From positions 1 through 45,765 of IMG/VR virus record IMGVR_UViG_3300025030_000183: a stretch of 45,765 bases of DNA; one strand, 5' to 3'. The notes under the pieces were generated by a model. It was not told the origin of the DNA. It ran no database searches and saw only the letters and a list, made by a program, of their open reading frames with translations. Positions 1 to 45,765 of the stretch are shown here, piece after piece. The translations under genes were made by a program, and so were the position numbers. Source of the stretch: a virus. Within the stretch, counting starts at the first letter, position 1, and each line of letters begins with the position of its first letter.

Positions 1-1666
1 TAGCGGTGCTGCCGGATACCCCTATCACGTTGGTCAGCACTCCGCGCTTGTATCCAGCCACGTATTCGCTGCCAGCGGTCAATCGGATCATGTCACCAGC
101 GGCGAGCGTGACCCCGCCTGGAATGGCGAACGTGCTACTTCCTTTGGTGATAGCGATGCTTTGCCCGGTGTAACTTGCTGCCCATCCGCCAACAGTAAGG
201 GAGGTTGCATCACTCACGGCGCACTTGATAGTTGCACCGTTGCCGTGCAGTTTGATAGCGGTCGGATACCCTGCGGTAAGTGCTGCCGTCAAGTTGTAGG
301 TTTTTGACCCGTTGAAATGGACATGCTTGTATGCGCTCGCCTCAAGGATAGCGCGAAGTGGCACTTGATCTGCCGTGGCACCATCCCCCGCCGCGTCCAC
401 CCAATCGACATAGACCTGGCCAACCATCTTGCCAAAGACAAGGTTGGGGTATTCGAAATTGTCCAGCCACATCTGCCCCGGTGCATCAAGTGGGCCATTG
501 ATAGTGAGCACCCCCGCCGTATGGTCGATGATCGCCCCCGGCTGCACCCTCAGTGTGATGTTGGCGGGGACGGTGACATGGTTGCTCATGGGGTACGTGC
601 CGGGAGTGACCACCAGCGTTTTGACCGCGCTGCCTATATCCGTGATCGCCTGATTGATGGCGACATGGGACAGCACCCCACCGTTGTAGTCAGAGGTGTA
701 AACCTCGTTGTCCACGTCTCCCGGCTGCAACGCCGTATCCGCCTTCGACCCCTGCGCTGCTGTAGCATAGGAACTAGACGCGGTATATGCTGCGGTGCCT
801 AGGGAGGAGGTGGAAGCCTTGGTCGCTATCTCTGCGTCCTGCGCGGCGTCCTGAATGCCCTTTGCGGTGGAGTAGTCGTCGAAGGCGGTGAGGGATTTGA
901 ACGGCCCACCCCACACCATGTCGTAATCGGTCGGGCTATTTTTGGTGAGAGACTGCCCGGTAGACCCGCCAGCGATAACTCCGGTGCCGGTGTCCCCCTT
1001 ATCACCCTTCACGCCTTGCGGTCCCTGTGGGCCAGTCGAACCTGTTGCACCGGTGGCGCCTGTGGCGCCTGCCGGACCTTGTGGCCCCTGGACACCCTGG
1101 ACACCCTGGGGACCAGTTGCGCCGGTTGCGCCGGTATCACCTTTCGGCCCTTGGGGGCCCGTTGCACCAGCAGGACCTTGCGGGCCTGTCGCTCCGGTTG
1201 AACCCTTCATTGCCACAGGGAACCAGTATTGGTAAAGAAGGTCTGTTGACGGGTCCACGTTGGAAGAGAAGGCAACGGCACGGTAGGATGCCCCGAGCCG
1301 GTAGATTGCATCATCCTTGACGTATCCGGTCGGGCTCCCCTGCCAGTCCCCGCGCCAGTTGAGAGAAAGGCCGGGATTGCCTTGTACACCTTGAGGGCCG
1401 GTTGGTCCTGTCGCGCCGGGGGGACCTTCAGGACCTGTTGGACCGGCAGGACCAGCGATTTGCGGGATGGTAACGTTGATCGACTTGCCGGATTTGGTGA
1501 CCGTCGCGCCGCTGAAATCGAAGTTGAAGGTGTCGCCCGGCTTGGATGCCTTCAGTTTCCCGCCCGCAGTGGACATGGCGCCAAAGGAGGAGGCGGTGAG
1601 ATCCACGGCGAAGGCCGGCACAGCGGCAAAGAGGACGCAAAGGAGGATAAGCAGTCTGATTTTCAT
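1..1666 (-). CDS. Tail fibre/spike-like protein with signal peptide, collagen-like repeats and start of a beta-helix (3' end off the left edge)
   Basis: The ATG at 1666 follows an AGGAGC ribosome site. The first 20 residues form a Sec-type signal (MKIRLL, hydrophobic core, VPAFA). Two blocks of Gly-X-Y collagen-like triplets follow (about 1380-1470 and 950-1200), separated by a short domain with a W-R-G-D-W motif. From about 690 leftwards the protein enters a pectate-lyase/tail-spike style region (YVDWVDAAGDG, LKLHGNG-like). No stop occurs before base 1, so the gene is partial. Bases 570-696 are identical to the last 127 bases of the window. The same gene can therefore be read on into the right-end fibre sequence in frame, giving 1337 codons, and the first 569 bases would then be an alternative version of that C-terminal part. 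The role as an adsorption fibre is inferred from family style and position at the end of the tail module. Confidence 0.8.
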   Translation of the reverse strand, partial: MKIRLLILLCVLFAAVPAFAVDLTASSFGAMSTAGGKLKASKPGDTFNFDFSGATVTKSGKSINVTIPQIAGPAGPTGPEGPPGATGPTGPQGVQGNPGLSLNWRGDWQGSPTGYVKDDAIYRLGASYRAVAFSSNVDPSTDLLYQYWFPVAMKGSTGATGPQGPAGATGPQGPKGDTGATGATGPQGVQGVQGPQGPAGATGATGATGSTGPQGPQGVKGDKGDTGTGVIAGGSTGQSLTKNSPTDYDMVWGGPFKSLTAFDDYSTAKGIQDAAQDAEIATKASTSSLGTAAYTASSSYATAAQGSKADTALQPGDVDNEVYTSDYNGGVLSHVAINQAITDIGSAVKTLVVTPGTYPMSNHVTVPANITLRVQPGAIIDHTAGVLTINGPLDAPGQMWLDNFEYPNLVFGKMVGQVYVDWVDAAGDGATADQVPLRAILEASAYKHVHFNGSKTYNLTAALTAGYPTAIKLHGNGATIKCAVSDATSLTVGGWAASYTGQSIAITKGSSTFAIPGGVTLAAGDMIRLTAGSEYVAGYKRGVLTNVIGVSGSTA

Positions 1667-1709
1667 AAAAAGCTCCTGGCGGGTGTTCTCCCGCAAAGGA
1701 AATGGGTTG

Positions 1710-2327
1710 CTATTGCACGCCTACAACTGCGACACTCCAATCATCATCGCCGGGGCCTACCCAGATGTGGCGATACGTGCACATCCTGCCGGTCCCGCCT
1801 GTATCGACGTAAATATTGCTTCCGCCACCACCCCCGCCGCCAGTTCCCGCCCATGCCATCCATTGGGTGGGGTGAGCATCGGGGGATGATCCGGTGCTGG
1901 CAACCAAGGCCAGGTAGATGATGCCGCCGTAGAGCACCAGGTCGTAGGGCAGGTAATCTGCAGTCTCCGAGTAACCGCCCCGCCAACGAAGAAAGATGTT
2001 GGGCGTCTGCGGCACGAACGCGGCGAATGGGTCTTTGCCGATCACCAGCAGGCTCACCACGCGGGAGCTCCCCAGGGAGCCGTGCACCGTGAGCCTTACC
2101 GGTTTCTGCACGCCGTTTGCCGGGCCTGCCACGTCGATAAGGACGTCACCATCTGCCGCGGTAGCGGCGATCACCGTCTGCGTGTCGTCAGCCTGGGCAG
2201 AGCTGACGGTTTCGCTCTTGGCAAGGATTTGGCGCACGGAGATGATGATGTTTTGAGCAGTGTCTCCGGGCTGTACGTAGATCGGGTAAACCTGAACGGG
2301 CGACGGTATGACGCGGATCGGTAGCAC
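1710..2327 (-). CDS. Virion-associated protein with a C-terminal carbohydrate-binding-like segment
   Basis: This 205-residue protein has a GTG start that overlaps the stop of the upstream gene (TAGTG) and is preceded by AAGGAGG. The first 115 residues are beta-rich with no recognised family. Residues about 120-145 (Y-L-P-Y-D-L-V-L-Y-G-G-I-I-Y) resemble the 'xYxxGDxVxYxGxxY' pattern of type 5/12 chitin-binding modules. A poly-Gly linker and a short Trp-rich tail follow. It lies between the S74 fibre and the collagen-like fibre, so an adsorption or fibre-accessory role is likely. Function is inferred from context. Confidence 0.65.
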   Translation of the reverse strand: MLPIRVIPSPVQVYPIYVQPGDTAQNIIISVRQILAKSETVSSAQADDTQTVIAATAADGDVLIDVAGPANGVQKPVRLTVHGSLGSSRVVSLLVIGKDPFAAFVPQTPNIFLRWRGGYSETADYLPYDLVLYGGIIYLALVASTGSSPDAHPTQWMAWAGTGGGGGGGSNIYVDTGGTGRMCTYRHIWVGPGDDDWSVAVVGVQ

Positions 2328-3145
2328 TAGGCGCCTCCTTCAAGGGCAGCAAGGCGTGTTTCGAGTACTTCTATCCGCGCCATGGCCAGCTGTAGTGCGA
2401 CTTCCGCCTCCAGGCTCACGATCGAGTACTTGACGCCTTTGGAAGTCTCCCCGGTCGGCTGCTGCTCGATTACCGTCTCGCCTTCTTCGTTCACCACCTC
2501 GACGTTCATAAGGTCCTGCGTTTCCTCTACAAGCGAAGGCGAGACGAGCTCAACTTCCTGGGCGATCATGCCGAGCAGCTTCTTCTTATCGGGGTCGGCT
2601 TTGAGGTTGTAGCTGACGAACCGGTACCGCTTGAACTTTTCCCAGATGGCGGCCGGGTCGACGTCGGTGATGTTTTCCTTGTACTTGATGTCCGAAATGG
2701 CTCCGTAGGAGTTGTTGACGTTCTGTACGTTGCCGTTGCCGAGAACCAGGAGCCTGGAGGCGTTGTCTGCACAAACGAGCAGATAGGGTGCCGCACCGCC
2801 GGTGATTCCCGACATGTACACGTTGAGCCCGTAGGGATTGGTAGCGGAACTGTTCTCCACCATCAGCCCGTAGTTGCTCGGCGCGTTTTTTACCATCCTG
2901 TGCGTTGTGCCGCTTGCTGCCCCCGCCAGGAAATTGCCGGAAGCATCACACTTCGGGACCAGGTTGGCCCCGCCGCCGACGGCGACGTCAGAGGACAGTA
3001 GCCGCCTGTCCACCGCCGCACGCAGGTTCACCAGGTTCTGGGCAAATTCGACGGCGTTGAGCGGTGCGTCCTTGTTGTAATCTGCACCACTGGACTCGGC
3101 CGGAACCGATGCCGTTGCGAGCGGGGTGATTATCTTAGTGGTCAT
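2327..3145 (-). CDS. Tail fibre with C-terminal S74 intramolecular chaperone (self-cleaving)
   Basis: The protein has 272 residues. Its N-terminal half resembles short phage fibre shafts. The C-terminal part (from about residue 145) matches the peptidase S74/endosialidase chaperone domain: an SDIKYKENI motif with Ser151 and Lys156 at the catalytic +5 spacing, then GMIAQEV, a YSIVSLEAEVA segment and a terminal helix rich in Glu and Leu. In this family the domain drives trimerisation of the fibre and then cleaves itself off. The ATG is at 3145. The 5' end overlaps the small coiled-coil gene and the 3' end overlaps the next start. A fibre role is well supported by the domain; the receptor is unknown. 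Confidence 0.85.
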   Translation of the reverse strand: MTTKIITPLATASVPAESSGADYNKDAPLNAVEFAQNLVNLRAAVDRRLLSSDVAVGGGANLVPKCDASGNFLAGAASGTTHRMVKNAPSNYGLMVENSSATNPYGLNVYMSGITGGAAPYLLVCADNASRLLVLGNGNVQNVNNSYGAISDIKYKENITDVDPAAIWEKFKRYRFVSYNLKADPDKKKLLGMIAQEVELVSPSLVEETQDLMNVEVVNEEGETVIEQQPTGETSKGVKYSIVSLEAEVALQLAMARIEVLETRLAALEGGA

Positions 3146-3317
3146 GTGAGTCTCCTATGGGTTGCTGTGCCACCTTCAGTTGTTCATTCTCGGCCGTGAG
3201 CCTGTCGATCTCGGCTCGCTGCACGTTCAGCTGCTGGTTGGCGTTGAGGACGATGCGGCCAAGCTCGGCGATGCGCTCGGTGTAGTAGGTTTCGCGTTGC
3301 AGGTCTCTGAGATCCAT
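3135..3317 (-). CDS. Small coiled-coil protein between tail tip and fibre genes
   Basis: This is a 60-residue protein. It is nearly all helix, with heptad-like Leu/Ile spacing and Glu/Gln-rich stretches (residues 5-50), and a His/Asp-rich end. It overlaps the S74 fibre start by 11 bases and follows the tail-tip gene closely. It may be a fibre connector or assembly factor. No family is recognised. Confidence 0.6.
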   Translation of the reverse strand: MDLRDLQRETYYTERIAELGRIVLNANQQLNVQRAEIDRLTAENEQLKVAQQPIGDSHDH

Positions 3318-3330
3318 TACTTAGTGCCAC

Positions 3331-6300
3331 TCATTGCGCGCCTACCTTTTCCCATGTGTATGCCCCTTTGTTGATATAGAGAATGCCCGCCGATGTTACC
3401 CAAAGTGCACCGATGTCGGCCAAATGGGTGGGGGCGCTGGATGAATCGCTTGGCTGCAGTCTCAACGGGGCCTTATTGTCAGCTTGCCCTGCTCCCCATT
3501 TCCTGCCGTTATATGCGTTTATCGAATACCCTGAGGTTGAACATGCCAAGACTCCGTCACCTGTGCTAGAAAACCCGCCTACCGCTGGCATAGAATCTGA
3601 TGTGCCGAGAACCGCAGTGGCGCCAGTTCGAACGGCTGTGTTTTTGCCCTCAACCGCCCCGTACTGGAAGGGGTTGGGATTGGTGCCCTTTGGACCATAG
3701 CTGACCTGGGCGTAGACGCCTCTCCTGTCTCCACCCGATGTTGCCGCACCAATGGTTGCGATCTCCTCGATGGTGCCATCGCCGCGATCTCCCCAGAAGT
3801 GGGCCAGATTGTCGGTGGCGGAGACCACAAACCGCTCGCCGGACTCTGCAGTCTGGAAAGTGTTGCCTGTAAAGGTTTCCCCGCTGAAGTTTCCCCCGAC
3901 AAAGACGTCTGCGGCCATCATGCGGGCCGACACCGTGCCATCAACAACCAGGTTGCCGTTGATGCCGACCTGCTCCACGCCGTCGACCTCCCCGATTAAA
4001 ACGATGCTGACGGGGCCGGTTCCGTCCGGCTTGGCAAATCTGAAGGTGTCGGCATAGGCGGTGATGTTGCTCCGGGTGTGGGTCTCGTCGGTCCAGCTGA
4101 TGGCCAGGCCGGCGCTGATCGGCCCCGCGTCCAGCTTCAGCCCGATCATGTCGCTGAGAACGTCGACCTCCGCACTGAGTGCTGCGCTGGTGGCCCGGAG
4201 GGCAATAGCGGCATTGGCGCCGTCGATGGCGACCTCTGCGGTGGACACCCTGCCGTCCATGGCGTCGATCTCTCCCGCCTGCAGTAAGATCGAGGCGTTA
4301 GCGCCGTCAATCTCTATCTCTGCGGCGCTCATCCTGCCGGCGAGGGAGTCCAGACGGCTCGCACCCAGGGTTATCGCTGCGTTGGCGCTGTCGAGGTCGA
4401 TGCGGGTCCTGCTGACCTGGACCTCCAGGCCGGTTACGTCCGCTACTCCCTCGACCTGAACACCGGGTTCGACCACTGCGCCGGCGACAAAGGCCAGAGG
4501 CCCGGTGATGGCAGTTCCGGTCAGGGTGATGTTGGCGGCGTTTTGCTCTATCTCGGTTTCCGCAATGGTGACCCGTCCGGTCCCTGCTCCGTCCAGAGCG
4601 CGCAGATCGGCGGTGAGCTGCTGCGCGGTGCTGGTCCAGGTTGCGGTGGCGGCGTCAAGATCTTGCTGGATCTCGTTGACCATGCTGACCAGATCGGAGG
4701 TCAGCAGCCAGTAGGTGGCGTTGGGCGGTGCGTGCCCGGTGGTCTCCAGGATGCACTGGTAGGTGTTGCCGTCAGCGGCTTTGACGAACTGCCCGACGGT
4801 GTAGGTGGTGGTATCGCTGTACTCGCTGGTGATGAGTCCGGAGACCATGCTGTTCAGGCTCTGCAGCAGGTTCTTGTTCAGATTCATCTCGCTGGCTGCC
4901 TGGGACAGTGCCTCGGTGTAGGTTGCAGCGACCCCGGGGCCTACCACCCCGAGCTCGAAAAGCATGTTGCGGGTGTCGAGGATGCTGATCAGTGAAGTCT
5001 TGCCGGCGAAGTAATCGTCGATCATTTCGCTGGTGGCTTCGGTATTCAGCATCTGCAGCGTCTGCGAGGAAATCTCCGCAACGCTGCCGGCGGTGGCTGT
5101 GGCCGCAGGGGCGTCCTGGAACGCGGGGCGCGCGCCGGAACCGGCGATGGTGACCACGGAGACGGTATAGTCGGCGCCGGCGGTCACCGGGATGGTCAGG
5201 TAGACGGTGGAACCGGCTTGCGCGGCGGGAATCGCCGTATAGACCGTGGGGGTGCCTCCGCCTGCGGAAACCCAGACCTCGTAGGCGCCTGCGGTGTACC
5301 CCGCCGGAGGCACAAAGGAAACTGCAAGCCCCGGGCGGGATATCCCGTCGGCGCCGAAAATCACGGTGGCGGCCAGGCTGAGCCCGGTGACCGGGGGAAA
5401 GAGATCGAGCCGGCTGTAGGTGCTCCAGGTCGGGTTCTGGTTGTACTCTAGGGAGGTGATCTGGAACAGGTCGAGGGTCAGGGTGTAGTTTTTCTGGTCC
5501 ACGACCCATCCCAGCACCAGGAACTTGACCTGATCGCTGAACCCGCCCCATGAGGACGTCGGACAGGGGAGGCGCAGGTTGTCGACGTAGACGGTTTTGC
5601 CCGGGGTGACCTCGGAGTAGTAGCGCAGCGGCACGTTCTCGGCGCGCACGGTCACCTTGGTGGTGGCGACCTGTTTGCCGTTGACGGTGGCGATGGGGGT
5701 GTACCAGCTTTCCAGCCGGTCCGCGAGCCGGGTGAGCGGGTTGGGGACGCCGTTGGCCACGCCGGCGGCAAGGCCCCAGTTGTCGAACCACTCGCCGGTG
5801 ATCACCTCCTCGCGGTCGCGCTCGGCTATCACGCTGTTGGTGCTGCCTACGGTGGTGTAGACATGGGAGTAGTCGCTGGGGGTGCCGCCGGATCTCCGGC
5901 CCTGGCTGTCCTCGATGAGGTTGAAGAAGATGTTGTGGCGCGTCACGGTCTCGGCCATGTCGGGCACGAGGTTGCTGAACTTTATCTGCGCGGCGTCAAG
6001 GGTAACGGTCGGCACCGCGGCCGCTACGGTGTCGTAGTGGTACGGGGTGAGTTTGCCGTTGGGTGCGGGGACCAGGAAGATGCCGGCGGTGACGGCCAGC
6101 TCCTTGAGCAGATCGTCGCTGTCCTTTTGGTCGGTGAGCACGCGGTAGACGTTCCACTCGGCCCCGGTGTAGTGGGCGGCCTTGAGCGCGGAGAAGGCGG
6201 CGCGGTCTATGAAGCGGTCCGGGGCCTTGGCCATGTCCGCCACCTGGACCATGGCGTCGATGATGTTGAGCGGGTCCCCTGTGCCGGAAGGAGCTTCGCC

Positions 6301-7575
6301 AAACTGGTGATAGGTGTTGACCTGGACGCCTGCGTTGTTCTGCAGATCGGGGATTTTCTTTTTGAACCGCTTCCAGACGTCCCGCAGCTTGACGGTGAAG
6401 GTGCGCTTCTCCTGGTCGGCGGTGTAGCTCTCCCATACGCCGGTGAAGTAGGGCTCGTAGTCGGCAAGGGGGAGCCCGACGAACCCGAGGTAGACGGTGA
6501 CGCTGCGCCGCTTGCCGGTGCTCTGCACCAGGTCGGAGGTGAGCGGCATCCAGGCCAGGTCGAGGGTCAGGTCGCCGACGGTCGGCTTGTCGCGGAGGGC
6601 GATCTTGCTGCTGATGTTGGAGACCTTCTGCAGGTACGGGGCCACTTCGCCGGAGCTGAGCGCGGGCTCGCCGCGGTGCGTGCCGATGTGGACTACCTGC
6701 TTGTCGCCGCCGACCACCCGGATGGAGTAGAGCTCCGGCGTGTCGTAGCCGGTGGAGACGAAGGTGATCTGGAAGCGGTAGTAGCGGTAGGGTGCTATTT
6801 CACGGCCGTCCGTGATGGTACCGAGGGATACCCACCCGTCGGTTCCGGTGGTGCTCCCCTCCGCTACGTAGATGATGGAGGACGCGCCGGTGACCATGTC
6901 GTCAATCAGCACGCGGCTGTTGACGTTGGGGACTATGCCGAGGTCGAACGCCTTGGTGGTGATCGTGCCGGTCTTGGCGCGGAATTCAACACTGAAATTG
7001 GCGTCGTCAACAGGATAAACATTGGCGGTGACACCGCCGTACGTCACCGAACCGTATCCATTGTACGCCGACAGTATGTCTGTGCCGGCAGGAACGGGTG
7101 AAGCAGCGGCGAAAAGCCCCAGCCCGAGCATCCGTTTAATCTGGGGTACCGGTGTGGTGGCTGACCACCAGACGTAACCGGACCCGTCTGTGACGGAGCC
7201 GCTCCAGCCAAGCGCGGTCTCGACTGCAGCAAGAATACCGAGGGTTGCCCGCGGGAACACGATCCGCCACAACGCCGTAATGGATTCCGCGTAACCGTCA
7301 GTCGGCGCTGAAAACCACGGCGATGAGGCCGAGTTCAGGTGCACGTCCAGATCATGCCAGGTCACCTGCGTGTGATTGTAGGTGTAGAGCTTGTTGCGCA
7401 CGCCCACTACGCCATCCTCGCGGGTAAACACGTCCAGGTTGTCAATGGTCCCCGCGTTCCAGTCGCTGGCGAGCTTCTGCTCGACGTTGATGGCTTCGAC
7501 CGACTCGCAGGCGGCGTAAAACACCGGCTGCATGGGGGTCTTTTTGGAAGCAGCTATCCAGGCGGCGCTGGGCAT
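3331..7575 (-). CDS. Tail tip / host-specificity protein (lambda J-like)
   Basis: This 1414-residue protein is the largest in the genome and lies directly downstream of the tape-measure block, as lambda J does. The N-terminal half contains hub-like segments (VSNISSKIALRDKP, LADYEPYFTGVWES, a region with repeated TV-R-E-V). A fibronectin-III-like module lies at about residues 725-815. The C-terminal third holds helical repeats of the form 'ID-A-NA-I-L-A' (about 1080-1180), followed by a VVDGTVSARMMAADVF motif typical of central fibres of J-type proteins. It should form the tail tip and contact the host receptor. Its ATG overlaps the stop of the gene before it. The family assignment is strong; the exact domain limits are estimates. 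Confidence 0.85.
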   Translation of the reverse strand: MPSAAWIAASKKTPMQPVFYAACESVEAINVEQKLASDWNAGTIDNLDVFTREDGVVGVRNKLYTYNHTQVTWHDLDVHLNSASSPWFSAPTDGYAESITALWRIVFPRATLGILAAVETALGWSGSVTDGSGYVWWSATTPVPQIKRMLGLGLFAAASPVPAGTDILSAYNGYGSVTYGGVTANVYPVDDANFSVEFRAKTGTITTKAFDLGIVPNVNSRVLIDDMVTGASSIIYVAEGSTTGTDGWVSLGTITDGREIAPYRYYRFQITFVSTGYDTPELYSIRVVGGDKQVVHIGTHRGEPALSSGEVAPYLQKVSNISSKIALRDKPTVGDLTLDLAWMPLTSDLVQSTGKRRSVTVYLGFVGLPLADYEPYFTGVWESYTADQEKRTFTVKLRDVWKRFKKKIPDLQNNAGVQVNTYHQFGEAPSGTGDPLNIIDAMVQVADMAKAPDRFIDRAAFSALKAAHYTGAEWNVYRVLTDQKDSDDLLKELAVTAGIFLVPAPNGKLTPYHYDTVAAAVPTVTLDAAQIKFSNLVPDMAETVTRHNIFFNLIEDSQGRRSGGTPSDYSHVYTTVGSTNSVIAERDREEVITGEWFDNWGLAAGVANGVPNPLTRLADRLESWYTPIATVNGKQVATTKVTVRAENVPLRYYSEVTPGKTVYVDNLRLPCPTSSWGGFSDQVKFLVLGWVVDQKNYTLTLDLFQITSLEYNQNPTWSTYSRLDLFPPVTGLSLAATVIFGADGISRPGLAVSFVPPAGYTAGAYEVWVSAGGGTPTVYTAIPAAQAGSTVYLTIPVTAGADYTVSVVTIAGSGARPAFQDAPAATATAGSVAEISSQTLQMLNTEATSEMIDDYFAGKTSLISILDTRNMLFELGVVGPGVAATYTEALSQAASEMNLNKNLLQSLNSMVSGLITSEYSDTTTYTVGQFVKAADGNTYQCILETTGHAPPNATYWLLTSDLVSMVNEIQQDLDAATATWTSTAQQLTADLRALDGAGTGRVTIAETEIEQNAANITLTGTAITGPLAFVAGAVVEPGVQVEGVADVTGLEVQVSRTRIDLDSANAAITLGASRLDSLAGRMSAAEIEIDGANASILLQAGEIDAMDGRVSTAEVAIDGANAAIALRATSAALSAEVDVLSDMIGLKLDAGPISAGLAISWTDETHTRSNITAYADTFRFAKPDGTGPVSIVLIGEVDGVEQVGINGNLVVDGTVSARMMAADVFVGGNFSGETFTGNTFQTAESGERFVVSATDNLAHFWGDRGDGTIEEIATIGAATSGGDRRGVYAQVSYGPKGTNPNPFQYGAVEGKNTAVRTGATAVLGTSDSMPAVGGFSSTGDGVLACSTSGYSINAYNGRKWGAGQADNKAPLRLQPSDSSSAPTHLADIGALWVTSAGILYINKGAYTWEKVGAQ

Positions 7576-8321
7576 CAGGCAAACCTCGAGGTGAAGGGAA
7601 TGACGGAGATGTCACGCAGCCCCTTTTTCATGGGCGCGGAAAACTTGAATTTCGGGTCGGTGTAGCCGAACATGCAGGTGGAGACGGCGCTGTCAGGGAT
7701 GAAGAAAAACCCCTGAGGGCGGTAGACACAGGCGAGGGCCCAGGCCCAGAACAGCAAGTATTCGTTGTCGTCCACCTGGCCCCAGTTGAGAGAGAGCGTG
7801 CGCTCGGTCTTGACCAGCTGGATATCCAGGAGGTGCCCCTGGGGGCTCACCACCTGGTTTGTGGTGGCAGTGAAGCAGTCGAGGTCGGCGCCGTCCTCCA
7901 TGAAGGGGAGGAGATAAAGCGGCGAAAGGGCCACGTGGTAGACGCGGGTTGCCGTGGTGGCCTCGGTGACGACGAGGCGCCAGTAGCGGTAGCTGGCGGC
8001 GTTGAACGGGCGCCAGGCGGCGGTGTTGCCGGTGATGGCGGCGGCCGCGGAGACCGTGACGTTGGATGCCGCAAAGTTGTCGGTGCTGGCAAGCAGCGCG
8101 ACGGTGATCCCGTTGAGATTTTCTCCGGCCAGGGCGAAGACGCCGCAGGAGACCGGGGCGAGCATGTCAACGGTGATGGTGAGCGTGGTCGTCGCCGGGG
8201 AGACGTAGGTGTCCTCGTTGGCCTGCAGCACGTCGGCGCCGGTCTGGTTCGCTGCGGAGTTTGCCAGCGTGACGGTGGCATTATCCGCGTAGTCGCCGTA
8301 GATGAAGAGAGGCTGGTTCAA
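7575..8321 (-). CDS. Minor tail protein upstream of tail tip
   Basis: This 248-residue protein starts MNQPLFIYGDYADN. A beta-sandwich-like region with Y-R-Y-W-R-L-V-V (about residues 110-120) resembles the galactose-binding-like discoidin fold seen in tail proteins. The C-terminal third is Trp/Phe-rich (WGQVDDNEYLLFWAW). It sits between the tape measure and the J-like protein, where tip-complex proteins such as lambda M, L, K or I are encoded. No catalytic motif of an L/K-type protease is visible. The structural role is inferred from position. Confidence 0.7.
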   Translation of the reverse strand: MNQPLFIYGDYADNATVTLANSAANQTGADVLQANEDTYVSPATTTLTITVDMLAPVSCGVFALAGENLNGITVALLASTDNFAASNVTVSAAAAITGNTAAWRPFNAASYRYWRLVVTEATTATRVYHVALSPLYLLPFMEDGADLDCFTATTNQVVSPQGHLLDIQLVKTERTLSLNWGQVDDNEYLLFWAWALACVYRPQGFFFIPDSAVSTCMFGYTDPKFKFSAPMKKGLRDISVIPFTSRFA

Positions 8322-8331
8322 AGGCGGCTCC

Positions 8332-8649
8332 TTATCCGTTTTCCAGATCGGTGAGGATTGTCCTGAGGGTGATGATGTCGAGCATGGCAGACCTCATCAT
8401 CTCGACAACCAGGCGCGCGTGCGAGTGCACGGCCACCTTTATCGCCTGAACCTGATCGTCGGTAAAAGGCTGGCCAGATGGGGCCTGCAGCTGAAATGAG
8501 GGCATGTGCCCGTATTTATCCAGAACCGCCATCGCATCAGAGATCTTCTTGGACCGGGTCGCGGGATCGTGCGTTTCGTATGCCCACCTTACAATGGCTT
8601 CGAGCCGTGCCCTGTGGCTTCTGTCGGGAAAGTTTATGATCTCGGCCAT
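8332..8649 (-). CDS. Hypothetical protein between tape measure and minor tail gene
   Basis: This is a 105-residue, largely helical protein (MAEIINFPDRSHRARL). The ATG at 8649 is chosen because GGAGG lies 5 bases upstream. A GTG at 8664 would add five residues but has no ribosome site. No family is recognised. Its place just after the tape measure suggests a tail-assembly accessory role. Confidence 0.6.
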   Translation of the reverse strand: MAEIINFPDRSHRARLEAIVRWAYETHDPATRSKKISDAMAVLDKYGHMPSFQLQAPSGQPFTDDQVQAIKVAVHSHARLVVEMMRSAMLDIITLRTILTDLENG

Positions 8650-8665
8650 GCGTGCCTCCGCCACC

Positions 8666-11191
8666 CTAGGGATCTTCTCTAGGGATAAAAATTACATTTC
8701 TGCCTGTGAGGTCTCGCATCAGGGGCGCCATCGACTCTTCCATCCACCTCGACAAGTTTGCCGAGTCGGTCATGACCCCGCTGAAGTTGAAGTAGACAGT
8801 CAGCGGTTGCTGATTTCCGGTGCCGTACTGAGGCTGGGTGACGACGGGAGAGGCCGGGCTGCCAGCGCCGTACCCGGCGGCCGAAGTGCTTCCGCTGGTG
8901 CCCCCTTCTATCGAGGTTGCACCTGCCTCTCCCAAAGCCCCAACAGCTATGCCGCCGGCACCCCATGCGGCCGCCATACCCAACTCTGACGCGATACCAC
9001 CGGCCCCGGTTGCAGCTATAGTCCCGGTAGCCACGCCAAAACCCGCCGCGGCTGCCGTCATTGCTGTTGCCGCGGGGACAAAGGCTTGTCCCCCGTAGGG
9101 GTTCATGCTCATGGCGGAGAAGTAGGCTGCCCATGCCGTGGCTTGCTCTGCACCTATCGCCATCTCCGTTTCGGCCTGTGTCACTTTAGTGGTGATCGCT
9201 CCAGCCATCCCAGCAGCGTTCAACACATGTTCTTTGGCCTTTCCCATCATGTACTGCTGGAGTCCTTGGGTGACAAACCGGAGGGATGTCGCCAGCATGC
9301 GGCGACCGATCTGGTTTTTCTGGTCTTCGTCGAACAGGAGCATCTGAATGCCCATGGTGGTCATGTTCTCAGCAAAGCCAATGTACTTTTGCGAGTCATT
9401 CCACCAGATTTCGCCCAGTCTAAGGGATTTTTCCTGCTCGGCTTGGATCCTTTTGGCGTTGTACTCCCCAATGATTTGTGCCTTCTGCTCTTCATCGAGG
9501 GCTGTGTGGTCAAGGGTCCATTGAAGCTGTAGAGCGGCCTGCTGTTGCTCAAAATTGAAGTGCGACAGGAGGGCTTCTTCTTGCCTGCCAAGCGACATAA
9601 GCTTTGCCTGCTCCGACGATTCGGTGATGCTGGCGAGCACGCGGTTGTGATCGAAGGCGGCCTGCTCTTCTTTGCGGTCGTAGTCGGCCTGGGCGACCAT
9701 CCACTTGTTCCGCATGGCGGACTTGTCGAACTGCTCCTGCTGGCCTTCGGACATCTGCCCTAAGACGTTCAGGTACGAGGCGCTGTTTTCGTCCTGGGAA
9801 TAGGGGAGGATGGCGTTGTTCTTGCGGTCCTCGTCCTGCATGATGGCAAGCTTCGTTTGTGCGGCGGCATCCTTCAGGGAGGCGATGTATTTCTGCACCC
9901 CAGGGTTACCCTCGAAGCCGGTGAATTTTTCCAGTTGGCTGGCAAGCTGCTCGTCGATGGCGGCCATCTTGCGGTCGAACTCATCCAGGTTGGGGTTCAG
10001 CGCGCGGAGCTGCTTGTTGTAACCGTCCAGGGCGGTGCTGTAGGCGTTGTAGAGCTCCTGGGTCTTGTCGCCTTTGTCGTTGCCAGTGATGCCCCCAGGG
10101 GCACCCCCGCCTTTTTTCCCCTTGGGCGGGACGGGAGACGATGCCCCATCGAAGCGCTCGTTTAGTTTCTGGAGCGAATAGACGGTCATTTGCTCTTGAG
10201 CTTCCATCTCCGCAGCTATTTCGGCGCGACCTTTAGAAGTGAGCCAGTTAGTGCCAAGCGGCCCACCTTTCATCATGATGCCGAATTCTTTGGCCCATCC
10301 TGTCCAAATGATTTTTGCTTCAGCGATTTTTCTGATTACCAATTCAACGGAATTGACGGCACCGGTCGACCAATCTACAAATGCAGGGAGAATTGATTCG
10401 CCCAAAAGAGTTTTCATTTCGCGGATTTCGTTGTTCATCCGGTTTATTGCGGCTTGGCCCTTTGTTGCCGCCTCGGATGCAGCGTCGCCATAGGTTTTCT
10501 GTAACATGCTGGCAAGTTTTGGAAGAAGATCCTCAGCCAAGATGTTCCCTTGAGCCATTTGCTTATCGAATTCACGTGTTGTCATACCCATAGCCTCGGC
10601 GGCCAATCTGGCTGCACCAGGCAGGCGTTCACCAAGTTGCTGACGCAGCTCTTCGGCGCTGACTTTTCCCTTGCTCATCATCTGGTTCAACGCATAAAAG
10701 ATGCCGTTTGCATCATCGGTCGAGAGACTTAGCGCAGTCACGGCCGCAGACACCCCCTCGAAAACACGTCTGGCTGGTTCACCCTCTATGGCCGTGTTCT
10801 TGGTCGCTGCTAAAAACTTGCTGTAAGATTGCGCTGTTGATTGGAAGTCGAGGCCAAGCTTCTGGGCTAGATCACGAATGTAGGACAGTTCAGCACCAGC
10901 CAGTGCGACACTGCCAGTAGATGCCTTAAATTGCATGTTCAGCCGTTCGGCAGCAAGAGCGGCACCCACGAGCTCTCTTCCGAAGCCGCCCATGACAGCA
11001 CCGCTTATACCTGTAGCCACAGCCAGACTTCCCAGTGAACGGCCCACGGACATGACCCCCCCGTCCACCCTTGAGAAATCGGATGCCATGGCCCGCGTGT
11101 GCCGCTCGGTCTCTACCTCGGCTTGCTTCAGCGTCGAGGAGAGGCTGTCCATCCTCCCTTCGAGGGATACGCTTATCTTTTTCTCGCTCAT
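8666..11191 (-). CDS. Tape measure protein
   Basis: The protein has 841 residues. An N-terminal coiled region (MSEKKISVSLEGRMDSL, then helices to about residue 70) leads into the conserved tape-measure domain (about 75-280, with GERLPGAARLAAEAMG, the 'tape_meas_nterm' style). Long Gln/Glu/Ala-rich helices come next (about 380-620). A hydrophobic Ala/Gly segment (about 690-780) fits the membrane-insertion part of such proteins, and the C-terminus ends with VIFIPREDP. It sets tail length and is threaded through the tail tube. It lies directly after the frameshifted chaperone genes, as in other long-tailed phages. The ATG is preceded by GGAGAGG. A non-contractile tail is implied because no sheath gene is present. 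Confidence 0.9.
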   Translation of the reverse strand: MSEKKISVSLEGRMDSLSSTLKQAEVETERHTRAMASDFSRVDGGVMSVGRSLGSLAVATGISGAVMGGFGRELVGAALAAERLNMQFKASTGSVALAGAELSYIRDLAQKLGLDFQSTAQSYSKFLAATKNTAIEGEPARRVFEGVSAAVTALSLSTDDANGIFYALNQMMSKGKVSAEELRQQLGERLPGAARLAAEAMGMTTREFDKQMAQGNILAEDLLPKLASMLQKTYGDAASEAATKGQAAINRMNNEIREMKTLLGESILPAFVDWSTGAVNSVELVIRKIAEAKIIWTGWAKEFGIMMKGGPLGTNWLTSKGRAEIAAEMEAQEQMTVYSLQKLNERFDGASSPVPPKGKKGGGAPGGITGNDKGDKTQELYNAYSTALDGYNKQLRALNPNLDEFDRKMAAIDEQLASQLEKFTGFEGNPGVQKYIASLKDAAAQTKLAIMQDEDRKNNAILPYSQDENSASYLNVLGQMSEGQQEQFDKSAMRNKWMVAQADYDRKEEQAAFDHNRVLASITESSEQAKLMSLGRQEEALLSHFNFEQQQAALQLQWTLDHTALDEEQKAQIIGEYNAKRIQAEQEKSLRLGEIWWNDSQKYIGFAENMTTMGIQMLLFDEDQKNQIGRRMLATSLRFVTQGLQQYMMGKAKEHVLNAAGMAGAITTKVTQAETEMAIGAEQATAWAAYFSAMSMNPYGGQAFVPAATAMTAAAAGFGVATGTIAATGAGGIASELGMAAAWGAGGIAVGALGEAGATSIEGGTSGSTSAAGYGAGSPASPVVTQPQYGTGNQQPLTVYFNFSGVMTDSANLSRWMEESMAPLMRDLTGRNVIFIPREDP

Positions 11192-11201
11192 GCGCCTCTC
11201 C

Positions 11202-12097
11202 TTATTTCTGGTTCTGCTTCAGCTTGTCGAACTCGCGTGCTTTGTGCTCGGCGTGCTCCTGGCGTACGATCCGGACGGCTTCCCGCCAACGGGGGGGCTG
11301 GTCCAGGATGGTGCCCGGCTCGGGGTAGTGCAGCTGTTCCATGTGCTCGCCCAGGGCGGTTTCGTTGACCAGTCGCATCAGACCCCAGGTGCGGGGCTTG
11401 ATGGCGCTGACGGGGCACTCGAAAAACTTGGTGTCGCCTATCTTCAGCACGTGCGGGATGCTGGCGGATACCTGTCGCCACTCGTCACGCCCCTTGAGAA
11501 TCACGTGCTTATAGCCTCTGCGGTTGCGACAGTTGCGGATCTGCCTCAGCTTTTCACTGCAACTGCCGCACTCCCACTCTCCGCTTTTGCCGGCCGAGAT
11601 CAGGCAGGAGAAACTGACCCCGGCATGAAGTTTTTTCTTTCGGCGGCGCTCAGGGTGATCTGGCTGTGCACAGCGTCGCAGACCCAGCGCACCAGGACCT
11701 TGTCGGCCAGTGCATAGAAGGTGTCGAAGTCGGTGACGGGCTGCCCGTCGAGCTCCAGGTTGTTGATGCTGACGACGTGCTTCTTGACCAGCTCGATGCG
11801 CTTCTGGATGTCCAGCTCGCTGGCTTTCTCGCGGTTGTGGTCGTTGTAGAGCATGGCGACCGCGCGATCCAAGGCATCGGTCTCGGGCATGGAGACGCCG
11901 GTAAGGCCGAACCACATCATGCCGCACTTTTCATCCGCCTCGGCCGCCGCTTTGGACCACAACTCCTGGTCGGGCATGTCGGGGTTGGCTTTTCTTTCAC
12001 GGGCGATAATCTCGCCCGCCATGATGAGGGCCAGCTCGCGGTTTTTTTGGTACGGCGGGACGGCCTGGTAGATGTGGTTGACGCTGTTGATGTTCAT
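11202..12097 (-). CDS. Tail assembly chaperone fusion (GT-like) made by -1 frameshift
   Basis: The downstream reading frame (about 11630 to 11202, 142 codons) has no good start of its own. It opens inside the end of the upstream chaperone gene in the -1 frame. A perfect slippery heptamer A-AAA-AAC lies at 11636-11630, in phase with the upstream gene (AGA AAA AAC). Slipping there would give a 298-residue fusion. The added part has four Cys residues near its start (SFSCLI, WECGSC, RNC), suggesting a zinc site, and a long charged helix at the end. This matches the lambda G/GT arrangement, in which the minor fusion product recruits tail tube protein to the tape measure. The sequence signal is direct; the efficiency is unknown. 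Confidence 0.8.
11600..12097 (-). CDS. Tail assembly chaperone (G-like)
   Basis: This 165-residue protein is helical and acidic and starts MNINSVNHIYQAV. It lies between the tail tube gene and the tape measure gene, the invariable place of the G-type chaperone. It ends 12 codons past the slippery site (NFMPGSVSPA). The unshifted product would coat the tape measure during tail assembly and be absent from the virion. The identification rests on position, size and the frameshift architecture, not on a strong motif. Confidence 0.8.
   Translation of the reverse strand: MNINSVNHIYQAVPPYQKNRELALIMAGEIIARERKANPDMPDQELWSKAAAEADEKCGMMWFGLTGVSMPETDALDRAVAMLYNDHNREKASELDIQKRIELVKKHVVSINNLELDGQPVTDFDTFYALADKVLVRWVCDAVHSQITLSAAERKNFMPGSVSPA
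11630..11636 (-). promoter_or_regulatory. -1 ribosomal frameshift slippery heptamer
   Basis: The heptamer A AAA AAC is in frame with the upstream chaperone (codons AGA AAA AAC) and fits the X XXY YYZ rule exactly. The -1 frame then stays open for 142 codons to 11202. Confidence 0.8.
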
Positions 12098-12146
12098 CAG
12101 TGATCCTTTTCTCGGGAGACCGGCGGGCGGTCTCCCGGATGAGAGG

Positions 12147-13241
12147 TTAGTAGGATGCGGCGCGGTCGACGGTGATCATGGCGATGGGGTAGCCGATGGC
12201 CGGGTCGATCAGGCTCTTGTAGGCGAGCTTCTGGCTCGGGGTCTTTCCCTCGTTGTCGGGCTCGGCGCGCTCGGCATTCAGCTGCATGAGCGGCACGTCG
12301 ATGATGGTCTGGTAGCGCTCGGTGGCGGCGCCGGCCAGGTCGGCGTGCGTCATCACGATGAGCAGGCTGTTGGTGGCCGGGCCGCTGAACAGGCGCTTGT
12401 ACTCGTCGGCGCTGGAGAAACCGCTGGAGGGGTCCTCGTAGTCGCATTCGGCGTTGACTTCCACCGAGAACTGCGCCGAGCGCGTGGTCTTGCTCGGCCC
12501 CTTGATGCCGTTGCCGACCACCTTGTCGGTGAGGCCGGTGGTGATCTTCAGGGTCAGGCTGTCCGGCTTGAACTCCTTCATAGTGCCGGCGGCGATCGCT
12601 GTGAAGTCGGGAGCGACGCCGGTGCGGCTGATGCCGGAGCCCAGGTAGTAGCGGACCTCGGAACAGTTGAAGGGCTCGATGGCGGGGAGCGAGACGCCGC
12701 CAATCGCCGCCTGATCGACCGCGCCAACCCATCCGCCGGCGCCCTGGCCTTCGATGGTAACGACCACGTCGTCGGTCCCCTTGAATTCGAAGGTTGCGGA
12801 GGCGGGGCGGAAGCCGCCGTAGACCTGGCTCTTGGTGGTCCCGGCTTCGTCCAGGTTGGGTACCAGCCCGAGGGCCTCATCTTCCAGCGGGAGCCCGGAA
12901 CCGTAGGGCATGGCGGTGTTGGCGTACAGGATCCCCGTCTTGCCGCTGGTGTCGACGGTAGTGCGGGTGCCGGCAAAGCCCAGGAGCTGGCGCAGGAAGG
13001 TGCCGGTCTCCGCGCCGGGACGGTAGTAAAACTTCGGGGCTGCGGTGTACTGGCTTTCCTTGCGGCGCACGGTGCGGTCACCCAGGGCGGTATTCACCCC
13101 GGCGAACTCCTTGCGCGGCTCGTCGCTCGGCTTGAATTTGGGCCAGCCGTCGATGATCTGCAGGAACTTGTAGGAGGGGCCCCCGGGGGCTGTGCCTCGT
13201 TCGGTCTCCTTGTAAAATGCGAGGTACTGTTCTCCGGCCAT
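12147..13241 (-). CDS. Major tail tube protein
   Basis: The protein has 364 residues and begins MAGEQYLAFYKETERGTAP, the usual opening of the long form of phage tail tube protein. It is beta-rich, with conserved stretches such as GDRTVRRKE and a 'TIEGQG' strand. It is located between the head-tail joining genes and the tail chaperones. It would polymerise into the tail tube. The ATG at 13241 has a GGAGGA ribosome site. Assignment is by N-terminal pattern and position. Confidence 0.8.
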   Translation of the reverse strand: MAGEQYLAFYKETERGTAPGGPSYKFLQIIDGWPKFKPSDEPRKEFAGVNTALGDRTVRRKESQYTAAPKFYYRPGAETGTFLRQLLGFAGTRTTVDTSGKTGILYANTAMPYGSGLPLEDEALGLVPNLDEAGTTKSQVYGGFRPASATFEFKGTDDVVVTIEGQGAGGWVGAVDQAAIGGVSLPAIEPFNCSEVRYYLGSGISRTGVAPDFTAIAAGTMKEFKPDSLTLKITTGLTDKVVGNGIKGPSKTTRSAQFSVEVNAECDYEDPSSGFSSADEYKRLFSGPATNSLLIVMTHADLAGAATERYQTIIDVPLMQLNAERAEPDNEGKTPSQKLAYKSLIDPAIGYPIAMITVDRAASY

Positions 13242-13244
13242 GGC

Positions 13245-13430
13245 CTAATCCTCCTGTTGCTTGTTTTTTTTCCCGGTAAGGGGGGTGGCCGGTTCTTCGT
13301 CGGCAAACCCGTACTGCACCTGCAGCCCGGCGTACTCTTCCGGGAGGTCGCTGCGGGACTCCCCCGCTGCCACCATTCCGTACGGCCCGAGGTCGCGGGC
13401 TTCTTTAAAGGTGATCGTCTTCTGAGCCAC
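13245..13430 (-). CDS. Small hypothetical protein upstream of tail tube gene
   Basis: This 61-residue protein begins with GTG at 13430, preceded by AAGGAGG at good spacing. Longer readings to 13559 lack a ribosome site and enter Arg-rich, non-coding-looking sequence. It starts (M)AQKTITFKEARDLGP and ends Lys-rich. No family is recognised. It is probably a tail-module accessory. Confidence 0.55.
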   Translation of the reverse strand: MAQKTITFKEARDLGPYGMVAAGESRSDLPEEYAGLQVQYGFADEEPATPLTGKKNKQQED

Positions 13431-13561
13431 TTGGGGCCTCCTTCTTTTCCGGCGAAGCCGGGTCTTGGTCGTGGTCTGCGCACGGCAGGCCGCATGGGCA
13501 GCAGTCGCGTCAGATGGGCTGGCCGGTCTGTATGCAAAGGTTACGGGCCACGGTCGCATCC

Positions 13562-13825
13562 TTACCCTGTGTACTGCGTCAGCTTGGCAAGGTCTTCAGC
13601 TGGCACCTCGCCTTTCACCGCAATAACAAGAAGGATCCCCTTGATGATTGCGATTTCTCCGGTGAGTCTAGTCATGGCGACGTTGTCCCTGCTGCTGCAG
13701 TCCTCGCACGCTTTTTTGGTCACGAAATCGTTGCTGGTCAGGCGTTTGAAAACCAGCGCGACCAACAACTCGACCGCTTTGTAGAGCGCGATCCCCAGGA
13801 TGATGTGTTGTGCGGATTCGGGCAT
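13562..13825 (-). CDS. Small membrane-associated hypothetical protein in the head-tail region
   Basis: The protein has 87 residues. There is a hydrophobic stretch near the N-terminus (ILGIALYKAVELLVALVF) and another near residues 60-70 (IIKGILLVIAV), with a Cys pair (CEDC) between them. Two possible membrane segments of this kind are odd in a head-tail block. It could be an accessory membrane protein. The function is unknown. Confidence 0.5.
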   Translation of the reverse strand: MPESAQHIILGIALYKAVELLVALVFKRLTSNDFVTKKACEDCSSRDNVAMTRLTGEIAIIKGILLVIAVKGEVPAEDLAKLTQYTG

Positions 13826-13843
13826 AGCGGGCCTTTTTTTGGG

Positions 13844-14302
13844 TTACAGCCGCCAAAGCGGCGTGCGGTAGCGGACGGTGAATAGGATCTGGGCGCCGGC
13901 GATGACGTCGCCGGCCTTTTCGATCATGAGGCCATGGCCGGTGATGTCGGTCCAGCTGGCCAGGTTACCCCAGCGCGGGTCGGAACCGATGGCGGCCACA
14001 ATGTCCTCCATGAGGGTCCTGGCCACGGAGGCGGGCTGGCTACCCGCCGTCGACACCTGCAGCACGATGGGGAGCTGGTGCTCGTGCTGGCCGGACGCGC
14101 CCGGGGAGTCGTCCGAGCTGGCGTCCCAGAACTCGATGGCCGGGAGTTCGTTGGGGTTGAACGGGGTCTTGCGCCAGGGATAGACCCCGTTGATGTTGTT
14201 CTGGCAGACGTAGGCGCCGTCGGGGAGGTTGAACACCACTCCGTTGGCGATGTCCTTCAGGCGCGCCTCGATGGCATCTACCAGCTGTTGACGTCTGCTC
14301 AT
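13844..14302 (-). CDS. Tail terminator / minor tail protein (U-like)
   Basis: The 152-residue protein starts MSRRQQLVDAIEARLKDI and ends in beta strands (ILFTVRYRTP). This size, and a helix followed by alternating strands with an 'FTVRYRT' end, are typical of tail terminator or tail-completion proteins. It overlaps the joining protein gene by four bases (ATGA). It probably caps the tail tube at the head end. The identification rests on pattern and position. Confidence 0.65.
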   Translation of the reverse strand: MSRRQQLVDAIEARLKDIANGVVFNLPDGAYVCQNNINGVYPWRKTPFNPNELPAIEFWDASSDDSPGASGQHEHQLPIVLQVSTAGSQPASVARTLMEDIVAAIGSDPRWGNLASWTDITGHGLMIEKAGDVIAGAQILFTVRYRTPLWRL

Positions 14303-14595
14303 GCGTTGGTCAGGGTGACTACCGCCAGCCCCGCTCCGTCAGGCGCTACGTTGGTGACAGCGTAGTCCTGGTTGTTGATGGTGATCAGGGTGCCGTTCTC
14401 GACGAAGTTGGCGTCGATGTCGGACTGCCGGCTCAGGAAGAATGGCGCCGTGCTGTTGACTTCGCGGTCGAACAGTGCCAGGTTCTTGCTGCCATCGGAA
14501 AAGAGGACGGTAAAGGGTTCGCTGCCTGCTGCTTGGGCGATATCGCCCGAATCCTGAAAAAAAATGTGAAGATCGGCATCGAGGTCCAGCGGCAT
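14299..14595 (-). CDS. Head-tail joining protein (lambda FII-like)
   Basis: This 98-residue beta-rich protein begins MPLDLDADLHIFFQDSGD and includes the 'GTLITINNQDYAV' strand pair common in Phage_attach/FII proteins. It lies directly after the capsid gene and before the tail terminator, like lambda FII. It would attach to the portal vertex and receive the tail. Confidence 0.7.
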   Translation of the reverse strand: MPLDLDADLHIFFQDSGDIAQAAGSEPFTVLFSDGSKNLALFDREVNSTAPFFLSRQSDIDANFVENGTLITINNQDYAVTNVAPDGAGLAVVTLTNA

Positions 14596-14658
14596 TCATT
14601 CCCTCCCGTCGTTTACCGCTGGCGGCTTCTGCTCAAGCCGCCAGCGGTAACTCTCTTC

Positions 14659-15726
14659 TTACTTCACCAGGGCGCTTACGAATGCGTCCGGCTGGTTGAG
14701 CGCCGGCAGCGAAGCCGACTGCAGCATCAGCCACTGGACGGAGGGGTCCTCGGTGATCCATGTCTTGGGGTAAAAGGGCGCGGCGATCAGGGTGCCGCCG
14801 AGCTCCTGCAGAGCCTTCATGTCCTGGATTGCGCCGTAAAGCTTGGTGTTCTGCGCGCGCGGGTTCCCGCAGATGACGGTCCCGGAGGGGAGGATCGGCT
14901 TTTCGGTGTCGTTGTCCTGGTCGTCGATGTACCACTCGGCGTAGACGTAGATGTCGGCGAAAACTATGCCGTCGTTGATCGTGCCGCAGAAGGCAATGCC
15001 GTCGTCCATCTGCTGCGGGTCGATCTGGCCGGTCTGGATCTTGAAACGGCTCAGCAGGTCGGTGTTGCCCTTGACCTTGAGATGGTTGATGAAGAGCTTC
15101 CAGGCATCGGGATCCATGACGATGGTGTTGCAGGAGAAACCGGCGTCTTTCAGGGTGAGCAAGCACCAGGCCTGCAAATCGGCAACCGGGTCCGAGGTTT
15201 CGGTGGCGCTCCAGAGGGCGTTTCCGTCCAGGTCCACCAGGTGGGTTGCCGCCATCTGGAAGTCGATCAGGTCGTTCACGCCGTCGCCCACGACGTTGAT
15301 CTTGCCGGTGGTGAGGGCACTGGCCGCCATCCATTCCTCGCGCCGGGTGATGCCGTCCATGAGCTCCGTCAGGTCCTTGGTGAGCAACGCGGCGGCGCGG
15401 TCGCCTGCGGTCTGTGCGCCGGGATAGACCACGGTGCCGGCCGGACGGTTCAGCAGGTCCCCTGCCTGGGTCGGGCGCTTGGGCTTGATGTACGGCGGTG
15501 TGTAGCTGTTGGTGGAGTAGCCGAGGCGCTCCATGACCTTTCCTTCCAGGACCGGGGACACGAAGGGGGCCATCCGGCGCTTCCCTTTGTAGATGTCGAT
15601 GTCGACGGTTTTGGTGTCGAACTGCTTGAAGCCGCGGAAAAACATGTCCAACAGGAAGCGCTTGGGACGCTTGAACTGGTTCACGGTGTCCAGGAGGAAC
15701 CTGGTGCCGAAGAGATCGATGCTCAT
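14659..15726 (-). CDS. Major capsid protein (lambda gpE family)
   Basis: The 355-residue length is usual for family E capsids. It starts MSIDLFGTRFLLDTVNQ. Typical features are RFLLDMFFRG, the 'KVMERLGYST' and 'PPYIKPKR' segments, RREEWMAASALTTGKI and a C-terminal TWITEDPS region. The gene order decoration, capsid, joining is that of lambda D-E-FII. It forms the icosahedral shell. The start has an AAGGAG ribosome site. Confidence 0.92.
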   Translation of the reverse strand: MSIDLFGTRFLLDTVNQFKRPKRFLLDMFFRGFKQFDTKTVDIDIYKGKRRMAPFVSPVLEGKVMERLGYSTNSYTPPYIKPKRPTQAGDLLNRPAGTVVYPGAQTAGDRAAALLTKDLTELMDGITRREEWMAASALTTGKINVVGDGVNDLIDFQMAATHLVDLDGNALWSATETSDPVADLQAWCLLTLKDAGFSCNTIVMDPDAWKLFINHLKVKGNTDLLSRFKIQTGQIDPQQMDDGIAFCGTINDGIVFADIYVYAEWYIDDQDNDTEKPILPSGTVICGNPRAQNTKLYGAIQDMKALQELGGTLIAAPFYPKTWITEDPSVQWLMLQSASLPALNQPDAFVSALVK

Positions 15727-15780
15727 GTTTATTCTCCTTTCGCTGCCGCATGTAGCGGCGCGGTTTCTAGTTGGTTTGTG

Positions 15781-16413
15781 CTAGGCTTTGACGGAGTCCC
15801 TCAGCAAGATGCCGAGATCGCGCAGGGCTTCCTTGTGGGTCGCTGCCGTGTCGCCGGCGCCGAAGGTGAGGACGTTGGAGTTGAACTCGCCGCACTTGTA
15901 AAGCGGGCAGACCTTGTCGGCGGCACTGGCGTCGGTGTCGGCGGCCAGGATGGCGTAGGGGGCGTTGGAGCCGTCAACGTTGTCGCTGTCGACGATCTTC
16001 AGCTTTCCGGAGCCGGCGGCGACCGCGATGGTGAAGGTGTCGCCGACTGCATAGTCGGTGGCGCCGTCGGCGATGGTGAATGCGAGGTGATCGTTGGCGT
16101 AGGCAACGCCGACCGAAGCATCGGCAAGCCGGGTGCCGTCGGGTGCCACCACCGAGAAGGTGCCGCCGTTGGCCGCTGCGGCGGTGCAGGTGAGCAGGTA
16201 GTTGCCAACCTGGGTGGATTTTTTCAGGGCCTCGCCGGTGACGTCGCCGTTACCAGTGTTGCCCCCGCCGGGGGTGGTGGCGCCAAGCGCACGGGTGATC
16301 TTGCCCAGGACCGCGCCGCGTTTGCGGTTTTCGCCGGAAAGCAGGGTGCCGGTGTCGGAACCGCAGGGTCCGCAGCCAGCCAGAAGGTTGTCGTACTTGA
16401 ATTCTTCAGCCAT
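15781..16413 (-). CDS. Head decoration protein (lambda gpD-like)
   Basis: The protein has 210 residues, longer than lambda D (about 110). The C-terminal part (about 135-205: ILAADTDASAADK, YKCGEFNSNVLTF) matches D-family decoration proteins. The N-terminal part contains a Gly-rich stretch (TTPGGGNTGNG) and a beta-rich insert (about 60-130). It probably binds the expanded capsid at its threefold sites and stabilises it. It lies directly upstream of the capsid gene. Confidence 0.8.
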   Translation of the reverse strand: MAEEFKYDNLLAGCGPCGSDTGTLLSGENRKRGAVLGKITRALGATTPGGGNTGNGDVTGEALKKSTQVGNYLLTCTAAAANGGTFSVVAPDGTRLADASVGVAYANDHLAFTIADGATDYAVGDTFTIAVAAGSGKLKIVDSDNVDGSNAPYAILAADTDASAADKVCPLYKCGEFNSNVLTFGAGDTAATHKEALRDLGILLRDSVKA

Positions 16414-16443
16414 GGTAAATCCTCCTGAAATGGGTTGAAGGGA

Positions 16444-16812
16444 TTACTTTCCCTCGTTGGCCTGGGCGATCATCTTTGCGGACAGAGACTGGGCTTCGGC
16501 GGTCTGCTTTGCCTCCACCTCGCCGCCGCCTTCGGCGGAGGCAACCGGGGCCGGCCTTGCCGCCTCGGCTTGCATGTCGTCAGCAGCCTGGACCCGCATG
16601 CGGTCCTCTGCCAAGAGCACCTGGTGAGCCGCTTCGGGCGCGGTGGTTTTGCCGTCAAAGGCAAGCCCGTGCACCAGATCCTTGTGGGCCATGGCGGCAG
16701 CGCCAGGCAGCGTCAGGACCCCCTGGATCCTCGTCCGCTCGGCGGTTGCGCCGGACTCGAACACTTCCGAGTAAAGGGCGGGATACTGCTCCTTGAGTTC
16801 TTCGAGCTTCAT
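16444..16812 (-). CDS. Nested scaffolding protein (Nu3-like) inside the protease gene
   Basis: An in-frame ATG at 16812 has AGGAGG seven to eight bases upstream, far stronger than chance for a position inside a gene. It yields a 122-residue, acidic, mostly helical protein (MKLEELKEQYPALYSEVFE). The same gene-in-gene layout is used by lambda C/Nu3. The product should form the inner scaffold of the prohead and be removed by the protease. Confidence 0.75.
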   Translation of the reverse strand: MKLEELKEQYPALYSEVFESGATAERTRIQGVLTLPGAAAMAHKDLVHGLAFDGKTTAPEAAHQVLLAEDRMRVQAADDMQAEAARPAPVASAEGGGEVEAKQTAEAQSLSAKMIAQANEGK

Positions 16813-17727
16813 GTTTTTTTCCTCCTGTGGTATTTCCGCTGAGGCTTTCCCGCCCGTTACGGATAGCGTTGTATGTTTTTTTTGCGCCTTTTGGCGCATG
16901 TGGTTGACCATATCGTCAAAACTCATCATGCCGTCGGCGAGACCGATCTCGATAGCCTGCCTGCCGGTGAAGATGCGTCCGTCGGCCATGGTCTGCAGCA
17001 CCTCTTCAGGGCTCCGTCCGCGGTACTCTGCGATGGCGTTGACGAAGGCGCTGTACAGGTAGTCAAGCCGTTCCTGCATAACGCCCTGGTGCTCGGCGCT
17101 GAGGGCAGCGTAGGGGTGACCTACCCCTTTGTAGCGGCCGGCGGTAAGGACGGTGGTTTTGACGCCTTCCAGCTCCTGCATCTTGGAGACATCCACGTGT
17201 CTGGAGATGACACCGATAGAGCCGAGCTCGGTGGTGTCGTTGGCGATGCGAACGTCGCCAGTGGCCGCCCCGAGCCACATGCCGGCAGAGGTCATTATGC
17301 CGTCCGTCCAGGCACCGATGGGCTTCACCTGGGCAAAGCGGCGAATCTCGGCGGCGGCTGTGGCGGTGCCGTTGGCGGTGCCGCCGGGTGTGTCCATGTT
17401 CAGCAGGGCGGCCAGAACCTGCGGGTCTCTCTCGGCCTCACGCAGATTCTGCTGGATCGCCTCGTACGAGGTGAGTCCGGAGACGTTGCTGAAAAAGCTG
17501 CCACGCTTGGCGATGGAACCCATGACGGGGATGATGGCGACGCCTTCTATTACCTGGTAGGGTTTCTCCGCGTTGTTGTTCAGGGGCTTCCCGATGGCGA
17601 GTTCTACGTCTTTGAGCTCGCTGGCGCTGAGGCGCCGCTCTTTCCTCTCCACGTAGAGCTGTTGCAGGAGTTCCAGGTGGTTGGGCTTGATTGCCCATGC
17701 GTCGCCGAGAAGTTCTAAAAGGTTCAT
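16444..17727 (-). CDS. Capsid maturation protease of S49/SppA type fused to scaffold (lambda C-like)
   Basis: This 427-residue protein starts from the ATG at 17727, which overlaps the portal stop. Residues about 60-280 match the ClpP/crotonase-fold S49 protease: GVAIIPVMGSI, the LLNMDTPGG strand, a likely nucleophile in the MTSAGMWLG motif and GSIGVISRH. The C-terminal 120 residues are a helical scaffold that can also be made alone from an internal start. As in lambda C/Nu3, the long form should be the prohead protease with a scaffold tail for incorporation. Confidence 0.87.
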   Translation of the reverse strand: MNLLELLGDAWAIKPNHLELLQQLYVERKERRLSASELKDVELAIGKPLNNNAEKPYQVIEGVAIIPVMGSIAKRGSFFSNVSGLTSYEAIQQNLREAERDPQVLAALLNMDTPGGTANGTATAAAEIRRFAQVKPIGAWTDGIMTSAGMWLGAATGDVRIANDTTELGSIGVISRHVDVSKMQELEGVKTTVLTAGRYKGVGHPYAALSAEHQGVMQERLDYLYSAFVNAIAEYRGRSPEEVLQTMADGRIFTGRQAIEIGLADGMMSFDDMVNHMRQKAQKKHTTLSVTGGKASAEIPQEEKNMKLEELKEQYPALYSEVFESGATAERTRIQGVLTLPGAAAMAHKDLVHGLAFDGKTTAPEAAHQVLLAEDRMRVQAADDMQAEAARPAPVASAEGGGEVEAKQTAEAQSLSAKMIAQANEGK

Positions 17728-19397
17728 GCAGCCTCCGGCTTGTCGGGAGCGTCGGCGGCGTCCGGGTTTTCGTCTACCGACTGGGTGATGGTTTTTTTGA
17801 TCTGGGTGGGGACGTCCGCGAGACCGCCTTCTTTGCGCATCTGCTCTTCTTTCACCCGCTGCCGGTGCTTGGTCTCCCAATCGCCGCCGTTCATCTGCGC
17901 GGTTTCTTCGGCCCTGGTGGTGAATCCTTCGTCCACCCGGATCTTGGCGGCCTCGACCTCGTCCTTTGGGTTGATCTGCTTCATGGCGGGGCCGTTCCAC
18001 TGGGCGCCGAGCCAGGCAGCGCGCACCAGGGGGGAAGCAAAAAAACCGGGAGCCGCAATGGTCCCCTGGGCGACTTCCTGGGCCATCCAGACGGCGTAGA
18101 CGATGGCGCAGACGTTGTCGACCAGGTCGGCACGCATGGTCTGGAAAAAGGCCCAGGCGTCTAGTAGGGCGGCGCGTGCTGCGGAGTAAGACGCGGTGTA
18201 GTGCTTGATCAGCACCTCGTACGGGATGCCGATGGCGATGCCGATCTGTCTCACCATGGCCAGGAAAAAGGGATCGAAGCCGCTGTTTGGGCGCTTGGGA
18301 TCGGCGAAGGCGACATCCTCGCCCGGCATCAGGTCCAGGATGAGGCCGTTCCCAAGTTGCAGATCGGGTTTGCCTTGGGAGGTGTCCTGCGCCTGGGTGA
18401 CCACGGGACGAGCGCCGGGGGCGGGCGTGAGATTGCCCATACCTTGCCCTGTGGGGGTCTTGACGAAAACGGTGAACATGGCGGAGACCACGGCGGCCAT
18501 GAGTTCCGCCTGGGTGTAGCGGGTCAACATGCGCAGCGGCTCGAGCACCGGGGCAAGCATGGGGACGCCGCGGGTTTCCCCGCGACGGGAGCGGTAGTAG
18601 TGGATCACGTTGCGCATACCGGTGCGCGTGTTGAAAGCGGGGTAGCGATCCCACTCCCATCGCGACTGGTCCAGGTAGCGGAGATTGCCGGGATGGCCGC
18701 GCAGTATGTGGTATGCCGTCGGGGCGCCATACCGATCTTTTTCAACGCCGGCCACGAGTCCGGTCCGGTCCACTTGCAGGTCGGGGTTGCCGACGCGGTC
18801 GGCCTCGACCAGCTGCAAACGCAGCGGATTGGAAAGCCCCTTGAGCGGTACTATGGGGAGCAGCACAAAGCTCTCGCCGTTGACCAGGCGCTGGAACAGG
18901 ATCGCGTCCAGGCTGGCGGCAAAGTTGCGGGTGCGCTCGAGGTCGCAGTCCTTGGAGTTGGCCCAGAGGTTCCAGCGGCGCTCGGTGTCCCGCTGCCAGG
19001 CGGCTGCCTCATTGTCGCCAAGGCCGAGGACTTCGGCGTCGATCATGGACTGCAGCTTCAGGCCGTTACCCACCACGTTCATGCAGGTGGTGCCGATGGC
19101 TCCGGTGGCTATGGGCTGGTTTCGCTCGGCGTCCCGGGAGCGGGAGCGGAGGGCGGAGAGGTCGTAGAGAGAGGCGCTGTCCGCGTCGGAGGGGAAAGGG
19201 GACCAGGTGTTGGTCTCGCGGCGGGTTGCGGATGCCCCTTCGTAACCGCCACCGGAAAAAAAGCTGGCGGCAAGCTCCATGCGCATGCGTGTTTCCATGC
19301 GGCGCGCACCTGCGCTAGGGGCTACGGCGGTGATAAACCTGTCCAGCAGGTTGCCGCGCAGGTCGACGTTGGCGTGTTTCTTCACGACACGGCTCAT
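17724..19397 (-). CDS. Portal protein (lambda gpB family)
   Basis: The protein has 557 residues. Typical family features are MSRVVKKH at the start, RSRSRDAERNQPIATGAI, CMNVVGNGLKLQ, the QRLVNGESFVLL segment, HYYRSRRGETRGVPMLAPVLE and IGIPYEVLIKHYTASYSAARAALL. It forms the dodecameric DNA channel at one capsid vertex. The ATG at 19397 overlaps the stop of the small upstream gene. Earlier in-frame starts reach into an unrelated reading frame. Confidence 0.92.
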   Translation of the reverse strand: MSRVVKKHANVDLRGNLLDRFITAVAPSAGARRMETRMRMELAASFFSGGGYEGASATRRETNTWSPFPSDADSASLYDLSALRSRSRDAERNQPIATGAIGTTCMNVVGNGLKLQSMIDAEVLGLGDNEAAAWQRDTERRWNLWANSKDCDLERTRNFAASLDAILFQRLVNGESFVLLPIVPLKGLSNPLRLQLVEADRVGNPDLQVDRTGLVAGVEKDRYGAPTAYHILRGHPGNLRYLDQSRWEWDRYPAFNTRTGMRNVIHYYRSRRGETRGVPMLAPVLEPLRMLTRYTQAELMAAVVSAMFTVFVKTPTGQGMGNLTPAPGARPVVTQAQDTSQGKPDLQLGNGLILDLMPGEDVAFADPKRPNSGFDPFFLAMVRQIGIAIGIPYEVLIKHYTASYSAARAALLDAWAFFQTMRADLVDNVCAIVYAVWMAQEVAQGTIAAPGFFASPLVRAAWLGAQWNGPAMKQINPKDEVEAAKIRVDEGFTTRAEETAQMNGGDWETKHRQRVKEEQMRKEGGLADVPTQIKKTITQSVDENPDAADAPDKPEAA

Positions 19398-19633
19398 GGC
19401 GCGAAGGTGACCCCCCGCACCGTGATGCCGCCGGAGCGGCCGAGCTGCTTGCACTTCTGGTCCCAATAGTCGATGTTGCGCTGCACCTGCGCGGCATCGG
19501 CCTTGGTGACAAGACGGGAGGTGCCGGGAGCGGTCTCTATCCGGTACGACTGGGCGCCGCCGGCAAGGGCTGCATCGGCTGCAAGCCACAGGCTCAGTTG
19601 CGTTTCAGCATGTTCAAGTGTGAGACCGGCCAT
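19394..19633 (-). CDS. Small head-completion-region protein (DUF6148-like, gpW position)
   Basis: This is a 79-residue protein (MAGLTLEHAETQLSLWL ... NIDYWDQKCKQLGR). The size, the N-terminal 'A---L--WL-A-AL' helix and the 'YWD--C--L' end fit the small DUF6148-type proteins found upstream of portals, the place of lambda W. A longer reading to 19738 has no ribosome site and crosses repeats. The GGAGAG ribosome site and the ATG lie inside one arm of a perfect 14-bp inverted repeat, which suggests that translation is controlled. Confidence 0.7.
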   Translation of the reverse strand: MAGLTLEHAETQLSLWLAADAALAGGAQSYRIETAPGTSRLVTKADAAQVQRNIDYWDQKCKQLGRSGGITVRGVTFAP

Positions 19634-19674
19634 ACACTCTCCGCGTTTTTCATGAATGCTGAGAGTGTATGGCC
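19628..19674. repeat. Perfect 14-bp inverted repeat over ribosome site and start codon
   Basis: Arms at 19628-19641 and 19661-19674 are exact reverse complements, with a 19-base loop. One arm contains the ribosome site and ATG (19633) of the DUF6148-like gene. The transcript could fold so that the start is hidden. It could also be a protein-binding site. Confidence 0.75.
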
Positions 19675-19694
19675 AAAAGGCAGGTGAAAGTAAG

Positions 19695-19724
19695 TGGGCT
19701 TTTGTGGGCTTTTGTGGGCTTTTG
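19695..19724. repeat. Three tandem copies of a 10-bp unit
   Basis: The unit TGGGCTTTTG is repeated exactly three times, in phase with one DNA helical turn. It lies in the short intergenic space between the HTH gene and the DUF6148-like gene, next to the 14-bp inverted repeat. It may be a regulator or terminase binding site. Confidence 0.75.
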
Positions 19725-19747
19725 CGCGAGAAATGCAAAAGAAGAAA

Positions 19748-20059
19748 TTATTTTCCGAAATTTTCCGGCGGGACGATGATGGAACTGCGGTAGGTTTCGA
19801 GTGACTCAGCTGTGATGCGATAGCCGCAGGACATCTTGCGGCCTCGGGAAGCGGAATCGTCGGCAGCCACAAGCTTGCCGTCCTTGACCAGTTCCTGAAT
19901 TGTGCGCTCGGACTTGCCGAGGATCTGGCCTGCCTCGGCGGGAGTGTAGAGTAAATTTTTGAGAATATGGTGGCGCTTCACCTCTGAAATTTCGGCGGCG
20001 GTTATTCTTACCCTATGTGCACTTGGCTCCCCGGTTTGTACCGCATCGTTTACTTTCAC
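19748..20059 (-). CDS. HTH DNA-binding protein (excisionase/MerR-like) between terminase and portal
   Basis: The protein has 103 residues with a GTG start at 20059 after GGAGGG. Residues about 38-75 (YTPAEAGQILGKSERTIQELVKDGKLVA) are a winged-helix/helix-turn-helix of the excisionase-like family, followed by a basic wing (RGRKMSCGYRI). It may bind the adjacent repeats and control the head operon, or assist DNA packaging. It is unlikely to be the excisionase because the integrase is far away. Confidence 0.65.
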   Translation of the reverse strand: MKVNDAVQTGEPSAHRVRITAAEISEVKRHHILKNLLYTPAEAGQILGKSERTIQELVKDGKLVAADDSASRGRKMSCGYRITAESLETYRSSIIVPPENFGK

Positions 20060-20085
20060 AATCTACCCTCCATTGAATGATGCAG

Positions 20086-21945
20086 CTATGCTTGTACGCC
20101 TTGGCTTCTGACTCTTCGGCCACTGTGGCTTTGTAGGTTTTCCTCGGGCTGTTGCCATATCTTGACTTGGGCTATTTCTACCAGGGCCATTTCCATCTGG
20201 CTGCAGTCAAAGTAGTGGTTGGCCTTTCCTTTGGGACACTCGTAATAACCCTCATCATTTTTGTACTCCGCACACATCTGTTTGGCGAAATCCTCGTCAA
20301 TGTCTTTATGTAGGTGCCAGGCTCCCGGGTCTGACGGTGAGACAAGGAGCTTGCCGGCAAGCTTATCCTTGAAAAATGTGGTGTGGATAGTGTAGAGCTT
20401 TGCCGACCCGGGAAGCGGCTTGTTGGTGCCGGGGATCCGGTCCAGATCGGTAACGTTGTACTGCCGCGACATGCGGCGGCGGCCCTTGAAGAGGACGACA
20501 CCGGGATTTGCGGCGGCAAAGAGGTATGCCTCGGCCGTGCGGGAGAGGTCCTGGTGTTCCTCACCTTCGCCGCCGCCGGAGTCCATCCCTCGCAGGGTGA
20601 TTATGTACTTGTTGCCATGCACGTCCTCGAACTGAGATTCGAACATAATCTGCTTGAGCCCTTCCCACGTGTCGATAAACCCCGTCTTCAGTGTCCAGCT
20701 CTCTTGCTCGAGACCGTACCCCCAGGCTGTGACCTTATACCAGAAGCCGCGTTTTTGCATATCTGCCACGCAGGTGATGGCAGCGATGGGCACGGAAGGA
20801 ACGAGGCCTTCGGGACGGTCGTCGCGCAATGCAAGAATTTGTGAATGTGGGCGTTCTTTTTTCTCTTTCTTGACCGGCTCAGCTGCTCGGTTGTTGAGCC
20901 AGTGGTTCATCTTGGCTTTGTCGCCCGATTTTTCTGCTTCTTCGGCTTCAAGGTGTTCGGCGACGACGGCGGAGATGCTGACGAAGCGGCTGAGCCAGGA
21001 AGGAAGGAGCAAACCGACTTTGGCGGGACGGTCAACTTGGTCGCGGGGGATCCACCCCTTTATGGCGCCGTTGTCGTTGTTCTCGGCTCCTCGGGAGACT
21101 GCCGTGTTCCGCTTGTTGTCATCCCAGTGGCTGTCGCAGTGGGGGCACTGGTAATAGGCAAGTTTCAGTCGACGGATGTGCTTATAGTCAAGGGCGCCGT
21201 CATCACCAACCAGGGCCAGCTGCTTGGGGTAGCGGAAAAATTCCCACATCATGATCTGGCGGACACCGCAGTCCGGACACTCGACGTGGAAGTCGTAGAT
21301 GACGTCGCAGGTTCCCAACTCCTGATAGATGGGACCAGACTCCTCGCCTGGGGTGGAAAGGGCGAAGATCTTGGAGGTATCGGGGTACGTGCTGGCGCGG
21401 TCTTTGGCCTCTTCGATGTTCTCCCGGGAGGAATACTTGTCGATCTCATCCAGAACGACAACCCGGCAGGGGTCGGAGGCCAGGGAAGCAACAGAGGTGC
21501 CCCAGCCGGTCTTGATGTTGAAGCCGGTCTTGAGCTGAATGCCGTAGATACCGGTGTCGTCGGGATCGTCGGATAGCAGTTCGGAGAGGGGGTCGCTGTC
21601 CCGGTACATGGGGATGACAAAGTTTTTCATGCGCCCCTTGACGGTTTTCTCGTCGGCCATGGCCAGCAAAGCTGTATCGCTGGAGGTGGCTGACTCGCGC
21701 GCCAGGCAGTTGTAGGCGGCGGTGGTGCCGCCAGTCTGGACTCCTTTGCAGAGATCGACTTCGCGCACCCAGGGAAGCCCGAAGATATCCATGATGCCGG
21801 CAAGGTAGGGCTGCACCTTGTTACGGAAGGGGCCGGGCATGGAGGTCTTTTTTAGGACGATATTCTGCTCGCTCCATTCCGAGTTCGGAATGTCGGGGCG
21901 CTTGCGCAGGACAAGGCGCTCTGAGGAGCGAAGCTCAACGCGCAT
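20086..21945 (-). CDS. terL: Terminase large subunit (lambda gpA family)
   Basis: The protein has 619 residues from the ATG at 21945; an earlier in-frame start would only overlap the small subunit gene further. Motifs include a variant Walker A at about 67-75 (KGVQTGGTT), Walker B at about 162-168 (VVVLDEID), two CxxC pairs forming a zinc-ribbon insert (CPDC, CPHC) and a nuclease-type MDSGGGEGEEHQD. The long gpA type usually makes cohesive ends, but cos cannot be located by eye. It translocates DNA through the portal and cuts concatemers. Confidence 0.92.
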   Translation of the reverse strand: MRVELRSSERLVLRKRPDIPNSEWSEQNIVLKKTSMPGPFRNKVQPYLAGIMDIFGLPWVREVDLCKGVQTGGTTAAYNCLARESATSSDTALLAMADEKTVKGRMKNFVIPMYRDSDPLSELLSDDPDDTGIYGIQLKTGFNIKTGWGTSVASLASDPCRVVVLDEIDKYSSRENIEEAKDRASTYPDTSKIFALSTPGEESGPIYQELGTCDVIYDFHVECPDCGVRQIMMWEFFRYPKQLALVGDDGALDYKHIRRLKLAYYQCPHCDSHWDDNKRNTAVSRGAENNDNGAIKGWIPRDQVDRPAKVGLLLPSWLSRFVSISAVVAEHLEAEEAEKSGDKAKMNHWLNNRAAEPVKKEKKERPHSQILALRDDRPEGLVPSVPIAAITCVADMQKRGFWYKVTAWGYGLEQESWTLKTGFIDTWEGLKQIMFESQFEDVHGNKYIITLRGMDSGGGEGEEHQDLSRTAEAYLFAAANPGVVLFKGRRRMSRQYNVTDLDRIPGTNKPLPGSAKLYTIHTTFFKDKLAGKLLVSPSDPGAWHLHKDIDEDFAKQMCAEYKNDEGYYECPKGKANHYFDCSQMEMALVEIAQVKIWQQPEENLQSHSGRRVRSQGVQA

Positions 21946-22621
21946 CAGGGACCTCAATGAAGCCGTCAGCGGAGAACTTGTCAAAAAGATTGGCAGCCTG
22001 GGTGCGATAGCGGGCCAGGAGCTCGGGGGTGATCCGGCCAAGTTTGGCAATGGATTCTTCGCCGAGTTCGGAGGCGGCCAGGGAGACGAGATCCTCTATA
22101 ATGAAAGGGCCCCAGTTTTCCACCGCCGTCTTAAGGCCGTAGAGAACCAGCGCGTCGCGCTGTTCTTCTTCGCTTCTGAAAAGGTAACGTCCTTCCTTGA
22201 TGTCGTTGTCGAGTTTCAGCTTCCGGGCGGTCTCTCGCTTGACGTCGTCCTGGTAGTCGTTGCTGCGCTCTTCGGCCGGCTTGCTGGGATTCTCCCAGGT
22301 GGACTGGGCGTAGCATGAGAGGTCGGACTTGAGGTAGCTGCCGTCGGTTTGCCGGCGAGGAAACCCGGGGGCCCGGTCGGCGTGGTTGCGAATGGTCCTG
22401 GAGCTGACGATGTAGCCCTCGGAAATGATCCAGGCGGCGGCCTGCTCGATGTTCTTAAACCGCTGTGCGGTGGCGCCCTGTTCCTGTTCTTCGTGGAACT
22501 TTTTGAGAGCTGCTTTGGCGGCGTTCCATTCGCGCAGTGTTGCCGTCCCTGGCTGAGCGCTGTAGGCCTGCGCGGTCTTCTGTTCGGCATCTATGAGGAT
22601 CTGCTCTTCGGTGATGCTCAC
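21935..22621 (-). CDS. terS: Terminase small subunit-like protein
   Basis: This 228-residue protein has a GTG start at 22621 overlapping the previous stop (TAGTG) after AGGAGG. It is helical, with a wHTH-like part (about 55-85, WIISEGYIVSSRTIRNHADRA) and a Lys/Arg/Glu-rich central helix. It ends inside the large terminase gene with an 11-base overlap. Position and the DNA-binding N-terminus support a Nu1-type DNA recognition subunit. Confidence 0.75.
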   Translation of the reverse strand: MSITEEQILIDAEQKTAQAYSAQPGTATLREWNAAKAALKKFHEEQEQGATAQRFKNIEQAAAWIISEGYIVSSRTIRNHADRAPGFPRRQTDGSYLKSDLSCYAQSTWENPSKPAEERSNDYQDDVKRETARKLKLDNDIKEGRYLFRSEEEQRDALVLYGLKTAVENWGPFIIEDLVSLAASELGEESIAKLGRITPELLARYRTQAANLFDKFSADGFIEVPDAR

Positions 22622-22887
22622 TATTCCTCCTCGATGTCGGGTTCGGACGGGATGCCGGCGGGGTACTCGTCCAGCACGCGTTGACGGCAACGCTCGACAA
22701 TCTCAGCAGTAAGGCGCTGATCGCGCTCCTTCAGGATGACCAGGGTGACGACGATCACACCGGGGATCCGGCCGCGGCCGCTCTCCCAGTCCTGGTAGGT
22801 CCTGAGCGGGGTCTGCAGCACCATCGCCATTTCGCTCTGGCTGTAGCGCCATGATTTCCGCACGGTTTTTAAGTGGTCGCTGGTCAT
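22621..22887 (-). CDS. Small XRE-type HTH protein
   Basis: The 88-residue protein starts at the ATG at 22887. Residues about 5-45 (HLKTVRKSWRYSQSEMAMVLQTPLRTYQDWESGRGRIP) form a helix-turn-helix of the Cro/XRE class. An acidic C-terminus (PDIEEE) follows. It precedes the terminase genes with an overlapping stop/start, so it could control entry into the late operon. Confidence 0.7.
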   Translation of the reverse strand: MTSDHLKTVRKSWRYSQSEMAMVLQTPLRTYQDWESGRGRIPGVIVVTLVILKERDQRLTAEIVERCRQRVLDEYPAGIPSEPDIEEE

Positions 22888-22891
22888 AGTC

Positions 22892-23077
22892 TCACGGTTT
22901 CCGCGTAGCGGCCCACGGGGTGACGGCGCTGTAGCTGCCCTGGCCACAGAGGGCTGTGTTGAATCCGCTGGTGCGGTGAGTGTGATCAAGGCCGCAGTAG
23001 GGGCATTCAACGGTGATGCCGCTTTCGTCGCGGTGCTTGATGTCGACAATTGCTAGTTCTCTTGGGGTGGTGGTCAC
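22892..23077 (-). CDS. Small zinc-finger-like hypothetical protein
   Basis: A 61-residue protein with a GTG start after AAGGAGA. One CPYCG knuckle and a DHTHRT segment suggest metal binding. No family is recognised. Confidence 0.5.
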   Translation of the reverse strand: MTTTPRELAIVDIKHRDESGITVECPYCGLDHTHRTSGFNTALCGQGSYSAVTPWAATRKP

Positions 23078-23094
23078 TTTGCGTCTCCTTCCGT

Positions 23095-23460
23095 TCAAAA
23101 TAGAGATAACTGCGTCCCCGCTGCCGGGAGCAGTGGCAGAGGTTGGCACACCTGAGACAGGTTTGGCGGCGGCGCTCCCGGTTCGCGGGTGACGTGCTCA
23201 CCGGCCCAGTCCCCCTGCCACCTAGCGCGGAGTATCGGGCACCGGTCCAGGTCGCCGCAGCGCTCGACGCATCCCTGACAGACCTTGCCGATCATGGCGA
23301 AGACGCGGCGGTCGGTGTCGGGGCTCCAGGGCTCGTGCTTCGCTGTGGGCCGGACTGCCAGTACCATGGGCTGCACGCGCACTGCGGCGCGGACCCGTGG
23401 ACCATGCCGGTGGCAGAGGTCCCCCTGCAGCGTGCCACCGCATTTACGGCAGAGGGACAT
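23095..23460 (-). CDS. Cys-rich hypothetical protein
   Basis: The protein has 121 residues. An N-terminal ribbon (CRKCGGTLQGDLCHRH) is followed by a second Cys cluster (KVCQGCVERCGDLDRCP). These are probably two metal sites. The end overlaps nothing; the start overlaps the next upstream gene. The function is unknown. Confidence 0.55.
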   Translation of the reverse strand: MSLCRKCGGTLQGDLCHRHGPRVRAAVRVQPMVLAVRPTAKHEPWSPDTDRRVFAMIGKVCQGCVERCGDLDRCPILRARWQGDWAGEHVTREPGAPPPNLSQVCQPLPLLPAAGTQLSLF

Positions 23461-23710
23461 AGTAGTCGCGCCTCTTGTTGTTGGAGATCACCTTGTCCCG
23501 GCCGGCGGCGATGTCCACACCGTAGCCCTCCAGGATGCGGTGCAGGGTCTCCGCGCTGTGTTTGACATCCCAGACCTCAGCGCCGGCATGGTGGATATGA
23601 CCGGACAGCAGCGCGCGACCCACCTCCAGTACCTCGGAGAGGAGGTGCCACCACTGGCGCCAGAGGGTGTTGCGGGTGAAGCGGGTTCTGGGAAACTGAT
23701 ACGGATTCAT
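23444..23710 (-). CDS. Small helical protein, possibly MazG-like
   Basis: This 88-residue protein uses the ATG at 23710, with AAGGGA six bases upstream. The segment WWHLLSEVLEVGRALLSGHI plus AEVWDVKHSAETLHRIL recalls the EExxE...ExxD pattern of all-alpha NTP pyrophosphohydrolases, but the acidic set is incomplete. It is best left as a MazG-like candidate. A nucleotide-pool role would fit the region. Confidence 0.5.
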   Translation of the reverse strand: MNPYQFPRTRFTRNTLWRQWWHLLSEVLEVGRALLSGHIHHAGAEVWDVKHSAETLHRILEGYGVDIAAGRDKVISNNKRRDYYVPLP

Positions 23711-23737
23711 GGGCACTCCCTTGCGCAGGTATTCGTC

Positions 23738-24091
23738 TTAGTGGCTTTCTTCGCCGGCATTGCACTCCTCCACCGTGTCATATTCACATCCACAGAACAC
23801 GCACCGGAAACGGATTCCTTTCATGGTCGCACCGCCCCTGCCGATCCCTTCTGTTCTTCCATCTGGATCGCACGGGTAATCGCAACGCCTTGCCTCGGCC
23901 AGATCCTGCAAGGCGTTGCCTTTACCACGGATACCCGTGCACAACAGCTTCTTGATTGCGGGCTGTCTTGCTGGGCATACAACGGCGAAAGCATCAAGTA
24001 CGGCGTAAACGTCTACTTTCCCCTGAATATTGCAGGGCACTTCGCGCAGGTACTTTGACCCGCTGGCATTGAAACTTCCTTCACTCATCAT
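23738..24091 (-). CDS. Conserved phage protein with C-terminal Cys motif
   Basis: The protein has 117 residues. The N-terminal 70 residues (KYLREV, VDVYAVLDAFAVVCPARQPAIKKLLCTGIRGKGNALQDL) follow a pattern I recognise from small conserved phage proteins of unknown function. The last 30 residues carry CVFCGCEY, a metal-binding knuckle. The ATG follows GGGAGG. The function is not known. Confidence 0.6.
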   Translation of the reverse strand: MMSEGSFNASGSKYLREVPCNIQGKVDVYAVLDAFAVVCPARQPAIKKLLCTGIRGKGNALQDLAEARRCDYPCDPDGRTEGIGRGGATMKGIRFRCVFCGCEYDTVEECNAGEESH

Positions 24092-24145
24092 TCCTCCCAG
24101 GGTTTAGCCCCTTGCTGGTGGCCATGCGGCCGCAGTGCAAAACCG

Positions 24146-24304
24146 TTATAGCGTCAGTAAAACCGGGATGTATCTGGCCTTGTCTTTCAGCCACGGGTTG
24201 TATTCCTCGAAGCGACAAGCCTTGTGGAACCGGCCATTGACCCATTCTTCAAAGGTAGTATTGAAGCCGACTAGGGTAAAACAAAGGTGCCTCCAGGCAC
24301 TCAC
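24146..24304 (-). CDS. Small hypothetical protein overlapping the methyltransferase stop
   Basis: This 52-residue frame has a GTG start that overlaps the methyltransferase stop (GTGA). The product (FEEWVNGRF, YNPWLKDKARYIPV) has protein-like composition. No ribosome site is clear, so translation would depend on coupling. Confidence 0.4.
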   Translation of the reverse strand: MSAWRHLCFTLVGFNTTFEEWVNGRFHKACRFEEYNPWLKDKARYIPVLLTL

Positions 24305-25221
24305 GTGCGGCGTACGCCATCAGCCCGCTCTATGGGACCGTCGTACGGAAAAGGATCCTTCACACCGCCCCCTCTAATCGGCACGATGAACGGTGCCGGG
24401 TTGTCAATGACGTACCGCTGTATGCCGCGCGCGATCCGGCGCAGGGTATTGTCGGCGAGGGGCTTCTTGCGGGTGAAAATCGACGGGCAAGGGATGCTCC
24501 AGTCGATGCACTCGGCGGCGGTCCGCCAGGGGAGGAGCTGCCCGCCCTTCACGCCATCCTTCCCGGGGTCTCCGTGCGTCGGTTCCGGCCAAACGATAGC
24601 CTCCCCATCACAGCGCGCCACCAGAAAGAGACGCTTACGGATCGTCGGTGCCCCGTAATCGCAGGCGCGCATGGTCCGCCACTCCACCGCGTAGCCGAGT
24701 CGCTGCAGCTCGCGCACGAAGGTGCGAAAGGTTCGGCCCGATCTCTTCTTGCAGGGGTGCATGTTGCCGTTGATTCGGACCAGCGGTCCCCAGGTGGTAA
24801 ACTCCTCCACGTTCTCCAGGAAGATCACTCTGGGGCGGACCGTCGCCGCCCAGCGCTTACCGACCCACGCGAGTCCGCGCACGCGCTTGGAGACCGGCTT
24901 GCTCCCCTTGGCCTTGGAGAAGTGGGTACAGTCGGGCGACATCCAGAGGTGGCCAACCGGGCGGCCGGCGCACACTTCCTGCGGCACCACGTCGAAAACG
25001 CTCTCACAGTAGTGCTTGGTGTGCGGATGGTTGATCTGGTGCATCAGTACCGCCTTCTTGTTGTGGTTCACGGCGATGTCGGGTGAGCGGCCAAGGGCCC
25101 ATTCGATCCCGGTGGAGGCACCGCCCCCGCCAGCAAACAGGTCCACGATGAGCTCCCCGTTGAAATCAAGACCCGGTTGCGGGTCGACGCGGTAGGGACC
25201 GGAATAAGTGCGCCGCCTCAT
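24301..25221 (-). CDS. DNA (cytosine-5) methyltransferase
   Basis: The protein has 306 residues from the ATG at 25221. Motif I is at about 27-35 (DLFAGGGGA), a catalytic Cys98 sits in SPDCTHFS (a variant of PCQ) and motif VI is ENV at about 136-138. RMRACDYGAPTIRKRLF-like motif VIII follows at about 190-205. The C-terminal motifs IX/X are weak and the protein is short for the family. It would methylate phage DNA at C5 of cytosine, probably against host restriction. The ATG overlaps the previous stop (ATGA), so it is coupled to the retroelement operon. Confidence 0.88.
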   Translation of the reverse strand: MRRRTYSGPYRVDPQPGLDFNGELIVDLFAGGGGASTGIEWALGRSPDIAVNHNKKAVLMHQINHPHTKHYCESVFDVVPQEVCAGRPVGHLWMSPDCTHFSKAKGSKPVSKRVRGLAWVGKRWAATVRPRVIFLENVEEFTTWGPLVRINGNMHPCKKRSGRTFRTFVRELQRLGYAVEWRTMRACDYGAPTIRKRLFLVARCDGEAIVWPEPTHGDPGKDGVKGGQLLPWRTAAECIDWSIPCPSIFTRKKPLADNTLRRIARGIQRYVIDNPAPFIVPIRGGGVKDPFPYDGPIERADGVRRT

Positions 25222-25580
25222 GCCGCTTTTCTCCCAACCGGTTCCAGGCCGCGCTGGATCACCATCATGGTCCTGTTCCAGCAACCAACCACGTAGTCGA
25301 CCATGTCATCATCAAGCGGCTTTCCGTGACCGGCGGCGAGATTGTAGATGGCATCCTCAACAGCCTTGATCTTGCGGGCGTTTCGCGCGTGCTCGGGCAG
25401 TTTCTTGCGGAGAATCATCAGCTGGGTCATCCCGATACTGACGGCCCAGGTGAGAATCTCGGCATCGTCGAACTCTTCAGCCTGGAGAGCATTGGTCGCC
25501 GCGGGCTGAAACTCTCTGTAGGTGACTTTCCCTCCATGGGAAATTATCTTTTCGTAAAGCGTGATGCTGCTTCCGCTCAT
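25218..25580 (-). CDS. Hypothetical protein coupled to the reverse transcriptase
   Basis: This is a 120-residue helical protein (MSGSSITLYEKIISHGG ... DDDMVDYVVGCWNRTMMVIQRG). It starts inside the reverse transcriptase stop (ATGA) and ends inside the methyltransferase start, so it is translated in one chain with both. No family is recognised. It could be an extra retroelement factor or just a phage gene. The coupling is a direct observation. Confidence 0.6.
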   Translation of the reverse strand: MSGSSITLYEKIISHGGKVTYREFQPAATNALQAEEFDDAEILTWAVSIGMTQLMILRKKLPEHARNARKIKAVEDAIYNLAAGHGKPLDDDMVDYVVGCWNRTMMVIQRGLEPVGRKAA

Positions 25581-26749
25581 GCGTGACTCCTTTTCCTGAA
25601 AACCTTGGTGAACCCTCCGTCGACGCAGTGACCTTTGCGAAGCGCTATTCGCGCCACCCTGGCGCGGGCCTTGTGGCTGTGGTCAGATTGGCGCAGCAGG
25701 CCAAGGTAGCTGTTAGCGCTTCTCATCAGATCTTCGCCGCTCTTGGCGGAGACGGCCGCCAGGGCATTGTCATAAGTGGTGCGCCGCAGCACCCTCCGCC
25801 AGGGCTTAATGATCTGCCCAACGAAGTCCACGCCACGCTCGATGGGCTGAAGGATAGTCTTGCGCGGGTTCAGCGCCAGGCCGAGTCGCTCGGTCACGAA
25901 GGCACCGATCTCCGCTGCAGCCTGGTTCAACCATTCATGCGACTCGTGCAGCAACACCATGTCATCGACGTAGCGGACGTAATGCCGGGCGCCGATACGG
26001 TGTTTCACGTGCTGGTCGATCGGGTTCATGTAGACGTTGGCAAAGAACTGGCTGCTCAGGTTGCCAATGGGGAGTCCCAGGTGGCCCGGCTGGTTGAACA
26101 GGCTTTTGTGCGGCGGGATAAGGTCCAGCAGTTTCGCCGCACCCTTGATATGCACGTTCTCGCGCGGGTCATGGAGCAGGATGGTCTCGGCCAGCCACAG
26201 GGTCCAGGGCTCGGCGATCTTTAGCGCCAGCAGGCCGTGCAGGATGTTCTTGTTGATACTGACGAAGAAATTGGCCATGTCCAGCTTCAGATAGAAAGCG
26301 CGCTTCGACCAGTTCTGGGTGATGCTGCGCACCTTGTGCTCCAGCCGGGTGGCGCCGTAGAGCGTGCCGCGTCCCGGGATGCAGGCACAACTGTCGGCAA
26401 TGAAGGAACGGTGGAAGCGATCGGCGATGCGGTTGTACAGCAGGTGGTGCACCACCCGATCGCGGAAGTCCGCCGCCCAAACCTCCCAGGGCTTCGGCCT
26501 GGTGACGACAAAGCAAATGGAAGTTCCCGGACGGTAGCTCCCGTCGATCAGCTCGTAGTAGAGGGACATGATATTGCGCTCGAGGTCGGCCTCGAAACGC
26601 AGCGCGTTGATGGTATTGCGCTTGCGCCTACGGCAGTCGTAGTAGGCGCACAGCAGCTCGTTCACCGACAAATCGGCATCGTTGTAATCTGCGGACCGCC
26701 CTGACTCCCGCACCGTTGTTCTTATTGTTGTTGTTCTGGTTGCCGTCAT
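25577..26749 (-). CDS. Reverse transcriptase of a diversity-generating retroelement
   Basis: The protein has up to 390 residues. RT motifs run in order: the ADFRDRVVHHLL block (about 93-104), the first catalytic Asp158 in YLKLDMANFF, the diagnostic LPIGNLSSQ (about 226-234) with SQ where other RTs carry SP, and catalytic YVDD at 260-263. The short length, the absence of maturase or protease domains and the SQ signature define the DGR class. The start is uncertain. The ATG at 26749 lies inside the template repeat and has no ribosome site; family-like sequence begins near residue 27, so GTG 26713 or TTG 26671 is possible. It would copy the template RNA with errors at adenines. Confidence 0.95.
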   Translation of the reverse strand: MTATRTTTIRTTVRESGRSADYNDADLSVNELLCAYYDCRRRKRNTINALRFEADLERNIMSLYYELIDGSYRPGTSICFVVTRPKPWEVWAADFRDRVVHHLLYNRIADRFHRSFIADSCACIPGRGTLYGATRLEHKVRSITQNWSKRAFYLKLDMANFFVSINKNILHGLLALKIAEPWTLWLAETILLHDPRENVHIKGAAKLLDLIPPHKSLFNQPGHLGLPIGNLSSQFFANVYMNPIDQHVKHRIGARHYVRYVDDMVLLHESHEWLNQAAAEIGAFVTERLGLALNPRKTILQPIERGVDFVGQIIKPWRRVLRRTTYDNALAAVSAKSGEDLMRSANSYLGLLRQSDHSHKARARVARIALRKGHCVDGGFTKVFRKRSHA

Positions 26750-26788
26750 TGAAGTTCACGTTCCATGCGTTGTTGGAGTAAGAGGCGT
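26686..26788 (-). repeat. DGR template repeat (TR)
   Basis: This 103-bp segment lies between avd and the reverse transcriptase. Read leftward it would encode ASYS..., GAGVRAVRR like the target ends, but with 12 Asn codons (AAY) where the targets vary. It aligns without gaps to VR1 and VR2. Of 14 differences to VR1 all are at template A; of 17 to VR2, 16 are at template A. Confidence 0.96.
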
Positions 26789-26795
26789 AAAGTCG

Positions 26796-26957
26796 TGCTG
26801 TTCACGTCGCAAGGCAGAAGGCTGAGCCGATCCGTCCTGAAACTGCGCGCGACCTTGCGGGACCTTGCCCGCTGGTTTCGCTGTTGGCGCCTTACCGTGG
26901 GGACTATCCCCAGGGGCATAACCAGATTAATTCGCACGGGCATAGCCGCCGTAACGG
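26796..26957 (-). ncRNA. Structured spacer upstream of the template repeat (part of the DGR RNA)
   Basis: The 160 bases between avd and TR hold no convincing gene. A 9-bp perfect stem with a 6-base loop (26940-26963) overlaps the avd stop, and a 6-bp stem with a 3-base loop lies at 26898-26912. In known DGRs, RNA next to TR is needed for cDNA priming and Avd/RT binding. The role here is inferred. Confidence 0.5.
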
Positions 26958-27311
26958 CTATGCAGCAGGCGACGATGCGTACTTGCGCCACGCGGTTGAC
27001 TGTCTGCCGATCTGGTCAGTCAGCTCAACCGTTTGCGCGAACTGCCCGGTGCTGATCAGCTTCATGTCGCTGGACAGCCGAAGCATCAGCATCACCACCT
27101 GGAGACGTTCCTGCAGCTCCTCCAGGTGGCGCCGCTTGTCTTTGGAGCAGTTCGCGCGGTAGATCAGGACCGTCAGCTCAACACATTCTTCGCGCACCTT
27201 GTTGCCTAAGGACTGCTTGAAGTCCCGTGGCATATCCTTGGTGATGCGGGTGACCACCTGCAGTAGGTTATAGGTGACGCGATAGATGGGAAGAGTTGAA
27301 GCGATGGCCAC
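26958..27311 (-). CDS. avd: DGR accessory variability determinant (Avd)
   Basis: The 117-residue GTG start follows GAGGTAG. The protein is helical and very basic. Its pattern LPIYRVTYNLLQVVTRITKDMPRDFKQSLG, then REECVELTVLIYRAN and LEELQERLQVVMLMLRLSSD, is that of the Avd/23S-intervening-sequence four-helix bundle. Avd forms a pentamer that binds the reverse transcriptase and the template RNA and is essential for mutagenic retrohoming. The order target-avd-TR-RT is the same as in Bordetella phage BPP-1. Confidence 0.92.
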   Translation of the reverse strand: MAIASTLPIYRVTYNLLQVVTRITKDMPRDFKQSLGNKVREECVELTVLIYRANCSKDKRRHLEELQERLQVVMLMLRLSSDMKLISTGQFAQTVELTDQIGRQSTAWRKYASSPAA

Positions 27312-27335
27312 GTGCTACCTCAAATAGATGAATGG

Positions 27336-27884
27336 TTAAATTTTAAATCTGCGGACCGCCCTGACTCCCGCACCGAAGCTCTTACTGCCGTTGTTCTGGA
27401 AGCCGCCATTGAAGCTCACGCCCCACGCGTAGTTGGAGTAAGAGGCGTGCTCTGTGCTGCTCCAGTACCAGCGATTCTCGAAGGCCTCGGCGGCGCCGGC
27501 GCGGAAGAGTTCCGGGGTGCCCTTCTTGTTCGGTCCGAGCGCCAGCCAGATCCGCATCAGCTCGTCGCGGCTCGGCAGGTACCAATCGTCATGGTCGCCA
27601 ATCCGCAGCGAGCGGCAGAACTCGACGGCGGGGTGATTCTTGTCTTTGACCTTGTCGCTGTTGGCCAGCCCGTCGTCTTCACTGTCGGTGCCGTCGACAA
27701 TACCAAGGCTTTTCTTCTTGTACTCGAGGCCGAGCTTCTCCCCGGTGGCTTTGGGCGAAACCACCAAAGCGTAGCGCTGGCCATCGAGGATAATCTCGCC
27801 GGCATAGAAGCCGCCGACAAGCGGCTGCCCGATGGCGGGGATCTCGATCGGGCCTATCATTTCTGCTGCCTGTGTATGATTCAT
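27336..27884 (-). CDS. DGR target protein 1 (DUF1566/C-type-lectin-like, variable)
   Basis: The protein has 182 residues; the ATG at 27884 follows AGGAGG. The N-terminal part carries GGFYAGEIILDGQRYAL. The C-terminal half is a lectin-like fold of the formylglycine-enzyme/DUF1566 type: DWYLPSRDEL (about 100-109), WYWSSTEH (about 139-146) and GAGVRAVRRF at the end. Residues 151-170 are the diversified loop and correspond to template Asn codons. There is no signal peptide. The protein should display a hypervariable binding surface. Its ligand and location (virion, cytosol or cell surface) are unknown. Confidence 0.93.
   Translation of the reverse strand: MNHTQAAEMIGPIEIPAIGQPLVGGFYAGEIILDGQRYALVVSPKATGEKLGLEYKKKSLGIVDGTDSEDDGLANSDKVKDKNHPAVEFCRSLRIGDHDDWYLPSRDELMRIWLALGPNKKGTPELFRAGAAEAFENRWYWSSTEHASYSNYAWGVSFNGGFQNNGSKSFGAGVRAVRRFKI
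27346..27448 (-). repeat. DGR variable repeat 1 (VR1)
   Basis: The 103 bp end target gene 1. Gap-free alignment to TR shows 14 differences, all at template adenines and mostly in AAY codons that became Tyr, Gly, Ser or Phe. The 3' flank shares TTTAAAATTTAACCATT with VR2, which TR lacks. Confidence 0.96.
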
Positions 27885-27912
27885 GGTTTTCCTCCTGAAA
27901 ATTGATAAATGG

Positions 27913-28533
27913 TTAAATTTTAAATCTGCGGCCCGCCCTGACTCCCGCACCGTAGCTCTTACCGCTGCCGTCCTGGTAGCCGCCACTGAAGTTCACGCTC
28001 CACGCGTGGAAGGAGTAAGAGGCGTGCTCCGTGCTGCTCCAGTACCAGCGATTCTCGAAGGCCTCGGCGGCGCCGGCGCGGAAGAGTTCCGGGGTGCCCT
28101 TCTTGTTCGGTCCGAGGTTGCGGTACATCATCGCGAGCTCGTCGCGGGACGGCAGGTACCAGTCGTTATGCTCGCCGATCTGCAAGGAACGGCAGAAGTC
28201 CGTCGCGGGATGGTTACCGTCGGCGAGGGTCTCGCTGTTCAGTGCGCCATCGTCATCACTGGTCGCGCCGTCGGCATCGCGCCAGTCTTTCTGCTTGTAC
28301 TCCAGCTCCAGTTTCTCCCCCAGAGCCTTCGGTGCGGCGACCAGGGCGTAGTTGACGCCGTCGATGGTCATCTCGCCCGCAAAAAATCCGCCGCCGAGCG
28401 GAGAGCCCAACTGCGCGTAGGGCTCGGCCAGGTAGATCGGGGTGCCGATCGGCAGAGTGGTGTGCGGCGGCGTCTCGATGATGTTTTGCCCGTCGGGCTG
28501 GTTGTTGTTTATTACGGTGCCGATCAGCTTCAT
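27913..28533 (-). CDS. DGR target protein 2 (DUF1566/C-type-lectin-like, variable)
   Basis: The protein has 206 residues; the ATG at 28533 follows GGAGGA. The N-terminal 45 residues (MKLIGTVINNNQ, TPIYLAEPYAQLG) are longer than in target 1. It then runs parallel: GGGFFAGEMTIDGVNYAL, DWYLPSRDEL (about 124-133), WYWSSTEH (about 163-170), diversified residues 175-194 and GAGVRAGRRF. The 96 bp just before the variable repeat match target 1 with one mismatch while the N-terminal halves differ more. There is no signal peptide. It is a second display scaffold served by the same template. Confidence 0.93.
   Translation of the reverse strand: MKLIGTVINNNQPDGQNIIETPPHTTLPIGTPIYLAEPYAQLGSPLGGGFFAGEMTIDGVNYALVAAPKALGEKLELEYKQKDWRDADGATSDDDGALNSETLADGNHPATDFCRSLQIGEHNDWYLPSRDELAMMYRNLGPNKKGTPELFRAGAAEAFENRWYWSSTEHASYSFHAWSVNFSGGYQDGSGKSYGAGVRAGRRFKI
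27923..28025 (-). repeat. DGR variable repeat 2 (VR2)
   Basis: The 103 bp end target gene 2. Sixteen differences from TR are at template adenines. One more (T to G, Val to Gly at residue 201) is not, and it lies in the GC-rich 3' part that marks the mutagenic-homing site. Confidence 0.95.
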
Positions 28534-28652
28534 AGTTGTTCCTCCGTTTAAAAAAGGCGGGGGAGAGTTCGGCTCACGCCGTCGAGGTCCGTTGCGTCCC
28601 TCTCCTGGTCTACTATCCGCCAGCGTTCCCAACTGGCCCGCCAAAAATGGCG

Positions 28653-30083
28653 CTACTCTTCTTCGCTTTCCCGACAGTTTCCGCAGCAGACACAATCGCC
28701 GCCTTCCATCTTGCAGCGGGCTATGACCGGCGGGCGCTCCTCGTAAATCTTCCAGGCCTTTTTGTATGCCGCCTCCAGAACTTGAAGCTCCCAAGTAAGG
28801 CCTTGTTCGTCTTCTGCCGTAAAGAAAGCTTCGATACCATCTTCCTTGGCCTTGATGAACTGGATCACCTGGGGACGATTCTGCTGTAGCCATTGCCAAC
28901 CTTCGGACTTGAACTCGGCTCCAATGCGCCCCTGGCTGTGCTGCACCAGATGATGAGCGCGATCGCTGTTGAATGTCACTTTAGCTTTCTCCTTTTTGCC
29001 GCCGGAGATGTGGAAGATAGGTGGCAGGTTTTCTTTTATCCATTCCCTGATGCTGCACCCGGCCTTGTAGGCATCACCGGGATCTTTTCCAACAGGGACC
29101 GGCCACCTCTCGGCCTGGGGGAAGTGTTCTCTCCACCAGAGCCAGCTGCTGCCGCCCGGATTTTTGTTGTTGCCCGCCTCGAGGTCGTAGTCCAGTGCGA
29201 CAGATATGTGCAGGGCTGCATCGAGCAGGGCATAGGCCTTATCGGTGGGTTTGGCGGAATTATTGCCCATGGCCATGGCGCCGATGTTGAGCCCTTCGAT
29301 TTCCTGCGCCACCAGGATGGAATCCAGTTCCGCCTCTACGATGACAAACGCTTTCGCCCCAGGTGCTATGACATAGGTGTCTGAGCCGGACCCCGGTACA
29401 ACATAGTAGGGCGTGCTAAAGTCGGGTGTCCGGCGCTCGTTGGGGATCCTGATCCTGACGCGGCGAAGGGCGCCGTCGACGTAGTTGGGAATGACAAGGC
29501 CAATCGGGAGCCACAGCTTTTTCTTCTTGTTGTCCTTGAGGATGGTTTCCAGCCCCCAGGCTTCCCGGGCGCGGTAAGCATCCTTGTCTTTCTCTCCGGC
29601 GTTCCAGCCAAGGCGCGCAGCCACAGCCGACTCTTTTTTGATACCGCGGCCGGCAAGGTAGTGCAGCGGCGAGCCGGGTTCTTCTCCTCTGGCCAGCAGT
29701 TGCTGATGGCAATTCTCGACAAACTTCTCGGCGTGCTCTCTCCAGAGGTCGGCTGGAGCCGCGGGGATAGATGGTCGCCAGTTGTCGCCTGCTGGGCGCT
29801 TAACTTGAGGGGTTTTGCCCTCCTGTTGTTCGGGAAGGTCGCGGCCTACCGCCTTGCACGCTTCAGGAAACGTCATGCCTTCGACATCGATAAGCCACTG
29901 GATCAAGTCCCCGCCCTTATTGCAGCCGCGGCACCACCAACCACCAGTCCCATTCTCTTCCGGCCAGATATGAAAACGATCGTTTCCACCGCACATCGGA
30001 CAAGGACCGTGATATTCACCACCCTTTCTGGAGGATACCTTCTTGTAATGGCCGTGTTTTTCAGCGGATTCGAGTACGTTCAC
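28653..30083 (-). CDS. DNA primase with CHC2 zinc finger and TOPRIM domain
   Basis: The protein has 476 residues. The N-terminal zinc-binding site is Cys28/Cys31/Cys51/Cys54 (CPMCGG ... CRGC). TOPRIM follows: FVIVEAELDS with Glu250 and the LDYD acidic pair at 298-300. The C-terminus adds another Cys cluster (CKMEGGDCVCCGNC), perhaps a second metal site. It makes RNA primers for phage DNA replication, working with the SF3 helicase on the other side of the iteron region. It is separated from the DGR by about 120 bases. Confidence 0.87.
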   Translation of the reverse strand: MNVLESAEKHGHYKKVSSRKGGEYHGPCPMCGGNDRFHIWPEENGTGGWWCRGCNKGGDLIQWLIDVEGMTFPEACKAVGRDLPEQQEGKTPQVKRPAGDNWRPSIPAAPADLWREHAEKFVENCHQQLLARGEEPGSPLHYLAGRGIKKESAVAARLGWNAGEKDKDAYRAREAWGLETILKDNKKKKLWLPIGLVIPNYVDGALRRVRIRIPNERRTPDFSTPYYVVPGSGSDTYVIAPGAKAFVIVEAELDSILVAQEIEGLNIGAMAMGNNSAKPTDKAYALLDAALHISVALDYDLEAGNNKNPGGSSWLWWREHFPQAERWPVPVGKDPGDAYKAGCSIREWIKENLPPIFHISGGKKEKAKVTFNSDRAHHLVQHSQGRIGAEFKSEGWQWLQQNRPQVIQFIKAKEDGIEAFFTAEDEQGLTWELQVLEAAYKKAWKIYEERPPVIARCKMEGGDCVCCGNCRESEEE

Positions 30084-30120
30084 TTCTATTTTCCTTTTGG
30101 CTTTTTACACTCATTACATC

Positions 30121-30386
30121 AGGACGATTCAGGACGATTCAGGACTGTCTTTTTTTGATCGTCCTGCTATATAAGTCTTTAGATTCTTTATTTTTTTTAT
30201 ACATACAGGACGATAAGGACAATTAAGTAAGGAATTATCGTCCTGTTGAGAAGGTTGTATTTTCCCTATAAAGTTTTTTACAACTTGGTCCTAATCGTCC
30301 TGTATGCGTAAAAATGCTTTCTATGCCGCAGGGTTAAAGGTAGGACTTTTATTCTGTGTCGGTCCTGCTATGGTCCTAATCGTCCT
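30121..30386. other. Candidate replication origin with seven AGGACGAT iterons
   Basis: The 350-base gene-free gap between helicase and primase (30084-30436) is AT-rich and holds seven copies of AGGACGAT: direct at 30121, 30131 and 30207, and inverted at 30158, 30237, 30294 and 30379. Partial copies (AGGAC, GGTCCT) lie between. Such an iteron cluster between replication genes is typical of a phage origin. It could also be an operator array. Confidence 0.7.
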
Positions 30387-30436
30387 GCCCCGCCCCCTGT
30401 CTCCGGACTCCCTGCCAATGATCCTCCGGCCCGAGC

Positions 30437-32056
30437 TTAAATCTCTGACTGGTGCTCGCCTCTGAGTTCAAGACCGAAGTACTTGACCACTCCGCCCACC
30501 TTCTCCCGCCTGAACTGCTTGCCCAGCATGGCACCAAACTTCTTCTGCTTGGGCACCCGATCGCCGATCTGCCCCTCGTACCAGGTCGAGAAGGCGCGGT
30601 AGAGGTCGCTGGCCTTAATCTCAGACCCGGAGGTCTGAATGCAGCACTCCTCCACAAATTGGGTGATGGTGTCCTCGTTGGCCCGATAGTCCTCGGTGGC
30701 CATAGTGACGCACTCGGGAGGACACAGGCCCTGCTGCTGCCATTCAAGGCAACCCCTCACCAGCCAGGCAAGGATGCCGGAGGCCTCGTCCTTCAGGCTC
30801 TCTCGCAGCCCCCCGTCGCGCTTCTTCTGCTCCGGCTTCGCGGGATCAGGCTCGGCCACGAAGCTGTAGAGGAACGGGATCAGTTTCAGCCGGTTCCAGA
30901 AGGCAAAGTCGTCGCCCGGGGCGTGCGGCAGGTTGTTGGTGAGCAGTATCAGAAGGTGCGTCGGCTCAAACTCGGTGCCGCGCTTGTCGTGGGGATAGCG
31001 ACCTTTGAGGGTGTCGCCACCGGAGTACCACTTGACCTGACCGGGGGCGAAGCGGCGGCCCTCGTCGGTCTCGGAGGCGAAGGCGATGCGCATCCCCTTC
31101 AGCTCGAGGATGTCGGGGGTGGGGCCGGAGCTGGATCGGGCGCGTCCCTGATCTAGCAGCATCTCGGCGGCGATCGGGCCGGCGAGGGTGCCGAGGACGT
31201 AGCGCAGGGTCTCCACCAGGATCCCCTTGCCGTTGCGGCCGGCGCCGTTGAAGACCAGAAAGACGTGCTCGATGTTGAGGCCGGTGACTCCGTAACCCAG
31301 GACGCGGCGGACAAAGGCGATGATGGAATCGCGGTACTCGGTGCGGGCTTCATCAGGGAGATCGCTGGGCCCGTCCAGAGCGCTCTGCAGGAAGGCTTCA
31401 AACTTGGGTGCCGGGCAGTCGATCCCTTTCCAGTCGTGGGGGACCGCCTTGAGCAGGTAGTCGTCGGGCTTGCCGGGACGGAACTTGCCGGAGCGGAGGT
31501 CGACCACTCCGTTGGCGCAGGCCAGTAGCCAGGGGTTCTTGTCTATGAAATGCTCGGTCACGGCGATGGGCTCCTTGGTCTTGTGGGAATAGGTAAGGCA
31601 GTTGTTTACTCCGGCGACGGAACGAAGCTTCTTCACGCGCTTGAAAAAGTTGTCCTGCTGCTTGCGCAGCTGGTCGGCCTTGTCCTTCTTGTCATCGGCC
31701 ATGGCCTTGTCGATCTGCTCCTTGAGCTCGTACCCCGCATCCAGATAGAGGAGGGCGATGTCTTCGACCGCTGCAAAGCTGGCGTCCATTTCGTCCATCT
31801 GCCAGTGGTGGCCGGCCCACTGGAGCCACTGCTGGGAAGTCTTGTTGAACAAATACCTCCCGCGGTGCAGGTTTGCGAAAAGGATCCCGTCGCCGAGCTC
31901 GTTGGCCATGAGGCACTGCTTGATGAACTTGGAGGTGATGGGAGACTCCGCAGGCTTGGCGGTTTCCTCCAGGGCGGCTTCTTCTGCGCGCTTCCTGGCC
32001 TCGACGGCTTCACGGATATCGGTCACCTTGTCTGGTGGAGACTGCTGATCAGGCAC
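30437..32056 (-). CDS. SF3 helicase/primase (D5/P4-like)
   Basis: The protein has 539 residues. The D5-N-like region includes KNPWLLACANGVVDLRSGKF (about 173-192). Walker A is at 271-278 (GAGRNGKG), Walker B-like residues lie in the IAFASETDEG segment and the LILLTNNLPHAP motif C has the sensor Asn. The C-terminus has a poxvirus-D5-like winged domain (about 460-530). It would unwind the origin. It overlaps the next upstream gene by 8 bases. Confidence 0.9.
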   Translation of the reverse strand: MPDQQSPPDKVTDIREAVEARKRAEEAALEETAKPAESPITSKFIKQCLMANELGDGILFANLHRGRYLFNKTSQQWLQWAGHHWQMDEMDASFAAVEDIALLYLDAGYELKEQIDKAMADDKKDKADQLRKQQDNFFKRVKKLRSVAGVNNCLTYSHKTKEPIAVTEHFIDKNPWLLACANGVVDLRSGKFRPGKPDDYLLKAVPHDWKGIDCPAPKFEAFLQSALDGPSDLPDEARTEYRDSIIAFVRRVLGYGVTGLNIEHVFLVFNGAGRNGKGILVETLRYVLGTLAGPIAAEMLLDQGRARSSSGPTPDILELKGMRIAFASETDEGRRFAPGQVKWYSGGDTLKGRYPHDKRGTEFEPTHLLILLTNNLPHAPGDDFAFWNRLKLIPFLYSFVAEPDPAKPEQKKRDGGLRESLKDEASGILAWLVRGCLEWQQQGLCPPECVTMATEDYRANEDTITQFVEECCIQTSGSEIKASDLYRAFSTWYEGQIGDRVPKQKKFGAMLGKQFRREKVGGVVKYFGLELRGEHQSEI

Positions 32057-32456
32057 TCGCCAACTCCTGCTGTGCCCGGAAATGGTCCTGCCAGTTGGTG
32101 ACGGTGTCGACGTGGATGCGGAGCTGGCTGGCGATCCGCGCGGCGGGAACGCCCAGGTGGGAGAGGACGGCTATCAGGTAGATTTCGCGGACCTCAAGCT
32201 TGCTGGTGTTGAGAAGGGTGCCGGTCGCGCCGGTGAATTTTTTTGAGCACCACGAGCAGCGGATCTGCTGGAGGCGAAAGTAACGGTCCAGTTGTGTCAG
32301 CTTGATAGGGCCGGTGCAATGGGGGCACGCTCCGCCATGGGGGTGTAACTCGGTAACTACCCACATGGCGCAATCTTCATACTTGATCAGGTCGAGCCCG
32401 AAAAACTTTGCGGCGGCATCCATGCCAAAAAGCCTGTTGCTTACATTTTCTGCCAT
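32049..32456 (-). CDS. Zinc-ribbon plus HTH protein (IS1 InsA-like)
   Basis: This 135-residue protein has two CxxC pairs (CPHC, CSWC) forming a zinc ribbon at about 44-75. A helix-turn-helix follows (about 95-125, LSHLGVPAARIASQLRIHVDTVTNWQDHF). This resembles the InsA part of IS1, but there is no transposase and no insertion ends. It is directly coupled to the helicase gene, so an origin-binding or replication-control role is likely. Confidence 0.65.
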   Translation of the reverse strand: MAENVSNRLFGMDAAAKFFGLDLIKYEDCAMWVVTELHPHGGACPHCTGPIKLTQLDRYFRLQQIRCSWCSKKFTGATGTLLNTSKLEVREIYLIAVLSHLGVPAARIASQLRIHVDTVTNWQDHFRAQQELASA

Positions 32457-32657
32457 GACGGCCCAACCTCCTAACCTTCCAAGCTATTCATGAAATTGCA
32501 AAATTGAAACACCAAAAAAACTGAATCGTAGCCAGACGACGCGGGTACAATTACCCGCAAGCCTTAGGGTGCCGGGAAGGACCCGCCGATTTTAATGAAC
32601 CACCTCGACCCGTCTTGGATGATCTGGCTGGCTCTCCATGAGAGGGGGCAGGGGGGA

Positions 32658-33485
32658 TCACCTGGCAGTACTCAACGCACGATCAATGGCGCGCTCCATG
32701 TACGGTACAAGCTTCGCGTCCACCACCTCCTGGGCTGCGAGGTGGAATGGCCACACGGCCCTGTAGCTCGGTGCACTCTTGGTGAAGAGCACGGCCGGCT
32801 TCACTCCTCTCCCCTGGATCACGCTGCTGAACTTGCCGCTGGTCCTGCCTCTCTGGAACGATCCTGCCGGCAGGCTCTTGGACGTCTTGCCGCCAAAGCC
32901 CGCGCCGGACTGAATGCGCTGGTAGATGCCGGGAGCGAGCCCGCCGCGGCGCTGTGTCACCATGAAATACTCCAGCGCCTTCTTCGCGCCGCTTCTCTTC
33001 AGCTTCGCGGCAAGGGTGGCGTTCATGTTGTAGCCGGCAACATCCCCGAAGCGGCCGAGGCGGCCAAGGATCTGGGTGATCTGCCCCCCCTGCATGTTGC
33101 CGTACTGGTCGATCTTGGCCCCCGCGCCGGGAACATAGAAGCGCCCGAGGCGCTGCTCGCTCGGCTTCATCTTGCGGCGGCCCCCTTCGACGTTGGCCTC
33201 CATGTACTCATCGATGCCCTTGTTGTAGATCTGGTCAAACAGCACGACGGCCCGGGGTACAGCCTTGGTTGCCTTCTTCACGAAGACGTTGCGGGCGGTC
33301 TGTGGCTTCGGCCGGTCAAAGGTCTTGGCGATCAGGTCTATCTCCTTGGTCCGGATCTCGAAGCCCACATCGTTCAGGCCCACAGTCAGCGCGTATGGCA
33401 ACTGACCGGTACGCTGTGCCTCCAGGTATCCCTTGAGCTCCCGCACTCCTTCCCATTTGACCTCGAACATCCCCTTGCCGCTCAT
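32658..33485 (-). CDS. Minor tail protein Z-like, displaced into the early region
   Basis: The protein has 275 residues. It matches the prophage minor tail protein Z family: LTVGLNDVGFEIRTKE, FDRPKPQTARNVFVKKATK, EGGRRKMKPSEQRLGRFYVPGAGAKIDQYGNMQGGQITQIL, the QRRGGLAPGIYQRI segment and FHLAAQEVVDAKLVPYMERAIDRAL. In lambda, Z lies beside U in the tail module, but here it is about 18 kb away among early genes. The start is inside the preceding stop (ATGA). Confidence 0.8.
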   Translation of the reverse strand: MSGKGMFEVKWEGVRELKGYLEAQRTGQLPYALTVGLNDVGFEIRTKEIDLIAKTFDRPKPQTARNVFVKKATKAVPRAVVLFDQIYNKGIDEYMEANVEGGRRKMKPSEQRLGRFYVPGAGAKIDQYGNMQGGQITQILGRLGRFGDVAGYNMNATLAAKLKRSGAKKALEYFMVTQRRGGLAPGIYQRIQSGAGFGGKTSKSLPAGSFQRGRTSGKFSSVIQGRGVKPAVLFTKSAPSYRAVWPFHLAAQEVVDAKLVPYMERAIDRALSTAR

Positions 33486-33661
33486 GCCGCCACCTCATCA
33501 GGACCATTGGTCTGGCTCACCTTAGAGGGAAGGGCGGGGGCGGGGAAAGAGGCGGTGCCGGAACTGGTGAATGCCGCACGGACGTACCGTCCGAGCGGAT
33601 CACTTGCGCCGCTCCGCTCACGCTGCGCGGAAAAGCCCCTGCCAGGTGTGTAAGTCGTCAC
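33482..33661 (-). CDS. Small hypothetical protein upstream of Z-like gene
   Basis: This 59-residue frame has a GTG start overlapping the RHH-like gene stop (GTGA) and a stop overlapping the Z-like start (ATGA). Both overlaps, plus protein-like composition (TYTPGRGFSAQ), support translation. The function is unknown. Confidence 0.5.
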   Translation of the reverse strand: MTTYTPGRGFSAQRERSGASDPLGRYVRAAFTSSGTASFPAPALPSKVSQTNGPDEVAA

Positions 33662-33852
33662 GCCGTCGTCTCTTCGCAGGATACCTGCTCAGCTGCACGG
33701 GCCAGGACATCGGTCGCGCCCGACAGGATCAGCTTACGCACCCCTTCTGCCGACAGCCCGGCATCCTTGGCCTGCCTGTACGCCTCATGCTCGGAATCGG
33801 ACATGCGGACGGATACGACGTGGTAGCGCGGATTCTCCTGGAGCCTCCCCAT
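33658..33852 (-). CDS. Small ribbon-helix-helix-like protein
   Basis: The 64-residue protein starts with the ATG at 33852 after GGAGG. RYHVVSVRMSDSEHEAYRQAKDAGLSAEGVRKLIL is a ribbon-helix-helix-like pattern (one strand, two helices). It may bind DNA. The stop overlaps the next start. Confidence 0.6.
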   Translation of the reverse strand: MGRLQENPRYHVVSVRMSDSEHEAYRQAKDAGLSAEGVRKLILSGATDVLARAAEQVSCEETTA

Positions 33853-33856
33853 CAGC

Positions 33857-34498
33857 CTAGTCCTCCGCCGCAGGTGCGCGGCGGCAGAGCTCGCCATCCA
33901 GAAGGGAGGTGAGCAGGGCGATCATGTCGGAGTTGATGTCGTCGGAGAGGCCTTGCAGGTGGGCGAGCAGCTGCTCGTGGCCGGTGAAGTCTACAAAAAA
34001 GCCGGGCGGCTGGGGGGGGGTGTCTTGGGGGCGCCCGAGAAAATACAGCAGGCTGCGCATGTCGGCGTCCGCCGCCGGCCGCATAGACGCACTGGCCGGG
34101 CTGCACTCGGTGTTCCCGAGACGATGGGTCAGCTCCGCGTCGGGGGCGCCATCTTCCAACTCGCCGAGGTGACGATCGGCCGCGCGCTCCAGGTCCTCCT
34201 GGGCGATCGGCGCGGAGTGGTCGATAAACTCCTGCGGCTCGCCATCCACTACCGGCACGGACTTTACTTCAGCCTCGCCCGGCTTCGCCTTGCGGTTGTA
34301 TGGCCTCTTCACCCTCTGCTGTTCCTTTACCTTGCCCATATCCTGCTCTCCTCCACAAAGAATGCACGGTGTCAGTTGACCCGGGAACTGCAGCGACAAG
34401 GCCCTCTCGTTATTCGCCTCGCACTGAGCCGAGGTCAACCTTGCCGCCAGACGGCTGCATTCGAACGTATTGCTTGCCAGCCACTCGTCAACGGTCAT
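33857..34498 (-). CDS. Hypothetical acidic protein of the early region
   Basis: The protein has 213 residues. The N-terminus has Cys residues spaced like a metal site (FECSRL, AQCEAN, CILCGG). A basic linker (KEQQRVKRPYNRKAKPGE) follows, then an acidic helical C-terminus. No family is recognised. It is in the chain of small early genes. Confidence 0.55.
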   Translation of the reverse strand: MTVDEWLASNTFECSRLAARLTSAQCEANNERALSLQFPGQLTPCILCGGEQDMGKVKEQQRVKRPYNRKAKPGEAEVKSVPVVDGEPQEFIDHSAPIAQEDLERAADRHLGELEDGAPDAELTHRLGNTECSPASASMRPAADADMRSLLYFLGRPQDTPPQPPGFFVDFTGHEQLLAHLQGLSDDINSDMIALLTSLLDGELCRRAPAAED

Positions 34499-34506
34499 GC
34501 GAACCT

Positions 34507-34704
34507 CTACTTGAAGTAGATGCCGCGTCCCCAGCGAAGAGGGAACACCTCGCGGCCGCAGCAGTGGTATTGCGGGATCTGTTCAACTGGGGTCACCTTG
34601 CCCGATTGCGCGAGCTCCTCGATCTCGTCCCTGGTCAAGCGGCGGACCTTGGAGGCGCCACCAGCCGGTGCCGTGATCCTGTCGAACTCTTTCTCGATGT
34701 CCAT
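34507..34704 (-). CDS. Small hypothetical protein
   Basis: The 65-residue protein begins with the ATG at 34704 (GGGAGGAG upstream). It is charged and helical (RLTRDEIEELAQSGKV) with a CCGREVFPLRWGRG end. No family is recognised. Confidence 0.55.
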   Translation of the reverse strand: MDIEKEFDRITAPAGGASKVRRLTRDEIEELAQSGKVTPVEQIPQYHCCGREVFPLRWGRGIYFK

Positions 34705-34850
34705 GCCTTCCTCTCCTCCCAGATGCTCTCCCTGCGCAGACCGCACTCAACCAGGCCTCCATGGGCCCAGGCGAACAACGCGAGCCGGCTCTTCTCCGCC
34801 TCCAAGTCACACTTGCCCTTGTCTGCGCAATCCCTACACGGTGCCAGCAT
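34635..34850 (-). CDS. Small Cys-rich hypothetical protein
   Basis: A 71-residue frame with CRDCADKGKC at its start and a C-terminal half overlapping the next gene in another frame. The Cys motif looks genuine. The overlap of about 70 bases and the weak ribosome site keep confidence low. Confidence 0.4.
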   Translation of the reverse strand: MLAPCRDCADKGKCDLEAEKSRLALFAWAHGGLVECGLRRESIWEERKAWTSRKSSTGSRHRLVAPPRSAA

Positions 34851-34890
34851 AAGAGACCCCCCAGCCGCAGAAACAGCCCGGCTTGATCCA

Positions 34891-35187
34891 CTACCGGTAC
34901 GGGATGTCCCCGGTGGAATACGTTCCCTGGACGGGCGGATGCAGCTTGGAATGGTATTCCGCCCCGTGGTAGTCCGGATCGCCGCAACCTGCGACAGTCA
35001 AAAGGGCCAGGATGAAACCGACTGCCGAAAGGAGCCGAGTGCCGCCCGGCAACATCGGCCCATCCGGCTCGCCAGGCAGATCCCCGCTTAAGGCCTGCCC
35101 GTCCCCGAGGTCCTCCCACTCGCATTTCTCGCAGAACCGCCTGAAGTCTTCCTTGCTGAGTACTCTGATCTGGTCATTGTCCGGCAT
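34891..35187 (-). CDS. Small early protein with internal lipoprotein signal
   Basis: The 98-residue reading starts at the ATG at 35187 after GGGAGG. Residues 1-40 are charged. Then an RLLSAVGFILALLTVAGC segment looks exactly like a lipoprotein signal with lipobox LTVAGC. An internal ATG (MLPGG, about residue 45) would make a separate lipoprotein, so two products are possible: a soluble Cys-containing protein and a lipoprotein. Confidence 0.5.
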   Translation of the reverse strand: MPDNDQIRVLSKEDFRRFCEKCEWEDLGDGQALSGDLPGEPDGPMLPGGTRLLSAVGFILALLTVAGCGDPDYHGAEYHSKLHPPVQGTYSTGDIPYR

Positions 35188-35230
35188 ATAACACCTCCCA
35201 AAAGTTGGACCTGCTGCCGCGCCATCAAAA

Positions 35231-35434
35231 CTACTCCCACATCCTCCCACAGGACACCCGACCGACAAGATCAAGCCTTTTTGCTGCCGCAGACGATTCT
35301 CTATCAATATCCGCAAGAGAGCCCGGCTCGGGAGTCGTGAGGCATACAGGGCATGTCATTACCGTGATGGTGGCATAGGCGCCCAGGGCGTGAGTGCGCG
35401 GCTCCATATCCCTGCCGCAGGTCGGGCACATCAT
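35231..35434 (-). CDS. Small zinc-ribbon protein
   Basis: A 67-residue protein with CPTCG at the start and a second pair, CPVC, at about residue 28. It is a likely single zinc ribbon. The start overlaps the previous stop (ATGA). Confidence 0.6.
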   Translation of the reverse strand: MMCPTCGRDMEPRTHALGAYATITVMTCPVCLTTPEPGSLADIDRESSAAAKRLDLVGRVSCGRMWE

Positions 35435-35586
35435 GACTCAACCTCCCTCAGCTCTCGGTATTTAGAGGCCACATCGGGGAAATGCTCGTCGATGCAGTCT
35501 AGGCAAATGCCATGAGAGACACGCTCTCCGCCTTCCGGGTCGGACTGAGGAAGATTGCCCTTGCACCATGCACAGGTGTAAATCAC
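35431..35586 (-). CDS. Small zinc-finger-like protein
   Basis: This 51-residue gene has a GTG start after GGAGGTG. Two CxxC pairs (CAWC, CLDC) frame 18 residues, as in DksA/TraR-type or small zinc-finger phage proteins. Both ends overlap neighbours by four bases. Confidence 0.6.
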   Translation of the reverse strand: MIYTCAWCKGNLPQSDPEGGERVSHGICLDCIDEHFPDVASKYRELREVES

Positions 35587-35783
35587 GGCAGCACCTCCAT
35601 GCGCGCCTGGTGTTTTGTGGCGCCACGGAGATCCTGGACCTTGACGCAGTCTGCGCCGTCCAGGCTAGGGCATGAGAGGTGGTAAAGGTAGGCGACCACG
35701 CAGATCACGATCAACGCAATGGCCGTGTCACGACGTGCTTCGTTACGGAGCTGCTTCTCTCTTTGCGGCATCCATCTCGACAT
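35583..35783 (-). CDS. Small single-span membrane protein
   Basis: A 66-residue protein with a basic N-terminus and one hydrophobic span (IALIVICVVAYLYHL). It is coupled to the next gene (GTGA). The function is unknown. Confidence 0.5.
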   Translation of the reverse strand: MSRWMPQREKQLRNEARRDTAIALIVICVVAYLYHLSCPSLDGADCVKVQDLRGATKHQARMEVLP

Positions 35784-35814
35784 GCTTCCCCTCCTTTGAA
35801 ATCACATTGCAGCC

Positions 35815-35949
35815 CTACCTGGTCTTACGCTTGTTCCACTGGTACTTTGCGTGCATCGCCATGATAAACTGAGATATCCGGCCGACGGCCTCCCACTGCT
35901 CCGGAGTGCACATCTCTTTTGTCATGGGTGGTTTCTTTTTTCTGGCCAT
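35815..35949 (-). CDS. Very small basic hypothetical protein
   Basis: A 44-residue frame starting at the ATG at 35949 (MARKKKPPMTKEM) with a GGGGGCAGG ribosome site. Basic N- and C-termini surround an amphipathic helix (QWEAVGRISQFIMAM). No family is recognised. Confidence 0.5.
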   Translation of the reverse strand: MARKKKPPMTKEMCTPEQWEAVGRISQFIMAMHAKYQWNKRKTR

Positions 35950-35971
35950 TGCCTGCCCCCTTGCCCAAGGA

Positions 35972-36379
35972 TCAGCTTCTTATTTCCTTAACCAGCTTCA
36001 TCATGGTTGCCATCTCTTTCTCACGTTCTTGGAGCTCCGCCTTGAGCTGTTCGTTCTCGACCTCCAGGGCAGTTTTCAGTCTGTGAAGCCCATACCCCCG
36101 CTTAAGCGCCAGCCATCGGACAGGGATGGTGTTCCCACAAATGTCCATGAGCGCCTCAATCTTATTGAGAGGAAAGTGGCGTTCATCAGAGCCGTTACTG
36201 TCGGCAAGCATTCTTGACAAGTGCGGGTCCTGTAAATCGAGGGCAGCAGCTACCTGTTTCCGCTCAAGACCAGACACCTCGATACATAAACGCACGGCAG
36301 ACTTAAAATCTTTGCTGGCAACAATGACTGAATCTGGGATTTCATCTTTTGCAGGGAAAAGAAAGACCGCCTGTTCCAT
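35972..36379 (-). CDS. HTH-type early regulator (possible CII-like role)
   Basis: The protein has 135 residues. The central helices (FKSAVRLCIEVSGLERKQVAAALDLQDPHLSRMLAD) form a lambda-repressor-like DNA-binding domain. A long C-terminal coiled coil (ENEQLKAELQEREKEMATMMKLV) suggests an oligomer. It is the second gene of the lytic arm, after the cro-like gene, as CII is in lambda. The exact role is inferred. Confidence 0.65.
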   Translation of the reverse strand: MEQAVFLFPAKDEIPDSVIVASKDFKSAVRLCIEVSGLERKQVAAALDLQDPHLSRMLADSNGSDERHFPLNKIEALMDICGNTIPVRWLALKRGYGLHRLKTALEVENEQLKAELQEREKEMATMMKLVKEIRS

Positions 36380-36387
36380 AGGGCACC

Positions 36388-36624
36388 TCAGACTGCTTTT
36401 TGCTGTTCACTGTGATGAACAGTGCGGACAAAAAAAGAGATAGGGACCTTAAACGTGTTGCACATACGGACCAGCATGCCCACTCGTGGCATTTGGACAC
36501 CGGTTTCCCAAGCACTGACCTGCTGCTTCTGAGTGCCAAGTTGTAAAGCAAACTCTTCGATTGTTAAGCTTTTTTGAGTTCTCAGTTCTTTGATGCGTGT
36601 ATGGTCAAAAATGCACTCTGGCAC
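36388..36624 (-). CDS. Cro-like XRE repressor
   Basis: The 78-residue protein has an XRE helix-turn-helix at about 10-60 (IKELRTQKSLTIEEFALQLGTQKQQVSAWETGVQMP). It is the first gene of the lytic arm and divergent from the CI-like gene, a Cro layout. A second near-operator (36403-36422) lies inside its 3' end. Confidence 0.75.
   Translation of the reverse strand: MPECIFDHTRIKELRTQKSLTIEEFALQLGTQKQQVSAWETGVQMPRVGMLVRMCNTFKVPISFFVRTVHHSEQQKAV
36403..36422. promoter_or_regulatory. Inverted repeat in cro-like gene, similar to the operator
   Basis: Perfect 7-bp arms (CTGTTCA/TGAACAG) surround CTGTGA. The centre CACTGTGA is the same as in the intergenic operator at 36697-36717. It may be a second operator or a hairpin. 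Confidence 0.45.
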
Positions 36625-36696
36625 TGGCGACCTCCTTTGCTAGAGGAAAGGACCGGAAAAACATTTTCCTGTGCTTTCCTGTTAAACGTGGTCTAG

Positions 36697-36725
36697 TGTT
36701 TATCACTGTGACAAACAGTTGTCAA
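36697..36725 (-). promoter_or_regulatory. Early lytic promoter with overlapping operator
   Basis: On the minus strand a perfect -35 TTGACA (36725-36720) is 17 bases from a -10-like TAAACA (36702-36697). A 21-bp near-perfect palindrome (36697-36717, arms TGTTTATCA/TGACAAACA) covers the spacer and -10. It would let the repressor block the lytic arm. It sits between the divergent regulator genes. Confidence 0.7.
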
Positions 36726-36754
36726 TAAAATTATTTAGTTTATTTTGAGAGATT

Positions 36755-37087
36755 ATGAGATATCCGAACCTTGCTAAATTATTGAGAGAAGAGCACAAAA
36801 GCGCCGGCAGCATCCGCCAGGTCTGTAAAAAAGCCGGCATCTCAAATGCTTCTTTTTATAATTTCACAGATGGAGATACGGAGCCGGATCTTGAAACCCT
36901 CCAAAAAATAGCGCGTGGCTTTGGGGTTACAATCGGCTACCTCGTCGGCGAAGAACACAAGTCACCCTCTCCGCCACCAGAGCTTAGTCTTGAGAAGAAG
37001 ATGCTTTGGGATATGGTTCAGAACATGACAGACGACGAGGCCCTAGAACTCCTTGTAGAACATCGGCGGAAAAAGAGGCATCAGTAA
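36755..37087 (+). CDS. CI-like prophage repressor
   Basis: The protein has 110 residues. A helix-turn-helix (about 18-60: SIRQVCKKAGISNASFYNFTDGDTEPDLETLQKIARGFGV) is followed by an acidic helical C-terminus (LSLEKKMLWDMVQNMTDDEALELLVEH). There is no RecA-dependent cleavage domain, so induction would need another route. The gene is divergent from the cro-like gene across the operator. It would hold the lytic promoter off in a lysogen. Confidence 0.75.
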   Translation: MRYPNLAKLLREEHKSAGSIRQVCKKAGISNASFYNFTDGDTEPDLETLQKIARGFGVTIGYLVGEEHKSPSPPPELSLEKKMLWDMVQNMTDDEALELLVEHRRKKRHQ

Positions 37088-37378
37088 AAAGTTCGATCAG
37101 CAGGGCCTTTTTAATCTCTGACAGGTTGGAAGAAAGAACGGTTTTGATCTCGCTGCTACTCACGTTGCCCCCACAAGAAGTTTTATTGTGACTAAAAGTC
37201 TAGCTCATTAGCTGATACCAGACATCTTTCTCATGAGCAACGCACATGTTGGCCTGGTGCGACAAAATAAGTCGCTTTGAGGTCGATCGTACTCAATCTT
37301 ATTTGTCAGTACATTGTGTGGACATTCTAGGGCGACATTGTGGTGATGTTTGCGGGGGAAGGGCTAAGGAGGTAGGGA

Positions 37379-37531
37379 TCAGGGCTGACGCTTTTTGGAC
37401 TCTCGGTTGATTATCCAGCGGATATAGCCAGAAACGGACATCTTTTCTCTGTCTGCCAGTTTCTGTAGTGCTTCCCTTTCTTCGCGCGTCAGCCGGAGCT
37501 GGATCTTCTCCGTTTTCAGCTCGGCTGTCAT
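37379..37531 (-). CDS. Small ribbon-helix-helix protein
   Basis: The 50-residue protein (MTAELKTEKIQLRLTREEREALQKLADREKMSVSGYI-type pattern, shown here only in part as LRLTREEREAL and SVSGYIRWII) is a clear RHH fold, probably a dimeric DNA-binding protein. It is the only minus-strand gene in the rightward lysogeny block. The 290 bases between the CI-like gene and this gene hold nothing convincing. Confidence 0.65.
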   Translation of the reverse strand: MTAELKTEKIQLRLTREEREALQKLADREKMSVSGYIRWIINRESKKRQP

Positions 37532-37667
37532 GACACCGTATATACAGTAGGCCGGACTCGTTGGAAAGATAAATATACAAAATCAATGCCTAGTCTCAGA
37601 ATGAAAGACCGCACTTCTCAGTATGGCCGCGGGCGAGTAAGACAAATAAAGGGGGAGGGACGATACG

Positions 37668-38123
37668 ATGTCAGAGAAGAAATGTAAATACTGTGCAATG
37701 ATGATCCCATCTGAAGCAAAGATTTGCCCGCACTGCAGGAAAAGCCAGCCATCCAAATTAACACCTTGGCTGGTCCTGGTAATCTTTCTTTCATTCGGCT
37801 ATGTCGCTTCTCAGCCATCCCCTCAACCAGCAGCCGCGAGTTTGCAGTCGTCCCAGGAAGAACAACTGACAACTCAAGGGAAAAAGGTGAAGGCAGAGCA
37901 CCAAGCTTGGCCAAATGATATTTGCAATACAGTAGCTGAAAAGAAGATTAAGATAGGCATGACTGTAGAACAGGTAAGATATGCCTGGGGCCGCCCGTAT
38001 AAAATAAACACCACCACTGGTTCTTTTGGGACGCACGAACAATGGGTGATGAGCAATAACATCAACTCAAGTTATGTCTATTTTGAAAATGGACTTATGA
38101 CGTCTTTGCAGCAGTCAGAGTAG
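37668..38123 (+). CDS. Zinc-ribbon, membrane-anchored BamE/SmpA-like protein
   Basis: The protein has 151 residues. The N-terminal zinc ribbon (CKYCAMMIPSEAKICPHC) is followed by a membrane span (about 32-47, PWLVLVIFLSFGYVAS). The C-terminal domain (about 93-148: KIGMTVEQVRYAWGRPYKINTTTG, YVYFENGLMTSL) has the BamE/SmpA fold. The gene is AT-richer than its neighbours. It is probably expressed in the lysogen and may alter the envelope. Confidence 0.65.
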   Translation: MSEKKCKYCAMMIPSEAKICPHCRKSQPSKLTPWLVLVIFLSFGYVASQPSPQPAAASLQSSQEEQLTTQGKKVKAEHQAWPNDICNTVAEKKIKIGMTVEQVRYAWGRPYKINTTTGSFGTHEQWVMSNNINSSYVYFENGLMTSLQQSE

Positions 38124-38172
38124 TAATCTGAACCTGCTAAAAAGAGCAGGATTATTTGGAAAGGGGGATCTG

Positions 38173-38613
38173 ATGTTCTTATTAACAGTGAAAGGGATTC
38201 ATACATCAAGAAACAAAGCCGCAACTGTTGTGTTCAGATACTTTGTACTGCTTGCTGCTTTAATTGCCGCAGGATGCGCAACTGTGGGCAACCTGGCTAT
38301 TCTCGACCAGTCAAAACGGGAGCAAGTGAAGGTTGGCACTACTAAGGCTGAAGTAACTGAATTGGTAGGTTCGCCTACAATGGTTTACTTCGGGCCAGAA
38401 GGTCAGGAGACTTGGAGTTATCACGTTTCCCATGCGGAGATGAACCCTGCTGCCATGCTACCGGTTGTAGGACTTTTTGCCAATTCGCACAATGTGCAAT
38501 CCACTTCCCTAATCGTTATGTTTGGCGATGATGGTAAGGTTCAAAAATTCGCCTTCACAGAGCCTCAGCAAGCCAAAGAGGTGACACCTCCTCGGAAGCA
38601 ACCATTTAAGTAA
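38173..38613 (+). CDS. BamE/SmpA-like lipoprotein
   Basis: The protein has 146 residues. A membrane signal ends with the lipobox LIAAGC (Cys at about residue 36). The mature part has the BamE-like pattern KVGTTKAEVTELVGSPTMVYF and IVMFGDDGKVQKFAF. It follows a related fold-type gene by 50 bases and is next to the integrase gene. It is probably a lysogenic-conversion protein, such as one for superinfection exclusion. Confidence 0.7.
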   Translation: MFLLTVKGIHTSRNKAATVVFRYFVLLAALIAAGCATVGNLAILDQSKREQVKVGTTKAEVTELVGSPTMVYFGPEGQETWSYHVSHAEMNPAAMLPVVGLFANSHNVQSTSLIVMFGDDGKVQKFAFTEPQQAKEVTPPRKQPFK

Positions 38614-38620
38614 CTTGTCT

Positions 38621-40111
38621 ATGATTGCCAGCATCACATGCGCCATCTACATAAGAAAATCCCGCGAGGACAAGGACAAGCCGTCCCACCGGCTCACGGT
38701 GCAGCGCGAGCAGCTGCCGGCGCACGCGGCCTCCCAGGGATGGGCCTACTCCGTCTATGACGACGGCCACGCTTCGGCGGCCCGAGGCAAGGTCGACAGC
38801 CTGAAGGAGCGCTCCCGCCTCGAGGCGGACATTCGCGCCGGCAAGATCGGCATCATCCTCACCATCGAGCTCTCCCGGCTCTCCCGGGACGACTCCCTGC
38901 AGGACTACGTCGCCTGGCTGCACCTCTGCGCCGAGCACCGCGTGAAGCTCGCCACCATGTCCAGAACACTGGACCCCAGCCAGCACTCCGACTGGATGCT
39001 GCTCCTCATGGAGGGCGGCTTCTCCTCGGTCGAGATGCGTGTCCTGCAGTCCCGCATGGCAGAGGGGCGAGCACAGGCCCTCCAGACCGGCAAATTCCTC
39101 GGCGGACAGCTGCCACCACCATATATATACGGCAGGGCAAAAAACGCCCCCGTTGTGGATCCTGAAGCCCTGGAGAGGATGCGGCAGCTTTGGCATCTCG
39201 CCGAGACAAAAAGCACCCGACAGGTGGCGGAAGAATTGAAGGTGCCGCTGATCACGATCCGGCGCGCGATCTCGGACCAGAGACTCCTCTTCTGCCAGGC
39301 CAAGAGACCAGGCCCGACCGGCACGCTGATCGATTGCGAGTGGGAACCCTGCTTGACCGAGGAGCAGGCCGAGCGGATCAGGGCCAACCGCTCCGGCAGA
39401 CTCTCCTCGGGCAGCAGGCGAATTTACGGCGGGCTGCTCAGCAACCTTGGACTGTTCCAGTGCGGCTACTGCGGCCGCAGCATCCGAGCGTGGACCAACA
39501 GCCGCCGCCGGAAGGACGGCAGCCGCCTTGACTACTACGGATGCAAGGCCAACGAGTTGAAGCGAACCTGCCCGGACTCCCGGATGATCTCCCAGGAAGC
39601 GATAAACGAGCGCGTCATCACCAACGTCCTCGGGACATTGTCCGATACCGCCATGCTGAGGGAAAGCTGGTTGGCCAGCCAGAAGCAGGACGGGCAAGAA
39701 GAACAGCTGACGGACCTGGAGCGGCAGGGACGGAAACTCCAGGAAAAGAAACAGCGCCTGGTGGCCGCAGTCGTGGAGGGGGTGCTGAACTTCACCGATG
39801 CGAAGGCGCAGCGCGAAGAGCTGGACGCCGCGATCGCCGCGACAGAACAGGCCAGACAAAGCATCCTGAGATGCCAGAGAGAAGAGCCGGACTGGGAAGC
39901 GCTCGCGCTTATGCGTGACCAGTTTGGAGACCTCGAAGAGGCGGAGCGCAGACAGATGATCACCCTGGTCGTCAAGAACATCAGGATGTTTGCCAGCTAC
40001 CTGATCATCGAATACCTTCTCCCCAGGGGCCCGGCCGGAGAGATGACCTCGCGCGTGCACCTACCCCCGCCGGCCAAAACAGGCCCCAAGGTCTACAAAG
40101 ACAAAACCTAG
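38621..40111 (+). CDS. Large serine recombinase (integrase)
   Basis: The protein has 496 residues from the ATG at 38621. The N-terminal catalytic domain has the nucleophile Ser14 (YIRKSREDKD) and the partner region LSRLSRDDS, then an 'SVEMRVLQSRMAEGRAQAL' helix E end. The recombinase domain is followed by a zinc ribbon (FQCGYCGRSI ... YYGCKANELKRTC) and a long coiled coil (about 360-430, LEKRQGRK-like). This is the full layout of large serine integrases that act without host factors for integration. It integrates the phage DNA at an attB; a candidate attP lies 200 bases downstream. Confidence 0.92.
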   Translation: MIASITCAIYIRKSREDKDKPSHRLTVQREQLPAHAASQGWAYSVYDDGHASAARGKVDSLKERSRLEADIRAGKIGIILTIELSRLSRDDSLQDYVAWLHLCAEHRVKLATMSRTLDPSQHSDWMLLLMEGGFSSVEMRVLQSRMAEGRAQALQTGKFLGGQLPPPYIYGRAKNAPVVDPEALERMRQLWHLAETKSTRQVAEELKVPLITIRRAISDQRLLFCQAKRPGPTGTLIDCEWEPCLTEEQAERIRANRSGRLSSGSRRIYGGLLSNLGLFQCGYCGRSIRAWTNSRRRKDGSRLDYYGCKANELKRTCPDSRMISQEAINERVITNVLGTLSDTAMLRESWLASQKQDGQEEQLTDLERQGRKLQEKKQRLVAAVVEGVLNFTDAKAQREELDAAIAATEQARQSILRCQREEPDWEALALMRDQFGDLEEAERRQMITLVVKNIRMFASYLIIEYLLPRGPAGEMTSRVHLPPPAKTGPKVYKDKT

Positions 40112-40176
40112 GCAATTCAACAACCTGCCTGCCCTGTGAGCCTCAAGGTAAAAGGCCAGTGTACCCCAGAAACAAA

Positions 40177-40222
40177 AATAGCGGCGCAGTCTCAAAGACT
40201 TGCGCCGCTATTGTCATTTTTT
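40177..40222. terminator. Bidirectional rho-independent terminator
   Basis: A 16-bp stem with one bulge (AATAGCGGCGCA and its complement) is followed by a T-run rightward (40216-40222). It is also followed by a T-run on the minus strand (from AAAAATA before the stem). It lies between the convergent integrase and lysis genes. Confidence 0.75.
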
Positions 40223-40257
40223 AGGAACAATTGCTCTACCAACTGAGCTAAGATGGC
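40222..40257 (-). other. 5' tRNA-like fragment (acceptor and D arm only)
   Basis: On the minus strand GCCATCT, TA and a complete D arm (GCTC, AGTTGGTA, GAGC) follow tRNA rules. The rest does not fold as a tRNA: the anticodon position lacks the conserved U33 and the T arm is absent. It may be a remnant of a host tRNA or part of an attachment core. Confidence 0.6.
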
Positions 40258-40311
40258 GTGACAATTATCTGGTAACTTGCTGAAAGATAAATGACAATCG
40301 CTGTTTTGCGG

Positions 40312-40351
40312 CTACAAACGGACCTCTGGAAGCCGCATAAGTCCGTTGTAG
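40312..40351. other. Candidate attP (imperfect inverted repeat)
   Basis: The arms CTACAAACGGAC and GTCCGTTGTAG are complementary with one bulged base, 16 bases apart. Direct repeats GACCTCTG lie at 40321-40328 and 40351-40358. Serine integrase attP sites are about 50-bp imperfect inverted repeats near the integrase gene, so this is a good candidate, but it is not proved. Confidence 0.4.
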
Positions 40352-40389
40352 ACCTCTGAACTTTTACCCGAAAACCCCGGCTCCGTCAA

Positions 40390-40593
40390 TCACATTATGG
40401 GCTTAGCTCGCGTTCGGCGGTTTGATGGCAGGCGTTTTTTAATGACGCCAGCGACGTCGATGCCGAAGAAACCACCGACCGCTCCTGCGGCCGCTGCGCC
40501 GGCCAGTACCTTCCAGTCAATCACCCCGAATCCTGCCGGGATGGTGGCCGTCGCTACTGCGCCAGCGAGGGCGCTGCCGAGGCGCTTTTGCAT
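40390..40593 (-). CDS. Small membrane protein, candidate holin
   Basis: A 67-residue protein with two Ala/Gly-rich hydrophobic segments (about 8-22 and 28-50) and a basic C-terminus (KKRLPSNRRTRAK). This is class-II holin-like. It is the last lysis-module gene and overlaps the preceding gene by 40 bases. Confidence 0.6.
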   Translation of the reverse strand: MQKRLGSALAGAVATATIPAGFGVIDWKVLAGAAAAGAVGGFFGIDVAGVIKKRLPSNRRTRAKPIM

Positions 40594-41039
40594 ATTCTCT
40601 CCTCCAGTTCTGCCTTCAGAATCTTGTGCAGTGTGTTAGGGCTCACCCGGGCGGGTGTGTAGCCGGTGAGGTAGCCTATCTGCTGCAAAGCGGCGACGCA
40701 GATCTCGCTACAAAACCAGCGGCGGGCGGACTGCCAACCGATGGGGATGGGGAGGAAAGAGAAGCCGATGCCGACTTTGTCGTACTCGCACCCCTCTTCG
40801 CCGGCGCAAAACGCCAGCACCTCCTGCTCCTGCTCTTTGGTGCACGGGACATCAAGGAGGTCCCACTCATCAAGGGGGAGCGTCCATCCCTTCCAGCGAG
40901 TCCCGTTGTCAGCCTCGTCGCTGGAAAAGGTGCGACCGTCGCTGAATACGAGCTCGGAGTGGCTGTACTTCCCGAAGGTCCACAGGCGGATGATGTGGGC
41001 ATAGATACTGCTAGGTTTTTTCCTGAACGCGAGCTTCAT
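40554..41039 (-). CDS. Papain-like (permuted NlpC/P60, YiiX-type) hydrolase
   Basis: The protein has 161 residues. His27 in YSHSEL comes before Cys110 in RRWFCSE, the order found in circularly permuted NlpC/P60 (YiiX-like) enzymes. It could be an amidase or peptidase acting on the cell wall or on a host protein. It lies in the lysis cassette. The reaction is not proved. Confidence 0.7.
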   Translation of the reverse strand: MKLAFRKKPSSIYAHIIRLWTFGKYSHSELVFSDGRTFSSDEADNGTRWKGWTLPLDEWDLLDVPCTKEQEQEVLAFCAGEEGCEYDKVGIGFSFLPIPIGWQSARRWFCSEICVAALQQIGYLTGYTPARVSPNTLHKILKAELEERICKSASAAPSLAQ

Positions 41040-41166
41040 TGGCTCCTGACTCCTCTTGTGAATTCTCCTGCCGACAGTTGCGGCACTCTTCCGGATTGCG
41101 CCTGGCGCACTCCTGCACGTTGTTGGTCGGGCACATGCCCATGGTGTAGCTGCTGTATCGGCTCAC
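41011..41166 (-). CDS. Small Cys-rich protein in the lysis cassette
   Basis: A 51-residue frame with a GTG start at 41166 after GGAGGTG. Four Cys residues (MCPTN, QECARR, EECRNC) suggest metal binding. The 3' end overlaps the hydrolase start. There is no lipobox, so it is not an Rz1-type spanin. Confidence 0.5.
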   Translation of the reverse strand: MSRYSSYTMGMCPTNNVQECARRNPEECRNCRQENSQEESGANEARVQEKT

Positions 41167-41180
41167 GATCACCTCCGACC

Positions 41181-41738
41181 TCATGCAGCCTCTCGCAGCA
41201 TGCCCTCGAAGGCCCGGGCGTAGCCCGCGATCATCTCCGCGCAGTCCAGACCGTTGATGATTTTCCTGGCGTTCAGGTAGTCACACCTCTCGGCATTGAT
41301 GTACTTGGGGAGGCCGACGCCCGTGAAGCTGCCGTGGCGCATCCCATAGGACATGATCTTATAGGCCAGCGCTGGGTCCAAAGCGAGATCCGGTTCCCGC
41401 GCCAGGTCCACCTTGAAGACGCCCCCCATGGTTTCATAGTTCCCGCGCCAGGTGAGCTGAACGTAGCCCCGGCCGTAGTAGACCTGACCTGTCTCAGGGT
41501 CGCGGCGCCCGTACTTCATGTTTTTGCCGCGCCCACCCTCCCGCACCGGTAACCAGGTGTCGCCGCACTCACGCTTGACCGTGGCCAGCATGTAGGCGGC
41601 CCACCGCAGGTCTATGATGCGCGTATCTGCCTCCAAGGAGGCGAGGATAGAGTTCAGGCCATCTACCTGCGGCTGCGTGAGGGGGCCGAAGTGCTTGCGG
41701 TAGCGCTCATAGAAAAACGCTTTGTCTATCGTGAACAT
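41181..41738 (-). CDS. Endolysin, GH19 (chitinase-like lysozyme) type
   Basis: The protein has 185 residues. The catalytic Glu is in VKRECGDTW (about 54-62) and the substrate cleft motif YGRGYVQLTWRGNY at about 89-102 is diagnostic of the GH19-like lysozyme fold. It cleaves peptidoglycan glycan strands. There is no signal peptide, so holin is needed. The ATG at 41738 follows AAAGGAGGG. Confidence 0.85.
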   Translation of the reverse strand: MFTIDKAFFYERYRKHFGPLTQPQVDGLNSILASLEADTRIIDLRWAAYMLATVKRECGDTWLPVREGGRGKNMKYGRRDPETGQVYYGRGYVQLTWRGNYETMGGVFKVDLAREPDLALDPALAYKIMSYGMRHGSFTGVGLPKYINAERCDYLNARKIINGLDCAEMIAGYARAFEGMLREAA

Positions 41739-41911
41739 CTAAAACCCTCCTTTACGGTCGCGGCTTCCGGAACGTGTCTCCTCACACACCCCCATATTTC
41801 GAGACTTAACGGCTCCCCATAGGTCCAGCTCGGCATCGGTTGCCATGTCCATGATCCCCAGCCTAGGAACTGGTCGCCTGGGCGGACTATTTCGCCAGAG
41901 AGGAGGAGCAT
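41726..41911 (-). CDS. Small phage protein of the 'GDxFLxWxxWxPxPxxxxG' type
   Basis: The 61-residue protein starts with ATG within the preceding stop (TAATG). It contains GDQFLGWGSWTWQPMPSWTYGEPLS and a C-terminal VRRHVPE, a pattern recurrent among small phage proteins. It overlaps the endolysin start at its end. The function is unknown. Confidence 0.6.
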   Translation of the reverse strand: MLLLSGEIVRPGDQFLGWGSWTWQPMPSWTYGEPLSLEIWGCVRRHVPEAATVKEGFRCSR

Positions 41912-42720
41912 TACGGCATCGGTACGTAGATCGTGTCCGCGCTGAACGTAGTCCCCGCCGACGCTGTGCCAACCACTCGGAACGGGTGACTCCCGGCAGA
42001 TACCGTGTAGGTTTTCTGTATGTTGGTGAACGTTTCCCCTGCCGCGCATATGAGCGCCCGGACCTCAGCCCCATCAACATAAATTTTTACGTCTGAAGTT
42101 CCGCCACCTGGAGGGGCGGAGCAGGAGGTGTTAACAGATATGGTTCCGGCGGACATCATGCCGGTTTGAGTCCCGGTATCTGTCATGCCCGAGTCGGAGA
42201 TTGACGTGATGCCGTTGATTGCTCCCTGGGTTGTCCAGAGAGGTTGCCCGGTGCCGGTGTAGCTGATGTCGTCAATACTGAGTTTTGCAACGGCAGCAGC
42301 ACTTCCGTGGATAGTCAGAGTATGGGTGCCTGCGGTCAGTGCTTGGGAGAACTCAGTATAGGTACTGAGAGACCCAGGCATACAAGAAACAGGAGTCTCG
42401 CTGTCTACATAAAAAGTACAGGTCGATGACAGGTCCGTAGCAGCCTTAACCCATAAACTGAAAGTTCCACTACCGGTCACTACTGTTTTAGACCAGTCAC
42501 CTCCACCGCCGTTGAGAAAATATGCGTAGCCGGTGGGTGAGTTTGCGTCCACACCTTCACTCACAGCACCACCGGTATGATTCCAGCTTTGCCAATCACC
42601 ACTAAGAAATGTTGAAGTGATAGTTGGATCTTGCTTCCCGAAAAACGCCAGCGCCATCTCAGCCCCTGCCCATGCCGGTGAGGACATGAGCAGGAGAATA
42701 AGGGTCAGTAAAAGTTTCAT
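41911..42720 (-). CDS. Secreted or virion accessory beta-protein
   Basis: The protein has 269 residues from the ATG at 42720 (GAGGTAACC upstream); an earlier TTG adds five residues. A signal peptide (KLLLTLILLLMSSPAWA) is followed by beta-rich Thr/Ser sequence with two carbohydrate-binding-like repeats (about 95-145 and 200-265; DVKIYVDGAEV, SHPFRVVGTAS). It lies directly after the fibre gene. It may be a fibre-associated or secreted protein. Confidence 0.65.
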   Translation of the reverse strand: MKLLLTLILLLMSSPAWAGAEMALAFFGKQDPTITSTFLSGDWQSWNHTGGAVSEGVDANSPTGYAYFLNGGGGDWSKTVVTGSGTFSLWVKAATDLSSTCTFYVDSETPVSCMPGSLSTYTEFSQALTAGTHTLTIHGSAAAVAKLSIDDISYTGTGQPLWTTQGAINGITSISDSGMTDTGTQTGMMSAGTISVNTSCSAPPGGGTSDVKIYVDGAEVRALICAAGETFTNIQKTYTVSAGSHPFRVVGTASAGTTFSADTIYVPMP

Positions 42721-42724
42721 TCGG

Positions 42725-45700
42725 TTACCTCGCAAAGCAGTCAGCCGCCGTGGTTGACTTGGTATGAATCAGATAGAAACTGTGGCTGCTGGCGGTCGTA
42801 ACCTGCGTCGGCTCGGTCGTAGTGCCGTCAGCGTTTCTCCAGGTGCAGATGAGCCCCGAAGAGGGCCAGGTGGACTGCCGACCTCCCGTAGCATCCTGAA
42901 TTACCTCTAGGAGATGCCACTGCCCCGCTACAGGGTTGGTAAAGGCGAACGTAGTGCTGCCCGTGAGCGTCACCGATGGTGAGTCACCAAGGGACAGGTC
43001 AATCGTCGTGGTCGCGCCGTAGGTGGTCGCGGCGGGGATGGTGCCGGTGAAGGTGGTCGCCGTGGCATTGCCGGTCACACTTACTGGATTGGCGATTGTC
43101 AGCAGCCCCTTGGTTGCGTGGCTGGTGCTCTCAATGGTTGCCGTGCCGCCGGATGCTGCGCCGAGAGAGAGCGTTTTCTGGCCAAGGCGAGCCTCGTTGC
43201 TGTCCTCGTCCAAGATGTGTATGTAATCGCCCTCTACGTTCCAGAGTTTTAGGCGATCAGTCCCGCCCGTGGCTGAGCCGTTGGCTGGGATGCTGATTGC
43301 GCCAGCAGTTTCTATCTTGAGACGCTCTGTCAATGCACTACTGCCCCCGACTTTCCCCAATTCCACAATGAAAGCTGTCGGCTGGTCGGCGTCGCTAAAG
43401 TTGCCTTCGGGGTTGAATTTGAATGATCCTGACGTTTTCTCCCCTGTTGCCCCGTAGCCATACGCAAGAAACGTGAGCGTTGCGTCGTTTGCAAGGGTTG
43501 CAGTGGGTGACCCCTTAGCCCCCCTAGCGTTAAGTGAACGGTATGAAGGGAACCCGCCCACTGTGCCACCATAGTTGACCATTTTCATGTTCATGAACTT
43601 GGCCGAAGTGGACGACGTGTTTTCAATAGTCAGATATGTGCCGCTCGTATCAGACGCGGAAAGCGTTGCAGCGGTGAATGTAGGCGAACTGGTCGTAGTC
43701 AACCCTGCCACCGCCGCCTGGTTCAAGGTAGCAAGCGATTTATCGCCCCTAAGATATTGCGCCGTAGTTCCCGCCGTGATGGTTGGTTCAAAACCAGTAT
43801 GACCGGCAGCGGCGTAACTGAGATTAGACAGCGTGGCATGGTCGGTGGTACCGCCAGGGTTCGTGATGGAAAACGAACCGTCGCCGTTGTCAGTCACGGA
43901 GCCGTTGCTGAATTTCAGCGTGGAAGGTGTACCGGTCGGGGAGCCGTCCTCCTCCCTTACGGTCATGACAGTTCCGGTCTGCACGTCTGCGCTCAAAATG
44001 CCGCCTGTGATAGAGAGCCTGTCGCCCACCTTCACGCCACCAAGTGTTCCAGCAGAGGCAGTGGGAAGGGAGTAAACCGTATCACCATCACCTTGCAGCG
44101 CCCACACACCGCCTGCTTCGCAGCCGTAAATCCGCTTTCCCGTTGTCGCGTTGGTGTCCATTGCGATCTGCCCAGGCTGACAGGGGACCGGGAGCGTGTC
44201 AGCCGCAAGCGTCGGGTAGGCATAGGTAGTCAGGATGTTGGCGAATGTATTGGTCCCGTCCTGCTTCACGTCAATAGCTTCGCCGTTGGTGTAAACTGGC
44301 GATGCAACAGCAATCTGCTGAAGCCAGGAGCCGTCAGCCGCCGACATGAGCGGGGTTGATGCTGTCTCCGCAGCAAAGTCATTGCCGGTCAGAACCATGC
44401 TTCGCAGCGACTCTTCGCCTATGTTGATGATGCCGGTGCCGGTCGCCGTGTTGTTCCAGAGCCGTCCACGATTGTTGGTAATCACAGCCCGGCCGTTACG
44501 AATCGTGAACAGTGCGAATCCTGCGCCGTCCAGTTCGTTGTTGTCGATGACGACGTTCTCAGCATCGCCGTGAACGTCGACCAATCCCGAGTAAAGGTAT
44601 TTGGTGTTCCCCGCCTGAACGAATGTCTCGCCAAATCGGGAAGGGGTCTGGCTCAGCGAGTTCCCGCGAATCGTGGTAGTATTGCTGGCAAACTCACGGA
44701 CAGATACCGTAATGCCGTGTTTGCAGTCATCAATGGTGTTGTGCAGCACCTCATTATTGTGGCCCGAAATGCCGATGCCGTCCCCGTACCGGCCCCCGTC
44801 AGTTGAGCTTTTACTGAGGTAGTCGGATATGTCGTTTGCCTCGATTTTGTTACCGATGCCGAGTGTCTGGACGCCAATTGCGGCGTACTGGCTGCCGGTT
44901 GCGATGTTGTCATGGACCCACGCACCGCGCCCCTGAACAACGATGCCGTTGGTGTTCTCTGTCGAGCCTGTGTTGTCGATCTGAAAACCCTCGACTTCGA
45001 CGTTATCAGTGCGGGTGTAAACCACGACATCGGTCGCCGTAAAATCTACGACGGGGAGAAAGTCAATTGTTGCAGTGTTCCCGCTCACGCTGACTACATT
45101 GGTCAAAACCCCACGCTTATACCCCGGCACGTACTCGGTTCCAGCGGTCAGCCGGATCATGTCGCCAGCAGTAACAGTCACTCCGCCAGGAACTGTGAAC
45201 GTGCTACTCCCCGCTGTGACCGCTATGGATTGGCCGGTATAACTCGCCGCCCACCCACCAATCGACAGCGTGTTGCCGTCAGTCACGGCACTTTTGAGCA
45301 CCGCGCCGTTGCCGTGCAGTTTCAACGCAGTCGGATAACCTACCGTCAGCCCTGTAGGAAGGTTGTAGGTTTTGGACCCGTTGGCGTAAACATCCATATG
45401 GGCGCAGGCTTCGAGTAGCGCCCGGAGGGGTACCTTGTCATCGGTGGTTCCGTCCCCCGCAGCATCCACCCAATCAACGTAGGCGTCGGTGATCCTGTCC
45501 CCAAATACAAGGTTGGGGTACTCGAAATTGTCCAGCCACATCTGCCCCGGCGCGTCAAGCGGCCCGTTGATGGTGAGCACTCCTGCCGTGTGGTCGATGA
45601 TCGCCCCCGGCTGCACCCGTAACGTGATGTTGACAGGTACGGTGACATGGTTGCTCATGGGGTACGTGCCGGGAGTGACCACCAGCGTTTTGACCGCGCT

Positions 45701-45765
45701 GCCTATATCCGTGATCGCCTGATTGATGGCGACATGGGACAGCACCCCACCGTTGTAGTCAGAGG
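42725..45765 (-). CDS. Tail fibre/spike, C-terminal two-thirds (5' end off the right edge)
   Basis: The frame is open to the right edge, so the true start is missing. The first part (MLSHVAINQAITDIGSAVKT...) is the same as 696-570 of the left fibre gene and joins it in frame. A right-handed beta-helix region (about residues 85-470 of this part: HGNGAVL, GNKIEANDISDY, NTIDDCKHGI, NNELDGAGFALF) is followed by a phage-fibre region with CEAGGVWALQGDG, YLRGDKSLATL and SDADQPTAFIVELG. The C-terminus is Thr/Ser-rich and ends CFAR. It should bind or degrade a surface polysaccharide. Confidence 0.8.
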   Translation of the reverse strand, partial: SDYNGGVLSHVAINQAITDIGSAVKTLVVTPGTYPMSNHVTVPVNITLRVQPGAIIDHTAGVLTINGPLDAPGQMWLDNFEYPNLVFGDRITDAYVDWVDAAGDGTTDDKVPLRALLEACAHMDVYANGSKTYNLPTGLTVGYPTALKLHGNGAVLKSAVTDGNTLSIGGWAASYTGQSIAVTAGSSTFTVPGGVTVTAGDMIRLTAGTEYVPGYKRGVLTNVVSVSGNTATIDFLPVVDFTATDVVVYTRTDNVEVEGFQIDNTGSTENTNGIVVQGRGAWVHDNIATGSQYAAIGVQTLGIGNKIEANDISDYLSKSSTDGGRYGDGIGISGHNNEVLHNTIDDCKHGITVSVREFASNTTTIRGNSLSQTPSRFGETFVQAGNTKYLYSGLVDVHGDAENVVIDNNELDGAGFALFTIRNGRAVITNNRGRLWNNTATGTGIINIGEESLRSMVLTGNDFAAETASTPLMSAADGSWLQQIAVASPVYTNGEAIDVKQDGTNTFANILTTYAYPTLAADTLPVPCQPGQIAMDTNATTGKRIYGCEAGGVWALQGDGDTVYSLPTASAGTLGGVKVGDRLSITGGILSADVQTGTVMTVREEDGSPTGTPSTLKFSNGSVTDNGDGSFSITNPGGTTDHATLSNLSYAAAGHTGFEPTITAGTTAQYLRGDKSLATLNQAAVAGLTTTSSPTFTAATLSASDTSGTYLTIENTSSTSAKFMNMKMVNYGGTVGGFPSYRSLNARGAKGSPTATLANDATLTFLAYGYGATGEKTSGSFKFNPEGNFSDADQPTAFIVELGKVGGSSALTERLKIETAGAISIPANGSATGGTDRLKLWNVEGDYIHILDEDSNEARLGQKTLSLGAASGGTATIESTSHATKGLLTIANPVSVTGNATATTFTGTIPAATTYGATTTIDLSLGDSPSVTLTGSTTFAFTNPVAGQWHLLEVIQDATGGRQSTWPSSGLICTWRNADGTTTEPTQVTTASSHSFYLIHTKSTTAADCFAR
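45639..45765. repeat. 127-base exact copy of 570-696 at the window end
   Basis: Every base from 45639 to the last base equals 570-696; the base before differs. Further back the two versions are clearly related but diverged. A copy running exactly to the end of the window suggests an assembly overlap of one k-mer and a circular genome. Confidence 0.9.

Follow-up and report, generated by a model that had tools for sequence, protein, structure and literature searches.

What does it mean that a viral genome record ends on an exact copy of a site lying a few hundred bases from its other end? The window analyzed here, which is the whole 45,765-nt stretch of a virus record classed as linear (that is, without end repeats found), raises this question. 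In a sequence comparison over the whole window, its last 127 bases (45639-45765) were identical to positions 570-696 at 127 of 127 positions, as stated in the preliminary description, with zero extension to the left. The overlap terminates at the last base of the record, and the flanking sequences on the other side diverge immediately. Given the divergence adjoining the block, an exact 127-nt match would arise with a probability of about 1e-8 if the local rate is applied and 5e-18 with the overall rate; the match is not due to chance.

JGI metagenome assemblies use k-mers of up to 127 (PMC7065516; PMC12687941), and where a metaSPAdes contig is broken at a fork, the ends overlap by exactly the maximal k-mer length (maxK); such forks are due to repeats, regions in common, or variation within a population, as described for COBRA (PMC10914622). 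Here, the overlap likewise equals the largest k and lies at a fork. Unlike the COBRA overlaps (PMC10914622), however, one end of the contig is matched inside that contig itself, which gives a loop with a tail. Since the match is to an internal site and not to the other end, an end-to-end repeat test misses the circle. When a simple k = 127 de Bruijn graph was built from the circle (697-45765) and window positions 1-1696 (or 1-900), two edges were obtained, 1-696 and 570-45765, which when joined gave the window base for base. The earlier remark that 127 is a usual maximal assembly k-mer is borne out, and the record was presumably produced by a pipeline with k up to 127.

In the explanation that we consider highly probable, the map of this phage would be a circle of 45,069 bp (697-45765), and the record would be a path through the k = 127 graph. 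A second branch of 569 bases, belonging to another allele of the tail fibre gene in the same sample, would enter at the 127-mer 570-696. The assembler would enter along this branch, go once round the circle, and halt on meeting the same vertex again, which would make the last 127 bases equal to 570-696. The terminal copy, 45639-45765, would then mark the vertex of the graph where the assembly path came back to itself and closed the record, and the internal copy, 570-696, would be the fork joining the two alleles. Accordingly worded, the overlap would be the footprint of the assembler closing a circular map onto itself. The 45,069-bp circular phage suggested earlier is supported as a circular map, with physical closure presumed; "circular" refers to the map, as a linear, circularly permuted or terminally redundant virion genome would look identical. 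Most likely, the record, though classed as linear, is the complete circular map of a phage.

A truly linear genome, with a right end that happens to repeat 570-696, would account for the same graph, and the window treated as a linear molecule did yield an identical one. However, the repeat would then have to be entered by the physical end to a depth of exactly one assembler k-mer, and two truncated fibre genes would be left, one at each end. We regard this as extremely improbable. The viral collection was searched for exact patterns of the fork and the left end and gave no match, which is not evidence of rarity because near-identical records may have been left out of that collection.

As a control, nine other viral records were examined for end matches with a 31-mer test, a sample too small to give a rate of loop-with-tail contigs. 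Eight had no end match. In the remaining record, 3300044712_001727 (G007), both ends match internal sites over exactly 127 nt (1-127, 38674-38800, 39110-39236, and 39234-39360), and these matches fall in the part of the record that carries its paralogous retroelement target genes. G007, for which a circular map of about 39.1 kb is probable, supports the k = 127 signature, yet repeats within one genome can also cause such ends.

This last point bears on a different origin of the overlap, namely, one genome larger than the circle and carrying two fibre genes, tandem or dispersed, with an identical 5' part at which the contig was broken. Exact 127-nt ends do arise from paralogues, as in G007, and the left and right ends of the window both lie inside fibre open frames. 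However, no second full copy was present in the record, where positions 1-1200 otherwise match only the end at 45096-45765. Moreover, if read pairs had resolved the passage from 569 through the block to 697, the path from 45638 should also pass the block instead of stopping exactly there, and one such gene was found per fibre relative in the DNA examined. Two fibre genes in a single genome are thus improbable in our judgment. It is even harder to credit that one lineage keeps a second fibre gene or a stored cassette outside the circle, with two fibre versions per genome.

The gene at the join lies on the minus strand. Joining the record at the block restores a single open frame, as had been predicted, which starts with an ATG at 1666 and stays open throughout its 1337 codons (1336 aa plus stop). 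The fibre 5' part (697-1666) comprises a signal-like N terminus, collagen repeats, and a linker, and it is common to both alleles at least beside the fork. The 3' part inside the circle (allele 2, 42725-45638), where the frame is open up to the contig end, comprises a probable beta-helix, tailspike-like part followed by further domains. That the frame is open says little for the join by itself, since the shared block sets the frame in any case. Stronger support comes from uninterrupted homologues in other contigs. Contig 3300025030_000404 (G001) aligns to joined residues 82-751 in one piece with 57% identity, and in contig 3300025030_000061 (G005) one gene of 1426 aa is collinear with joined residues 288-1329 (31% identity). 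As the fork corresponds to residues 324-366, both homologues cross it, and these two viral contigs independently support the fibre architecture across the join. When the viral collection was searched with the three-sequence fibre alignment, only G001 was recovered again.

The left 569 bases had been described as a diverged second version of the fibre, and this was confirmed. Positions 1-569 on the minus strand (allele 1, truncated, equivalent to residues 366-556) differ from 45070-45638 at 153 of 569 positions, without gaps (73% identity). Allele 1 is coding DNA in the same frame, and the differences are distributed over the three codon positions as 37/18/98, mostly at the third. The synonymous divergence (dS) between the alleles is 0.76 beside the block and rises to about 2.7 further away, and dN/dS is about 0.07 in the diverged part. 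With the same frame, third-position-biased changes, and low dN/dS, allele 1 is, as judged from its sequence, a functional diverged allele under purifying selection and not noise. Its 190 residues span only the first part of the 3' region.

Within the gene, identity gives way abruptly to strong synonymous divergence. Third-position differences between the alleles amount to 0/41 in the shared block, compared with 15/46 just beyond it (Fisher p 2e-5 versus the block) and 98/190 beyond it overall (p 1e-11 versus the block). G001, as a third relative, differs from both alleles at 20/41 third positions in the block and is only about 80% identical there. Taken with the strong divergence beyond, this pattern indicates that the identity edge reflects recent homologous recombination and more than the presence of two strains. 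Since a fork at k = 127 requires 127 identical bases, it was the assembler that selected the block, whose identity thus overstates the known length of the exchanged stretch; nevertheless, 127 nt of identity between lineages so diverged still needs an exchange. Homology to other backbones starts just upstream of the block (joined residue 288 for G005 and about window position 743 for G001), which places the exchange point at a module boundary. Thus, of the earlier proposal of two related phages, the second allele stands, but two phages are not simply what is seen: with its recently exchanged 5' part, the second allele is better described as recombinant.

The sample would accordingly have held at least two versions of one tail fibre gene. 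Beside the fork, these would have in common a 5' part made up of the linker and the collagen-like stalk, whereas their 3' parts, with a probable beta-helix and receptor or polysaccharide binding, have diverged; homologous recombination near the stalk/helix boundary would have generated them. Allele 1 would reside on a closely related phage. A contig of a sister phage, 3300025030_000532, is about 80% identical to the window over much of 17.5 kb and excludes the fibre; its recovery from metagenome 3300025030 means that this phage has diverged relatives. Among bacterial genomes, a search with the terminase found no relative.

Alternatively, the left branch could derive from an unrelated phage or prophage that shares the fibre module only, so that 1-569 would be a chimeric addition. 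The module does move between backbones: the distal part occurs in G001 and G005 with a different N-terminal part, and the DNA-level similarity of G001 to the window is restricted to the fibre. However, perfect identity with this phage over at least 127 nt requires the exchange to be recent, and G001 falls well short of it in the block. An unrelated donor is a possibility to be taken seriously, though an unlikely one, and it would modify the main explanation without contradicting it.

A switchable fibre had also been suggested. Within one phage lineage, the 3' part could be rewritten by a segment that inverts or by a diversity-generating retroelement, and the phage does encode candidate machinery for both. 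A large serine recombinase gene lies at 38615-40111, and a complete diversity-generating retroelement at 25577-28899 (25.6-28.9 kb) comprises a reverse transcriptase (25577-26749), a bAvd-like gene (26958-27311), a template (about 26667-26788), and two variable repeats (about 27327-27448 and 27904-28025), located in two tandem Lcl_C-domain genes and differing from the template in an adenine-biased manner. However, neither the retroelement nor the recombinase shows signs of acting on this fibre, in which respect the phage is unlike known retroelement or invertible-cassette systems. The alternative 3' part is absent elsewhere in the circle, no inverted or second copy of the 3' part was found in the record, and 40000-45765 and 1-3500 showed no convincing inverted repeats as flanks. 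An invertible fibre cassette, with an inverted second 3' part between inverted repeats, was thus rejected. The recombinase resembles phage integrases (E 8e-54) far more than invertases (E 2e-12). A retroelement origin of the fibre alleles was likewise rejected: the template matches 27.3-28.0 kb instead, and the differences between the alleles are not adenine-directed but involve all bases over the whole stretch, mostly at third positions, unlike the adenine-biased changes at 27.3-28.0 kb. We consider a switchable fibre highly improbable, and this part of the preliminary description was not upheld.

Apart from the fibre, the integrase-type recombinase suggests a temperate phage. Related retroelement cassettes were observed in eight other viral contigs. 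In the sister phage 3300025030_000532, about 1 kb lies opposite about 4.2 kb of the window that includes the retroelement (25201-29451), and from this difference in length the cassette seems to be a mobile insertion.

The function of the fibre was assessed from its domains. The 5' part matched the collagen family PF01391 (E 6e-14) and tail fibre PHROGs. The 3' part resembled Klebsiella phage proteins at 25-29% identity, some of them annotated as tail spike or tail fibre, and its sequence matches to tail spikes were weak. A low-confidence structure model of the 3' part had a mean pLDDT of 50, too weak to establish the fold, and its best matches included beta-helix tailspikes and lyases with low TM-scores. 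Profile searches of solved structures and Pfam gave nothing useful. These matches and the model suggest that the 3' part is likely to bind a receptor or polysaccharide. Among the tail genes, a 1414-aa gene at 3331-7575 matched neither PHROGs nor Pfam, and searches of the phage and viral collections found no relative at the sensitivity applied.

In general, the preliminary reading was largely right, with the refinement that the second allele is recombinant and meets the circular map of the phage at an assembly fork. Rather than a linear fragment, the record should be regarded as a circular map, probably complete, to which 569 bp of another allele are attached as a tail. Further complete genomes could be obtained by a simple scan for loop-with-tail contigs, which would also point to internal repeats or sites that vary in the population.

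Mosaic tail fibres and tailspikes swap their distal modules by homologous recombination. Tailocin fibres in Pectobacterium are reportedly a recent example (PMC13195805). The present fibre has the same features, namely, a shared proximal part, a diverged distal part, a sharp edge of identity, and a distal module found on other backbones; unlike described cases, it is known here only from one truncated metagenome branch. The variation is ordinary phage fibre mosaicism, of a kind already well known, and the diverged 3' part would be the part of the fibre that sets the host range of this phage.
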